DNA of 64,000 bases from Eutreptiella sp. 'Long Island Sound 2002' (lineage: Eukaryota > Euglenozoa > Euglenophyceae > Eutreptiales > Eutreptiaceae), in contig OZ038382.1 of the NCBI GenBank assembly GCA_964036045.1, forward strand, positions 130,448,556-130,512,555, in the 5' to 3' direction. A program made the translations under genes and the position numbers. The notes beneath the pieces were generated by a model. The model searched no databases. It was not told the DNA's origin and saw nothing but the letters and a program-made list of their open reading frames with translations. Of this stretch, positions 1 to 64,000 are shown in pieces (within the stretch, counting starts at the first letter, position 1; each line of letters begins with the position of its first letter).

Positions 1-1661
1 AGGCCCCCAGAGGCCCCCATGGGCCCCCAAAGGTTCCCATAGGTCCCCAAAGGTGCCAATAGGTCCCCATAGGCCCCCATAGGCCCCCATAGGCCCCCAA
101 AGGTGCCCATGGGTCCCCAGAAGGCCCATAGGTCCCCAAAGGTCCCCCTAGATGCCAATGAGTCCCCATAGGTCCCCAAAAGTGCCCATAGGTCCCCAAA
201 GGTGCCCATAGGTCCACATAGGTCCCCACAGGCCCCCATAGGCCTCCACAAGCCCCCATAGGTGCCCATAGGTCCCCATGGGCCCCCATAGGCCCCAATA
301 GGCCCCCATAGACCCCCAAAGGTGCCCATAGGCCCCCATAGGCCCCAATAGGTCCCCATAGACCCCCAAAGGTCCCCATAGGCCCCCATAGACCCCCATA
401 GGTCCCCATAGGCCCCCATAGGTCCCCATAGGCCCCCATAGGTCCCCATAGGTCCCCACGTGCCCCCATAGGCCCCCATAGGCCCCCAAAGGTCCCCATA
501 GGCCCCCATAGAGCCCCATAGAGCCCCATAGGCCTCTATAGGCCCCCAAAGGTCCCCATAGGCCCCCAAAGGTCCCCATAGGCCCCTATAGGTCCCCATA
601 GGTCCCCATAGGCCCCCATTGGCCCCCATAGGTCCCCATAGGTCCCCAAAGGTGCCAATAGGCCCCCATAGGTCCCCATAGACCCCCATAGGCCCCCATA
701 GGTCCCCATAGACCCCCATAGGCCCCCATAGGTCCCCATAGGCCCCCATGGGTCCCAATAGGGCCCCATAGGTCCCCATAGGTCCCCATAGGTCCCCAGG
801 TGCCCCCATAGGCCCCCATAGGCCCCCAAAGGTCCCCATAGGCCCCCGTAGAGCCCCATAGGCCCCCATAGGCCCCCATAGGCCCCCAAAGGTCCCCATA
901 GGCCCCCAAAGGTCCCCATAGGCCCCCAAAGGTCCCCATAGGCCCCCATAGGCCCCCAAAGGTCCCCATAGGCCCCCATAGGCCCCCGAAGGTCCCCGTA
1001 GGCCCCTATAAGTCCCCATAGGCCCCCCTTGGCCCCCATAGGTCCCCATAGGTGCCAATAGGCCCCCATAGGTCCCCATAGGAACCCATAGGTCCCCATT
1101 GGCCCGCAAAGGTCCCCATAGGCCCCCATAGGCCCCCAGAGGTCCCCGTAGGCCCCCAAAGGTCCCCATAGGCCCCCAAAGGTCCCCATAGGCCCCTATA
1201 AGTCCCCATAGGCCCCCATAGGCCCCCATAGGGCCCCCTTGGCCCCCATAGGTCCCCATAGGTGCCAATAGGCCCCCATAGGCCCCCATAGGCCCCCAAA
1301 GGTCCCCATAGGCCCCCAAACGTCCCCATAGGCCCCCAAAGGTCCCCATAGGCCCCCATAGCCCCCCCTTGGCCACCATTGGTCCCCGTAGGCACCCATA
1401 GGTCCCCATTGGCCCCCATAGGTCCCCATAGGCCCCCATGGGCCACCATAGGTCCCCAAGGTGCCAATAGGCCCCCAAAGGTCCCCATAGGCCCCCAAAC
1501 GTCCCCATAGGCCCCCAAAGGTCCCCATAGGCCCCCATAGCCCCCCCTTGGCCACCATTGGTCCCCGTAGGCACCCATAGGTCCCTATCGGCCCCCATAG
1601 GTCCCCATAGGCCCCCATGGGCCACCATAGGTCCCCAAAGGTCCCCATACGTCCCCATACG
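1..1661. repeat. C-rich 10-bp minisatellite
   Basis: A variable decamer close to GGYCCCCATA runs from the window edge to about 1661, with interspersed variants such as GGTGCCAATA and GGCCCCCAAA. The minus strand is a continuous series of four- to five-G runs every 10 bases, so it could form G-quadruplexes. Long open frames on the minus strand (Gly/Trp/Tyr/Leu repeats) are a by-product of the repeat and are not called as genes. Confidence 0.95.
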
Positions 1662-3330
1662 TCCCCATTTGACGGATGGGTTTCCGTCAAATATGTGGGG
1701 GGTCTACACCCCCAAAACATTTGACGGATGGGGTTCCGTCAAATATTTTGGGGGTCTACATCCCCAAAATATTTCACGGATGGGGTTCCGTCAAATATTT
1801 GGTGGGTCTACAGCCACCAAATATTTGACGGATGGGGTTCCGTCAAATTTTTGGGGGGTGTACAGCCCCAAAATATTTCACGGAAGGGGTTCCGTCAAAT
1901 ATTTGGGGGGTGTATAGCCCCAAAATATTTCACGGAAGGGGTTCCGTCAAATATTTGGGCGGTGTACAGCCCCCAAATATTTGACGGATGGCGTTCCGTC
2001 AAACATTTGGGGGGTGTACAGCCCCCAAATATTTGACGGAAGGGGTTCCGTCAAGTATTTGGGGGGTGTACAGCCCCCAAATATTTGACGGATGGTGTTC
2101 CGTCAAATATTTGGGGGCTGTACACCCCCCAAATATTTGACGGAAGGGGTTCCGTCAAATATTTGGGGGGTGTACAGCCCCCAAATATTTGACGGAAGGG
2201 GTTCCGTCAAATATTTGGGGGGTGTATAGCCCCAAAATATTTCACGGAAGGGGTTCCGTCAAATATTTGGGGCGTGAAGAGCCCCCAAATATTTGACGGA
2301 TGGCGTTCCGTCAAAAATTTGGGGGGTGTACAACCCCCAAATATTTGACGGAAAGGGTTCCGTCAAATATTTGGGGGGTGTGCAGCCCCCAAATATTTGA
2401 CGGATGGCGTTCCGTCAAGTATTTGGGGGGTGTACAGCCCCCAAATATTTGACGGATGGCGTTCCGTCAAATATTTGGGGGGTGTACAACCCCCAAATAT
2501 TTGACGGAAGGGGTTCCATCAAATATTTGGGGGGTGTACAGCCCCAAAATATTTCATGGAAGGGGTTTCGTCAAATATTTGGGGGCTGTACACCCCCCAA
2601 ATATTTGACGGAAGGGGTTCCGTCAAATATTTGGGGGGTGTACAGCCCCCAAATATTTGACGGAAGGGGTTCCGTCAAATATTTGGGGGGTGTATAGCCC
2701 CAAAATATTTCACGGAAGGGGTTCCGTCAAATATTTGGGGCGTGAAGAGCCCCCAAATATTTGACGGATGGCGTTCTGTCAAAAATTTGGGGGGTGTACA
2801 ACCCGCAAATATTTGACGGAAAGGGTTCCGTCAAATATTTGGGGGGTGTACAGCCCCCAAATATTTGACAGATGGCGTTCCGTCAAATATTTGGGGGGTG
2901 TACAGCCCCAAAATATTTGACGGATGGTGTTCCGTCAAATATTTGGGGGGTGTACAACCCCCAAATATTTGACGGAAGGGGTTCCGTCAAATATTTGGGG
3001 GGTGTACAGCCCCAAACTATTTCACGGAAGGGGTTCCGTCAAATATCATACATCCGTCAAATATTTTGGGGGTGTAGACCCCCTAAATGTTTGACGGACA
3101 TACATCCGTCAAATATTTGGGATGTCTACACCCCCAAAATATTTGACGGATGCATGTCCGTCAAGTATTTGACGCATGCCCATGCGTCAGTTATCTGGGG
3201 GCCGTAGACCCCCAAAATAATTGACGCATGCCCATGCGTCAATTATTTGGGGGGTCTAGACCCCCCAAATAAGACCCCTCTAGGAATCGGAGCGTGCCCA
3301 CGCGCCAATTCCTAAGAGGGGTCTACACCC
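1662..3330. repeat. Palindromic 52-53-bp satellite
   Basis: About 30 tandem units of 52-53 bp. Each unit contains two back-to-back inverted repeats: one around TTGACGGAAGGGGTTCCGTCAA and one around TTTGGGGGGTGTACAGCCCCCAAA. Units drift toward the right end, where the palindrome core changes to TTGACGCATG..CATGCGTCAA. The array ends in further inverted repeats near 3240-3330. No gene is supported here. Confidence 0.93.
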
Positions 3331-4190
3331 CTCTGTGAATCAATGGGGGGGGGCTATGAAGTCAAGGGGGGGGGTATGAAATAGATGGGGGGGGGGCTAT
3401 GAAATTGAATGGGGGGAACCTATGAAATTCATGGGGGTGGGGCTATGAAATTGATGGGGGGGGGCTATGAAATTGATAGGGGGGGGGCTATGTATTGGAT
3501 GGGGGGGGGGGCTATGAAATTGATAGCGGGGCATATGAAATTGATGGGGGGGCTATGAAATGGATGGGGGCGGGGCTATGAAAATGATGGGGGAGGGGCT
3601 ATGAAATTGCTAAGGGGGGGTTACAAAATTGATAGGGCAGGGGGCTATGAAATCGATGGGGGGGGGCTATGAAATTGAATGGGGGGGACCTATGAAATTG
3701 ATGGGGGTGGGGCTGTGAAATTGATGGGGGGTAGGGCTGTGAAATTGATTAGGGCTAGGGCTATGAAATTGATGGGGGGGGGCTATGAAATTGATGGGGG
3801 GGGCTATGAAATTGATAAGGGGGGGGGGTATGAGATTGATAGGGGGGGGCATATGAAATTGATGGGGGGGGGCTATGAAAATTGATAGGGGGGGGCTATG
3901 AAATTGATGGGAGGAGGCTATGAAATTGATGCGGGAGGGGCTATGAAATGGAGGGGGGGGGGCTATGAAATTGATAGGGGGGGGCTATGAAATGCATGGC
4001 AGGGGGCTACGAAATTGATAGGGGGGGCTATGAAATGGATGGGGGGGGGCTATGAAATTGATGGGAGGGGGCTATGAAATTGATGGGGGGGGCTATGAAA
4101 TGGATGTGGGGGGGGGCTATGAAATGGATGGGGGGGGGGGCTAGGAAAATTGATAGGGGGGGCATATGAAATTGATGGGGGGGTAAATAA
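3331..4190. repeat. G-run minisatellite, GGGGGGGCTATGAAATTGAT
   Basis: About forty units of 20-22 bp consisting of a run of 6-10 G followed by CTATGAAATTGAT or close variants. The G-run length varies from unit to unit. Open frames on either strand are repeat artefacts. Confidence 0.93.
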
Positions 4191-4397
4191 GTGTCAAGGG
4201 GGCGCTTGGGGGAGCGGTGCCCCATCCACCCTCCACCGGAACTAACTAAGGAACGGAGTAACATACCTGGTATTTTAATTTTTTTTGGGTTCGGACCTTG
4301 GTAAGCTGGTGGGAAAACACTCTACTGGAAAAGAAAACCTGAAAAAGAAAAACAGGCATACCCTCCCTAACCTCAACCACACAAGCAGGGAAATGAC

Positions 4398-5035
4398 AGG
4401 GTGGGAGGGAGGGAGGGAGGGGAGGGAGGGAGGGGAGGGAGGGAGGGAGGGAGGGAGGGAGGCTCTCTTGGGCGGCCGTAGGGGCTGTGTTGTGCTGTGT
4501 TGTGCTGTAATATGCTGTGCTATGCTGTATGTTGTCCTTTGGTGTGTTGTGATGTGATGTGCTGGGATGTGCCGTGCTGTGCCGTGCTGTGTTGTGCCGT
4601 GCTCGAAACCCACGACCCCCCCTCTCCACAGTTCCGGCCCAACCCGATGAACCCACACCCACCCACCCCTCCAGCAAAACTGACCCGATTGGCTGAGGTG
4701 AGGTTGCTTGGGCCAGACATCAGGATTCTGTTCCCACTTGTCTTCAGTCACATATGAGCCCCCTGATCGGTTGCAGTCAGAGAGATGGGGTGGGATGGGG
4801 TGGGGGGGGGGGGGGGGGCACGTACCATCATTGAAGGGGTTGCAAGCACTGGTTGGGTTTCAGACGCTACGGTCGAGACCACAACCCACTTCTACACCTC
4901 AAGGGTGTGGTGACAATGGGACAAGTCTGATATTGGGGGGGGACACAGGGGGGGGGGGGGGGGGGCGAAGTCTGAGAAGGGGGGGGGGGGGGTTAGAAAG
5001 GGTGTTGGGGTGGGGGGGGGGTTGGGGGTGATGGT
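4398..5035. repeat. Simple repeats: GGGA, TGTGCTG and poly-G tracts
   Basis: This stretch holds a (GGGA)n tract at about 4400-4460, a TGTGCTGTG-type repeat at about 4485-4605, and four poly-G tracts of 10-18 bases between 4797 and 5020. Nothing gene-like is supported. From 5036 to about 5740 I see only unremarkable non-repetitive sequence with short frames. Confidence 0.85.
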
Positions 5036-5742
5036 CCATAAAAGTCTGATGTCTGATGTCTGATAGCCGACTAGGTCGCTATACACATAGCTGGTACATC
5101 GCCTCGCTTGCAACGCATGCTGCTACCAATCGGATTGTTGGACACATCTGCCGTTGCGTGGACAGTGAAATGCGAACCTGTGATGACCCCAAGTCAGCTC
5201 TTCTTACTACTCTGCGTAGTGTGGCACGCTAGGATTTTCAACCACTGCGGTGTGTCTTTGTCAATGTTGTGTACCACAATTTACCGTCACTGTTACGAGT
5301 TTGTTGTTATTTGTTGTAGAAGACGCCCTCTGAAAAAATTGGAAACCCATTGTATCCTTTGTGGAATGGGCTAGTAAGCGTGCTAGCCCAAGTGTGGAGG
5401 CCTTTGAGATTGAAAGTGGTGAAAGTATGATGTTTTTTGCACGTCTGTCAGATTTTACGCGCTGCAGCGCACTTTCTCGATTGTGATCCGATTTTTACTT
5501 TCCATATGACAGATCGTGACCCCTTTTCATTGAGGGGTATCCTAGGTCTGGCGCCTGATTCCATTGGAGAGATTTAGACCCACATGAATTCCGAGGTGTG
5601 CACATCTGGTGGATTGCCTGCCCTACTTTGCAGTATCAAAAGGGATTGCACCTAGGAACTAGTGTTTTTGCATCCGCAGAACCCCATACTGCATGCGTCC
5701 AAGCGTATGTTATTGTAGTAGCCACTGTCAACGTGCGGCCGT

Positions 5743-6417
5743 GTGCTGATTTCCTGGCTCCTCCTACAACACTGCAATGCTTTCGGTAATCATGAGGAGT
5801 TGGAAAAGGTAAAGTGTTTGCTAAAAGATAAGCCCGGTGCCAACAAAGTGAATATGGGTCTGTGGGTATGGTCCGAAGCCAGGCCGTGGCCCAGCTGGGA
5901 TGCAATTGCCAAGGCTCCAATTTGTTCCAGTGATGAATGGGAATACTTTCGTATTATTGTGGGAAAACCTGTTGCACGACCTACCATGATCGGATGCGCC
6001 GAGGACAAAGAGAGAATACTGGCAATGGGAGAGGGTGACGGGCAACAAGTCTGTATTGCACCTATTGTGTCTGGCAAGCCTGTGGTGCAAAAACTGGGCG
6101 CTCTGAACTATAGCATGGTATGTAAAACACACCCGTGGTACATTTGCGATTTCGTAAGATTGTGTATCACTCTATGTTCCATCTATTGTTGCAGATTCTG
6201 CAGCCCCTACTGGTTACTGCACTGGAAAGGGGCACACCACTTACATTTGCGGGACGGAATGTGGCTGTTAAATTTGCTATGCGGCAATTCATAGACCTTG
6301 AGGCCACCAGTGGTTGGCAGTTTGTGACTGTAAGCCTAGACGACTTTGAAGGCTTCCATCTTGTGTGCCGGTTCACCAAGCGCACTTGTGTCATTGCTGT
6401 ACCTGACCGTTTGCGTG
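5743..6417 (+). CDS. Two-exon fragment of an unrecognised gene
   Basis: An open frame from 5743 to 6117 and a second from 6195 to 6417 are joined by a clean GT-AG intron at 6118-6194 (77 nt). The donor is ATG|GTATGT and the acceptor is TTGTTGCAG. The intron is phase 0, and the second frame is exactly the one needed after splicing. Exon 2 ends at another good donor (CGTG|GTAAGG, 6418), so at least one more exon is likely. The upstream boundary is uncertain: the frame opens at 5743 but the first exon may begin at an acceptor near 5720. The protein has varied composition, with Trp-rich stretches in exon 1 and a hydrophobic/basic region in exon 2. I do not recognise the family. Confidence rests on the splice phase and composition only. 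Confidence 0.5.
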
Positions 6418-6564
6418 GTAAGGCACCAAACTATGCCTCTCCTTGAAAATTAGCTTGTGTGAAGTAGGTAACGGATATCCTTAAGGCAACTTGCCATAAG
6501 CAACATAGATCACGAACGTGAAGAACACAGAGTAACACCTCGTTACGGTATACTTGTAGGGGTG

Positions 6565-7092
6565 CTAGATGGTGTACCATGCGGTACCCATGTACCGCAT
6601 GGGGAGTATCCGGCCTAGGAAGCTGCCTAATTTCCGCTGTGCATACAACTGCCCATAGACAACTGTACAAATGCGGCAATAAGTGTTCTCATCAACGAGA
6701 ACAAGCAGAATGTGTGCCATTGTACTCCCCGCAACATGTGCAGCAATTGTGCCATGTGCCAAGTCCCTGTGTGCACCAACCCCCAGTTGTGACAACACAA
6801 ATGGTCTCCATGGGTGGGTGCGTGCACGCCTGCGGCTCACATCAAGGGGGCAGCGGATGTCCTTCAGTGGTACCGGCTCAGCAGCAATAGTCTGAACAGC
6901 ATTGCAAAACTGACGGTGACTTTGCCGCAATGCACCCACACCACCCCCAACACGGCTCAACAGGGAATACAATGAGGAAAACCCTGTATACACGTTCAGC
7001 GGCCGAGGCGTAGGAAGAATGGTAGCAGGTGTGCAATTTAGGGACACATCATTAGACTCGAGCACGAAACGCCGCTTGTAAAAATTGTCCAT
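6565..7092 (-). pseudogene. Divergent relative of the element nuclease-like protein (central part)
   Basis: This 175-codon frame aligns by eye with the 412-aa protein at 42124-43362. Shared landmarks in the same order are a DN(F/W) motif followed by a basic stretch, a conserved R-x-PLDV motif, a hydrophobic strand ending LVD-x-N-x-x-x-R, and a G-x-W near the end. The first Asp lies at residue 2 here, so the N-terminal part is missing or in another exon; a TAG codon lies immediately upstream in frame. Identity is low outside the motifs, so this is an older or different lineage, not a recent duplicate. It is not flanked by the 20-bp palindromes. It is probably an exon or a decayed copy. Confidence 0.55.
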
Positions 7093-7230
7093 CTAGGACA
7101 TGCTGTGACCCACATAATTGTTCCCATAGCGCTGCAGCTACAGCACAAGCTCGATGAGCGTGTGACTAAACCCCAGCAGCAAACACTCCAGCTTTGCTCA
7201 AGAGACGGCGTTCTTTGCGGCCAATCCCAC

Positions 7231-7632
7231 TCACTGTCTCCAATGGACACTTGGACCGAGGCAAGCAACGTGCATGCATCGGCCTCCAAAGATTGAAAGT
7301 TTCTTGTAGGCTTGTACCACTAAGAGGCCGTGAATCCCAGTTGGACCTGTTTCCTTTGCTGCAAAGAAATCACCCCTTGTATATCTAGAGCGCTCATTCC
7401 CCCGCAACTGAAGCGACCAACTGACAAATTCCCTAGCAACAATGCCTGGTAGTGCGGCATCTGCTAGGTAATCAACACAGGTGAACACCGACTGTACCAA
7501 GAACACACGGAATGGTACAGGATCCATGGCCCATGACAGTACCCATGTCAACAAGGGATACACCAAATATTGTGAGTATTGCGACATGCAGTCAGTGGAG
7601 TTCAATGCAAGCCATGACCATCGTCGTCCCAA
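7231..7632 (-). CDS. Unrecognised open frame upstream of the nuclease-like relative
   Basis: This is a 133-codon minus-strand frame with no ATG near its start, so it is probably an internal exon or a decayed gene. Composition is protein-like: a hydrophobic stretch rich in Leu, Val and Trp is followed by a mixed region. It ends at a possible splice donor (GAGACA|GTGAGT). Possible acceptors follow at about 7140 (CTGTAG or CTGCAG). It may be the upstream part of the same gene as 6565-7092, but I could not make the splice phase fit. From 7640 to 8900 no gene is supported. Confidence 0.3.
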   Translation of the reverse strand: MGRRWSWLALNSTDCMSQYSQYLVYPLLTWVLSWAMDPVPFRVFLVQSVFTCVDYLADAALPGIVAREFVSWSLQLRGNERSRYTRGDFFAAKETGPTGIHGLLVVQAYKKLSIFGGRCMHVACLGPSVHWRQ

Positions 7633-8984
7633 AGAACTTCAACTTTGTCCGGATCATGTGACTTGAGAATTCAAACATAAATCAGTGTACCCCAAAAAGA
7701 AAGAGACAAACTGCGCTAAAGCGCAGTGCGATTGAACAATTGATTCAAACACAACGTATTAGTGATGAATGATTAATCAGAATCGGGTCTCTTGAAGGGC
7801 GTGTGGAGCATAGAAAAGGGCGTCAAACTCCAAAAAAATGTTAAAAAACAAGCGCGGTGCAACCCAATTTTGGGTTAGAAAATGGTTTTAAAATACCTCT
7901 GGGACCGTTGGTCAAACAAGCGTTTGGAAAGAAGTTCAATGCAGCGCAGTGGATGTACAAAAGCTGGCAAATACCCCCCCCCCCCCTTGCACTGATATGG
8001 GTTTCCATGCAGGGAAGGGTGTTCCGTTTTGGTGGTAGACTGAATGACTCCGGACCTGGGTACTAACATTTCCTCTAGCCGCGACAAATGCTAATCACAA
8101 TCCCAATTTTGAGGGGTTCAAAATCCAAAATTTTGGGGGGTCCTTTTTGCACGCCGGAAACGAGAAAATCGTGCGCATAAGCGGCCACCTAAGAAGGTGC
8201 TTTGTTCCTGACCGGCATGCCCCTTCTCCACAAACATTTGTGTCACCACTGTTCATTCAAGAGGGTTTCCATCCCTTGCTTGGGCCAATATTGAAACAAT
8301 CCAAACAAACATCATGCCCTCGCCCCCCCAAGCCCCGAAGGTGGTGACACACAAAGTAGCGCAAAATCTTGAAGGGCAGTCTCTTTCCTTTTTGGTAGGG
8401 CACCACCCCCACCGCCACCCCTTCCCTTGAAATTGGAATCTGCGGAGTTCCGGCGGCGCGACTAACCCCTGGGATGCGGGTGGGGATGAGCGATGAACAG
8501 ATTCATGTGGTCTATCCGGGGCATGGTCGACAGTCGCGTTTTCATTTGAAACAACCTAGTCGGCTTTTTTGGGGGATCCATTGTCTTCCTTTGTGCGCAT
8601 TTGTTTGCCGGCGGTGCAACACTAGTGCCATGCGTTGGTGTGCATATGAAATATTGTCACATCATGTATGAGAACCGTCTGCACTGATGGTCAACCTGAT
8701 TTGTGCACACTATGGGCGGTTTCTTTGGGGTGGGGGCACGTGGTTTCCCAACCACTTGTGTTTCTTTTAGTACACACCCAGTCCCATGCCATCCCCTTTC
8801 AATCCCAAGCACTATCTCCCCTTCCTTCATGTGGGATGGTCCGAAGTGCCATAGAGCTTACAATATGGCGATTTTCAGGAGGACCCATGGGACTGAAATG
8901 GTGAGAAACCCTTGGTAGACCTCGCTAAGCCACAGTCGTGTACACCACCGTCCCAGCCACCACTGCCCCGAGCCGCTCCTTTAC

Positions 8985-9145
8985 CCATGTCGACCACCCC
9001 GGCCACGGAGCAATGTACAATAGTGTACTTTACATATATGGGTGATGGTGGTGGTAGTGGTGGTGGTTGGGTGAGGCAGGGGCACGACTTGAGGAACTGG
9101 TATTTTTTTACGCATAAGGTGGGGTCATTCTATGATGCTCCTGAG
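8985..9145 (+). other. Possible exon ending at a GTATGT donor
   Basis: The frame from about 8912 is proline-rich at first, then has a varied, aromatic-rich tail. It runs directly into a strong splice-donor sequence (CCTGAG|GTATGT at 9146). No matching acceptor or downstream exon could be fixed. The (GGT)n-like tract at 9043-9070 lies inside it. Low confidence. The flanks from 9150 to 9700 show nothing else. Confidence 0.2.
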
Positions 9146-9705
9146 GTATGTCACACACCTCACACTGGGTGCACGCACCAAAAAATCGGCTCCAAAAACG
9201 CTTCCAATGTCGGACGCGATGCTTCCCATGAATGGTTGTAAAGTGCTCATCGCAGTTGGGTGCACTGCCCCCACAGATCGGCCGGGGAAAACGCTTCGGA
9301 TGTTGGAAGTAACGCTGCCAACGGTTGAAAAATGAGTTGAGCCCTTGTTGACATTATTAGCAGGAAAATTGGAAGAACCCATGGTACAAGCTAGAAGACC
9401 CAACATTGTTCTAGCCTAGATCGCGTCGGTCTTGTAGGCTAGATTAGATCAATAGTAGAACAATATAATTTGGACCTGGAAGTGCCATTTTGTTTGTTAC
9501 CTGGTCGTGCATGTTTGCTATTGCCTATGGTGCATTGTTCCATGTCCCCCTCTCTCACGCTTAGGTTTTTGATAGTTCATCCTAATGAAACGTCCCTCAA
9601 CTCCATCATCTACCCGGGAGGGGCCCTCCCTATTGTCTAAGGCAACACGGGACTTGAGTGGGGCTGCCAACGGCAAGGTGACCGGGTGGGCCACTACTTG
9701 GCCGT

Positions 9706-10740
9706 GTGGGCACTATCATGCCCCTAGGCCGGCAGCAATTCAATAGGGCCGTCCAATATGTTAACACCACCACTTCCCCCCACACCACGGGTGAGGCATG
9801 CAAGGCTGCCATTGAGGCATGTACCCCGTCGTTACTCCGTCCCCTCGCCATGTGCGAGCTAGTGCTCAACTTGCGTGCCCCCAAGTCTTCGTGGAGGACT
9901 CTTTCAGAGCTCTACAAGTCCACAATTTGGAGTACCACCGCACCGTTCCCGGTGGCCCCTACACGCGGCCCATTTGCACCGAGCAGGACTTCCAAGCCCG
10001 CTAATAAGAGTTGGTAGGCCTGGTGGAATTGGATGAACCCATTGCCGCGGTGTTGCCCAAGGCCACCGGGATCTCATGGCCCTTCGCCTCATGGGTCAAG
10101 TACATCCTCTCCCGGCTGGGGTTGGTAAGGTCTATCGACCGCTCCTACCCGTTAACCTTCATCGTCCGGGGGGATGCCTACGCTATCACGGGGGCACTTG
10201 GACCCAACGCACAATCTCCTCGGCCAATTTTGATCGCTTGCCCCGCTCCCCCGTGGGTCTCTGGGTGTTGAGCATGGCAAATCTCGATGAGAAGACCATG
10301 GACAGCCTTGGCACGTTGTGGAAGAGCAATTGGGAGGTCTTCCTCTCATCTAGTGCTCATCACCCGTTCTAGTTTTGCTCTAGTTTGCCTCGGACAGCTT
10401 TCGCTAGAACACTAGAACGCCTCGACTAAAACGAAACCAACCACCACCAACGTCCCTTGTTTAGGTGATTCAAGAGCTCATCAACACCTGCCTCGTCCAA
10501 TGGGGGGCCACCAAGAAGGAGGCCAAGGTGATCCTTGGGGGGGACCAACCATGGACAAAGAGGGTGATTGGGGTGTCCACATGCCCTCAAGTGGGCTCCA
10601 TGTTCCATGAAGAGATATGGAACGCCCAAAAGGGGGCTTGGGAGGGGGACAATATCCCATGCACCACGGAGGGCGATGAGGCTCATTATACGGCCTTCCT
10701 CCTTGGAACGCCTTCCTTGCAAGCCGCCGGTTGCACTATG
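9706..10740 (+). pseudogene. Decayed unrecognised gene
   Basis: A series of plus-strand frames shifts between the three phases in ways suggesting one degraded coding region. Frames open at 9706, 10011, 10076 and 10465. The best pieces are a Leu/Ile-rich block at about 10011-10200, a block ending near 10335, and a block from about 10465 to 10740. The last two could be joined by an intron ending TTGTTTAG|GTGATTC near 10465. No ATG-to-stop frame spans the region. I do not recognise the family. Confidence 0.3.
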
Positions 10741-11040
10741 CAACCAATGTTGCTTTTAGGGTGTGCCTACACGGGTGAAATTTTAGCAACAAGCAGCGCC
10801 CGTTTGTTTCCCCTCGGTTTTGACTACCCCCATATACGTTTTTGGCATTTTGCGCACAACACCAACTTGAGGCTGGGTCCTGTGAAATATGGGAAAAATA
10901 GTCAAATTCTAAGGAGGATCCCCACGGAATGCATGTGTGTCTATGCACGCTTCAATATCATTGCACCAGCGGAGGCACTATTCGTAGACGCGTACCATGT
11001 TACTCAAATTTTGTTCTGCAGACAGCGAAATACGGAAAAT

Positions 11041-12375
11041 TGTCTGGAAACAGACAGATCTTACCAAAACCTGCTGCACACCGACGGTAATCACAAAAAG
11101 TTGTCTCGTTCCAGACACAAGACGAGAAACCTGGTGAAAAATTACTGTATTCCACAAAAGGAACTGTGGTCCGCAACAAAATGTCCGAAAAAAGTGACAA
11201 AGGACGGTCAGTCGCGTGAAGCTAGTAGAATAAACACTGCATGCATGTGTGTCTAGAACCAGACACCAACTGTTTGTGCCCCATCCAGTGCCCGTAAAAG
11301 TACATGCCCGTCTGGAACCAGACAATTAATGGTTTTGCACCCATTTCATGTCCTGAAGGCAAGCTGTTGTGTTTGGAACCAGACAGACTGTGTTTCGTGC
11401 CCTCCATTGTCTTCAAGGCCATCTAGTCTGTTTGTGGACACGCTAGAATCACATTGGGTAGCGCGCTAAGTCGGAATTATACTGCATATGTGTCTAGAAA
11501 CAGACACTGACTGTTTATGGCCTGTCAATTGCCAGAACATTACATGGCTGTCTAGAACCAGACAACAAATTGTTTCGCACCGGTTGCACACTCCAAAAGC
11601 AAACTGTTGTGTCTGGAACCAGACACAATGTGTTTTTTACACCCCTTTGTATTGAACATGATGTGGTCTCAGTGTGGAAACGGTATGCTTACGTCGGCAA
11701 GCCTGGAAAGTTGAAATCACATTGCCCAACGGCCCGCACTTGTGTCATTTTGCGTCTTGCGCCCGGTTGGTTCCAACATGTCCGGCCTTACGCAAGGTAG
11801 CAGCGAACCCTCTGCAGACCCCTCAATTGATCTGGCATCCCAATTCAGTGCCCTGGACGATGCCCCATCCAAGTCCAAGCGGAAACGTGGTGACACACCA
11901 AAGGGAAAAGATGGTCAACTGAAAATTGGTGACCATACTGAAGACCAGGAGGTCCTGCTGCCCATCAGCTGCTGCTGCTGGCTTCACGCAGGAGACCAAA
12001 GGGATCTGTGGCAGCAGTGGTCACCTAGCTCATCAACAGTGGAAGAGAACCAGACTAAAGAAAACGGTAACAACAAGGAAACAAACCTGCTCAGTGTCCA
12101 GACAATTGGTGGAGAGTGTCTAGAACCTGACACTGCGACCTCAAAAATTGGGTTTGACAGGGGTGGAATTTCAAAGAGTGTCTGGTTCTAGACACTTTTC
12201 GAAATTCCAAGAGAAGGGTACATAGGTGGACAAAGACAACACAGCACAAAGCAAGACACTGGTGACCCCCCCCAAAAAGGGTGTAAATTGTTTAGTTTGT
12301 CTGGAACCAGACACTGCGACCTCAAAAAGTGGGTTTGATAGGGGTGGAATGTCAAAGACTGTCTAGTTCTAGACA
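11041..12375. repeat. Regularly spaced inverted repeats, TGTCTGGAACCAGACA family
   Basis: At least twelve copies of a 16-bp stem-loop (arms TGTCTRG / CYAGACA around AA or TT) occur at 11041, 11102, 11250, 11309, 11370, 11491, 11549, 11610, 12117, 12179, 12298 and 12360. Neighbours in a group are 58-62 bp apart. The trio at 11250-11385 is repeated about 240 bp downstream, and the pair at 12117-12194 is repeated 181 bp downstream. Spacer sequences are mostly unrelated. This family differs in sequence from the 20-bp palindromes of the TIR elements but shows the same regular-spacing habit. Confidence 0.85.
11778..11940 (+). CDS. Possible first exon of an unrecognised gene
   Basis: An ATG at 11778 opens a Ser/Asp/Ala-rich N-terminus followed by a basic, nuclear-localisation-like cluster (KSKRKRG) and more Lys/Asp. 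The style resembles the start of the 351-aa protein at 40265-41320, which also begins MSG and is Ser-rich, but I see no clear alignment. The frame stays open to 12191 but loses protein-like composition after about 11940, where an intron may begin. It sits between two clusters of the TGTCTGG inverted repeats. Confidence 0.3.
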
Positions 12376-12429
12376 CTCTTCGAAATTCCAAGAGAAGGGT
12401 ACATAGGTGGACAAAGACAACACAGCACA

Positions 12430-15164
12430 AAGCAAAACTTGTTCACTGAAGCGTAACAATTGACCATGCGCAGTCACCTGGGTTTGTGTGCGTGGATATG
12501 AGAATCACAAAAATAGACTGTCAAGCAGTCAAATTCAGGTACGCGTTTGAATGACTAAAAAACAGGCTATGAAATTTCCCACCGGCCGAAATGGCCCTTT
12601 TTGGGTGTTTTGGGCCAATTTACCGGGGTGGGCAACTTGGGCCGTCCAAGATTATCCTCGTCTTCCGCACAAGAGTTGCGGGTGAGTTGGCTTACAGAAT
12701 AAAAGCGGTCCCAGGGTACCCAAGGCTCTCACGAAAGCAGGTGCTTTCAGGCCGTGCCAGCTTAAGGGCTCGGTCGCCAGCTTGTTCCACTATGTTAGTG
12801 TCCATTTGAAGTAGTCCGGGTTGCCCTCCCCAACCTCCGGTGTCCAACCCCGCCCCCCCCCTACGGCCCCCCCGCCGCCAGCGTGCCAAGGTGGCGAGCA
12901 AATGTGACCCTCTCTATTCAACTCACTATGTCATCGAGGCCCATTAGCGTGGCCTCATTAATGCCCTCTGACCCTTCGTTTCACCACGAGGATCGGGTGT
13001 GGAGGGATTCGCCATAGCTTCTACGTTTGGGGACCAATCCGCATCGCTCTGGGACTATCATGCTGCAAGGTGTTTCAGTGAATGGGCCGCTAGATGATAT
13101 GACTCTTCTGCTCAGGCGAAATCGCCTAAAATTATGGTCCTTATGCAGCCATAACTCGCATCACAATATCTTGGTTAGGTGGAACTTCTTGAGATAGTTG
13201 CAATTTCGCACAGCGCAATGTCTCTAGAGCCTCATATGGTGCCGGCCCTAGCCCCCCATGTTGACACCACCCCTGGTTCCACCACCATCCCTCCAAGCAC
13301 CCCCAACCACTCCTTCTCCACCGACTGCAAATCCTCCTCTCAGGCCCCAACCTTCCTTGACTCCACACTAGGCGGCCGTCGAAACCTAGCAAGAGGCAGT
13401 GATGTTCCCCGCCGTGCCACCACTATCCGCCCTACGACCGTCCTATACACCACAAGCAGCTTGCGACTACTGGAAACCACTTTGTCTCATATTAGCATTA
13501 CGTGGACCTACCACAAACCCGGATGTTCTTAAGATCTCCAACTCATTACAAAGGCTACCAATCTAAATCACGGGAATTGCAAGATTATGTATAGCAACCA
13601 AGTCGGCCATCAGACATCAGAGGTTAGACTTTTATGGACCGCCATTACCCAACCATGAACACGCCTGCCCCAGTCCCCCTGATTATGTACTATATCACAC
13701 ACACACACACACCGCGTCTACGACCCACATCAAACATCCCCACGGGAAGTAGCCCCCCCCCCCCAAGTGGTGAACATTCCCCCTGACCCACCCACCCTTC
13801 TAATTCCTTCCATCCCTTCTCCCATAGGTGCGTTGAAGCACCCCCCCCCCCAAGGAAACAAATTGCCATGGAAACATGCAACCCCCTACGCCCCCCCCCC
13901 CCAAGAAAACAACTGACATGGGAAACGTGAACCCCCCCCTGTCTTTGTGGGCAATTTACTTAGCACACATTTATGCTCGGTCTATTATTGTTAGTGTTGC
14001 TACACATCCCTTGTGCTTTGCATGCTTCATTTTGCTACGCTTTCCATGTTTCCATGCTTTGCTTTCCTTTATGCTGTGCGTTTTTCTCCAGGACGTATGA
14101 AAAATGATTCAGAAAAGACCAAAAAGTAGGGAAAACACCAACCCTCCCCCTCCCCGGCGTATGAGCATATGGAAAAGCCCTGTGACACTGTGAGTGTAGG
14201 TGGAGTGTAGGTCGCATGTACCCACCCATTGCTTGGATGACCTCCTCTTCGCAACCCTTGAAGTGATGATCTAATTCATTTGTGCACCATGCGGGGATGC
14301 TCTGCCGATGTTGGGTTTGTGCTGTGCCGCAAACCCCTATAGGAACCTTTTTCATAAGATCTGTTTCGTCTCGACAAAGAGGTCACAAAACGCACCATTT
14401 TGTGCACTGAGAACTGCCCCCTACAAATCCTTCAACACATGAATGCACTGCACAGAGAGGAAGCGCTTGTGCGCTTTGTCTGCTGAGAAGGCCCGGGCCG
14501 CCAGCACCCTTCGTGCCATGTGATCAGGAGGGAGACAGCTCCGGTCTTCACCACAGCCTCTAAGTGCCTCAGAGCGGCAACCCCGAATTCCATGGGCACC
14601 TACAAGGACGTCGCTGAGGGGTCCATACCACTCCCCATAGGGTGTATTCGACCTTCATCTTCAAAAAAAGGACATCTAAGAAGGGGCTCAGCTGTGTGCC
14701 AGATTTTCTTTGAACCCGAGCTACTTTGTTGAATGTTGCCTTCCGTGCTTTGCTTTCCTTCGTGGTCCATGTGTGTCTTCATGTACAATGGGAAACGGCC
14801 CTCCGCCTTGCCGGAGCATTTCCAAAAGCCTGCCCCCCCTTTGGGATGTAATATGTCGCATTTGTTTGGTGTTCTTGTGGTTACCATGACCTTTTTATTT
14901 GTGAGTCCGAAATCCTTTCATACAATTTGCACCGGTCATGATGCTACCCCTTGAGGCAGCATACCCTGCCTGCAGTCTTAGTTGTGATGCTATGACTGTA
15001 GGTGAATTGGTTCACGTTCACCACACCAGTTGCATCGCCTTCAATGATTCTTATTGGATGTGTGGGGACACTGTGTGGGGATGGGTTGCTGTGGTTGGGT
15101 TTGTGCACAGGCACAAACCCCTGCATTGACCTTTTTCTCAGGCCCTGTTTTGTACCAAAGTCCA
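12430..15164. other. No confident gene; scattered low-complexity tracts
   Basis: This stretch has an (AC)n tract near 13698-13715, several poly-C tracts (13750-13930) and short frames without protein-like continuity. The longest plus-strand frame (13179-13532) is Ser/Thr/Pro-rich and unconvincing. Nothing here is supported as a gene. Confidence 0.5.
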
Positions 15165-15168
15165 TGTT

Positions 15169-16999
15169 GGGCTCTGCACAGCCCCGATGAAGCACACCAA
15201 TTTCAGCCGTCACATTACCCATTTGAGAGTACTGGGCTCAGCAGAGTCCAAGATCCCAAAGAATGCACATTCACGTTGTGCTAGATCGCCGTGACTTGGT
15301 GGACCGCTGAATCCTGTTGCCACATGCCCTCCTGCATGGCTCGTGTGCGGACACGCACTAAGACTGAAGTGCCCCCTATCCTTTTTTAAGAAAAAAATTC
15401 ATGTTGTGCACAGAGCTCACCTTCTCTCCTGCATAGCCAAGGGTACCGGAGGGGTTGTTCCCAGCCAGGGTGCATGGGGAGGAGCAACGACACGCAATTT
15501 AGGAGTGCAGAGCAGCAAAAAGGAACCAAAAGTTATGTTAAGAGTGATGAAATACGGAAAATGGACCAGCCCAGCCATAGAACTATGTTTCATAGTCTGA
15601 CATGACAAATGGAGCATGTATTTGTCAACGGCACGTGGTGCGGTTCTCTTATCAGTCGTAGTATTGTGACGGCAATGATGACGGTACATCGACCGCCTGT
15701 GAAGAAGGTGTACCCGATAACAACAGCCAACAGCAACTGTATGAAAGGACGGTGCAAAGTAGCATTTTCGAAAGGCAAAGCTCTGTAGAGCTCTGCACGG
15801 CTGTGCAAACCACGACATTCACTATAAAAACAGGGGTAATAATAGAGGGTTGTACACCAACGCAACAATGTACAGGCCAACAGGTAGTAAGAGGGAATTC
15901 CTATTGGTTGGGCTCTGCACAGCCCAGCTCAATAGAAACAACAGAAAGCACACATGAATTACGCTAATGATAAACACGCCGGACCACCAGTGTGGTAATG
16001 GATACAAGAAGCGTCGCACTGCATGGCCTTGCCCCTCCCCCCCCCCGAAATTTCAGCCCCCACATAAGCGACAAACCACCAGAGCACGAGTCATAGACAA
16101 AGCATGCACATAGTGAAATTCCGTTGGCCATCTGTGGGGTGGCATGGGCTGTCCCTTGGCGTCCTGATAGACACTCTCTCCAGCCGGTGGGACGACCTTG
16201 TTCAAGGTTATGTTGGTCAGCAAGACCACCCAATCTCGAGTACGTTCCTCCTCGGTACACTATTCGAGGAGTATATCTAAATCCCGAGCAAATGAGGAAT
16301 TATCAATAAATGGTTGACACCAACGAAAACAGGTCACAAATGGCACCGAAAAATGTATCGTCGCACAGTGGGCAGTGGCAAAGCAGTGCCCTGCATACGC
16401 AATGTCAACCGCTGGAGAAATCAAAAAAACCTGGCCAGACAGAGCAATGAAATTTGAGCATACATGACAACGCAAAATGTAATGTGGCTCAACGAATAGT
16501 GGCAAACCTCTGCCAAAAATACACACTGGAGATCGGACTCTGGGCATACCTGGTAAACTCAAAATGACAGACGCATTCGCCTGAGCTCTGCAGGGCCCAA
16601 GAACATGTAACACAACATGCCAGGACCCAATCAAGGGTACATATTGCATCTGGGGTTTTCTGTGCATGGGCTGATGAAAAAATAGCAGATAAACAGAGGA
16701 TCTAGGGACAAACCTTGCACCGTATGTGCACCAAAACTGCGAACAAACTCCACAGTTCATACGGTGTGTCAACGAGGGACGTACCAGAAGAAAGGCCATA
16801 GCACAATGTTGTGCTAATACAACGAAATTCACAGGGACAGTACTCACTGTTGAGATGAGGGCAACACTATGACCCTTCAACACCATGCGAATTGGCCTCA
16901 AACAGCATGCTGGGCTTTGCAGAGCCCAGCAACACAAGATTCGTCATATTTGGGGGCGAATCAAGCAAATCTAGCAGGTTGGGCTCTGCAGAGCCCAGC
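15169..16999. repeat. 20-bp palindromes of copy C
   Basis: Variants of CTGGGCTCTGCAGAGCCCAG occur at about 15169, 15228, 15908, 16910 and 16979. The last two are 69 bp apart, as in other copies of the element. Those at 15169 and 15228 lie in the inverted flap. The rest of 15370-17290 is non-coding, apart from a 225-codon minus-strand frame (16260-16937) that runs through palindromes and is not called. Confidence 0.8.
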
Positions 17000-17298
17000 T
17001 CAGTGCAAATTGAAGAAATGACAGTCCAATTCAGTCACAAACACGCAGAGAGTCAAACAAGACACATCATTCACTGTCCCACAGCTGTTTGGGACTGCAC
17101 AGAACAGGCCCAGTCCCATCACGCGCTCACAATTCGAGCACAATGACACGTTTTGTGTCAGTGGTTGTATGTCCGGCATGGTCCGGCGACAGTCATGATC
17201 TAGCGGTACGTGGGGCCTCCAGTCCCTTGCCGTTGCTGGTGCCATTGCTCTTGGATAAGCCAACCCGGACACCACGTTGCAGGGTGGCCTAGAGGCCC

Positions 17299-18512
17299 TC
17301 AACTGCCCTTTTTTTTGTGCGATGGGGATGCCGCAGCGGCTGCCGTTGCCAATTTATCCTCTTCTTCTTTCCTCTTGTGATTTGTTCGCTCGTCATCTTT
17401 GGCCTTTTTCTCCTTCTCCTTCTCCTCCTTTTTACGTTGCCGCTCCCGTGCCTCCTCTTGCTGCCGCAACTCGCGCTCAGCCTTCTCCTGCTCCTTCTGC
17501 CGTTGTTTATCCGTTTTCCCCTTTGGTTTGGGAGTTTCTGGATCCGGCACCTCCTCAACTGACTCACCGCTGTCCGCGTCAGCTACCTAGTTAGGGGACT
17601 CTTGCTGCACGAACGGCGGTTGGCCTGTGCTTGCTCAGTGCAGGACACTCCGCCAATCAACATCCTCCGCCGTGCCCCCTTTTCGGACGCTTGTCTTCAG
17701 CACGTTCACCACATAAGCTGCATTGTAGGGACCATCAGATAATACACCCCAAACTGATCAGGCCGGGCCGGCGGCCGTAGTAGAGTGCCCACAGGCAGCG
17801 CGATGCATCAACATCCACGTGCGTATCGTCCGAGTCGTCGTTGGGGTCCTCCAGCAAATTCACCAACCACCACGGGATAGCCAAACCCAGCCAAAGACCT
17901 TCAGTGAACGACTTTTGTGTGAGGAAGTGCGGCACGGTAGGGCCCACACCATGGGTCTTCACAAGCAACAAAGTTGACTGCTAGAATAAATACGGCTCTT
18001 GTGTGCATCTCAAATGGTAGACAGCCATGCGCAAAGCTATTGGGTACAATTCTTGCAATTGTGAACATAAGTGTTGTTCCACATTGACCAAATCCCCATG
18101 GTGTCCATGAAAGGCGCCAAGTACCCCTTGAGACAGCACACACACGATCTGCGCACCACGAATCCACCCTCCTCGCCGGCGGACTTCAACAATTGCAAGA
18201 TTAGACCTCAGCATTTTGATCTCATTGGGCACTACGGTCACTGATCGATCGTACGCCCAAATTTCTCCAGATTCTGACCCCTTGCCAACATTGACCTTTG
18301 CCACCTCGCCACGAGACACCTCAACAGCCGGGTTCAACACTGGTCTCACAAGCAGTATGCAATGTGCTTCGACATCTTCTCGATCGTTGACCCACAGACC
18401 TGCCTGCAACAGCGCTTGGAGCGGTGGCCACGGCGTGCTCTCGCTGTACTCCCAGCTCCCTTGCCATGTACCAAAATTTGCCACACGGTGAGTTAATTTC
18501 TTGGAGATGCGA
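17299..18512 (-). pseudogene. Copy C version of the coiled-coil protein gene
   Basis: This is homologous to 27978-29340 in element B. The N-terminal half is in one frame from 18512 to about 17735, with one nonsense codon near 17981 where B has a sense codon. The C-terminal Lys/Glu-rich coiled coil (17299-17550) is in another frame. Copy C keeps the frame around 18460 where B has lost a base, so each copy carries different lesions, as expected for independent decay of a gene that was once functional. The function is not recognised. The first residues were cut off by the inversion that created copy C; a matching N-terminus lies in the flap near 15332-15362. Confidence 0.6.
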
Positions 18513-18532
18513 GCCACTATGGGCGTCCTAAG

Positions 18533-19335
18533 TTGATAGCACATAGCACTACATGGTCCATGTGCACTTCGACCTTTCCGAGCCCTTGGGGGAACACACC
18601 TGTGCATGGCGAAGGATGCGAAGCACGTGAGGCAGAGCGCCAAGGCTGAGCCTACCATCAGGGTTTGGTGCCTCAAGAGTCAGCATCAGGGTTAGAGATG
18701 CAACGTACATTCACTACACACATCAACCGATGCAGAGCCCCTTCTCATATTTTGTGAATCAGCTCCAAAAAGGAGGGCCCTGTGAGGCTTTCTCAGGGAC
18801 AAGAGCAAGGGCTCATTGAAGGGTGTAGACCCTGCCATGATTCACCACGCCGACAGAGGCAATCTATACACGGGCAGATGTTGTGTTCGACATGAATGTC
18901 ATGATTGAGTCCCACCAAGAAAATGCATCTTTCAAAATTTGGCAAATGAAGGGGGTGTCTAGGGCCATGAGGCAACGGAAACTGGGCTCGCATACGCCCC
19001 CGTGTCACAGGCGCATGGTCATAACCACATTGTTCAGTGTTTTGCTTGCTGCACTGCATCGTAGACCAGTTTTGTACCATTCCAGGTGGTTGCTGACTGT
19101 GCACTGGCTCTGGTCCTCTGGACACTAAGGTCAGCTCGCACCCACCACCAACCCACAGTGCCGGTTAGTCTCTAACCCTTGCCCTGCAGGTCTTGCCCCT
19201 GTCTCCCACTCTCTCCCTCCCATTCTCTCCTGCTCTCTCTCCTGCGCCCCACTCTCTCACTCTCTCATCCCTGTTGCTCCTCTCAGTTCCTTTCCCACTG
19301 CGTCCTACTCTCTCTCTCTCTCTCTCCCCCTCTCG
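18533..19335. other. Flank of copy C, with CT-rich tract
   Basis: Nothing gene-like is supported from 18533 to 19170. A CT-rich microsatellite, (CTCTCTC)n, occupies about 19200-19335. Confidence 0.5.
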
Positions 19336-19371
19336 CCCAAAAAAGGGGGGTTCGGGTCGTTCGGTGTATCT

Positions 19372-19445
19372 CTATCCCCCCCGGGGTTCGAACCATCCTC
19401 TACAGGACAGAAGAGGTGTGCTGTATCCACTGGGCCACGACGACT
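19372..19445 (-). ncRNA. tRNA-like Pol III promoter sequence (SINE head or tRNA relic)
   Basis: Read on the minus strand, an A box (TGGCCCAGTGG, 19437-19427) and a perfect B box (GGTTCGAACCC, 19394-19384) are 43 bp apart, and between them CCTCT/AGAGG can form an anticodon-like stem. The T stem and acceptor stem do not pair well, so this is more likely the tRNA-derived head of a SINE or a relic than a working tRNA. Downstream it runs into a GAGA microsatellite, which could be the SINE tail. Confidence 0.45.
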
Positions 19446-19505
19446 GGGTATCTGCAGCACGTGCTCCAATGTTTCTTTCCTACCCCCCCCGTGTGTCATC
19501 CCCTG

Positions 19506-20146
19506 TCATGCGTATCTTCTTTCGCATGGGGGTGTGCTCAACAGCGTGTAGAGGAACCGCACAGCGTCCCCGGGTACCGGGTCCGCCTGACTTAAGAGCG
19601 TTCTTTGGAAAAGCCGCAAGAGGTCCGCTCGGCTTGCCAGCCACACATGCATGCAATCTCCAGTTCTGCTCACCGAGGAGGGCATCGCTCTGTGTCCCTG
19701 TGCCGTCGGACAGTGGAGGATCGCCTCCCACTGGAACGGGTGCCACTTGCCTGCACTTTTGGGTCGCCACAGGACCTGCATGTTCGCCAGAGCCTGAGAC
19801 CTCACAGTCCAGTTGATCTGGACCATCACTGAGTAGAGCTCCTCATTGCTCATCAGCAATGGTTCCCCATGGTTGTCCACGATCTCGTAGTGCATCCTGG
19901 TGTCATGTCGTTGGTCCAGTCAGAGCCACATCTGCTGATTGCGACCCAGGCCATTGTGGTCAGCTGTGCTTCACCTGCTTGGAGTCCTTCACTCGCAATG
20001 GCGTCTGGCTGGCTCACTGCTTGCACTTTGAAACGCTGGCGTTCTTGCTGAGGCTTGATCTTCTTTGGGGCTGGCTGGATGTGTGTGTATGGGCCATGCC
20101 GCTGCTGACGTGATCCCTTCTCCTGCAGTGTCCTTCTAGGCGGCAT
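19506..20146 (-). pseudogene. Unrecognised coding remnant, possibly LINE-related
   Basis: Two overlapping minus-strand frames (20146-19853 and 19895-19506) have protein-like composition. The first has a basic Gln/Lys-rich N-terminus. The second is rich in Trp, Leu and Met and continues upstream in its own frame across a single stop at about 19928. A one-base shift would join them. Position just downstream of the LINE RNase H suggests either a tail of that element or the start of another retroelement. I cannot identify the family. Confidence 0.3.
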
Positions 20147-20349
20147 TACGCCTGGGTGCCTGTCCGAGACAGGACGCGGAGTTCAGCCGCTAGGTGGTCT
20201 CTTCTATGTGCTGCTGCTCGCCGCGACAAGGCGCGGCTCGAGTGACGAAAAGCTCTGCGTCAGAACGAAGATTTCAGACATTCATGCATTGTTGTGCTTG
20301 AAACCTGTGAAATGTCCGCACCATTATGCAGGGGCTGCAGGTTCTGTCA

Positions 20350-20661
20350 TTATGGACCCTGTCCTGGGTTCCTGCTTTTCCTGAGCCTTCGCTTCTTGCG
20401 CTGCCGCCTGGTGTCGCTCACATCTGTGCTGAAGGACAGTATGTCCGCTGCTGACAGTTCATTCAACAAACCTCCCTGGTGTGTGTGTCCTGTCCTCATG
20501 TCCTCACTTTCTTTACTCCTTGAGGCGTATGATCCCATTTCACGTGGCGCTGGCTCCCCGAATGCTTCCCCTGCCAGCTCATCACTATCCATGGGTACCA
20601 TACCCAAGGATGACCAGAGTCCCTTGGTGTCCTGTGACTTTGATCCCGATCCTCCTCTCAA
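20350..20661 (-). other. Open frame downstream of LINE RNase H, Ser-rich with basic C-terminus
   Basis: This 103-codon minus-strand frame is Ser/Gly/Glu-rich and ends in a cluster of Arg and Lys (RRQRKKRRLRKSR). It begins right after the RNase H frame of the LINE stops at 20683 and could be a shifted C-terminal extension or 3' untranslated sequence. Confidence 0.25.
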
Positions 20662-20682
20662 GCCTACCGTAGATTCCGACCC

Positions 20683-23600
20683 TCATGATGAGTCTCGTGC
20701 AATATGCTGAGACCACAGCGGGCTCGAACACATGCCTTCCATCGCCAATCCATTCGCCACCTCATTGACCTGCACGTTGACATGAGCTGGGACATGCTCC
20801 CACCTGATTTCTCTTCCCGGAGTCGCCATTTCTTGGAGCAGCATTTCCCAGCCTGGGACGTGGACCTGCAGCTTTCCAAATGTGGTTGTCCATCCCTTTG
20901 ACTTCCAGTGCTGGGCCCTGCCAGTCGCCCCCAGCTGGCATGGCGAGTCGGTGAGGATTGCCAGTTTTGGCACCCTAACCCCCTATAAGGCTTCTACGGC
21001 TGCCCAAAGCTCCGCTCCGTTTTTTGTTCTGGCGTGTGGGTACGTAGCCGCAGAAGCGTACCTCTGATCCCTGCTCATCTTCCGCTGCGAACACGCCAAA
21101 TCCCCCGGCCCTGCGCATGTCCTTGTGGCCCAGTCTTTTCAACGACCCGTCGGTGTACACAATCCTGTTGCCCTTTGCCACCAGTTCTGCAATGAGTTCT
21201 TGCACTCCTTGTAGCACTCCCGGGCCTGCCTGCCCCGGGCGCTTCGGGCGTGATTCTGTTTCCCTATGCCAACTGTGGTTGTTGGCTCATCTCTCTTGAG
21301 TGAAGCACTCTGTGTGTGTTTGCCACCATGCATTCAATCCTCCATGAACTTGTACTTCCCCTTGTCGCGGCTGCACTCCGGTATCTCGAAGCTGCTCCAG
21401 TGACTTTTGAAAGCCTCTCCATTGTTCCTTGCGCTCTCCTCAGTAAAATCCCACCCACTCACACAGCTCCCTTAGCCATGTTGTCAGGTATGACGTGAAG
21501 GCCGGTGACGCTCCTGCTTTGACTTCGCATCGGTATCGCCAGTGGGCACTTCTTGCTGACCACATCGCCAAACCTTGGTTCGTGTTCAGTAACCACTCTT
21601 GGTGGTCGGACTCCATCATGTCTCGGACTGTTGACTTCCCGTTACCAGTGTCCACCGGGCCATAGTAATGCTGTATAACCGCCGCCGCCGCGTTGAACAT
21701 GGGGCATTCAACCATCGCGTGCTTGAGCGTATCCTTTTGTGAGCACACCGGGCAGTTGTCCGTGCCCGACCTCTTGTAGACTCTCGCATGTACAGACAGT
21801 TTGTGCCACAACACCTTTTGCGCAAAGTCCCGAACCCTCGGCGGTAGTTGTGCCTGTGCCCGTTGTTCCCATACCTCCGCCGTTTGCGGGTCGCGGACCC
21901 CTGGCTGAGAGGCGTAGAACTGTCGCAGCCATGCCCCGGTCCGGTTTTGGGCGTGGACTGCGGGGGTATCAAACCCCCCTTGTGACGGGACTTTGTTGAG
22001 GACTCGTCCGCCATGATTGTAGACCCCGTTCCATGTCCGAGGCAGTGCATTGAACAATCTTGCGTCCTCCAAGGATTGCAATTGACCCCACGTCAGAACC
22101 CCTTGCCGGATCATTTTCGTTTTGTAGTAGGAGCAGTTGAACTCATTTCGGAAGTACACAGAGTGCCATAATGGCAGGTGGTCCCGGTTTGCCGGGGGGG
22201 CCACCTGCGGGACCACCCGTTGGATATTGGAGTGTGCCTTTGCCGACCATCCCAGGAACGTCAGTTCTGCCGTTCGGACCATGCCCAGCTGCATATATGG
22301 GAGGTTGTCTTTGGATGGTGTGAACCCGATGGTTGCTGCCCATGCATAGAAGGTCTCCACTGCCTTGTCGGGATACTTGTGAGGCTCCCCCAAAAGGTTG
22401 ACGAACGGAGATGCTGCCTAGTGCATGAGAAACAGCTCTGGCTCTGGCAGTGCCAGTCCCCCTTGCGTTCTCGGTCATGAAAGGAATGGCAGAGTGATTC
22501 CCCACCTGTTGGTACCCATGGTCACGTGGTACACCAACTTCAGCTGTCCGATCACCCAGACTGGGGCGTAGTATGCCTTGGATACCCAGGCCACAACCGG
22601 CAGGATCCATGATGTCAGCATGAATGCACGTTCGTCCATTGACAGTTGCACCGGGGATACCACCCGTGCGCGACGAAAGGCCTCTTGCAGTGCTGGTGCG
22701 AAAGCCTTCTCTATCGTCAGCCCCCATCCTTGGTCATCCTGTTGATGCCGAATATTCCCGAAGCGTACACCCAGATACTTGACGAAGTTTTTGACATCCA
22801 CTCCTATGTCCCGAAAGCACCTCGCCCACTCCATTCCCCCACAGTTGCGAACTATCGCTGCCGTTTTGCTCAGGTTGACCTTCAGCCCAGAAAATTGTCC
22901 AAAACAAGACACCACTTCCCATACCCTCCTCAGCAGCTGTGGGTTGGCTCGTCTGTCCAAGAAGATGATGAGGTCGTCCGCACAGATCATGATCGTCAGC
23001 CCTGGACCCAGGTCTTGTAGTGGGAAAATCACAAAAGATGCCACCAGGGAGAATAGTGCCGGGGAGAGAGGATCCCCCTGGCGCGTGCCTACCCGCGGGT
23101 GGTGGTAGACACCTGGGACATATCCTTTTCCAACCGAGTACAGATACGGTGCACGCAAAAGGTGCAGTATCAGCCGGATGTATTGGAATGGTATGCACAT
23201 TGGACCCAGCGCCGCCGACACCATCTCGTGAGACATTGTGGGGAAAGCATTTTTGAAGTCTAATGACAACGCCGCTCCTTCACGTAAGCCATCCCAGAGT
23301 GCCCGTGACCCGTAGACATGCTGGAGGATGCTTGTGTGGCGAAGGAAACCCGTTTGTTGTAACAGGATGCAACGGAGAAGTACATCCTCTAACTGGATCA
23401 GGAGAATGTTGGTGAGCCACTTCCGCCTTGTCGTTTGCAGTGCAATTGGTCGAAGTGAGTCTGGCGTCTGCATTGCCTTGGTCTTGGGGATCATTGTCAC
23501 CACTCCCGAGGTCCATGTCTCCGGCATTTTACCCACATCGAGGAAGCTTTTCAGTGATTCATACATTTGCGGTTCAAAGATGTCCGAGAACCTCTTAAAG

Positions 23601-25198
23601 AATTTTGCCGAGAAGCCATCCAATCCAGGGGAGCTGTTGCTGTTCGGCCTCTTAAGGCCTTCATGAACTATGTCCAGGGATAGCTACTTGAAAAGGAGTC
23701 GACCTGGCTTGCGCAACCGCTGCTCCACTCCTAACGCTTTCAGATAGGCCACACATTCTTCTTCTGTGGTTCCCGTTGGGGTGCGCACTTTATCCCAATG
23801 GTCCACCAGCTCTTTTGCCACAGCCTTTGCTCCGCGTATTGCCGAGCCTGTCCTGGATGCCAGCTGCTGAAGTTTCTTTCGCTCTTGCAGCTCCCGCATA
23901 AGCCGATACAATTCGTTTCTTCGCGTTCTCAAATCCGCTGAGGTTTCCCCCGTCGCGATCACCCCCTTGAGCTTGGAAAGTGTTTCCTACCTATTCTGTC
24001 ACGCTGTGCCTTTTCATACACCCCCACCACGAGGGTGTAGGCTGTTGCCGCATCCGTCGCTGCAATCCCCAGTGACGAAAGAAATTGGTAGACCGCTGGT
24101 GTGACAGAGTCTCTTGTGGAACCACGCAGGAGCCGTAGGGCTTGTACCTCAACCGACTGCTTTTTGTTTTTATGTTCCCTTTGGTAGCTGACCGCCTTCT
24201 TTTGGATGCAGCCCAGTGTCTCTTCCCACCATTGATCTCCCGTTGAGTTGATAGACTTGAGAGAGGTTTCCAGATCTTCCATTGCCTGTGAGTCTTGGAG
24301 GATGGTCTGTGGGCAGTAGAATCTGGGAACTGTGTCCTCTGTTTCGAAGGACGGGGGTGTGAACTCAGCCAGGATTGCCTTGTGATCCGAGTTCGCAGCA
24401 AACATGGGGTACACGCTGGTCGGCAGGCTCAACAAGTCGGGCGTCGTGTGTATACGGTCAATACGGCGTAACCTTTGCGGATCGAGCCGCTGTCCTTCTT
24501 GAGGGTAGCCGTATGTGAAGCCCGTCGGGCATGATGATTCCTTGTCCTTGATGTCCGTCACAGTTGGACAGTGGATGTCCACCCAGACGTCCTGCAGACC
24601 CGCTTTTGCCGGGGTTGTCACCTCCTCTCTCTTGCACGTAAAGACGTGTCATGCTCAAACTCTCGGGGCGCAAAGGCATCCCTGTGTTTTACAACTAAAC
24701 CATTGTGATCAGCACATAAAATCGGGTTCGGTCCATGTAACTCCTTGGCAATGTCTTTCCACTGCGACTGTCGACGCGTATGCTTGTGATGGAAGTGGGC
24801 CACAACTACGGTAATCTCCAATGGACCACTCGACAGTGAGGCTTCCAGCGCCCTGAGAGACAAGAACTTCATTGATTTTAGTGTCCACTTGGATGTTTTC
24901 CACGCCAATGCCACTCCTCCCCGTCCTTCTTCATGAAGTGGTCTGTCCAGGCCATACCCGTACTTTGATAAGCACTGCATGCCCGCTTGACAATCCTCGC
25001 TTGACGATCCTCCACCGTGACGAAGTGGGGCTCTTGGATGGCGAAGAAGTCCACCTCCAGGGACCGCAGCAGTGACCCCAGGGCCACTATGCGCCTTTGC
25101 TTACGCTTTCTCATGGTTATTTTCGTTTGAAACCCATTGATATTTTGGGACAAGACTCTGAGCGTGCTGCTCAGAGGGATGCTTGATGCTGACGTCAT
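20683..25198 (-). pseudogene. LINE ORF2: endonuclease, reverse transcriptase, RNase H
   Basis: The domain order read on the minus strand follows the LINE clades that carry RNase H. The endonuclease starts at 25198 with the LSQNINGF motif; an asparagine/histidine site (CADHNG) is near 24680 and the terminal SDHKA near 24380. The reverse transcriptase lies in 23623-22400, with LDFKNAF, GTRQGDPLSP and the catalytic CADD at about 22980. A CPVC..H..C zinc motif is near 21750. RNase H occupies 21217-20683 (YTDGS, then HVPAHVN..NEVANGLA). The frame shifts at about 24950, 24620 and 23960 and again at 20974, and stops occur near 23684, 22475 and 21440. The element copied itself by target-primed reverse transcription before decaying. 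Confidence 0.9.
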
Positions 25199-26018
25199 CG
25201 CGCTGCTCCATTGGACGACGAAGCCTCATCTTCCTTCAAGTCCCGCTTCCGTTTGAGGGAGCTGATGACCTTGTCGACTTGGTCATCGAACTCCATGGCC
25301 TTGGCCATTTCACCCGCTGTGATTAGGCCTTGCCTGCGTGTCTTTGCATCATCTGTATTTCTGGGCCGATCTGTGATACGCCTTTTCCGCGCCTCATAAT
25401 CCGCCTCGGAGATCACAAACATCGGAGGCATCCCAGAATCCGACAAGTAGACTTTTCGAATCAGCTGCGTCACACTTTCCCCGGTCAATCGCCATGTAGC
25501 TGTGCGCATCTCCTCAACACTCCATCTGACGCGGTCTGCGATGTACCGGCAATGAACCGAAGGAGCAAGGGCATCAGTCAGCTCCAAGATATACCACCAC
25601 GGTGCCACATCCAGAATGTACATTGTGCCTACCAGTTCCTTCTTCCATGTCGAGGGAACTGTGGGCTTGGAGATGATGTCCGTGTCGAGGAACTGTCCTG
25701 TCCTCAAGTCCTTGAAGACAGCCTCGATGGCAGCCACCAGTTTACATTACCTTGTCTTCAACAGCGAGTGCCCAGTTTCTGTGAGTCCCAGCAGTAGTTT
25801 ACTGGGTCCCAGCACGTGGATTTTCACTGGCGATTGCGCCTGCAAGACGCCCGGGATTGTCCAAAACATTGCGAGAACTGAGGCATACAGCATGGGAGAC
25901 CATGTTTCCTTGTGTGTCTTCTTTATCCATACCTCATAGACAGCAAACATGTTGGTCAAGTTTGCCCCTTGATACCATTCCACTCGCTAGATCTGGAACC
26001 TTGGCTTGGACCCAAACT
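25195..26018 (-). pseudogene. LINE ORF1, part downstream of the element B insertion
   Basis: The frame reads from the target duplication of element B through 25195 with two nonsense codons (TAG near 25990 and TAA near 25747). Its missing N-terminal part is at 45795-45987 on the other side of the element, in the same frame once one copy of GTGAT is removed. The last codons overlap the ORF2 start as ATGA (25198-25195), a stop-start overlap. The C-terminus is Lys/Arg/Glu-rich. No zinc knuckle or RRM is obvious. ORF1 proteins of LINEs usually bind RNA; that role is inferred here from position only. Confidence 0.75.
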
Positions 26019-26023
26019 GTGAT
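26019..26023. repeat. Target-site duplication GTGAT, left
   Basis: GTGAT lies directly before the left tip CTTAGG and is repeated directly after the right tip at 45795-45799. Removing the element and one copy restores the LINE ORF1 frame at this point, which makes the duplication convincing despite its short length. Confidence 0.85.
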
Positions 26024-26055
26024 CTTAGGAGGCCAATAGTGCCCCCTATCGTTTT
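26024..26055 (+). repeat. Left terminal inverted repeat of element B
   Basis: This matches the reverse complement of 45763-45794 at 30 of 32 positions (differences at positions 12 and 20). The same tip recurs at 57006-57037 (copy A) and, with two changes in its first 20 bases, at 18532-18513 (copy C). Confidence 0.9.
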
Positions 26056-26482
26056 TTCAAAAAAAAATTCATGTCCTGCATAGAGCCTAGCCTCTCTGCT
26101 GCATAGCCAAGCGTAACGGAGGGGTGGTTCCCAGCCTGGGTGTATGGGGAGGAGGGACGACACGCAATTTAGGGGTGCGAAGTAGCCAAAAGGCACCATT
26201 TTGGGCCCCCACAGCATGCAAGCGCAGCCACTGTTTTTTCCAATTTTGGAGGTCTGAAATACCGAAAATGGACCAGTCGCACCATAAAAATATGTTTCAC
26301 AGTCTAATATCACAAATGGAGCACGTATTTGGCAACGGCACGTGCTGCGGTTCTTCTAGCACCCGTGGTAATGCAACGGCAATCATGACCTTACATGCAC
26401 CGCCTGTGAAGAAGGTGTCCCCTATCACAACAGAGAACAGCACCTGTACAAACAGAGGGTGCAAGGCCGCATTTCTGAAAGG

Positions 26483-26632
26483 CTGGGCTCTGCAGAGCCC
26501 AGATACATGAAATTCACTAAAAACAGGGGTAATAGTACAGGGTGGTACACCAACACAACACTGTACAGGCAAACAGGTAGTGACAGGGCGTTAAATAGGG
26601 AATTCCTACTGGCTGGGCTCTGCAGAGCCCAG
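26483..26632. repeat. Palindrome pair, 130-bp spacing
   Basis: Two perfect copies of CTGGGCTCTGCAGAGCCCAG start at 26483 and 26613. The corresponding region of copy C has degenerate versions at about 15776 and 15908. The rest of 26056-27970 is non-coding apart from another pair at 27664 and 27733 (69-bp spacing) and a poly-C tract at 26729-26752. Confidence 0.9.
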
Positions 26633-27663
26633 CTCAATACAAACATCACAAAGCACCCATGAATTACGCTATTGATAAACAAGCCAGACCACCAGTGTAG
26701 TAATGGCTACAATAGGCATCGGACTATACCCCCCCCCGCCCCCCCCCCCCCCCCGCGAAAAAAATCCCAGTCCAATAAGCGATAGACCACTAGAGCACCA
26801 GTCATACACAAGGCATGGAAGCTGTACACACTAGTTGACGAGTCTAAGGCAAGAACACACACAAAACAAGGCACAGAAGTTGTAAAAACTGTTATGTGCG
26901 CTGTAGGAGGTCCGCCAGAACAACAAAATTGGATGCGGTATTGACTACACACTGATGTGTCCCCAGATGTGGTTCACAAGCACCTACTAACACCTGGCCA
27001 CACAAAGACTGTTCCCCCTTTAAATTCCGAGCAAATGTTGAACTATCGCTAAATGGTTGACACCAACAAAAACCTGCCACAAATCGCATCAAAAAATTAA
27101 GCATCGCACAGTAGGCAGTGTCAGGCCATTGTCCAACATACGCACTGTCAACCGCTGGAGAAATGAAAAGACACAGGCCCAACAGATCAATGCAATTGAG
27201 CATACATGACAGCAAGGAATAAAACGTGGCTCAGCGATAAAAAGCAAACCTGTGCCCAAACTACTGACTTGAAATTGGACTCAGGGCATACCCGGTAAAC
27301 TCAAAATGACAGATACGTTCAGCTGAGCTCTGCAGGGCCCAGGCACGGGCAACAAAACATGTCAGGACCAAATCAGGGTTACAAAAGGCATCTGGACTTT
27401 GCAGGGCATGGACTAGTAAAAAAATAGCAAGAATTAAATGATCTGGGGCTCATACACACAAACCTGGCACCGTATATGGACCGCAATTGTGAGAAAACTC
27501 GACAGTTGGCACACTGTGTCAACGAGGGACGTACCAAAAGAAATGCCATAGCACAATGTTGTGCTGATACAACCCAATTCACACAGGGACACAGGGACAC
27601 TGTTGAGATGAAAGCAGCACTGTGTACCACCAGGAGGCATGCAAATTGGCCTGAAACAGCATG

Positions 27664-27752
27664 CTGGGCTCTGCAGAGCCCAACAGGACAAAATTGTTCA
27701 TATTCGAGGGCAAATCAAGCAAATCTGGCAAGCTGGGCTCTGCAGATCCCAG
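27664..27752. repeat. Palindrome pair, 69-bp spacing
   Basis: Copies at 27664-27683 and 27733-27752, each with one mismatch, lie about 230 bp beyond the stop codon of the coiled-coil gene. The matching pair in copy C is at 16910 and 16979. Confidence 0.9.
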
Positions 27753-27977
27753 CTCAGTGCAAATTAAAAAATTGAGCGTCAAATTCAACCACAAACACGT
27801 ACAGCGTCAAACAGGCACATCATTCACAATCCCACAACCATTTGGGACGGCACAGGACAGGCCCAGTCACATCAGGCGCTCACAAAACTAGCACAGTAAC
27901 ACGGACGCGTCTGTGGTTGTATGTCCGGTATGGTCCAGCGACAGTCACGATCCAGCGGTATGTGGGGCCTCTAGTCA

Positions 27978-29340
27978 CTAGCCGTTGCTCTTGCCGTTGC
28001 TCTTGGACAAGCCAACCCAGACACCACGTTGCAGGGTGGCCTGCAGGCCCTCAACTGCCCTTTTTTTCTGCGATGGGGACGACCCAGCGGCTGCCGTTGC
28101 CAACTTATCCTCCTCTTCTTTCCTCTTGCGATTTGCTCGTTCGTCCTCTTTTGCCTTTTTCTCCTTCTCCTTCTCCTCCTTTTTACGTTGCTTCTCCCGT
28201 GCCTCCTCTTGCTTCCGCAACTCGCGCTCCGCCTTCCCATGCTCTTTCTGCCGCTGCTTTTCGGTGTTTCTCCCCTTTGGCTTGGGAGTTTGCGGATCCG
28301 GCACCTCCTTGACTTCTGACTCACTCGTGTCCGCGTCTGCTGCCTGGTCAGGGGACTCCTGCCGGAACAGCGGCTGCCCGGGCTTGCCCAGTGCGTGACA
28401 CTCCGCCACTCAACATCCTCCTCCGTGTCCCCTTTCCGGACGCTCGTCTTCAGCAGGTTAACCACATCAGCTGCATTATAGGGACCATCAGATAGTACAC
28501 CCCATGCGCAATTCAACGGGACAGGCAAGTGAATACATCCCACACTATTCAGGTCGGGGCGGCGGCCATAGTACAGTGCCCACAGGCAGCGCGATACATC
28601 ACCATCCATGAGCGTGTCGTCCGAGTCGTCGTTGGGGTCCTCCAGCAAATTCACCAACCACCACAAAATAGCCAGACCCAGCCACACACCTTCAGTGAAC
28701 GACTTTTGTGTGAGGAAGTGCGGCACTGCAGGGCCCAGCCCATGGGTCTTCACAAGCAACAAGGTTGACTGCTCAAACAAATATGGCTCTTCTCGACGCC
28801 CCAGGTGGTACACAGCCATGCGCAAAGCCGTTGGGTAGAAATCTTCCAATTGCGACCGCAAGTGTTGTTCCACAGCGACGAAATCCCCATGGTGTCCATG
28901 AAAGGCGCCAAGTACCCCTTGAGACAGCACATGCACGATCTGCGCACCACGAATCCACCCTCCACGCCGCGGGACTTTAACAATGACGAGATTGTACGTC
29001 AGCATTTTGATCTCATTTGGGACTGCGGTCACCGATCCATCGTACGCCCAAATTTCTCCAGATTCTGACCCCTTGCCAACATTGACCTTTGCCACCTCGC
29101 CACCAGACACCTCAACAGCTGGGTTCAACACTGGTCTCACAAGCAGTGTGCGATGGGCTTCGACATCTTCTCGATCGTTGACCCACAGACCTGCCTTCAA
29201 CAGCGCTTGGAGCGGTGGCCACGGCGTGCTCTCGCTGTACTCCCAGCTCCCTTGCCATGCACCAAAATTCGCAGACGGTGACGAAACTTCTTTGAGATGC
29301 GAGCCACTTCAGTCTTTGTGCCTGTGTGTACAGGAGCCAT
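27978..29340 (-). pseudogene. Coiled-coil protein gene of element B (frameshifted)
   Basis: The best start is the ATG at 29340 (MAPVHTG). The frame is lost by a one-base deletion near 29275, where copy C keeps an extra base, and resumes in the frame that is open from 29275 to about 28410. A second shift near 28400 leads into the C-terminal Lys/Glu-rich region (28400-27978), which is a strongly charged predicted coiled coil. The middle part is rich in Trp and Leu and has an Asp-rich loop (DPNDDSDD). In total about 450 residues. I do not recognise a family. Two independently decaying copies that still align well at protein level argue for a real gene. It is the terminal gene at the left end of the element. 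Confidence 0.65.
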
Positions 29341-29399
29341 AGAGGAGGGCAGGAGGGCAGCGATCCACCAAGTCACAGCGATCCGGCAAAGCGTAAATT

Positions 29400-30450
29400 T
29401 GCATTTTGTTGGATCCTGGGCTCTGCAGAGCCCAGTACTGTCCAATTGGTAACATGAAGGCTGAAATTGGTCACTGTGGTTCATTTGGGCAGAGCCCAGC
29501 ATGACTAAATTGGCAACTTAAGGGGTGGCCCGGGGGGGGGGGGGGTTCGTGGGACATCAATAGGCCAGGCCGCAGTGGTAAACACGTCCAGCGTCAAGGA
29601 AGCTTCAACAGGTCCAGCGTCTCTGTACATGCAGTCAATTGGCATCCCAGGGGATCCTGGGCTCTGCAGAGCCCAAAACTCTCCAGGTGGTAATATGGCG
29701 TCTGAAATTGGTCAACTCCCTCCATCTAGGCTCTGCAGAGCCTAGTATGACGAAAATGGTGAATTAGGGGGTGTCCCGGGGGGGGGGGGGGGGCTTGGAC
29801 ATCATTAGGCAAGAGTGCACCGGTAATCGGGAGTGAAGTTGCGGAAGTTCGGACAATCCAACAGATCCAGCGTCTCTGTACATGCAGTCAATTGGCATCC
29901 CAGGGGATCCTGGGCTTTGCAGAGCCCAGAACTCTCCAGATGGTAATATGGCGTCTGAAATTGGTCAACTCCCTCAATCTGGGCTCTGCAGAGCCCAGCA
30001 TGACAAAATGGTGAATTAGGGGGTGTCCCGGGGGGGGGGGGGGGAAGGCTTGGGCATCATTAGGCAACAGTGCACCGGTCATCAGGACTGAAGTTGCGGA
30101 AGTTCGGACAATCCAACAGATCAAGCGTCTCTGTACACGCAGTCAATTGGCATCCCAGGTGATCCTGGGCTCTGCAGAGCCCAGAACTCTCCAGATGGTA
30201 ATATGGCGTCTGAAATTGGTCCACTCCCTCCATCTGGGCTCTGCAGAGCCTAGCATGACCAAAATGGTGAATTAGGGGTTCTCCCGGGGGGGGGGGGGGG
30301 CTTGGACATCATTAGGCAAGAGTGCACCGGTGGTCATGAGTGAAGTTGCGGAAGTTCGAACAATCCAACAGATCCAGCGTCTCTTTGCAAGCTTGCATGC
30401 AGTCAATTGGCAACCCAGGGGATCCTGGGCTCTGCAGAGCCCAGCAGACC
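29400..30450. repeat. Tandem ~250-bp units with palindrome pair and poly-G tract
   Basis: Four to five units begin near 29416, 29657, 29910, 30165 and 30425. Each has a palindrome, 49 bp of spacer, a second palindrome 69 bp from the first, then a poly-G tract of 12-14 bases and a CATTAGGCAA-type segment. Perfect or near-perfect pairs are 29657/29726, 29910/29979 and 30165/30234. Copy A keeps about two decayed units at 46021-46440. Confidence 0.9.
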
Positions 30451-31660
30451 CAAACTGTCACACTGAAATCGGTCATTACACTTCATCCAGGCTCCCTGTC
30501 GCAACGACCCAATCAAAGCAGAAGGCAAGGGCTTACAAAGCAACAGCATACGTCTTGAAGGGTGGATGCGCTCAGCCGGCATGTCGGGATGACCAAAGTG
30601 ATACCACCACAATTCCCCAGCGCGGAGCTCCTTTGCCAGCTTCTGGAAGCCCGGTACTGTACTCTTCGGCGAGGCCATGTAGTTGCATACGCGCCACAAA
30701 TTGTCGGGTTGCATTCCAGCAAAGCATCGCATTGTGTAAGGGGCAATCACCTGCTTGCGTTCCACCATCTTGCCGAGTGCATCCGCGAAGGTGGCACCAC
30801 AGGTCAGGGCCATATGGGCAGCTGGCCTCATTTGCTTGACGATTGTCTCTGTGTTGCCGGATTTTGCAGTCAGCCCCGCCTCCACGATTGCCTCACACAT
30901 CAAGGTGACAACTGTCTTCTTGCATTGTGCGTCCTCAGCCGCCAGTTGTAGGAAATTGTTCAACAGTTGGGGTACACTACTCTCACGCCCACTGTGCTGC
31001 GCCCTATTGTGTTGTCCGGCCAACTTTCACCTGATCTCGACGGATGTATCAAACTTGATGATGCGCACGTCAAAGTTAGTCATCCAGTCCTCGACCTCGC
31101 CCATCCTTGCTGTCACATCCTTGCAAATTTCATCACACGCCGCAACGCCGTGTTGGCCTCCAATCACCCACAGGGCTCCCACTGAATACAACAGCATGGC
31201 AGGTCACACAGGGCAGGCCACGTAGCCAATTACGTTGATCGAGTTGCGTCGCAACAATCCCATACCTTTGTCGTCCCAGACCACAAGCTACAGTCGGCCA
31301 TCGTGGGGGGTTTGCCAGTAGGTCCTCCTTCACCTGCGCCACGTGGTCCCAATCAATGAGCCTGGATTGGCCATACTCCATGCACCTGTCAATCTTCAGT
31401 TCCTTGCGCGGCACCTTCGCTCTCCGCACCTCCACGTAGTTTTGAATGGCCAGTACGGTTGAGGAGTCCTTAATACTGCCCATCTTCCTTGCGACACGAC
31501 CCTTGTTCACCACTTGCGAGGGAGATTGACTGGCCTGGCTGGCCCCAGCAACAGTGCTGCCCTGTACAGCATCCTCTATGGAGGGCTCTGACTGCAGTGC
31601 GTCCACTTTCTCGGCTTCCAGTGTGTCAATCGCTGGTGTCTCAGCGGTGTTGCCAGCCAT
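30403..31660 (-). pseudogene. Possible ParB/DGQHR-like protein gene (element B)
   Basis: The ATG at 31660 (MAGNTAE) opens a Ser/Gln-rich N-terminus followed by a region shared with copy A. In the frame needed to link the parts, a strand-loop motif reads GALWVIGGQHGVAAC near 31170, followed by a predicted helix. This resembles the VIDGQHR-type core of ParB-like nuclease domains, although the first Asp of DGQH is Gly here and in copy A is Ser. The C-terminal half (31023 down to about 30460) is a helical region in one open frame. There are frameshifts near 31260-31330 and stops near 31215 and 31025. The last codons read into a palindrome at 30425. The ParB assignment is tentative. Confidence 0.5.
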
Positions 31661-31879
31661 GGCAACTTCGTTTGGTATGTCACAAATGGTCCGAAAACAC
31701 ACGGACTTTACAGGACAAATCAAGTCACCAAAAACAGCACAATAATCACACAGTTCAAAGCATCAATGGTGGCAAATGGCAGATTTGGACAGCAAATTAG
31801 TCGGATCAAAGCATTCAAATTGGCACCCACATGGGTTGAAATAGCCAAAAGTTCCTCCAAAACAGCAAATCACTGCACA

Positions 31880-31997
31880 GGCATCTCAAGTACAATGTCC
31901 AGGGCACATTGATGGTCACAACATCAAACAGGCCCACTAAAACGTCCCTCGTTGACACATGTATGAACCAGCTAGAAATTGGGCCTGTGCAAATGGA
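31880..31997 (+). pseudogene. Remnant of a reverse transcriptase gene
   Basis: A 118-bp stretch translates on the plus strand to the same peptide as the start of the reverse transcriptase region in copy A (minus strand, 49770-49640), including the string TSNRPTK.SLVDTC. In B the similarity ends abruptly at about 31997. So B appears to have lost the reverse transcriptase that A keeps, leaving the first part divergently placed next to the ParB-like gene. Confidence 0.65.
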
Positions 31998-32247
31998 CTG
32001 CAGCACCACAGCCAAACCTGCTTGTGGCAATTTAACTCCAATTATCGTAACAGTGAGTACAGCAGTGCCAGGCACACCTCTTCGAGGGTCACACAGGCTG
32101 ACGCAGCGGGTGCACACTGCAATACGAAAGAATGGAGATGTGTGCACATATCAAAGCACGAAGATGGCATGGTCCAGGACTGGCCCAGCCCTAAGAAAGG
32201 AACAGCAAATGACCAGATGGGAGTACATATCGGGCAGTGGTGACAAG

Positions 32248-32594
32248 CTGGGCTCTGCAGAGCCCAGAGTAACAACAACCAGCAATACGACCCCTTAAAA
32301 CTCAGTGTCAGGCAAAGCCGGGCTCTGCAGAGCCCAGAGACTTGGGGTACAGTGATAGCAGTGGTGTAAACATCAAATTTGCCTGTTTGGGGGGGGGGGG
32401 GTTGCATTGCCACCCCCCTCGATGATCAGTCTGAGTCTATAAAAGCAACAAGAAAGCGACTGAAAATGACCAGATACGGGTACATATCAAAGAGTGGGGA
32501 CCGGCTGGGCTCTGCAGAGCCTAGAGTGTCAAAAACGAGTATTACAACCCCTGAAAACTCAGTGGCGGAGAAAGCTGGGCTCTGCAGAGCCCAG
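32248..32594. repeat. Two palindrome pairs, 70-bp spacing
   Basis: Palindromes start at 32248, 32318, 32505 and 32575. Each pair is 70 bp apart and is followed by a poly-G tract (32390-32402 and 32646-32656). The second pair lies about 90 bp beyond the stop of the gene at 32684. Confidence 0.92.
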
Positions 32595-32683
32595 ACTCTG
32601 GGGTACAGCAATAAGGGGCCTGTACACAGCAGATTGGCCTGTCTTGGGGGGGGGGGTCTGCATTGCCAGCCCCCCCCCCGTGA

Positions 32684-33621
32684 TTAGTCCGAATCTATCA
32701 GGTCAAATTCACGCAACTCCTCACTGAGCACAACAGGTACGGGGCCATCAGACAGGGCATCAACATCTACAGCATCCCTCGCCCGGATCACAGGTACGCC
32801 ATCCTCAGGGGGGGCACGCACATGATCAATGAACATTGCATTTGGCACTGGGGGAACAATGGGCTCCATTGCAATTGGTATGAACCCAACTGTTTCTACA
32901 GGTGCCCGGGCCTCGCGGCGGTTCACAGGTGGCCTAAGTGGGATATGTTGAGGTATGTAAGCCATGGCATCATCGCGGAGCCCTTGTCCACCTACTAGGG
33001 TGCACAGAAAGCGCTTTAGAATAGAGTTCATGAACACAGCTGTTAGGGTACCCCCGGTTCCCTTTTCGGGGAACACGTACGTTGTGTCTCTTCCTGCCTC
33101 AACCACACTAACTGGACCCGAGGACCATCGCACAATTGGATGCTCCTCCCGTCTTGCACCACGCATGAGTGCCCATACCCTGTCGCGCACCTCAACACAC
33201 ACACTTTCGGAGGGACTCCGTTGCACGTGCCTCCTGATGGGGGGGCATGGTGCGGAATAGGTCACCAGCCTCATCAGCCGTGTGCTTGTCGGGGTGTTGC
33301 TTGCACCGTGCCCGCAATTTTGCAAGCAGGGCCTCACAACATTCCTCCACGTGGGCAGCACCAGGCGTGTCGTCGTGCCATTGTGTATTGTACAGAAGTG
33401 CACAGCATATGGTATGGACATAGTCCATTTTTGCTGCAGCTGGACCGGCTAGGTCAACAAGCAGATCCACGCAGCGCTGAAGTACACACGTGGCCACTAT
33501 ACCAGTCCCGTCGGCGCGCCCAACCCAAGTGCAATTGCGCACTAAGTGTCCTACTGCGCAGATGGCTGGGAGGTAATAATTACGGAGGGATTCCAGGCCC
33601 CGAAGGATGCGCAACACATGG
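32684..33621 (-). pseudogene. C-terminal half of the putative element nuclease gene
   Basis: This minus-strand coding stretch starts in frame with a possible splice acceptor (TCCCAG near 33622) and runs to a stop at 32684, with a one-base shift near 33195-33250. It contains a Cys/His/Trp-rich helical part (WVGRADG..), a stretch like ALLYNTQWHDDTPGA, then a conserved C-terminal region. The end reads VDVDALSDG, a motif also found at the end of the 833-aa protein. In copy A the homologous sequence (51356-52275) follows the homologue of 42124-43362 directly, with the frame continuing. I therefore read it as the downstream part of that gene. Confidence 0.6.
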
Positions 33622-33744
33622 TGCTGGGACGCACAGCATAGAAGGTAAAAAATGGTAGGAAAATGCTGAGCATATTGCTCAGGATATTTGGGGATGCTCA
33701 GCATTCATGCTCAGCAAATGGGACTCATATTGCAGGGTTGATCT

Positions 33745-33905
33745 CGGGAGTCCCAGCCAAAATTTCTTCCGAGCTCCCCCGGCACGGTCGGCTGGGGAGC
33801 CCATGGAACATTCCTACCGATATCGGTTGCGTTTTGGGACCCGATTTGGCTGCCAAAACTTCCGAGCATCTTTCCGAGGGATTTAAAAAACTTCCAAGCG
33901 TTTTT
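33745..33905 (+). repeat. ~160-bp dispersed repeat, copy 1
   Basis: A sequence starting AAAATTTCTTCCGAGCTCCC and ending AACTTCCAAGCG recurs at about 41735-41860 and 41885-42045 in the same orientation. Copies therefore lie just inside both borders of the 8.5-kb segment. Nearby, 33664-33720 is a set of GCTCAGC/GCTGAGC inverted repeats. Confidence 0.85.
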
Positions 33906-34043
33906 CCATCAGTTTTTTGTACAATGAACTACACCGTTCTTGGTTCCCAAATCCCACACCTCAGCAAAGAAACACACAAAAAGACAAGCATGACCGTTCA
34001 CTTACGCTTGAAATGTGAATGCTCAGTGCCCTGCCTGTTCATT

Positions 34044-36545
34044 TCAGCTTGAACTGTGAATGCTGTAATCTCCTTCGCTGAGCATCTGCACAGGACAGCC
34101 ATCGCTTGACATGGCATCCACATCCACCACCACACGGCGATACTTCTTGGGTTGAGGTTGGGGTTCAGGGTTGTCACTGGATGATGAGGAAGAATCTGAG
34201 GCACTTACTGTGGAGGCACCAGATAGGTGCACAGCATCATCATCCGAATCATTATCCTCGGGACTGCTACTGCTCCCACTATCACTGCTGCTGCTGCTGC
34301 TGCAACTGCTGCTGCTGCTGCTGCTGTTGCTACTGTTACTGCTGCTACTGCCACTGCCACGAGGGCACACAAGTTGCTGCTCAATGTCGCTATCAACAAT
34401 GGGTACACGCGCCAACTTCGTACGCCTCATGGGTTGAACACGCTGCTGCTCGTTCAAACCTGTAGGACCTTGAAATGAAGCAGCACTGTCCTCGCCCTCC
34501 GAAGGGGGTACAATATCAACTGTCGCAGGGTTAGAAACTCGGCTTTGAGGGATGGGCCCCACACGTCCCTTACCCTTTCCCTTGTCCTTCAGCGCCTTAC
34601 GGCGTGCAGCACAGGACTTAAATGTGGCACGGCTCTTCAAACCCAGTTTGGGCCACTTGCAGACACCTTCCCTGTCCAGTGGTACCCATTGACGGACACC
34701 ACGCTTTGAGCCACAGGTCCCACACAGACATACCACATCAGTCTCGGGATTTGCACCTGGAAAGGCGCATTTCACCGAACGGGTGTCTGGGTGCATATAT
34801 AGGGAGCAACCACCTCCCTCCTGGAAATCCAGCAAATGCTCTAAGAGGCGTTGGAAGACCACATGCCACACGGCATTGGCAGCAACCATGCACGCCTCAA
34901 GAACAACGTTTCGTTGCACGGGCGCCCAAATTTTGGCACAGGGGATCTTCTTTTTTTTCTGCACGAACTTCTGATACAGCTCATGCTTCAAACTTTCACT
35001 AATACTGGCATCTTGCCTGGTACTAGTGACGGGGGCATATCTCTTGGCCACCCTCAGATCCCGCTCGCCGGCCTCATCGGAATACAGCATGGGTGTCCGT
35101 GGATTAAACCATGTGTGGGACCACCCATGCATATATAAGGTTGCAGTGCAACCTTCTTCAGCAAACTCGGGGATGATGTGCACAATATATGTGTACAACA
35201 TCCCCATAGCTTGCCATGTGACAGTTGCCAGGTTATTACAACCATAGCATAGATGCACCATGTGGCAAAATGCCACCACCAAGGAATGGAAAGGCAGGGG
35301 GAGCACCATACCCCCTGCTAGTCTGCCCATGACTGTGCGGGCCTCGCGACCTGTGAGGCTAATGCCTGCCTGAAATCTACCTCGTACGTGACGCATGTGC
35401 TGCCTGCTATCAGGTGGCAAAGATCCAGGATCATACCTCCTTGCCACATGTGCTATGACCTGGAGTAGCTCATGGTTGTAGGGCGCTGGTAGTGTTCGAC
35501 CTATGACACCCAGGATCCTGGAGGCTGCTCCTTTGGTGTTGTGCAATACAGGTTGCACAATATATACCTCTTCCAGGTTAGAAACCCCCTGAAACTTATG
35601 GGACCCACGCACACCATTGAGACATCCCCCTTTGTGCAAAAAGAGTTCTCCCGCCCCATCCTTATTCACCCAGGGACACGCCACACAGCCCTTTTGCCGG
35701 CACTCAGAACACAAATGGTGGTGATCGGCAGTGATTGCCCCGAGCCTTATCTGCAGGGTGGTGTTGTACACTGCACCAGCATACTTCATACGTTGCTTAA
35801 ATTTACAAGAAGGCAGGGCTTGTAAGGCCTCTGCACGTTTGGGTAGCCACTGGCAATCACTGACCTTGGGAAGCTCTTGCCAGGTCAACATGTCTGTGCA
35901 CCTAGGCACATTGCCAGACATTGGGAACCAGTGTCCCTGGAAATCAATTATACTGATTTTTGTGTTAATATTTGGACGGCCCCGGGGCTGGTAACCGTCG
36001 GCGTAGAGGCCTAAGGTCAGGGTGGCATGGGGTGGTGGGGGTTTGTGCCGGCCTTGGGCAGCCAATGAGCCACACTTCTGTAGAAGTAGGTGGCACAGCT
36101 GTGGTAACAACTTCCTGTTGTCCAGGGAGTAGTCCACTGCAGGAAGATGCAGGTCCTCCTGTTGCCTTAAAGCAACCATTGACCAACCAAGCCCTGGTTG
36201 GAGATGGTCTAAGGTGCGCAAGACAGCGGCTGGCACCACATGCTCATGGCGAAGGCGAAGTGCAGCGGCCTGGCACTCTGGTGCTTGGGTGACTGATGTG
36301 GCCTGTGTGGTAGGCAAAGGGCCAAGGGACCTACGCACAACTGTGAAGGTGCCACTTGGGGGGCGCTGTAGCTGGTCTAGGTCCTTGGCCTGCAAGGGGG
36401 TGGCCGTGGGGAAGTTCATGGCAAAGGCTGACACCATGAATTGATCAGCTGGAATAGGGCATATGCTGGCAAATGCCTCCAGCTTGGAGATCTCCCCCTT
36501 CACCCATATAGCATGGTTGTTCACAACAAATTCATGGTGAAACAT
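34044..36545 (-). CDS. Intact 833-aa protein, zinc motif and Ser-rich acidic tail; possible transposase
   Basis: An uninterrupted 833-codon frame starts at ATG 36545. Residues 1-270 are of mixed composition, with LYADGYQP near 180. A C-x2-C-x4-C-x2-C zinc motif lies at 279-290. Residues 340-580 are helical (TGREARTVMGRL near 398; HGWSHTWFNP near 473). A second Cys cluster (CLCGTC) is at 606-611. After a Lys-rich linker come an acidic poly-Ser tract (731-792) and a basic patch before VDVDAMSSDG at 808-816. The layout (an ADG motif, then a long helical region after TGxE) is loosely like CACTA/Plavaka-type transposases, but I cannot place catalytic residues with confidence. It is the longest clean gene in the window. 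The 149-bp array begins about 25 bp upstream of its start. Confidence 0.75.
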   Translation of the reverse strand: MFHHEFVVNNHAIWVKGEISKLEAFASICPIPADQFMVSAFAMNFPTATPLQAKDLDQLQRPPSGTFTVVRRSLGPLPTTQATSVTQAPECQAAALRLRHEHVVPAAVLRTLDHLQPGLGWSMVALRQQEDLHLPAVDYSLDNRKLLPQLCHLLLQKCGSLAAQGRHKPPPPHATLTLGLYADGYQPRGRPNINTKISIIDFQGHWFPMSGNVPRCTDMLTWQELPKVSDCQWLPKRAEALQALPSCKFKQRMKYAGAVYNTTLQIRLGAITADHHHLCSECRQKGCVACPWVNKDGAGELFLHKGGCLNGVRGSHKFQGVSNLEEVYIVQPVLHNTKGAASRILGVIGRTLPAPYNHELLQVIAHVARRYDPGSLPPDSRQHMRHVRGRFQAGISLTGREARTVMGRLAGGMVLPLPFHSLVVAFCHMVHLCYGCNNLATVTWQAMGMLYTYIVHIIPEFAEEGCTATLYMHGWSHTWFNPRTPMLYSDEAGERDLRVAKRYAPVTSTRQDASISESLKHELYQKFVQKKKKIPCAKIWAPVQRNVVLEACMVAANAVWHVVFQRLLEHLLDFQEGGGCSLYMHPDTRSVKCAFPGANPETDVVCLCGTCGSKRGVRQWVPLDREGVCKWPKLGLKSRATFKSCAARRKALKDKGKGKGRVGPIPQSRVSNPATVDIVPPSEGEDSAASFQGPTGLNEQQRVQPMRRTKLARVPIVDSDIEQQLVCPRGSGSSSSNSSNSSSSSSSCSSSSSSDSGSSSSPEDNDSDDDAVHLSGASTVSASDSSSSSSDNPEPQPQPKKYRRVVVDVDAMSSDGCPVQMLSEGDYSIHSSS

Positions 36546-36570
36546 GGTGCCTGGAAAACAGAAGATTGCA

Positions 36571-38951
36571 GTGGGCCACTGTTTTGGTTGGTTTCAAAGG
36601 AACCATGTATGGAAAGCCCCAACCAATACCTGTCACCAGAACCTTTTTTTGCCAGGATTGCTCCAACCAGTTTCGAGATCCAAGGGTCCAAAGTGTGCTC
36701 GACTATCCGCCCCCTCCCTCTGCGCCACTGTTTTGGTTGGTTTCAAGGAAACCATGTATGGAAAGCCCCAACCAATACCTGTCACCAGAACCTTTTTTTG
36801 CCAGGATTGCTCCAACCAGTTTCGAGATCCAAGGGTCCAAAGTGTGCTCGACTATCCGCCCCCTCCCTCTGCGCCACTGTTTTGGTTGGTTGCAAGGAAA
36901 CCATGTATGGAAAGCCCCAACCAGTACCTTTCACCAGAACCTTTTTTTGCCAGGATTGCTCCAACCAGTTTCGAGATCTAAGGGTCCAAAGTGTGCTCGA
37001 CTATCCGCCCCCTCACTCTGCGCCACTGTTTTGGTAGGTTTCAAGGAAACCATGTATGGAAAGCCCCAACCAATACCTTTCACCAGAACCTTTTTTTGCC
37101 AGGATTGCTCCAACCAGTTTCGAGATCCAAGGGTCCAAAGTGTGCTCGACTATCCGCCCCCTCACTCGGCGCCACTGTTTTGGTTGGTTTCAAGGAAACC
37201 ATGTATGGAAAGCCCCAACCAGTACCTTTCACCAGAACCTTTTTTTGCCAGGATTGCTCCAACCAGTTTCGAGATCCAAGGGTCCAAAGTGTGCTCAACT
37301 ATCCGCCCCCTCCCTCTGCGCCACTGTTTTGGTAGGTTTCAAGGAAACCATGTATGGAAAGCCCCAACCAATACCTTTCACCAGAACCTTTTTTTGCCAG
37401 GATTGCTCCAACCAGTTTCGAGATCCAAGGGTCCAAAGTGTGCTCGACTATCCGCCCCCTCCCTCTGCGCCACTGTTTTGGTTGGTTTCAAAGGAACCAT
37501 GTATGGAAAGCCCCAACCAGTACCTTTCACCAGAACCTTTTTTTGCCAGGATTGCTCCAACCAGTTTCGAGATCCAAGGGTCCAAAGTGTGCTCGACTAT
37601 CCGCCCCCTCACTCTGCGCCACTGTTTTGGTTGGTTTCAAGGAAACCATGTATGGAAAGCCCCAACCAGTTCCTGTCACCAGAACCTTTTTTTGCCAGGA
37701 TTGCTCCAACCAGCTTCGAGATCCAAGGGTCCAAAGTGTGCTCGACTATCCGCCCCCTCCCTCTGCGCCACTGTTTTGGTTGGTTGCAAGGAAACCATGT
37801 ATGGAAAGCCCCAACCAGTACCTTTCACCAGAACCTTTTTTTGCCAGGATTGCTCCAACCAGTTTCGAGATCCAAGGGTCCAAAGTGTGCTCGACTATCC
37901 GCCCCCTCCCTCTGCGCCACTGTTTTGGTTGGTTGCAAGGAAACCATGTATGGAAAGCCCCAACCAGTACCTTTCACCAGAACCTTTTTTTGCCAGGATT
38001 GCTCCAACCAGTTTCGAGATCTAAGGGTCCAAAGTGTGCTCGACTATCCGCCCCCTCACTCGGCGCCACTGTTTTGGTTGGTTTCAAGGAAACCATGTAT
38101 GGAAAGCCCCAACCAGTACCTTTCACCAGAACCTTTTTTTGCCAGGATTGCTCCAACCAGTTTCGAGATCCAAGGGTCCAAAGTGTGCTCAACTATCCGC
38201 CCCCTCCCTCTGCGCCACTGTTTTGGTAGGTTTCAAGGAAACCATGTATGGAAAGCCCCAACCAATACCTTTCACCAGAACCTTTTTTTGCCAGGATTGC
38301 TCCAACCAGTTTCGAGATCCAAGGGTCCAAAGTGTGCTCGACTATCCGCCCCCTCCCTCTGCGCCACTGTTTTGGTTGGTTTCAAAGGAACCATGTATGG
38401 AAAGCCCCAACCAGTACCTTTCACCAGAACCTTTTTTTGCCAGGATTGCTCCAACCAGTTTCGAGATCCAAGGGTCCAAAGTGTGCTCGACTATCCGCCC
38501 CCTCACTCTGCGCCACTGTTTTGGTTGGTTTCAAGGAAACCATGTATGGAAAGCCCCAACCAGTTCCTGTCACCAGAACCTTTTTTTGCCAGGATTGCTC
38601 CAACCAGCTTCGAGATCCAAGGGTCCAAAGTGTGCTCGACTATCCGCCCCCTCCCTCTGCGCCACTGTTTTGGTTGGTTGCAAGGAAACCATGTATGGAA
38701 AGCCCCAACCAGTACCTTTCACCAGAACCTTTTTTTGCCAGGATTGCTCCAACCAGTTTCGAGATCCAAGGGTCCAAAGTGTGCTCGACTATCCGCCCCC
38801 TCCCTCTGCGCCACTGTTTTGGTTGGTTTCAAGGAAACCATGTATGGAAAGCCCCAACCAGTACCTTTCACCAGAACCTTCATTTGCCAGGATTGCTTCA
38901 ACCAGCTTCGAGATCCAAGGGTCCAAAGTGTGCTCGACTATCCGCCCCCTG
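36571..38951. repeat. 149-bp tandem repeat, 16 units, with 894-bp higher-order unit
   Basis: Sixteen units of 149 bp begin at ACTGTTTTGG (36578, 36727, 36876 and so on to 38813). Units carry a short inverted repeat, GGTTTCAAGGAAACC. Variant bases recur every six units (894 bp): the CACTCGGCGCC variant at 37165 reappears at 38059. Because 149 is not a multiple of 3 and the unit lacks stops in the plus frames, very long spurious frames (for example 36566-39043) cross the array. The array lies between the 833-aa and 298-aa genes. Confidence 0.97.
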
Positions 38952-39318
38952 CCACAGGCACAACAAGCACAAGCTGGGCTGGAAGCGTGAATGGATGCCA
39001 ACAGGCAGTTCAGGTGCAGCTGCAGTTCATTTCAGTGCCTTGAATGGGAATATATACCTCCCTCTCAGTCCTCCCCCTCAGACTCAGGCTCAGGCTAAGG
39101 CTGTGCCTTGTGAGAGGCCTCGGCCTTGGCCTTAGGGGGCACAATGAGGAGAATCAACTCCCCTGGCCCGGAATCACCCCCATGGATGAGGGGGAAGGAC
39201 CTCATCCAATTGCGAGGTCGGTGGGCAGACCCCTTCACATAGTCAATGACAGTCCTGACCTGTGTGACTATGCGAAGGGGCAGTGACCCCTGGTCCCCTG
39301 GTCCCCCTCCACTCCAGC

Positions 39319-40215
39319 CTACATATGGGCTGCGGCTGATCTTCTTCCTCCTCTTACCTGAAGGGCCCCAGAGTCAGGGGCCGCCCGCCCTCTCTTCACG
39401 CCTGTGGAGGAAACAGGCACCTTGGAATCTGAGTCAGATGACTTAGGGGCCACCTGCCCTCTCCTCACCCCTGTCGAGGAAATAGGCACGTCTGAGTCAG
39501 ATGACTCAGAGTCTGAAACCACCACCTCCTCCTTCCCCTTCCCCTTCCCCCTCCCCTTACCCTTACCCTCCTCCTTCCCCTTCCCCTTACCCACTACAAT
39601 CTCTGGGGCAGAGTCTGAAGAGTCTGAATCACCCCCCCCCTTCCCCTTACCCTTGAGGACCAGTTTCCTCAACTGGTCCGGAACCCCCAACTCCCCACAC
39701 AATGCCACACTCCGGTCAGAAATGGCCAGGTCCACAACCACCTTGGCCACGTTTGGGGGCGTCTGCTCAATTGGAGCACGATGCTCCACTTGCCTGCGGG
39801 AGGTCACGGCCCCCCGAGTCACCCACACCACCACCCCCTCCCCCTCTGGCCCGTAGCGTGCCCCGGCCGCGAACCAGGTCACTGTCTTCTTACTCAGCTG
39901 TGCAAGCACCATCTGGACTTGCACAGCTGCAACAGCCGCCAACAAAGCTGCGCAGTGGGCAGCCCGCATGCCCTTGGGGTCCTCCGCATCTTCTGCTGCG
40001 GCGGCGGGCTCTGCTGCTGCTGCTCCTGCTGCTCCTCCGACTGCTGGCGCCTCCCACAAAGCGGGGGTGGCTGGCGAAGGGTTGCTGGCACCGGCACTGC
40101 TATCGGCGCTGGGGTTCCCACTCCCAAGTTCAGCCAGTCGACCCGAGGAGATGGGGACGGCGGCGGGAGCTGGTGGCTGGGCGCGGGCAGCCAGGGCAGC
40201 AGAGATGGAAGACAT
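39319..40215 (-). CDS. Intact 298-aa low-complexity protein, Lys/Gly and acidic Ser tracts
   Basis: ATG at 40215 gives an Ala/Pro/Ser-rich N-terminus (1-85), a compact middle domain (about 85-185) containing KKTVTWF and a predicted strand-rich segment VVVWVTRGAV, then alternating KGKGKG and SDSESSDSD tracts to the end. A closely similar pair, VPISSTGV / VPVSSTGV, is repeated near residues 245 and 267. Charge patterning suggests a nucleic-acid- or chromatin-associated protein, which is inference from composition. The sequence is uninterrupted, like its neighbours in the 8.5-kb segment. No family is recognised. A VTWF motif also occurs in the 351-aa neighbour. Confidence 0.65.
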   Translation of the reverse strand: MSSISAALAARAQPPAPAAVPISSGRLAELGSGNPSADSSAGASNPSPATPALWEAPAVGGAAGAAAAEPAAAAEDAEDPKGMRAAHCAALLAAVAAVQVQMVLAQLSKKTVTWFAAGARYGPEGEGVVVWVTRGAVTSRRQVEHRAPIEQTPPNVAKVVVDLAISDRSVALCGELGVPDQLRKLVLKGKGKGGGDSDSSDSAPEIVVGKGKGKEEGKGKGRGKGKGKEEVVVSDSESSDSDVPISSTGVRRGQVAPKSSDSDSKVPVSSTGVKRGRAAPDSGALQVRGGRRSAAAHM

Positions 40216-40264
40216 CAGAGCGAAAAAGAGGGCTCATGAAGACCCAACACAGTGCATCCCCAGC

Positions 40265-41320
40265 TTAGGCAGGGGGGGGGGCTTCTGCGGTCCCAACCTG
40301 GCCCTGGCCCTCACCCTTGGCCTGCAACCATGCACCTAAGATGGTAAGTCGCTGCCGCTTTGGTGCGCCCTCGGAAGAAGGTTTGGGGGCTGGGGCCAAA
40401 AGAAACTCAATGCCCCACAAGACACCGTGCGCATGGTACGTGGGTTGCTGGTCTGTTCTGAAAACCTCACCGTCGGGGGGGGTAACCACCTTTTCCCACG
40501 TGCCTGAGGGGGCTTGGTCCCACACCCGCCAGCCGTCCTTTTCTCCGAAAACCTCTACCACATGTGCACCTGTGATGGTGGCTCTGAGGGCGCTGTGAAT
40601 CGTTGCATGTGGGGACTCGCAGAAGGCATCGTTTATGATAACCCTCAAAACCTCGAACGGAACATGAATAAATGAGAGGGGGGGTAACTGCACGTTGCAG
40701 GAAACTACTTTTTTGGATCGCTTCTTGATCTTGGCCTCTTTGAACCAAGTAACTACATCGCTCTGGGTCCACTTTAACTCGCGAATGGTACTGTCCGGGT
40801 GTGTGGACAGTATTGATTTCAAGTACATGTAATGTACACGCAGCCTCTCTTCAGATTCCTCTGCAAAGGTCCGGTCCGTGTTGTATTTCGGATCCGGACC
40901 AACAATGCAGAGGTTTCTGTATTGTACACCGTACGAGGTCTCATGTTTGCTGGGGCTTGTCTTGCCCACAGCCTCCCGTGTCGTCAAGACAGGGATTGAA
41001 AAATGCTTATGCATAAGCATAGCCAGCAAGGTATCCTTGGGCTGGATGCGGTATGCATCAGGGACGACCCTGTCCAAAAAAACCCTTAGCATTCTGGGTT
41101 CAATGGTCTCTGACGGCTTATGCCGCAGGCACAGTGCTGCTAGGGCGTGTTGGAGGCGCGATTGTGTATCACCCGGTTCGGGAACTTCGGTATTGGCTGT
41201 GTCCGCGTCAATGAGCTCGCCCTCAAGCTCCAAATCTTGTTCCGGGAGCTGCTGAACGGGCTGGGGGGGCTGAGCGGACGAAGACGAGGCACTAGCGGCA
41301 CTGCCTTGACTACCAGACAT
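40265..41320 (-). CDS. Intact 351-aa protein of unknown function
   Basis: The frame is open from 41356, but the first ATG is at 41320 (MSGSQGS), giving 351 aa. The N-terminal 50 residues are Ser/Gln/Pro-rich and then acidic. Residues about 55-290 look globular: helices with RIQPKDTLLAMLM, a segment SDVVTWFKEAKIKKRSKK with a basic run, then strand-rich sequence to about 300. The C-terminal tail is Pro/Lys-rich with a KRQR basic patch. It lies 49 bp upstream of the 298-aa gene on the same strand, so the two may share a transcript. No family is recognised. Confidence 0.7.
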   Translation of the reverse strand: MSGSQGSAASASSSSAQPPQPVQQLPEQDLELEGELIDADTANTEVPEPGDTQSRLQHALAALCLRHKPSETIEPRMLRVFLDRVVPDAYRIQPKDTLLAMLMHKHFSIPVLTTREAVGKTSPSKHETSYGVQYRNLCIVGPDPKYNTDRTFAEESEERLRVHYMYLKSILSTHPDSTIRELKWTQSDVVTWFKEAKIKKRSKKVVSCNVQLPPLSFIHVPFEVLRVIINDAFCESPHATIHSALRATITGAHVVEVFGEKDGWRVWDQAPSGTWEKVVTPPDGEVFRTDQQPTYHAHGVLWGIEFLLAPAPKPSSEGAPKRQRLTILGAWLQAKGEGQGQVGTAEAPPPA

Positions 41321-41355
41321 GTCTGTTGCAGGTGACAAAAAGTGTTCTGAGCACA

Positions 41356-42123
41356 AAAAGGGAATACATTAGTGAGTCTACTCAAAGGGGCTTAGGTGAG
41401 AAAGCGACACACATGCAAAAAGAAAACCACAAAAGCAGGCACAAAGCATCACAAGGCACAAAGGGCAAACATTCAGAAGCTTGAGTACAGTGTTCTCGAT
41501 GCAAGTTTGTAGGCAAAGCAGCCACCAAGGATCAAACTGGCGTTGCACATGTCAAAAGCAAAAGTCCAAATTCACAAAGGAGCACAAAGGGGAAGCAATC
41601 ATAAGCTTGAGCACAGTGTTCTCCATGCAGTTTTGTATGCAAAGCAGACAAAGGGTAGACAAACATTAGCTTCAACGTGCTGTTCTCCATGGCATCTTGT
41701 AGGCACCAAGCATCCAACCAAAATTCCACTGGGTTCGGGTTGAAAAATTTCTTCCGAGCTCCCCCGGCACGGTCGGCCGGGAAGCCCATGGAACATTCCT
41801 ACCAATATTGGTTACGTTTTGGGACCCGATCTGGCTGCCAAAACTTCCGAGCATCTTTCCACCAAGCATCCAACCAAAATTCTACTGGGTTCGGGCTGAA
41901 AAATTTCTTCCGACCTCCCCCGGCACGGTCGGCTGGGAAGCCCATGGAACATTCCTACCGATATCGGTTGCGTTTTGGGGGGCCGATCTAGCTGCCAAAA
42001 CTTCCGAGCATCTTTCCAAGGGTTTTTGAAAACTTCCAAGCGACGGACCGAAGCATATCGCATGCACGTCGGTACAGATTTCCTAAAATTGCCACCGGTA
42101 ACCGGACAATATTGGTCTCTCTT
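41356..42123. other. Intergenic stretch with dispersed repeat copies 2 and 3
   Basis: 41480-41690 holds three related ~115-bp units around TTGAGYACAGTGTTCTC. 41735-41860 and 41885-42045 are the second and third copies of the 160-bp repeat, joined by a duplicated ACCAAGCATCCAACCAAAAT. No gene is supported. Confidence 0.7.
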
Positions 42124-43362
42124 TCAATGTTCTATGCTGGGCACCGGTGGTACATGTGACCCATCCTGTGTGTTTAGGGCTGCTTGGTTGGCGCGTCCCT
42201 CAAACAGGGTAATTTTCTGCCGAAGTTGTGCCCGTATGTCCGGGGCTGAGAGAAGGAGGGCAGCGATGGTTTTCTCTATTACAATGAGTTTGGGATGGTT
42301 ATATATGCGCGCACCGGCCCCAAACACGGGAGCGGTGGTGTACGAAAACAGAGGAAAGAATTTACGCCAAATGATATTGCAAACATGTTTGTAGGGGTGC
42401 CAGACGCCGTAAATCAACGAGATGCCCTGCAACCCATCCGGAAAATTCCAGTCAATGGTTGCTCTAGAGTAGAAAAATTTGAGCACCCGGTAGTGGATGT
42501 TGCAATCAACGAGCAATGCCATAGGATTTTGACAATGCCGTTGGGTAGTGCGTAGCATATCGACGAGATGCAAGAGCTCTTGGTTCTGACCTGTACGGGA
42601 CTCATATATGCCAAATGGCTTCCAAAAGAGTTGCTGTCTTCCAGCCTCCCGGGCAACATCCAGGGGGGCACGGATAGTTCTCCGAGAAATGGGTGTATTG
42701 CACATGTCAGTGCACACCTTCAACATTTCTCTTTGCTGTTGAACAACTACCATGGCCATTGTGTCCACCCGGCCCACTAGGTCACGCAGACTCGGGTGGC
42801 CAAGAAAATGAGGAAGGGGGGTTGTGTGCAACACCGCTATGGCGGTCACATCTAGACAGACATTGGGTTTCACCGGATTGGCCCGAAACTGGGCATGCCA
42901 CCAGTTGTCCACCCACACCACAATTGCACGCCGAACAATGCCGAGCCACAGTTTCCGGAACTGTAATGCCCCCGGGTCTGCAATAGACAACCGGGACGGC
43001 TTGGTGAGACCTGCGTGCACCAGCTTGCGCCTGTCTGCCCGCATTACAGCAATGGTGCCCTCACCACTGGGGACGGCCGCTTGTGGCGAGGCCATGCGAC
43101 GCATCCCCAGCCGTACATAATAGGCCTCCTTGGAAAAATTAGTTAGCCAACGCGGCCATTGTTTTCGTGCCAACACCTTGCGAATGCGGTCGAGCGTAAT
43201 GCGGGTCCGCTTGTTGACACGTAGACCCGCACAGAATTTTATGAATTCCTTTGCCACACCATGGGGCACAGCCGACAATATCATTTGGCGACCATTGCGC
43301 CATTCTTTCTTACAAAGAGACCGCATGTAGCTGACATGCAACGACATACAAACCGGTGCCAT
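42124..43362 (-). CDS. 412-aa putative DDE-type nuclease, N-terminal part
   Basis: The ATG at 43362 has a good context (ACCATGG). Landmarks: a Trp-rich motif RKQWPRWLTNFS at 67-77, WVDNWW at 150-155, R-x-PLDV at 231-236, LLVDCNIHYR at 283-292, GVWHPYKHVCN at 319-329, and PKLIVIEK at 357-364. D152, D286 and E363 (D235 is another option) are spaced as in RNase H-fold DDE enzymes, and the first two motifs also recur in the divergent copy at 6565-7092. The last dozen residues come from the 8.5-kb segment; the natural continuation is probably 32684-33621. I associate the family from memory with repeated dinoflagellate proteins. The catalytic role is inference. Confidence 0.65.
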   Translation of the reverse strand: MAPVCMSLHVSYMRSLCKKEWRNGRQMILSAVPHGVAKEFIKFCAGLRVNKRTRITLDRIRKVLARKQWPRWLTNFSKEAYYVRLGMRRMASPQAAVPSGEGTIAVMRADRRKLVHAGLTKPSRLSIADPGALQFRKLWLGIVRRAIVVWVDNWWHAQFRANPVKPNVCLDVTAIAVLHTTPLPHFLGHPSLRDLVGRVDTMAMVVVQQQREMLKVCTDMCNTPISRRTIRAPLDVAREAGRQQLFWKPFGIYESRTGQNQELLHLVDMLRTTQRHCQNPMALLVDCNIHYRVLKFFYSRATIDWNFPDGLQGISLIYGVWHPYKHVCNIIWRKFFPLFSYTTAPVFGAGARIYNHPKLIVIEKTIAALLLSAPDIRAQLRQKITLFEGRANQAALNTQDGSHVPPVPSIEH

Positions 43363-43471
43363 GGTTATAAGACAGTCTTGGTGGCACAACAGGAAAGAGT
43401 GGTGACCAGAACAGGTAACTAGAGGCGTATACTAGCACACAAAAGGGGGCAAAATGGGAAGTGGTGAAGGT

Positions 43472-43689
43472 CTGGGCTCTGCAGAGCCCAGCCAACAGAG
43501 AAACCCCAATAAGCACCCCTCAAGTACCAAGATTATGAGTGCTGGGCTCTGCAGAGCCCAGCGTCCCGTAATCAGTAATGGCGGGCCGTGTAATAGATAG
43601 AGGAAAAAGAGGGAGGGACGTGCCACAAGCAAAGAATTGAGAAGGGGTAAAAGTAGCATTTGGCGCAAGCTGGGCTCTGCATAGCCCAC
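43472..43689. repeat. Palindrome trio, 70- and 128-bp spacing
   Basis: Copies start at 43472 and 43542 (both perfect) and at 43670 (one base changed, GCATAGCCCA). They lie upstream of the 412-aa gene and downstream of the Pro-rich gene. Copy A keeps the last two at 53675 and 53803, again 128 bp apart. Confidence 0.92.
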
Positions 43690-44788
43690 GGTCCCAAGAA
43701 ATGATAGTTGGGGGTGCATACCACCCATTTGGGGAGTAGACCAACCACTTAATGCACCACAAAGTTTTCCGGTATTTGGCCGGGGGCATATCAGGTAGTA
43801 ATGACCACTGTGACCGATACGATCATCCTTCTTTACTGGGATAGTAGATGGTTGTGGGGGGGCAGATGGAGCCACATCCGGCGACCATCCTACATGCGCA
43901 TGTGGCAAAAGTGAGTACCTGGGGGTATGTCGGTTGTCCGCATAAGCGGCAGTGGGCAACAGAGAAGTGCGCGGGGGGGGATGCAGGAGGGAACTCCTTG
44001 GGGGTAGTGCATTATCAGACAGGGGCAGCGGGGCGCTAACTGACTGCCTACCAATGGAGGTGACTGAACTGTGACTCAGGGCGGGGGGGGTGCCTCGATG
44101 TGGTACAGTCACTGGTCGCAACAGGCTGTATTTTGACTGCCCACCGGTGCGGTCTGCTTCCAAGAGTAATGGAAGTACCTTACGTGCTGGCGATCGGAGG
44201 GGTGCCGATCAATCTGTGTAAGTGTGGGTTGGTCGGCATCCGGGGGAGGAAGTGGCCGAGGAGGTGGGATACAGGGATGGGGAGACAACTCAACAGCGGG
44301 ACGTGATTCCGGATTCAGTGTATCCAGGATCAATGCAGCCCGCTCCTCGCTGCGTGACAGAAAATGGGATCGGCATATCCGATCCCCTTGTTGCCATGTG
44401 ACGAGGGGGTGCGCATTGGGTTCCGCAATGCAAAACGGAACCGTGCACGAAGCCCCAAAATGTACTGCACCAACCATCGTGCCTGGTCACCACTGTTGTC
44501 CCTCAGCAACTCCATTGTCTTTGGAGTCAATGGGTCATTGAGGGAGGCCTTTGGTGGGGTTGGTTGGTCCGTGGGGACAAGCTTTGGTGGCCGCGGTGGG
44601 GATGGGGGTGCTGACCCCGTAAACGTAATCGCCTCTTGCAAGGCGAGTATAGCTGCAGCACGCGCTGTTGTTCCACTGGTTGATGGCACCGGTAAGGGTA
44701 CAGGTCCGACAGCCTCATCTCCTTCAGTATCCTGGCCGGAACCCGGTACATCCACCTCCGTACGTCTAGCATGTGGGAAATCAGCCAT
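43690..44788 (-). pseudogene. Pro/Ser-rich protein gene of element B (two frameshifts)
   Basis: ATG at 44788 (MADFPHARR) starts an acidic then Pro-rich region and a helical stretch (NSGDQARWLVQYILGLRARFRFALRNPM). The frame shifts near 44400 into a segment SHFLSRSEERAALILDTL and a Pro-rich linker. It shifts again near 44160 into a Ser/Pro-rich tail ending in a conserved block with PNTGKLC near 43765. Copy A (53830-55529) carries the same three blocks but lacks at least one of these shifts, which shows the ancestral frame order. The exact stop is unclear, because frames run into palindromes. No family is recognised. Confidence 0.55.
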
Positions 44789-45218
44789 GAATGTTGTAAA
44801 AGGAAGATAGCATGTTACATGTACTTAATATACGGGACGTATGACCAGATAGTAAATGTACCAGCATTGCACAGTATGCACAAAAACCACCTGCAATAGA
44901 TTAGGGTATATTGCAAACAATGTGTCCTAAAACTCCCATAGTATCGGACGCACCACAACAATAGAAACACTACCCCACTGGACCCCTGTTGGACTACACT
45001 GCGTGCAAACAGTCCAAGGCTTGTTGCAGCGTACTCCTAAATGGCGACTGTCATACTTACACAATGCCATGGGTGCACCATTGTAATACACGATACAACA
45101 GCAACGCGGCAAAAAGGCATAGAAAAAAATACTACCAGACCACATGTTGAATAAGTTTCGAAGTGTCATAGCGCTATTATGTCACACAAAAGGGGGCAAA
45201 ATGGGAAGTTGTGAAGAT

Positions 45219-45308
45219 CTGGGCTCTGCAGAGCCCAGCAAACAGGGAGACCCTAATAAGCACCCCTCAAGCACCAAGTTTATGAACTGTGGGCTCTGCA
45301 GAGCCCAG
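45219..45308. repeat. Palindrome pair, 70-bp spacing
   Basis: Copies start at 45219 (perfect) and 45289 (first bases changed). The same spacer family is found, inverted, at 57507 in copy A, where only one palindrome remains. A second pair, decayed, starts at 45600 and 45669; its inverted counterpart in copy A is at 57112 and 57172. The remainder of 44800-45762 is non-coding. Confidence 0.88.
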
Positions 45309-45762
45309 GTTGTTGAAAAATCCTAATATAAGCCTTGTTTAGGCAGTTCCATCTAGATTATGTGATGCCTGGTGTGGTAAGCGTCTTGGATCATTGCCCA
45401 CTGGTAATGTATGTAGGAGTTGTATCCTTGAATACTGTTACTGTTGACCTGTGTGGGGACAATGTTTAGGTTGAATGTGTTACAATGTCAACGAGAGTAT
45501 ACCACTTAACCCAGCGCCATGTAGCGTGGCCACTGGACCACTGTATACAGGTGCCGAGTGTTGTACCGGGGGGTAGGTACAGAGGGTATAACTTGTAACC
45601 TGGGCTTTGAAGAGCCCAGAGATCTAAGATGTGTAATGTTGGGGCCAGAAATGACTTACACGGCTGGTCTGGGCTCTGCAAAGGCAAGCCTGATGAAAAA
45701 ATGCAAATTTGAACCCCCATTTTACCATACGCAAAACACCACCCATCACCCCTTCTTTCACT

Positions 45763-45794
45763 AAAACGATAGGGTGCACTATGGGCCTCCTAAG
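45763..45794 (-). repeat. Right terminal inverted repeat of element B
   Basis: The reverse complement begins CTTAGGAGGCCCATAGTGC and matches the left end at 30 of 32 positions. It is followed directly by GTGAT (45795-45799), the second copy of the target duplication. Confidence 0.9.
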
Positions 45795-45987
45795 GTGATA
45801 CCACGGTATTCACCAGTTCCTCATTTAGCTCTATGAAGAACAGCTTCGAGTTCCGTGGGTCTGTTCCGGGAAGGAGATGGACTTCATCAGAGTTCAAACC
45901 AATAGACCCCAGCAGCCCGTTGATTAGGTCATTGTGGACCTGCACGGCGTACTGGTTATCCCGCACATCTGGCTCTAGGTGTCTGGC
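45795..45987 (-). pseudogene. LINE ORF1, part upstream of the element B insertion
   Basis: A minus-strand frame reads protein-like sequence (HNDLINGLLGSIG.., FFIELNEELVNTV) into the target duplication. Joined through one copy of GTGAT, it continues in the same frame into 26018 and onward. The upstream limit is near 45987, where sequence typical of copy A (a GGGTGTC and poly-G tract) begins, so the LINE is probably 5'-truncated there. Confidence 0.75.
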
Positions 45988-46439
45988 TGGGTGTCTAGGG
46001 GGGGGGGGGGGTCCCTGGGACATTATTAGGCAAAGTTGTACCGGTTGAGACTAGTGAACTTGCGGAAGTTTCAACACGCACAGCGTCTTTGTAGATCCAA
46101 TCAATTGGCATCCCAGGGGGATCCTGGGCTGTGCAGAGCCCAATACTATCAAGATGGTAATATGACGGCTAAAATTGGTCAATGTGGTTTATCTCGGCTT
46201 TGTAGACCCGGGCATGACCAAAATGGTGAATTAGGGGGTGTTTGGGGGGAGGGGGGGGCGTTCTTGGACATCATCAGGTAAGGTTGCACCAGTCATCTGC
46301 AGTGAAGTTGCGAAAGTTCCAATAGGCACAGCGTCTCTTAAGATCCAATCAATCTGCATCCCATGGGATCCAGGGTTCTCCAGAGCCTAGCAGACTCAAG
46401 CTGCTTGGTGTCACACTGAAATCGGTCATTACACTTCAT

Positions 46440-46664
46440 CCAGGCTACTTGTCGCAGCGGCCCACTGAATCGGAATCACAACAAAAGGGAGGGGGTTTAC
46501 AAGGCAACAGCATACGTCTTGAAGGGTGGATGCGCTCAGCCGGCATGTCGGGATGACCAAAGTGATACCACCACAATTCCCTAGCGCGGAGCTCCTTTGC
46601 CAGCTTCTGGAAGCCCGGTACTGTACTCTTCGGCGAAGCCATGTGGTTGCATACACGCCACAAA
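46440..46664 (-). pseudogene. C-terminal fragment of the ParB-like gene (copy A)
   Basis: This is homologous to B 30460-30690 and in the same orientation. It stops at ACGCCACAAA, the inversion breakpoint. The rest of the gene lies at 49980-50925 on the plus strand. Confidence 0.7.
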
Positions 46665-46970
46665 ATTTTTTATTCAAATAGGCCAGCTCTGAATGTGCCA
46701 GGTGCCGCATGGGCCGAGTTCAGCATTAAATACAGATTTTGGCAGTGCCAAGGTGAGCATATGGGCTTCAACTCTTGGCGGGGCCCCGATGTTTTCCCGT
46801 TCATGTGGGTGTGGTCATGTTAGAGGGATTTCCCACTCGTTTGGATCCCCGTGCGCTTTTTGTCGTTTTGGTAGTGGCTGCAGCGGGACTTCCCGCAAAG
46901 TGGGGTCCCATTGCTCATGTCGTGGCTTCCGTATGAAGTAGATCGTGCGTCATGGCTATCTGGAAGCGCC

Positions 46971-49770
46971 CTAGTATAGGGCTGTCTTTAGTCCGTAGCT
47001 TTTTGCTGCCTTATGTGCCAATCGATTGATGCGTTCCTGCTGCAGCCATGTGTATAGTGCCTGTTGCGTATGGTGTGCGAGTACCACATCACTGTCTTTG
47101 CGCAGTCTCTCAAACCTCTCGTATGAGAGTAGTGACATTTTCATGTTTGCATATTGTCGCATGGTGTCGCGTTTTGCCTGGTGGTACCATTTTCGGCGTT
47201 CCAGACACATTGCTGTGTACGCGTTGTGTAGTCGTTGTGTCTCTATGTGTTCCTTCGGCACTTTTGCCACCAGCAAATGGTAATCCTTCTTGGCCATCAG
47301 TGTGTTGGTGTACACTGTGCGTAGCTCCTGCAAGTGCTTTTGTGCGGTCTCTGTGACTTGCGCAGACCAGTAGATCTCACACGCACGTTGTGCGTGCTCA
47401 GAGGCTAATTTGTCTAACCACGAGGGGTAGTGCTCCTGTCGTATGGGTAAGTTGTTGAGGCGCCGTCGCTTTGATGTGCGCTCTTCGTGTGTCTGTTTGT
47501 GTGTTTTATGTATGTTAGTAAACCAGGTCACTGCCTCCCCAGCGTTTGCAGCGTGTGCTGCTTGGAGCCACAGTTCGGCGTCTACGGGCGCAGATGCTAA
47601 TTGTCGTTTCTGCCTTACGCTTCTGGTTCCGGGCAAGATACTGCAGTGGCGCTCCGACTTGGTCGCGTAGGTTCCGTGCGGTTTCCCATGGTGGTAGTGG
47701 CTGTGCGGTAAACCTAGTCAGCCATAGGGGTGACAGGGGCTGCTGTGGTGTGGGGTCGGCTAGCTTTCGTCTCGCGGTCCGGGCGGCCTGGATGATGCGA
47801 AACTGGAAGAGGCCGCCCTTTGCCCGTAGCTTGTGTCTTTCCGTTTTGGGTATGGCGTCGATGAGGAACACTGGGATAAGTAACCTTGCGCATAACCACA
47901 GTTCATGGCTCGTGGCCGTGGTCCGCCACTGGCAGGCGTAGTGCGTCCACTCGGTCCAGCTCCTGCACCACAGATCCCAGAATTCATCCGAGGCAGGGCA
48001 GCAAGCTAGTCGTGACTGCACTGACGCCCCACGATGTTGCGCGCAATGGGCACACAAGACAGGTAATTGCTCCCAGGGTGCGCTTGATCCCCACCATCTT
48101 ACTTGACCCCACAGCCAGGGGGTCTACGTGTTTCGCCGGTAGTGTTTCATGGGGAGCCAGCTCACCCAGTGTACGTCTGTGGTGTGTTTTTGTCTACGCA
48201 CTTGCATGATCCATGTCTTTGCAGGCCTGGGCATGATTTATCCGATGAGGACAATATCGTGTGGTTGTGGTTGTTGGGAATCCATGGGCAAGTTGTCACT
48301 TATATTCGCTAGGATGTCGGAGTGGTTGTTCCCTTGTACGTCCTCGTACTCGTTGTAGGTATTTGCTTGATCAAGTGTGCGGTGCCCGGGGGTCCACCGT
48401 ATGGTGAGTCGTTTCGTAGAGGCGTTGTGATATCCTATGTTGCGGAAATCTTGGTCTTTGACCACCCCTTTTCGTTTCATAGGGGTGGCTTTGACCACGC
48501 CTTGGTTGTCTAAAATGATCTTGTCCCCCTCCTTTGCCAGCTCGGAGGCCAAAGCGCAGGCGATTGTCTCAGCGCGGTATACCTGTTGCGGTCCGTGTAC
48601 ACGGAAAGCTGCGCGTTAATTCCCGTTGTACATTCCTCCCCCCGCTCTACGTTGTCGTTTCGATCCGTCACTGTGGTGGTGGGTTCGCCCGTGTAGTAAA
48701 GGGTAATACTATGGAGTTTCTGCTGGTAGGGTAGTGTATGTGCCACCTTGAGGGTTTACTCGGGGGTTGGTTCGTCGGGTGGGTTCACCCAGCCATAGTC
48801 GAGACGGCTGGTTGCCGCTCGTGTTTTACCAGCGCTTATTTCCTGGTCCTCTTCCGAGCTTTCTGAGTCCTATAGGCCCTGTGCTAAGGGGCGGTGCTGT
48901 CTATGTTGGGAGATACGTTGACCCACCGTGCCCCCTAGGATGCGGATGGCGTCGATATGTTCATATTGGGTTGCCGTGAGTTGTTGTGTAGGGCCGTTGT
49001 TTTGTAGCTCTTGCTGCCCATGTGTGATCCACCGGGTGATGCAAGACAACCATAGTTGGCGCATGCCTAGTCCCCCGTGAGTTAGGTTTGTCGTGAGGCG
49101 ATGTTTGTTCATTTGCTGTTCTATCCGGGTGTGCCCCTTAAATACTGTAAGAGTATGTCGTCCCACAGTGCCATCGGGGATCTTTTTCCCAGGAAGAGCC
49201 CCCTGTACGTCCACCGGGGGATGAGGACGGCGTTGATTATAGTTACCTTCTCGTAGCCATTTAGCGGCAGGTTATGTATGCCGCTATGTCATGGTATAGT
49301 TGTGTGGTCTTCTTGTATGGGGTGGGCCAAAATGTGGCCTAGGTATGTTGGTATGGGTGGGCGCACGGGTATTTGTTGGTGTTGCCAGTTGATTGGCTCC
49401 AGGCTATAGTTTTGGGACCAGTGATACACTTTGGTTTTGTCTTTGTTAAAGCTTAACCCCATCGTATGCGCCACGTCGTGAAGTGCATCGAGGGTATGCA
49501 GTAGTGTGTCTGTCGTGGGTGCTCATAAGGCGTTGTCGTCGACAAATACGTAGAGGCAGGCATCCAGAAGTCGTTCCCTGGTTTCCCTTAGTAGGATGTC
49601 GTAGTATAGGAGGTATAGGAGTATAGCATACACGCCAGAAATGTTGAAGGCCCAATTTTGCAGTTGTTCTATACATGTGTCAACGAGGGACGCTTTGGTG
49701 GGCCTGTTGGATGTTGTGACCATCAGCGCGCCCTGGACATTATATTTGAGATGCCTCTGCAGTGATTAGC
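46971..49770 (-). pseudogene. Reverse transcriptase/RNase H gene of copy A (decayed)
   Basis: The minus-strand order is a reverse transcriptase palm, a downstream RT segment, RNase H and a C-terminal region. The palm (49770-49520) has NRPTKASLVDTC and FVDD, but the usual QG..SP motif is deleted. The next RT segment is at 49474-49290 (GLSFNKDKTKV, YLGHIL). RNase H spans 48746-48238 (VYTD, then LDNQGVVKA, RWTPGHR and NNHSDILA). The C-terminal region (48057-46971) has a CAHC..C motif and Trp-rich blocks such as HYPSWLDKL. Frames shift at least five times. No endonuclease domain was found. Element B keeps only the first 118 bp, so this gene predates the split of A and B and may have been a normal passenger of the element, or an early LINE insertion. 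Confidence 0.75.
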
Positions 49771-49979
49771 TGTTTTGAAGACATGTTTGCCCGTTTCAAC
49801 CCCTACAGGTGCCAATTTGAATGCTTCGATCCACCTAATTTGCTGTCCAAATCTGCCATTTGCCATCATTGATGCTTTGAATTGTGTGATTGTTGTGTTG
49901 TTTTTACCAACCTGATTTGTCCTCTAAAGTCGGTGTGTTTCTGAGACATGTGTGACATACCAAACAACATTGCCATGGA

Positions 49980-50925
49980 TGGCAACGCTGCTGAGACACC
50001 ACCGATGGACACATCGTAAGCCGAGAAAGTGGATGCACCGCAGCCAGCGCCCTCCATAGAGGAAGCTGTACCGGGCAGCACTGTTGCTGGGGCCAGCCAA
50101 GCCAGCCAATCCCCCTCGCAAGTGGGGAACAAGGGTGGTGCAAGGAAGATGGGTAGCATCAAGGACTCCACAAGCGTACTGGCCATTCAAAACTACGTGG
50201 AGGTGAGGAGAACGAAGGTGCCACGCAAGGAGCTGAAGATGGATAGGTCCATGGAGTATGGGCAATCTAGGCTCATCGATTGGGACCACGTGGCAGAGGT
50301 AGAGGAGGACCTACTTGCAAACCCCCCCAATGGCCAACTGTAGCTTCTGGTTTGGGACGCCGAAGCTATGGAAATGTTACGACGCAATTCGATCAACGTA
50401 ATTGGCTGATTGGCCCACCCTGTGTGATGTGGCATGCTGTTGTATTTAGTGGGAGCCCTATGGGTGATCGGAAGCCAACACGGCGTTGCGGCGTGTGATG
50501 AAATGTGCAAGGATGTGACAGCAAGGATGGGCGAGATTGAGGACTGGATGACAAATTTAACGTGCGCATCTTGAAGTTTGATCCACCCCTCGAGATCAGG
50601 CGAAAGCTGGCTGGACAACACAATAGGGCGCAACACGGTGGATGTGAGAGCAATGTACCCCAACTGCTTAACAATTTCCTACAACCGGCGGCTACGGACA
50701 CACAGTGTAAGAAGACAATTGTCACCTTGATTCGTGAGGCAATCGTGGAGGTGGGGCTGACTGCGAAATCCGGCAATACGAAGACAATCGTCAAGCAAAT
50801 GAGGCCAGCTGCCCAAATGGCCTTGACGTGTGGTGCCACCTTCACGGACGCACTCGGCAAGATGGTGGAACACAAACAGGTGATTGCCCTTTGTACAATG
50901 CGATGCTTTGCTGGAATGCAACCCG
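49980..50925 (+). pseudogene. N-terminal part of the ParB-like gene (copy A, inverted)
   Basis: This matches B 31660-30720 in inverse orientation. It conserves the Ser/Gln-rich start, the RLIDWDHVAEV block, ALWVIGSQHGVAAC near 50470 and the helical part ending FAGMQP. Stops and shifts differ from B (for example a two-base loss near 50550). It ends at the inversion breakpoint near 50925. Confidence 0.7.
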
Positions 50926-51173
50926 AAACCAAGCCAAACCTGCTTGTGGCAATTTACCTTCAAACATCGTAACAATGTATCACTACGGCAGTGCCAGGCA
51001 CACCTCTTCCATGGTCAAACAGGCTGACGCAGCGGGTGCACACTACAATACGAAAGCATGGAGATGTGTGCACACATCAAAGCATGGTGATGGCATGGTC
51101 CACGACTGGCCTAGCACTAACAAAGGAACGGAAAATGACCAGATGGGGGTACATGTTGGGCATTGGTAACAGG

Positions 51174-51263
51174 CTGGGCTCTGCAGGGCCCAGAGTAACA
51201 AGAACCAATAATACAACCCCTCAAAACTCAGTGTCGGACAAAGCCGGGCTCCGCAGAGCCCAA
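51174..51263. repeat. Palindrome pair of copy A, 70-bp spacing
   Basis: Copies start at 51174 and 51244, each with one or two changes from the perfect palindrome. They are followed by a poly-G tract at 51315-51327, as in B at 32248. Confidence 0.88.
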
Positions 51264-51355
51264 ACCTTTGGGGTACAGCAATAACAGGGTTGTACACATC
51301 AAATTGGGCTTTTTGGGGGGGGGGGGGTTTGCATTGCCACACCCCCTCCCCGTGA

Positions 51356-53493
51356 TCAGTTTGAATTTATCAGGTCAAACTCACCCAACTCCTCAGTGAG
51401 CATAACAGGTACAGGGCCATCACACAGGGCGTCAACATCTACAGCAGCCGTGGCCCACAGCACAGGTACACCATCCTGAGGAGGGGGAAGCCCATGATCA
51501 ATGAACATGGCATTTGGCATTGGGGGAACAATGTGCTCCATTGCAATTGGTATGAACCCAACTGTTTCTACAGCTGCCCGGGCCTCGCAGCACTTCACGG
51601 GTGGTCTAAGTGAGATATGTTGCCGTATGTAATCCATGGCATCATTGCGGAGCCCTTGTCCACCTACCAGCGTGCGCAGAAGGCGCTTTAGAATAGATTT
51701 CATAAACGCAACAGTTAGCATACCCCGGTTCCCTTGTTGGGGAACACGTACGTTTCTGCCTCAACCACACTGACTGGACCCGAGGACCATCGCACAGTGG
51801 GATGCTCCTCCCGTCCTACACCACGCATAGGTGCCCGTACCCTATCGCGCATCTCTACACACACACTTTCGGAGAGGGAGTCCGTTGCACGTGCCTGTTG
51901 ACACACGTGCCTGCTGACGAGGGGGCATGGTGTGGAAAAGTTCACCAACCTCATCCGCCGTGTGCTTGTTGGGGTGTTACTTGCACCGTGCCCGCTATTT
52001 TGCGAGCACGGCCTAACAACATTGCTCCAGATGGGCGGCACCAGGCGTGTCGTCATGCCATTGCGTGTTGCACAGAAGTGTGCAAAATATGGTGTGGACA
52101 TAGTCCATTTTGGCTGCAGATGGACCGGCAAGGTCAACAAGTAGACCCACACAGCGCTGAAGTACATACGTGGCTACTATACCCGACCCGTCGGCGCGCC
52201 CAGCAGATTACGCACTAAGTGTCCCACTACAAAGATGGCTGGGAGGTAATAATTACGGAGGGATTCCGGGCACGGAAGGATGTGCAACCCATCCTGTGTG
52301 TTTAGGGCTGCTTGGTCGGCGCGTCCCTCAAACAGGGTAATTTTCTACCGAAGTTGTGCCTGTATGTCCGGGGCTGAGAGAGAGCCTGCGGCGATAGTTT
52401 TCTCTATGACAATGAGTTTGGCGCGGTCATTTGTGCGCGCACCGGCCCCAAACACGGGAGCGGTGATATACGAAAACAAAGGAAAGAAAATACGCCACAT
52501 GATAGTGCAGACATGTTTGTAGGGCTGCCACACGCCGTAAATCAACGAGATGCCCTGCAACCCATCCGGAAAATTCCAGTCAGTGGTTGCTCTAGAGTAC
52601 AAAAAATTTGAGCACCCGGTAGGGGATGTTGCAATCAACGAGCAATGCCATCGAGTTCTAACAATGCCGTTGGGTACTGCGTAGCATATCGACGATCCAA
52701 GAGCTTTTGGTTCTGACCTGTACCGGACTGATATATGCCAAATGGCTTCCAAAAGAGTTGCTGTCTTCCAGCCTCCCGGGCAATATCGAGGGGGGCACGG
52801 ATAGTTCTCCGAGAAATGGGTGCATTGCACATATCAGTGCACACCTTCAACATTTCTCTATGTTGTTGAACAACTGCCATGGCCATCGTGTCAACCCGGT
52901 TGGTCCACTAGTTGATGCAGAATCGGGTGACCAAGAACAAGGGGGAGGGGGGTTGTGTGCAACACCGCTATGGCGGTCACATCTAGACAGACATTGGGTT
53001 TCATTGAATTGGCCCGAAACTGGGCATGCTACCAGTTGTCCACCCACACCACAATTGCACGCCGAACAATGCCGAGCCACCGTTTGCGGAAGTGCAATGC
53101 CCCCGGGTCTGCAATAGACAACCGGGACAGCTTGGTGAGACCTGCGTGCACCAGCTTGCGCCTGTCTGCCCGCATGACAGCAATGGTGCTCTCACCACTG
53201 GGGACGGCCGCTTGTGGCAAGGCCATGCGACGCATACACCGCCATACATAATAGGCGTCGTTGGAAAAATTAGTTAGCCAACGCGGCCATTGTTTTCGTG
53301 CCAACACCTTGCAAATGCGGTCGAGCGTAATGCGGGACCGCTTGTTAACACGCAGACCCGCACAGAATTTTATGAATTCCTTCGCCACACCATGGCGCAC
53401 CGCCGACAATATCATTTGGTGACCAGTGCGGCATTCTTTCTTACAAAGAGACCGCATGTAGCTGACATGCAACGCCATAGAAACCGGTGCCAT
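51356..53493 (-). pseudogene. Putative element nuclease gene, both halves adjacent (copy A)
   Basis: 53493-52280 matches B 43362-42150, and 52275-51356 matches B 33605-32684. The join near 52275 keeps one frame (AACACACAGGATGGGT then TGCACATCC). The copy has a nonsense codon in the DNWW motif (near 53028), shifts near 52915 and 52690, and a shift near 51720. It shows that the two B pieces belong to one gene of about 700 codons and dates the 8.5-kb difference between copies. Confidence 0.7.
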
Positions 53494-53674
53494 AGTGAGA
53501 ATACAGTCTGGGTGGCACAACACGAAAAGGTGGTAACCAAAACAGGTCACTAGAGGCGTGGACTAGCACATACCGTGCATAGTGGGAGCTGAATTCACAC
53601 GTGAGGTAAAAGAAGTACGGGCTTGCATTGCGGTGGCATGCATAGAAGACATGAAATTAGGTTGTTGAAAGAAG

Positions 53675-53822
53675 CTGGGCCCTGCATAGCCCAGCATACG
53701 GAAATTGGTAATGGCGGGCCGTGTAATACGCAGAGGGGACATAGGGAGCCACGAGCCACAAGCAAGTAACCGAGAAGGGGTAAAAGTAGCATTTGGCACA
53801 GGCTGGGCTCTGCAGAGCCCAG
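53675..53822. repeat. Palindrome pair of copy A, 128-bp spacing
   Basis: Copies start at 53675 (two changes) and 53803 (perfect), at the same spacing as 43542/43670 in B. Confidence 0.88.
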
Positions 53823-53829
53823 GGTCCCA

Positions 53830-55529
53830 AAAAGTGATAATAATGGGGTGCATAACACACATATGGGAACTAGGCCAAATACTTAATGGATTACATAGTT
53901 TTCCAGTATTTGGCGGTGGCTTATCGGGTAGTAATGACCACCGTGACCGATACTGACCATTTCTCTTAACTAGGACAGTAGATGGTTGTGGGGACGCAGA
54001 TGGAGCCACACCCGGCGACAATTCTACATGCACATGTGGCAAGAGTCAGTACCTCGAGTTTGTCGGTTATCCGCACCAGCGGCAGTGGGCAACACAGAAG
54101 TGCACCCGGGGGGGGGGGGGGGTGCAGGAGGGAACTCCTTCGGGGTACCGCATTATCAGACAGGGGCACCGGGGAACCAATTGAACGCCTACCACTGGAG
54201 GTGATTGAAGTGCGACTCAAGGCAGGGGGGGTGGTTTCATGTGGTAAAGGCACGGGTGGTAACATGTTGTATTTTGACTGCCCACCGGTGTGGTTTGCTT
54301 TCATAGGTGGTCGAAGGGACCGTATGTGATGGCGATCGGAGTTGTGCCCATCAATCTGTGTAAGTGTGGGTTGGTCACCATCCGGGGGAGGAAGTGGCCC
54401 AGGAGGTGGGATACGGGGATGGGAAGACGACTCAACACAGGGACGTGATTCTAAATCAAGTGTATCGAGGATCAATGCAGCCCGCTCCTCGCTGCGTGAC
54501 AGAAAATGGGATCGGCATATCCGATCCCCTTGTTGCCCATGGGACAAGGGGGTTGCGCATTGGGTTCCGCAATGCAAAACGGAACCGTGCACGAAGCCCC
54601 CAGATGTATTGCACGAACCATCGCGCCTAGCCACCACTGTTGTCCCTCAGCAACTCCATTGTCTTTGGAGTCAATGGGTCATTGAGGGAGGCCTTTGGTG
54701 GGGTTGGTTGGTCCGTGGGGACAAGCTTTGGTGGCCGCGGTTGTCTCATTTGAGGTTTTCAAACGCTCCCCTCAGCCCCTCAAAACTGGGATCGTAGCCA
54801 CTGCAGTGATCAAGCGTTCTTGGAGTTCATTATGTACACTCAGAGGTGCATAAGTGCTGGCTCTGTGGCGGCCCGCTCTGCCTGCGATTTGGTCCGTCTT
54901 GTTGCTTCCCCCTACTTGTCCCCCTGTACCCTTGCCAAACCTAAAGACCGCAGTGGGAATGGGGTTGCTGACCCCGTAAACATAATCGCCTCTTGCAAGG
55001 CGAGCGTAGCTGCAGCATGCGCTGCTATTTCACCGGTCGATGGGACCGGTAGGGGTACAGGTCCTAGAACCTCATCTCCTTCGGTATCCTAGCCGGAACC
55101 CGGTTCATCCGCCTTCGTCCGATCCCCTTGTTGCCATGTGACGAGGGGGTTGCGCATTGGGTTCCGCAATGCAAAACGGAACCGTGCACGAAGCCCCCAG
55201 ATGTACTGCACGAAACATCGTGCCTGGTCACCACTGTTGTCCCTTAGCAACTCCATTGTCTTTGGAGTCAATGAGTCATTGAGGGAGGCCTTTGGTGGGG
55301 TTGGCTGGTCCTTGGGGACAAGCTTTGGCGGCCGCGGTGGGGATGGGGGTGCTGACCCCGTAAACATAATCGCCTCTTGCAAGGCGAGCTTAGCTGCAGC
55401 ATGCGCTGCTGTTTCACCGGTCGATGGGACCTGTAAGAGTACAGGTCCTACAACCTCATCTCCTTCGGTATCCTGGCCGGAACCCGGTACATCCACCTCC
55501 GCACGTCTAGCATGTGGAAAATCAGCCAT
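53830..55529 (-). pseudogene. Pro/Ser-rich protein gene (copy A) with internal duplication
   Basis: This is homologous to B 43690-44788, starting at ATG 55529. The helical block is intact through RNPMRNPLVTWQQGD near 55125. Then 54495-54745 repeats part of 55120-55330, with 54750-54935 of unrelated sequence between them, so a tandem duplication or gene-conversion event with an insertion has disrupted it. The downstream Ser/Pro-rich part is open from 54637 to 53966. Confidence 0.6.
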
Positions 55530-55599
55530 GGGTGTTGTAAAAAGAAAATGGCAAATTACATGCACTTAATATATGGGACATATGACTAGATAGTAAATA

Positions 55600-56053
55600 T
55601 GAAAGCACTGCTCAGTATGCAAAAAAGTCAATTGCAATAGATTAGGGTATATTGCAAACAATGTGTCCGGAAACTCGAATAGAATCAGACACGCCACAAC
55701 AATAGAAACATCACTTCACCAATCTCCAACTACACCTGCGTGCAAACAGTCTAAGGCTTGTTGTATAGTACTCTTTAATGGCTGCTAACTATGATACTTA
55801 CACAATACCACCGTGGCACCCTTGTAAAACACAATACAAAAGCAACACAGCAGAAATTACCACAATCGGGAAATCACGAGAGGATGATGAAGTGCAAATT
55901 GTGTGGGCCAAAGTGGGATATGGGATTTAGGGCCTTCGCCATTTCTTGTAGGGCAAGCTTCACCAAAGATATTGTTGATGATAGTTTTTTCCACAGGTAG
56001 ATAGAAAGCCTATATCCCTTCCAAAACCTGAAGCCGCGCCCATGTGCAATTGT
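55600..56053. other. End of copy A homology and start of flank
   Basis: 55560-55860 matches B 44800-45110. From 55865 the sequence is unrelated to the element and is probably outside flank brought in by inversion. No gene is supported before 56054. Confidence 0.5.
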
Positions 56054-56686
56054 TCAAGATGAGGCACAAGGTTGGAAAGGGCTTCTATTCCATAGTTGTT
56101 GATGCCCAATTTGCCGGCACACAGTGTTGAGTGTGCACGCAGTCTTGCAATGATTGTGGTTAGGGTGAGATATGGGCAGGTTCCCGGCGACATGCATCCT
56201 TGCATGGCGTGCAAGCACGGGCTTGTTTAAGCACATGAGCCCGGCGTGTAGAACATGGCGCAGACGGGCATGACACAGCTCAACCGGTGCCAGGGCCGGG
56301 ACAGGGGCATACGGCTGCGGCTCGGGGGCACGCCATGGTTGTGTGGAAGGTTGACCACCCTCTGGTGCGCCCGAGTAAAGCAGCGCCAGGGCCGGCACAG
56401 GGGCGGACGGCTGCGGCTTGCTGGCACGCAGCGCTTGTGCGGAGGGCTGACCACCATGTGGTGCGCCCCAGAAAACCGACGCCAGGGCCGCGACAAGGGT
56501 GGACGGTTGCGGCTCGCTAGCAACCCGTGATGATGATAGCGATGATGATGAGGGTTGATCACCCTGTGGTGCGAATAATGAGTCAACGGGCGCAAGGACC
56601 GAGACAAAATCCACACCCCCGGGTGGTGGCGCAACTGGCTCTGGCTTTCCCCCCCATCTAGTCTTGAGGGGGTTTTTTGAATCCAT
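56054..56686 (-). CDS. Unrecognised Pro/Gln/Ser-rich repeat protein
   Basis: From ATG 56686 (MDSKNP) the frame is open for 210 codons. Residues about 45-140 hold three imperfect ~32-residue repeats with the pattern PQPS-x-PVPALA...GAP-x-GGQPS-x-Q. A Cys/His-rich tail follows. It lies in the 1.1-kb block between the two parts of copy A, so it may be host sequence from beside the element's insertion site. It could be a fragment of a larger low-complexity gene. No domain is recognised. Confidence 0.35.
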   Translation of the reverse strand: MDSKNPLKTRWGGKPEPVAPPPGGVDFVSVLAPVDSLFAPQGDQPSSSSLSSSRVASEPQPSTLVAALASVFWGAPHGGQPSAQALRASKPQPSAPVPALALLYSGAPEGGQPSTQPWRAPEPQPYAPVPALAPVELCHARLRHVLHAGLMCLNKPVLARHARMHVAGNLPISHPNHNHCKTACTLNTVCRQIGHQQLWNRSPFQPCASS

Positions 56687-57005
56687 GGCCTTGAACACGA
56701 CTGAGTGGATGAGATGAAGTTCCGTCGACGGGCGTGAGGGCGGACTGGAATTGCGGCTCACGGGGCACACAGTGGGTTAGACGAGGTTTGGTCGCTGAGC
56801 GCTAGGGTTTGGACCATAACCAACCGATGCGGCTCACAGGCACGCCGTAATGAAAGTAGAAGCGGGGGGAGAGGTTTAGATTTGTGGTCTACAATGCTAG
56901 GGTTGAGGCCGCGGAACAAAAATCTACACCTCGAGGGTGTAGGGAAGCAAAAACAACTACCGAGCCAACAACAACATGGAGGAGTGGCATGGAGGCATGG
57001 TTGGT

Positions 57006-57640
57006 CTTAGGAGGCCCATAGTGCCCCCTATCATTTTGGCGAAAAAAGGGGTGGTGGGTGGTGTTTTGCATATGCTAAAATAGGAGCGCAAAATTGCATT
57101 TGTGCATCAGGATGGGCTCTGCAGAGCCCAGACAAGTTGTGTATGTCATAATATTACACATTTTAGATCAGCTGGCTCCGTAGAGCCCAGGCTACAAGTT
57201 ATTTCCTTTGTGCCCACCCTCGTTACAACAATTGGCTCATGTATACAGTCGTCAAGTGGCCACGCGACATGGCGCTCGGTGAAGTGGTATACTTTTCCCG
57301 ACACTCTACCATAGTCAGCCTAAACATTGTCCCCGATTCGGTCAGCATGAACAAGAATCAATGATACAACTCCTGCATACATGACTGGTGGGCAATGGTC
57401 AAGACGCGTGCCACACCAGGCACCACACAGATGGAAGTGCCAAAACCAAGCCTATGTGAGGATGTTCCAACAACTTAAGGGGTGCTTATGAAGGTTTCCC
57501 TGTTGGCTGGGCTCTACAGAGCCCAGACCTTCACAACGTCCCATTTTGACCACTTTTGCGTGACATAATAGCACTATGACACTTTGAAACTTATTCTACA
57601 TGTGGTCTGCTGTTACATAGTTCTATGCCCACCATCCGTG
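57006..57640 (+). repeat. Inverted right end of copy A, with TIR tip
   Basis: The tip at 57006-57037 starts CTTAGGAGGCCCATAGTGCC. The following 600 bp match the reverse complement of B 45794-45115, including palindromes at 57112/57172 and 57507. The match ends at about 57640. The five bases outside the tip are TTGGT. Confidence 0.85.
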
Positions 57641-57759
57641 GTACCAGGAGTGGCAACATGAGCCACAGCTAAAAATCAAACCAGCACAAGCAGCATTAGG
57701 TTGCAATCGCAAGTGGGATGTTGGTATGAGCAAGAGGAACTACTACAAGCATGATCCAG

Positions 57760-58110
57760 CTCCTCTTTCCTTTAACTTCCTTTAACTTCAACACGAGGAG
57801 TAATATTAACTATAGCTTGAAGGCAAAACTTCTAAAAAATCTTAACGCACAGACTGTTGCTTGATAACAAATTTGTTGCGCTATAGCCGTTTCTACCATT
57901 TTTCAGAAATTTTACTAATTATAAGAGAAACGAAAGTGCTATTATAAATTGCATCCGGAATAACGCGGCGCTTTTTCACCTTGTCTTCTTCTTGACATAA
58001 TCTTATTATTTCTAAAATGTCATTTTAAGAGGTTCTTTTAACCTAAAGACAAATTTTCACCTTTGGAACGCCGAGTTCCCATTTTTGAACCTCTTTGCAT
58101 TCTATTTTTT
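57760..58110. other. AT-rich patch
   Basis: About 350 bp are strikingly AT-rich compared with the GC-balanced, poly-G-laden surroundings. No long frame, tRNA or repeat is seen. It starts with a duplicated TTTAACTTCC. It could be organelle-derived, bacterial or matrix-attachment-like sequence. Confidence 0.5.
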
Positions 58111-59639
58111 ACACTAGCTGCATCAAAACACCGCGAACAATATGATAACGTAACCCTGGTAAGTTTGTAACAAAAATTAAAATCAAAATTGATTTCTTCC
58201 CACCATGGGACCTCGAGAAGGCAAAGGTGATGTATCCATGTTGTTTCCCCCCATCATGGGTATCTCCAGGAGGCAGGGCTGTGTCGGACCTCAAAATCAT
58301 GATCAAGGCCGAAGGACAATCAAGCATTGTCTCCAAGTGCTTTACAGTAAAGTCGCGTTGGCGTTTGGCACGCACTGCTGCCGCTATAGTGCTATGGTGT
58401 TGTGTTGGAAACCCCCCCACCCCACCCGTCACGACAAAAGGAGGGAGATTTCAACAGGGGGATGTGGCCAGTGTGGTCTTGATATAGCCATGACAAGTGG
58501 CTTTGGCAGTGCTGCTGCATGCACCGCTAACCCATTACCCAAAACACCAGGCTCTGTTGGCCCTCTCATGACCCACTTTCGGTGCTGTTTTACTTCCACT
58601 GGCACCCTGTGTTGTGAATTTTTATTGCATGGATGCTGTTTTCCCGTTGCACCTTTTTTGAGCAAGGCCAACACTGAAATTGACTGGTTGCCACACTCCA
58701 GCATCGTTGTCAGTTTGCGGCTTTGGTGCTTGTTTGTTCTGTGCATAGTTTTTTTTGGCTTCAACCGGCAATGTTCGACCGCAGAACCAGGCGCAAGCCC
58801 CCCCCCCCCCCCAAATTCAACCGCGGAACCAGGGTGTGGTTCTGGCGCACTACCGTGAGCAGCCCTGGACCTCAGAAAAAAATTTTCCAGCGTATTGTGC
58901 CCTGGTATGTGCACCCTCCTTTCCCATAGTTCAACACTGACAAATGAACATCAAAGGACCGGGTGCTTCACCAGACACTCATTGTGTTTGTACTCTATCT
59001 ACACTGTCTCAGACGGGGCACCGGGACCCAACAGAGTGGCTGAAACAAGAGAGCCATCTCATCGCCGATAGAAGACAGGCTCACCGGCAGCGTACATGGG
59101 AACGTCTTTCGGGGGGGGCACCTTAAGCAGTGCGCGGGAGTGCAACTATTTGGGCGCATGGCCGTAGTAGAAACCCATACTTTGTGGTTCTTTGGGCATC
59201 GTTGTTGTGTGGTAGCAGGTTTTGAAGGATTGGGGATATGGTATTTTTGCATTTTCACCTTGTTTCACCCATTTCTACCTTTTTGCACACATTTTTTGCT
59301 CATTTCCACCACATCCACTCTTTTTCTACGTTGATTTCCCCCCACCATGGGGACCCCGACAAGGCACGGGTGATGTAGGCAGTCGGCCCAATTGTGAGCC
59401 TTCAACCTTCCGGTTCTAGTGAGGAAACTGGGCCAATTATCGTTAACCTTCCGGTGCTATTGAGGATAACAACATCCCACACTTTCCGTATTTCGTCACA
59501 CATTACGTGGAGGTTATGCCCATCGCTTACATACATACATCCTTTGTGATGTCCTCTTCAATCTAAAATATGCTCGTTGTGTATATAAAGTATTGGTTGC
59601 CATTGAGTTTTGGGAACATCGTTTGGATTTTTGTGTTGG

Positions 59640-59912
59640 CCCCCGTCTGTTGGACATTGGCAGATGTTCTCATTTGGGATCGCGAAGGGCCCAAAAGGAG
59701 CAAGGGGCGGGCATTATATGGATTATGAGATTGGCTCCATGGATGGTGGATACAAGGGGCACCTCCGTGTGGCATTGTCATTTATTGGTCGAAAGAATTT
59801 GACCGAGCAACAAAAGGAGTACAATCATGTTCATGGTTTCTACAAGGCACGTATTGAGCACTTGTTCTTATGCATGTGGCAATGGGGCATCGTAAGGAAC
59901 ATATGGAGTTGA
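59640..59912 (+). pseudogene. Harbinger/DDE_Tnp_4-like transposase fragment
   Basis: The end of a plus-strand frame (opening at 59610) reads MDGGYKGHL.. then LTEQQKEYNHVHGFYKARIEHLF and a Trp-rich tail. This fits the last part of HARBI1-type transposases: a DG(A/G)Y strand with a catalytic Asp, then an asparagine/arginine helix ending in R-(I/V)-E with the catalytic Glu. The upstream part is missing. The frame meets a possible donor (GGCATC|GTAAGG) at about 59892. No terminal inverted repeats were found nearby. Confidence 0.5.
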
Positions 59913-61164
59913 TCCAGTACCGAGTTGCATGAGTATGTGGTGTACTCTTGTATTTGCAGCAATTTTTGATGTGAAGACAACTACCGTACCCTCCATATGG
60001 CCCATGGAAACACGTACCCCCCCCCCTTTGTCCAAGCACTACCTTGTCCAAGCACATGAGCCTCTCTGACCGTCGTTTTTCTGGATTTTTTGGACCGCGA
60101 TTTTTATGGTCAGAAATGTGACTCACAGTGTGGTGCTTTGTTTGTAGAGGATTGACGGTAGTGTCAATCTTATTGAAACATGATGTTGCCATTGTGTGCG
60201 CGCCCTGTCCACAGGCACTGTACGAAACTTGTTTTTGCAAATCCAAACAACCTTGAACTCCTGGACATATTCAGTGGGCAATTCAGGGACAGGGTGAGGA
60301 TTGGAAGATGAGGCTGAAGCGGAATGTGCAGACAATGCTAACAGGTGGCACCAGCAGAGAAAGAAAAGAGTACGAAACAACCATCCATCATCAAAAGAAA
60401 AGTCAAAATGACAGTTCGGCCCCGAGATTGCAAATGTGGAGGGGGATTTCAAAGGAGAAGGTGGTAGAGTTGTTTGAATCTGATTCGAAGATTAGTCTTT
60501 TAATAGCAGAGAACCAGCAAAGGAAGCCTCACTCCTGAACGGCACGCATTTATTTCGAACCTTTGAGCTGAGATTTGACAACAGGGAAAGAAGAAAAATG
60601 CAGAGCAGGGAAACAGGAGTGCAGATATTGGAAACCAAGGCATTTTTTTGCAGCTCTTCGGAATCGTAGGTGAGGATTGAACGGCACACCCCAACATGTG
60701 ACACCTACTGTAATTTGAACGAAGCGAGTGAGCCGAGAGTGTAGGTCAAAACCTGCCAGCCATAGGCCCTGCTTCTACAGAGGCTGCAGAATCACAGGCA
60801 CACAGCAAAACATCACAAGCCGACGTTTTCAATGTTTTGGAATCCAAAAAGGGCTATCGGGATGAGGAAAATTATGAAGCTTGCAAGGTGCCAAATACAA
60901 TGCTAAAAATAAATGAAATAGCCTCCATGAAAATGTGGTATGGTCCAACTGAAAGCCTTCATTAAAAAAGAATATTCCTGTTGGATTAAAGGTGAAAGAA
61001 ATTTCTGTCCTCAAAACACAGCAACAAGGTGACAGGCCCATATCATAGTGAATGCAGGTCCAGAAGGCTAATGCACCACACTGACTTCAGAGACGCAATA
61101 AAAAAACTCGCGCTGCACATCAATTTCTGCTGCATGACAACTATCGGGGGGGGGGGGGGGGTAT

Positions 61165-61560
61165 TTTTCCATACAGGGAATATTCCGCACCTGTCCTAAA
61201 AAACCAAGGGGAAAATTCCGCACCTCCTAAATCTTGAGTGCATTGGAAAGAAACGGATCTTGGGATTGCGATCCCCAAAAGGCACACAATACAACAAAGC
61301 AGCCAGCAATAACTCTGCAGATGTCGCATATGGCGCATGAGGTAGGCTGCAAAACCCTGCTGAGTTGACGACTAACAACAACGATTGACAGGACGGCGGC
61401 ACGTGGCGATTTTGGTGAACCAAGTGTAAAATGTGTGAAGAGGTGATTGCTGCTGGGTCACTGTGGGTCGAATCGGGGTGGGGAATAATCCGCACCGACA
61501 GTGAAAACATGTGGGGAAAATTCTGCACCAAGTTGAAATACTGAATTTTCCCCGCAGAAG
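61165..61560. repeat. Dispersed GGGGAAAATTCCGCACC motifs
   Basis: A ~17-bp motif around GGGGAAWATTCCGCACC occurs near 61170, 61203, 61480 and 61513, with an inverse copy (GAATTTTCCCCGC) at 61541. The motif has an inner palindrome (GGAAAATTCC or GGAATATTCC). No gene is supported around it. A poly-G tract is at 61146-61162. Confidence 0.6.
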
Positions 61561-61719
61561 AATCCTCCATCTGAATCCCCCCCCCAGTACCACTGTGACC
61601 ACGTCAACGACAATCTTATCCACATGCAGTTTCCAATGCAGGACACTGCAACAAAGCAGACCAGAATTGATGTCTTGTGTACACATCATCCAACATCTCG
61701 TGATAAAGCGCGACTGGGT

Positions 61720-62375
61720 CCCGGGGGGGGGGGGGGGGCGACCCCTCGGTTTTGGACGCCAACTACCCCCCCAACTAACTGTCGGCGCGAGGCCCCTTGG
61801 GAGGGGGGGGGGGGGGCTGGGAGGGGGGGGCTCTGGGAGGGGGGGGTTCTGGGAGGGGCGCCGGGGAGGGCGGTTCCCCGGGGGGGGGGGGGGGGCGGGC
61901 ACCTCCGAACAGTTGGGTATGCGGCCAGATGTGATCCGACAGTTCGCACCGCCCCTTCCCACAATAGAGGGTAGGGTATCATCGGCCCCACCGCTTCAGA
62001 GCGGGGGGCAAAATCAGAGGTGGCCCACAAGTGGGCAAGGTGGCTACATAACCCCTGCCGCCTGGGGGGTCCCCACCGCTTCAGAGCGGGGGGCAGAATC
62101 AGAGGTGGCCCACAAGTGGGCAAGGTGGCTACATAGCCCCTGCCGCCTGGGGGGTCCCCACCGCTTCAGAGTGGGGGGCAAAATCAGAAGTGGCCCACAA
62201 GTGGGCAAGGAGGCTACATAACCCCATTGGGCGCCTTTGGCGCCGGGGCGCCTACGGCGCCCATTGGCTCCTTGGGCTCATGCCTTTGACAACTAACTGT
62301 CGGCCGGAGGCCCCTTGGGGGGGGGGGGGGTAGTTGGCGTCCTAGGACCTGCAGAGTCGCCCCCCCCCCCCCCCG
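61720..62375. repeat. G-run cluster and 85-bp tandem repeat
   Basis: Poly-G tracts of 7-18 bases crowd 61723-61900 and 62318-62332, with poly-C at 62360-62374. Three units of an 85-bp repeat start at 61986, 62071 and 62156 (CCCCACCGCTTCAGAGCGGG). A GGCGCC-rich inverted repeat (GGGCGCC..GGCGCCC) follows at 62228-62262. Low-complexity Gly- or Pro-rich frames here are not called. Confidence 0.85.
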
Positions 62376-62915
62376 GGACTGGGTGGGTGTGAACCAAAGC
62401 AGACCAACAATAACAACTGGTGATTATGATGCTGACGCCGAAGGCAACAATACTGAAACAACAACAACAACAACAACAACTCAAAGAAAATCCAGACGAC
62501 CAGACAAGGCTAAATGCACGGCACATACAAGTACAGTGCAATCTAGGAACGTACTTGCTAACTGCAACACATTCACTACTGACCACAACAACGCCAAAGG
62601 CGTCCACTGCGTGTCATCCCATGGAATATGAACCCGACGCTTTGCCAATGAAAATCAAAGAAGTACCCATCCCCGGGGGGGTACACCACCTATTCTCCCT
62701 TACCTCCTTAATAGACCACAAACTGCCACACTACCACTTCGCCGAGGTTCGCATCTCCCACGCAACAATCTTCCCAGAAATATGCGGCTCAACATTCTTC
62801 AGACCTGTCTTCACCAGTTCCAGCACCAGACTTCAGTTTAGAAAGGCTAGCCAAATGTTTAAGCGCCCAAAGCACTCATGCCAAATCGGTCAAATGCGGT
62901 GGCATCTTCTAGCCT

Positions 62916-63248
62916 TCAATCCTCTTTCTTGCTGTCACCAGCCTGGACGTCACTCTGTCCCCTAGAATCCTCCCTCATAGCATCCATGACATAAGCAGCA
63001 ATCACAAATTGCACCACAGCAACTGCCACAAATGCTGCAATACTGTTCCGCAACCCTTCCTCAATGTCGAAATCAGGCAATACCACGCGATCAAGAAACA
63101 GAAAAGTGGCAATTGGGACTGTGAACATCAGAACAGTGTAGAACACCAACTTTTGGGCCACAGTTTGATTGCCCCTGAGGACAGTGGCAAATTGTCTAAG
63201 CAGCTGCATTTTCGTGGGAGGTGGTGGCGGAGGCTGAGACTCTGACAT
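62916..63248 (-). CDS. VMA21: VMA21-like V-ATPase assembly factor
   Basis: An intronless 110-codon frame starts at ATG 63248. A short polar N-terminus (SESQPPPPPPTK) precedes two predicted membrane helices: residues 34-52 (LVFYTVLMFTVPIATFLFL) and 69-88 (AAFVAVAVVQFVIAAY). The luminal loop between them is short and acidic. The C-terminus is SKKED, a dilysine ER-retrieval signal; yeast Vma21p is known for the same KKED ending. Length, topology and motif fit this ER-resident chaperone, which helps assemble the Vo proton channel of the vacuolar ATPase. The frame is open further upstream without an ATG, and I treat that as 5' untranslated sequence. It is the only confidently identified host gene in the window. 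Confidence 0.85.
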   Translation of the reverse strand: MSESQPPPPPPTKMQLLRQFATVLRGNQTVAQKLVFYTVLMFTVPIATFLFLDRVVLPDFDIEEGLRNSIAAFVAVAVVQFVIAAYVMDAMREDSRGQSDVQAGDSKKED

Positions 63249-64000
63249 TCTCACCCAACGAAACAGACACTGTGCAAGCAGGATGAAGAAGAGGACTGGC
63301 TGTCCAGCATGTGTCAAGAGGATCACTAAAATCCATCTGAAAGGGTACCCTATGCCAAACACTGCTCACTTGCCCGAAAAATGATGAAAGACATGTCACT
63401 GATGGCGAGTCATGAGCTGATATGAACCCAACCTCAGTTGAGAGGAACAATCCCAACAACCACCCAAGCATCGTCAACAAGCCTTTCCTGTGCACATCTA
63501 CCAACAGCCCAAGCAACCCCTAAATTCCACCACCCACCCTTCTTGGCACCCACCAAGTATCATGCAAACAAATGTGGGCAAAAGCACCTCAGAACCCTTT
63601 TCATACAGCTGCATGATGTCACAACAACCTCAATTCACTGACCCTTTGTGCATCCGTTGTCCTCTGAGACGAGAAAGCCTAGCCTCTCCCTCCATGCTAA
63701 ATCTGTGCACCCTTCCTCCACCACTGATGTAATGCGAAATTGCAGGGGTGCCTCATTCTGAACCTGTACAAAATGATCCTCATCAGTATCCTAAGATTGG
63801 CATCCCCACCTCTCCAGCCCCACTGCCCTGACTTCATTCAACACAGGGGCACCTGCACATCTCTGCCCTGACTTCAACCTTCAATACAGGGGCACCTGCA
63901 CTAGTTCTTGCAGGAGCCTACACACAGGGACTTGCTTGAGGGGCGGAAGGGGGGATCTAAGGGAGGGGGAGGGGATCTGGTGTGGACCCCCTCCCCCTGC
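63249..64000. other. Upstream region of VMA21; short duplicated segment near window end
   Basis: No further gene is supported. At 63830-63900 a CTGCCCTGACTTCA..CAGGGGCACCTGCA segment is repeated twice. The window ends in GGGA/CCCT-rich sequence (63945-64000). Confidence 0.5.

Follow-up and report, generated by a model that had tools for sequence, protein, structure and literature searches.

The window analysed here, the whole 64,000-nucleotide stretch of Eutreptiella sp. DNA, contains a mobile element bounded by two 32-bp terminal inverted repeats (TIRs). The left TIR (26024–26055, plus strand, tip CTTAGGAGGCC) and the right TIR (45763–45794, minus strand) match at 30 of 32 positions and are flanked by the target-site duplication GTGAT at 26019–26023 and 45795–45799. 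The window sequence thus bears out the inverted ends and flanks described in the original prediction. Inside the ends, the outer element consists of a left part (26024–33614), which carries genes E, D1 and D2 together with the C-terminal section of gene A, and a right part (42159–45794) with the N-terminal section of gene A and gene F. A second, nested transposon of 8,544 bp (33615–42158) lies between the two. Starting at the right end and reading the minus strand, the genes of the outer element follow the order F, A, D2, D1, E. No Rfam families were found in the window, and the outer TIR, gene A and gene B (the latter from the nested transposon) had no match in viral contigs.

We fetched nine full-length copies from contig C1, which measured 10,313 to 11,458 bp and carried the same tips at both ends (the left end in 9/9). 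They were 93.1–96.0% identical to the window element without its insert, with small indels and a variable repeat number. The left part was collinear with all nine at 92–95% identity apart from indels and repeat-number differences, and the right part was also collinear with all nine, with small deletions in some. The segment at 33615–42158 was absent from each of these copies, and five longer copies with other inserts were continuous at the nested-insertion point (5/5). Since the piece is missing at that point from all the copies examined (14/14), gene A runs continuously there, the two gene A parts also adjoin in the older window copy described below and the piece has its own ends, the 19.8 kb represents two transposons, of which the inner one is a separate transposon that inserted later into gene A. 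The "complete 19.8-kb element" first proposed was therefore wrong; it is an 11.2-kb element (its size without the nested insert) split by an unrelated transposon. An explanation of the 8.5 kb as a spliced intron was also rejected, given that no frame-keeping GT/AG pair was seen by eye at the junctions and that 14/14 copies are without the piece.

The nested transposon begins with CACATG(13)CAGCATAGAA (33615–33643, plus strand) and closes with the corresponding end at 42130–42158 (minus strand). This exact tip pattern occurred 565+608 times (1,173) genome-wide, while the reversed control occurred 0 times. Gene B (34044–36545, minus strand) encodes 833 aa, and a further ORF at 40265–41356 (minus strand) has relatives that precede gene B in gene models P0006 and P0008. 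A 149-bp tandem array of 15.9 units occupies 36575–38950. We found a second copy of the nested piece, carrying further sequence, in the gene E region of a second-family element (F2_27.2), where uninterrupted relatives show the empty site. At both insertions with an empty counterpart (2/2), one base was duplicated (A, on the plus strand as fetched). Gene B gave no sequence profile match, and a weak structural model of its relatives resembles Transib/RAG1. The nested element is thus a possible relative of RAG1/Transib whose 1-base insertion footprint is odd.

To evaluate the mobility of the outer element, we examined further tip pairs, defined as a plus-strand tip followed by a minus-strand tip ~3 to 45 kb apart. 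The 20 pairs cover part of contig C1 and are a subset of the possible pairs; their 40 tips were picked by exact CTTAGGAGGCC and thus share it by selection. Exact 5-bp duplications flanked 17 of the 20 pairs (18/21 with the window), and all 18 exact 5-mers differed from one another, while exact 5-bp matches across unrelated tip pairings numbered 0 of 420. In two of the three exceptional pairs the duplications differ at one of five bases, and the third (L063/L064) shows an exact 6-bp repeat, GAAGAG, in place of the 5-bp duplication. Across the 2.28-Gb genome the tip 11-mer occurred 506+490 times, compared with 216+191 for its reversed control, and within the window we counted 7 tip matches with at most one mismatch (0.91 expected). 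The 18 different duplications indicate that the element has inserted at many sites without any clear target sequence, and with these inverted ends and a fixed-length duplication the outer element is a real, multicopy TIR DNA transposon. The exact ends with 5-bp duplications foreseen in the original prediction are hence confirmed here and in other copies, and its suggested check, several copies with the same ends and different 5-bp flanks, turned up 18 different 5-mers. An assembly join at 26024 or 45794, which it named as a refutation, need not be invoked, as the window contains no N and both ends are common to nine copies.

Gene A is represented in the window by an N-terminal part at 42159–43389 and a C-terminal part at 32684–33614, both on the minus strand and separated by the nested insertion; the C-terminal part lies in two frames, with a frame change near 33.2 kb. 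By tblastn, P0012 (a gene A protein) aligns with the window chiefly at 43179–42160 and then at 33614–32702. In 4/9 of the other copies gene A is a single 734-aa ORF. A protein search with gene A returned 51 matches at E values up to 0.001 and one cluster with 83 members. Three relatives of about 700 aa (P0044, P0061 and P0062) are 33–34% identical to it, two of these coming from sources of other types, and further relatives lie inside larger elements (X2, X3 and X4; 28–38% identical to P0012). Conserved features include W-x-D-N, LL-x-D with an invariant D309, IEK with an invariant E386, and HxEExxE.

With regard to selection, dN/dS of gene A was 0.47 between copy L043 and the older window copy described below (720 codons; 6 that contained stops were omitted), and 0.82–1.05 in the six pairs formed by four young intact copies. 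This pattern would fit selection while the element is active, followed by decay after insertion. No significant codon-position bias was detected among ten copies in 300-base windows. Pfam gave no significant match for genes A, D1, D2, E and F or their relatives; the sole hit among ten gene A proteins or fragments, PF24820, was at chance level (E 0.1, 13 bits against a cut-off of 28.1). PDB sequence searches gave nothing significant, profile comparison showed no relation between gene A and gene B, and fold searches with the predicted gene A structure, a poor model (mean pLDDT 42), gave nothing usable. The invariant D309 and E386, W-x-D-N and HxEExxE, together with the genomic context, suggest that gene A encodes a DDE-type transposase. 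With a poor model and no Pfam match, the case for catalysis is built on conservation and context, by which gene A is the likely transposase.

The companion genes encode putative proteins. Gene D2 (31133–31762), gene D1 (30403–31026; a 266-aa ORF in 4/9 copies) and gene E (27971–29308; with a C-terminal tail rich in K, R and E) all lie on the minus strand and have relatives in a second family of elements. The gene F region (43432–44824, minus strand) holds two ORFs in the window copy and a single 356-aa ORF in 2/9 copies. Outside 33615–42158, the outer element also carries 24 copies of a 20-bp palindrome, CTGGGCTCTGCAGAGCCCAG, with at most 4 substitutions (between 26483 and 45688); at the same threshold, each of ten copies has 23–26. 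These palindromes are mainly intergenic and near the ends, many are paired 69–70 bp apart, and 0 were found in three window shuffles (at most 3 substitutions). As a guess, they may serve as protein binding sites.

The second family is represented by locus L047, a 6.9-kb element with tips CTTAGGAGGCCTTAGTTGCCC and CTTAGGAGGCCTTAATTGCCC and the duplication GATAA/GATAC; two more pairs with its tip type have the exact duplications ATTAT and GTGTT. It codes for gene A at about 30% identity. Searches of this one 7-kb locus with composition correction off also recovered relatives of D2 (E 1.8e-5), D1 (E 6.9e-21, interrupted by in-frame stops) and E (E 2e-10, a score raised by the charged low-complexity tail), and no convincing relative of gene F. 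The order A-D2-D1-E is the same as in the outer element. The locus has its own palindrome, GCGAAATTTCGC, which is unlike CTGGGCTCTGCAGAGCCCAG and is present five times. The tip was our search key, so the tip shared by the second family is not independent evidence; its link to gene A and the companion genes is.

Older relatives of the outer element are also present in the window. One, rearranged, spans 45989–57609 and has the two gene A parts adjacent (52280–52292); another corresponds to the left part (15163–18532) with its gene E segment inverted. The further tips reported at 57006 and 18532 are exact at 57006 (plus strand) and carry one mismatch at 18532 (minus strand), and they belong to these older, rearranged copies. 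The original prediction also held that removal of the element and one GTGAT rebuilds LINE ORF1. The minus-strand phase is indeed kept, but a stop follows 11 codons past the junction; the frame continues, interrupted in two places by in-frame stops, almost up to the next ORF, and RVT_1 and zf-RVT lie downstream. A kept phase would arise by chance in one case out of three, and the fetched loci include no further copy of the LINE that could show the empty site, so the reconstruction is weakly supported.

Taken together, we consider it highly probable that the outer unit is an 11.2-kb TIR DNA transposon, probably of an undescribed superfamily, with gene A as its transposase, and that the inner 8.5 kb is a separate, later insertion. 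Gene A, as a DDE-type transposase, would bind the CTTAGGAGGCC ends, cut there and insert them into the target at positions staggered by 5 bases, and filling in the gaps would yield the 5-bp duplication; we infer cutting and staggered joining from the 5-bp duplications and established knowledge of DDE transposition. D1, D2 and E would act as accessory proteins and the palindromes as possible binding sites. The inner transposon, which may encode a Transib/RAG1-like protein, landed later in gene A, so that the window copy cannot move by its own gene A.

Gene A could instead belong to a known superfamily as a transposase that has diverged strongly, the element being an unusual member that moves in the same way. 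Sequence profiles often fail to pick up DDE transposases, and the order of the gene A motifs (D-N, D, G-V-W-H-x-Y-K, E-rich helix) resembles that of the DUF6589 and KDZ groups. The ten gene A proteins or fragments without a significant Pfam match speak against this, as do a tip and gene set not known from any of the 20 DDE superfamilies, and we regard it as unlikely, though far from negligible. It is improbable that transposase activity is carried by D1/D2 or E. These genes are also retained in the second family, but gene A has the longest frame, shows the stronger conservation across the two families, contains the invariant D and E residues, and is the protein whose search recovered ~700-aa relatives from other sources.

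The two remaining explanations concern the integrity of the locus. Both pieces do lie within one TIR pair and one GTGAT duplication, as would be expected if the whole 19.8 kb were a single mobile element of which the 8.5-kb module is an integral part. Such a reading is refuted by the 14/14 copies in which gene A is continuous and the module is absent at that point; the module's own ends with their 1,173 exact tips, and its presence elsewhere in the gene E region of a second-family element, also speak against it. The genome is also repeat-rich, which could favour an origin by misassembly or by segmental duplication in place of transposition; this is refuted by the exact 5-bp duplications, 18 different ones among 21 sites.

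For the preferred reading, an 11.2-kb transposon moved by gene A, the classification of the element needs to be considered. A study based on Repbase (PMC9587614) counts 20 superfamilies with a DDD/E transposase. The Pfam results set the outer element apart from known DDE superfamilies that have Pfam models. A tip shared by two families that are ~30% identical in gene A and keep the companions in the same order points to a probable new superfamily. Our literature searches found no description of the outer element; the CTTAGGAGGCC string was found in five papers on other subjects. As for the claim that gene set, duplication and tip lie outside known superfamilies, no superfamily could be recognised, but the gene set then judged was a mixture of two transposons. 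More tentatively, and with rather more doubt than confidence, the new superfamily of eukaryotic DNA transposons might be defined by a conserved four-gene cassette of transposase A with D2, D1 and E, in which movement would require several proteins. Its family-specific intergenic palindrome arrays would then be sites of binding or assembly, changing in step with the proteins between one family and the next.

If true, a further superfamily, represented by hundreds of tips and conserving several genes, would add a transposase lineage and an apparently multi-component machine. Proteins of ~700 aa related to gene A are available from other sources (P0044, P0061 and P0062), so the superfamily question can be tested. 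A possible relative of RAG1/Transib, the nested element with its odd 1-base footprint, comes in addition.

The protein-primed DNA polymerase B and retroviral-type integrase of Polinton/Maverick elements were absent by Pfam from the main ORFs scanned. Zisupton and KDZ elements are likewise eukaryotic TIR transposons, some of them long, but with 8-bp rather than 5-bp duplications, and no Pfam match, KDZ included, was obtained. Transib shares the 5-bp target duplication, whereas its ends begin with CACWRTG and the outer tip with CTTAGG; among the fold matches listed for gene A none was to RAG1/Transib, which proves little with so poor a model. The nested element differs from Transib, RAG1 and CMC in duplicating 1 base, at only two sites, where Transib duplicates 5 bp, and in a Q at the presumed second catalytic position, as read from the alignment. 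KolobokP (PMC9587614) has TTAA 4-bp duplications and different proteins, unlike the outer element, and is likewise a TIR transposon with an extra conserved protein beside its transposase.

Compared with the nine full-length young copies of the outer element, which are collinear, the older, rearranged copies in the window carry three inverted segments, comprising gene D (49648-50926), gene E (15368-18518) and the right end (57006-57609). One older copy also contains a piece of ~3 kb (about 46664-49632) that looks like a retroelement insertion; the near-repeat CATACACGCCA lies on its flanks, adjoining an A/T-rich end. Long tandem arrays with unit sizes of 20, 52 and 22 bp occupy window positions 1-4183.

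A decayed relative of gene A, the candidate transposase gene of the outer element, was observed at window 6436-7092 (minus strand; 24-27% identity), away from the other gene A parts of the window. Larger elements (L077-L080, L081-L083 and L071-L072) harbour nested copies belonging to other gene A families, with 28-38% identity to the gene A protein P0012.

The family of the nested transposon (window 33615-42158), with 1,173 exact tips across the genome, was also located at F2_27.2 (L074-L076; 5244-19966). Its target duplication was 1 base only at both sites having an empty counterpart (2/2). Based on a weak model, the protein of this family may resemble Transib/RAG1-like proteins.
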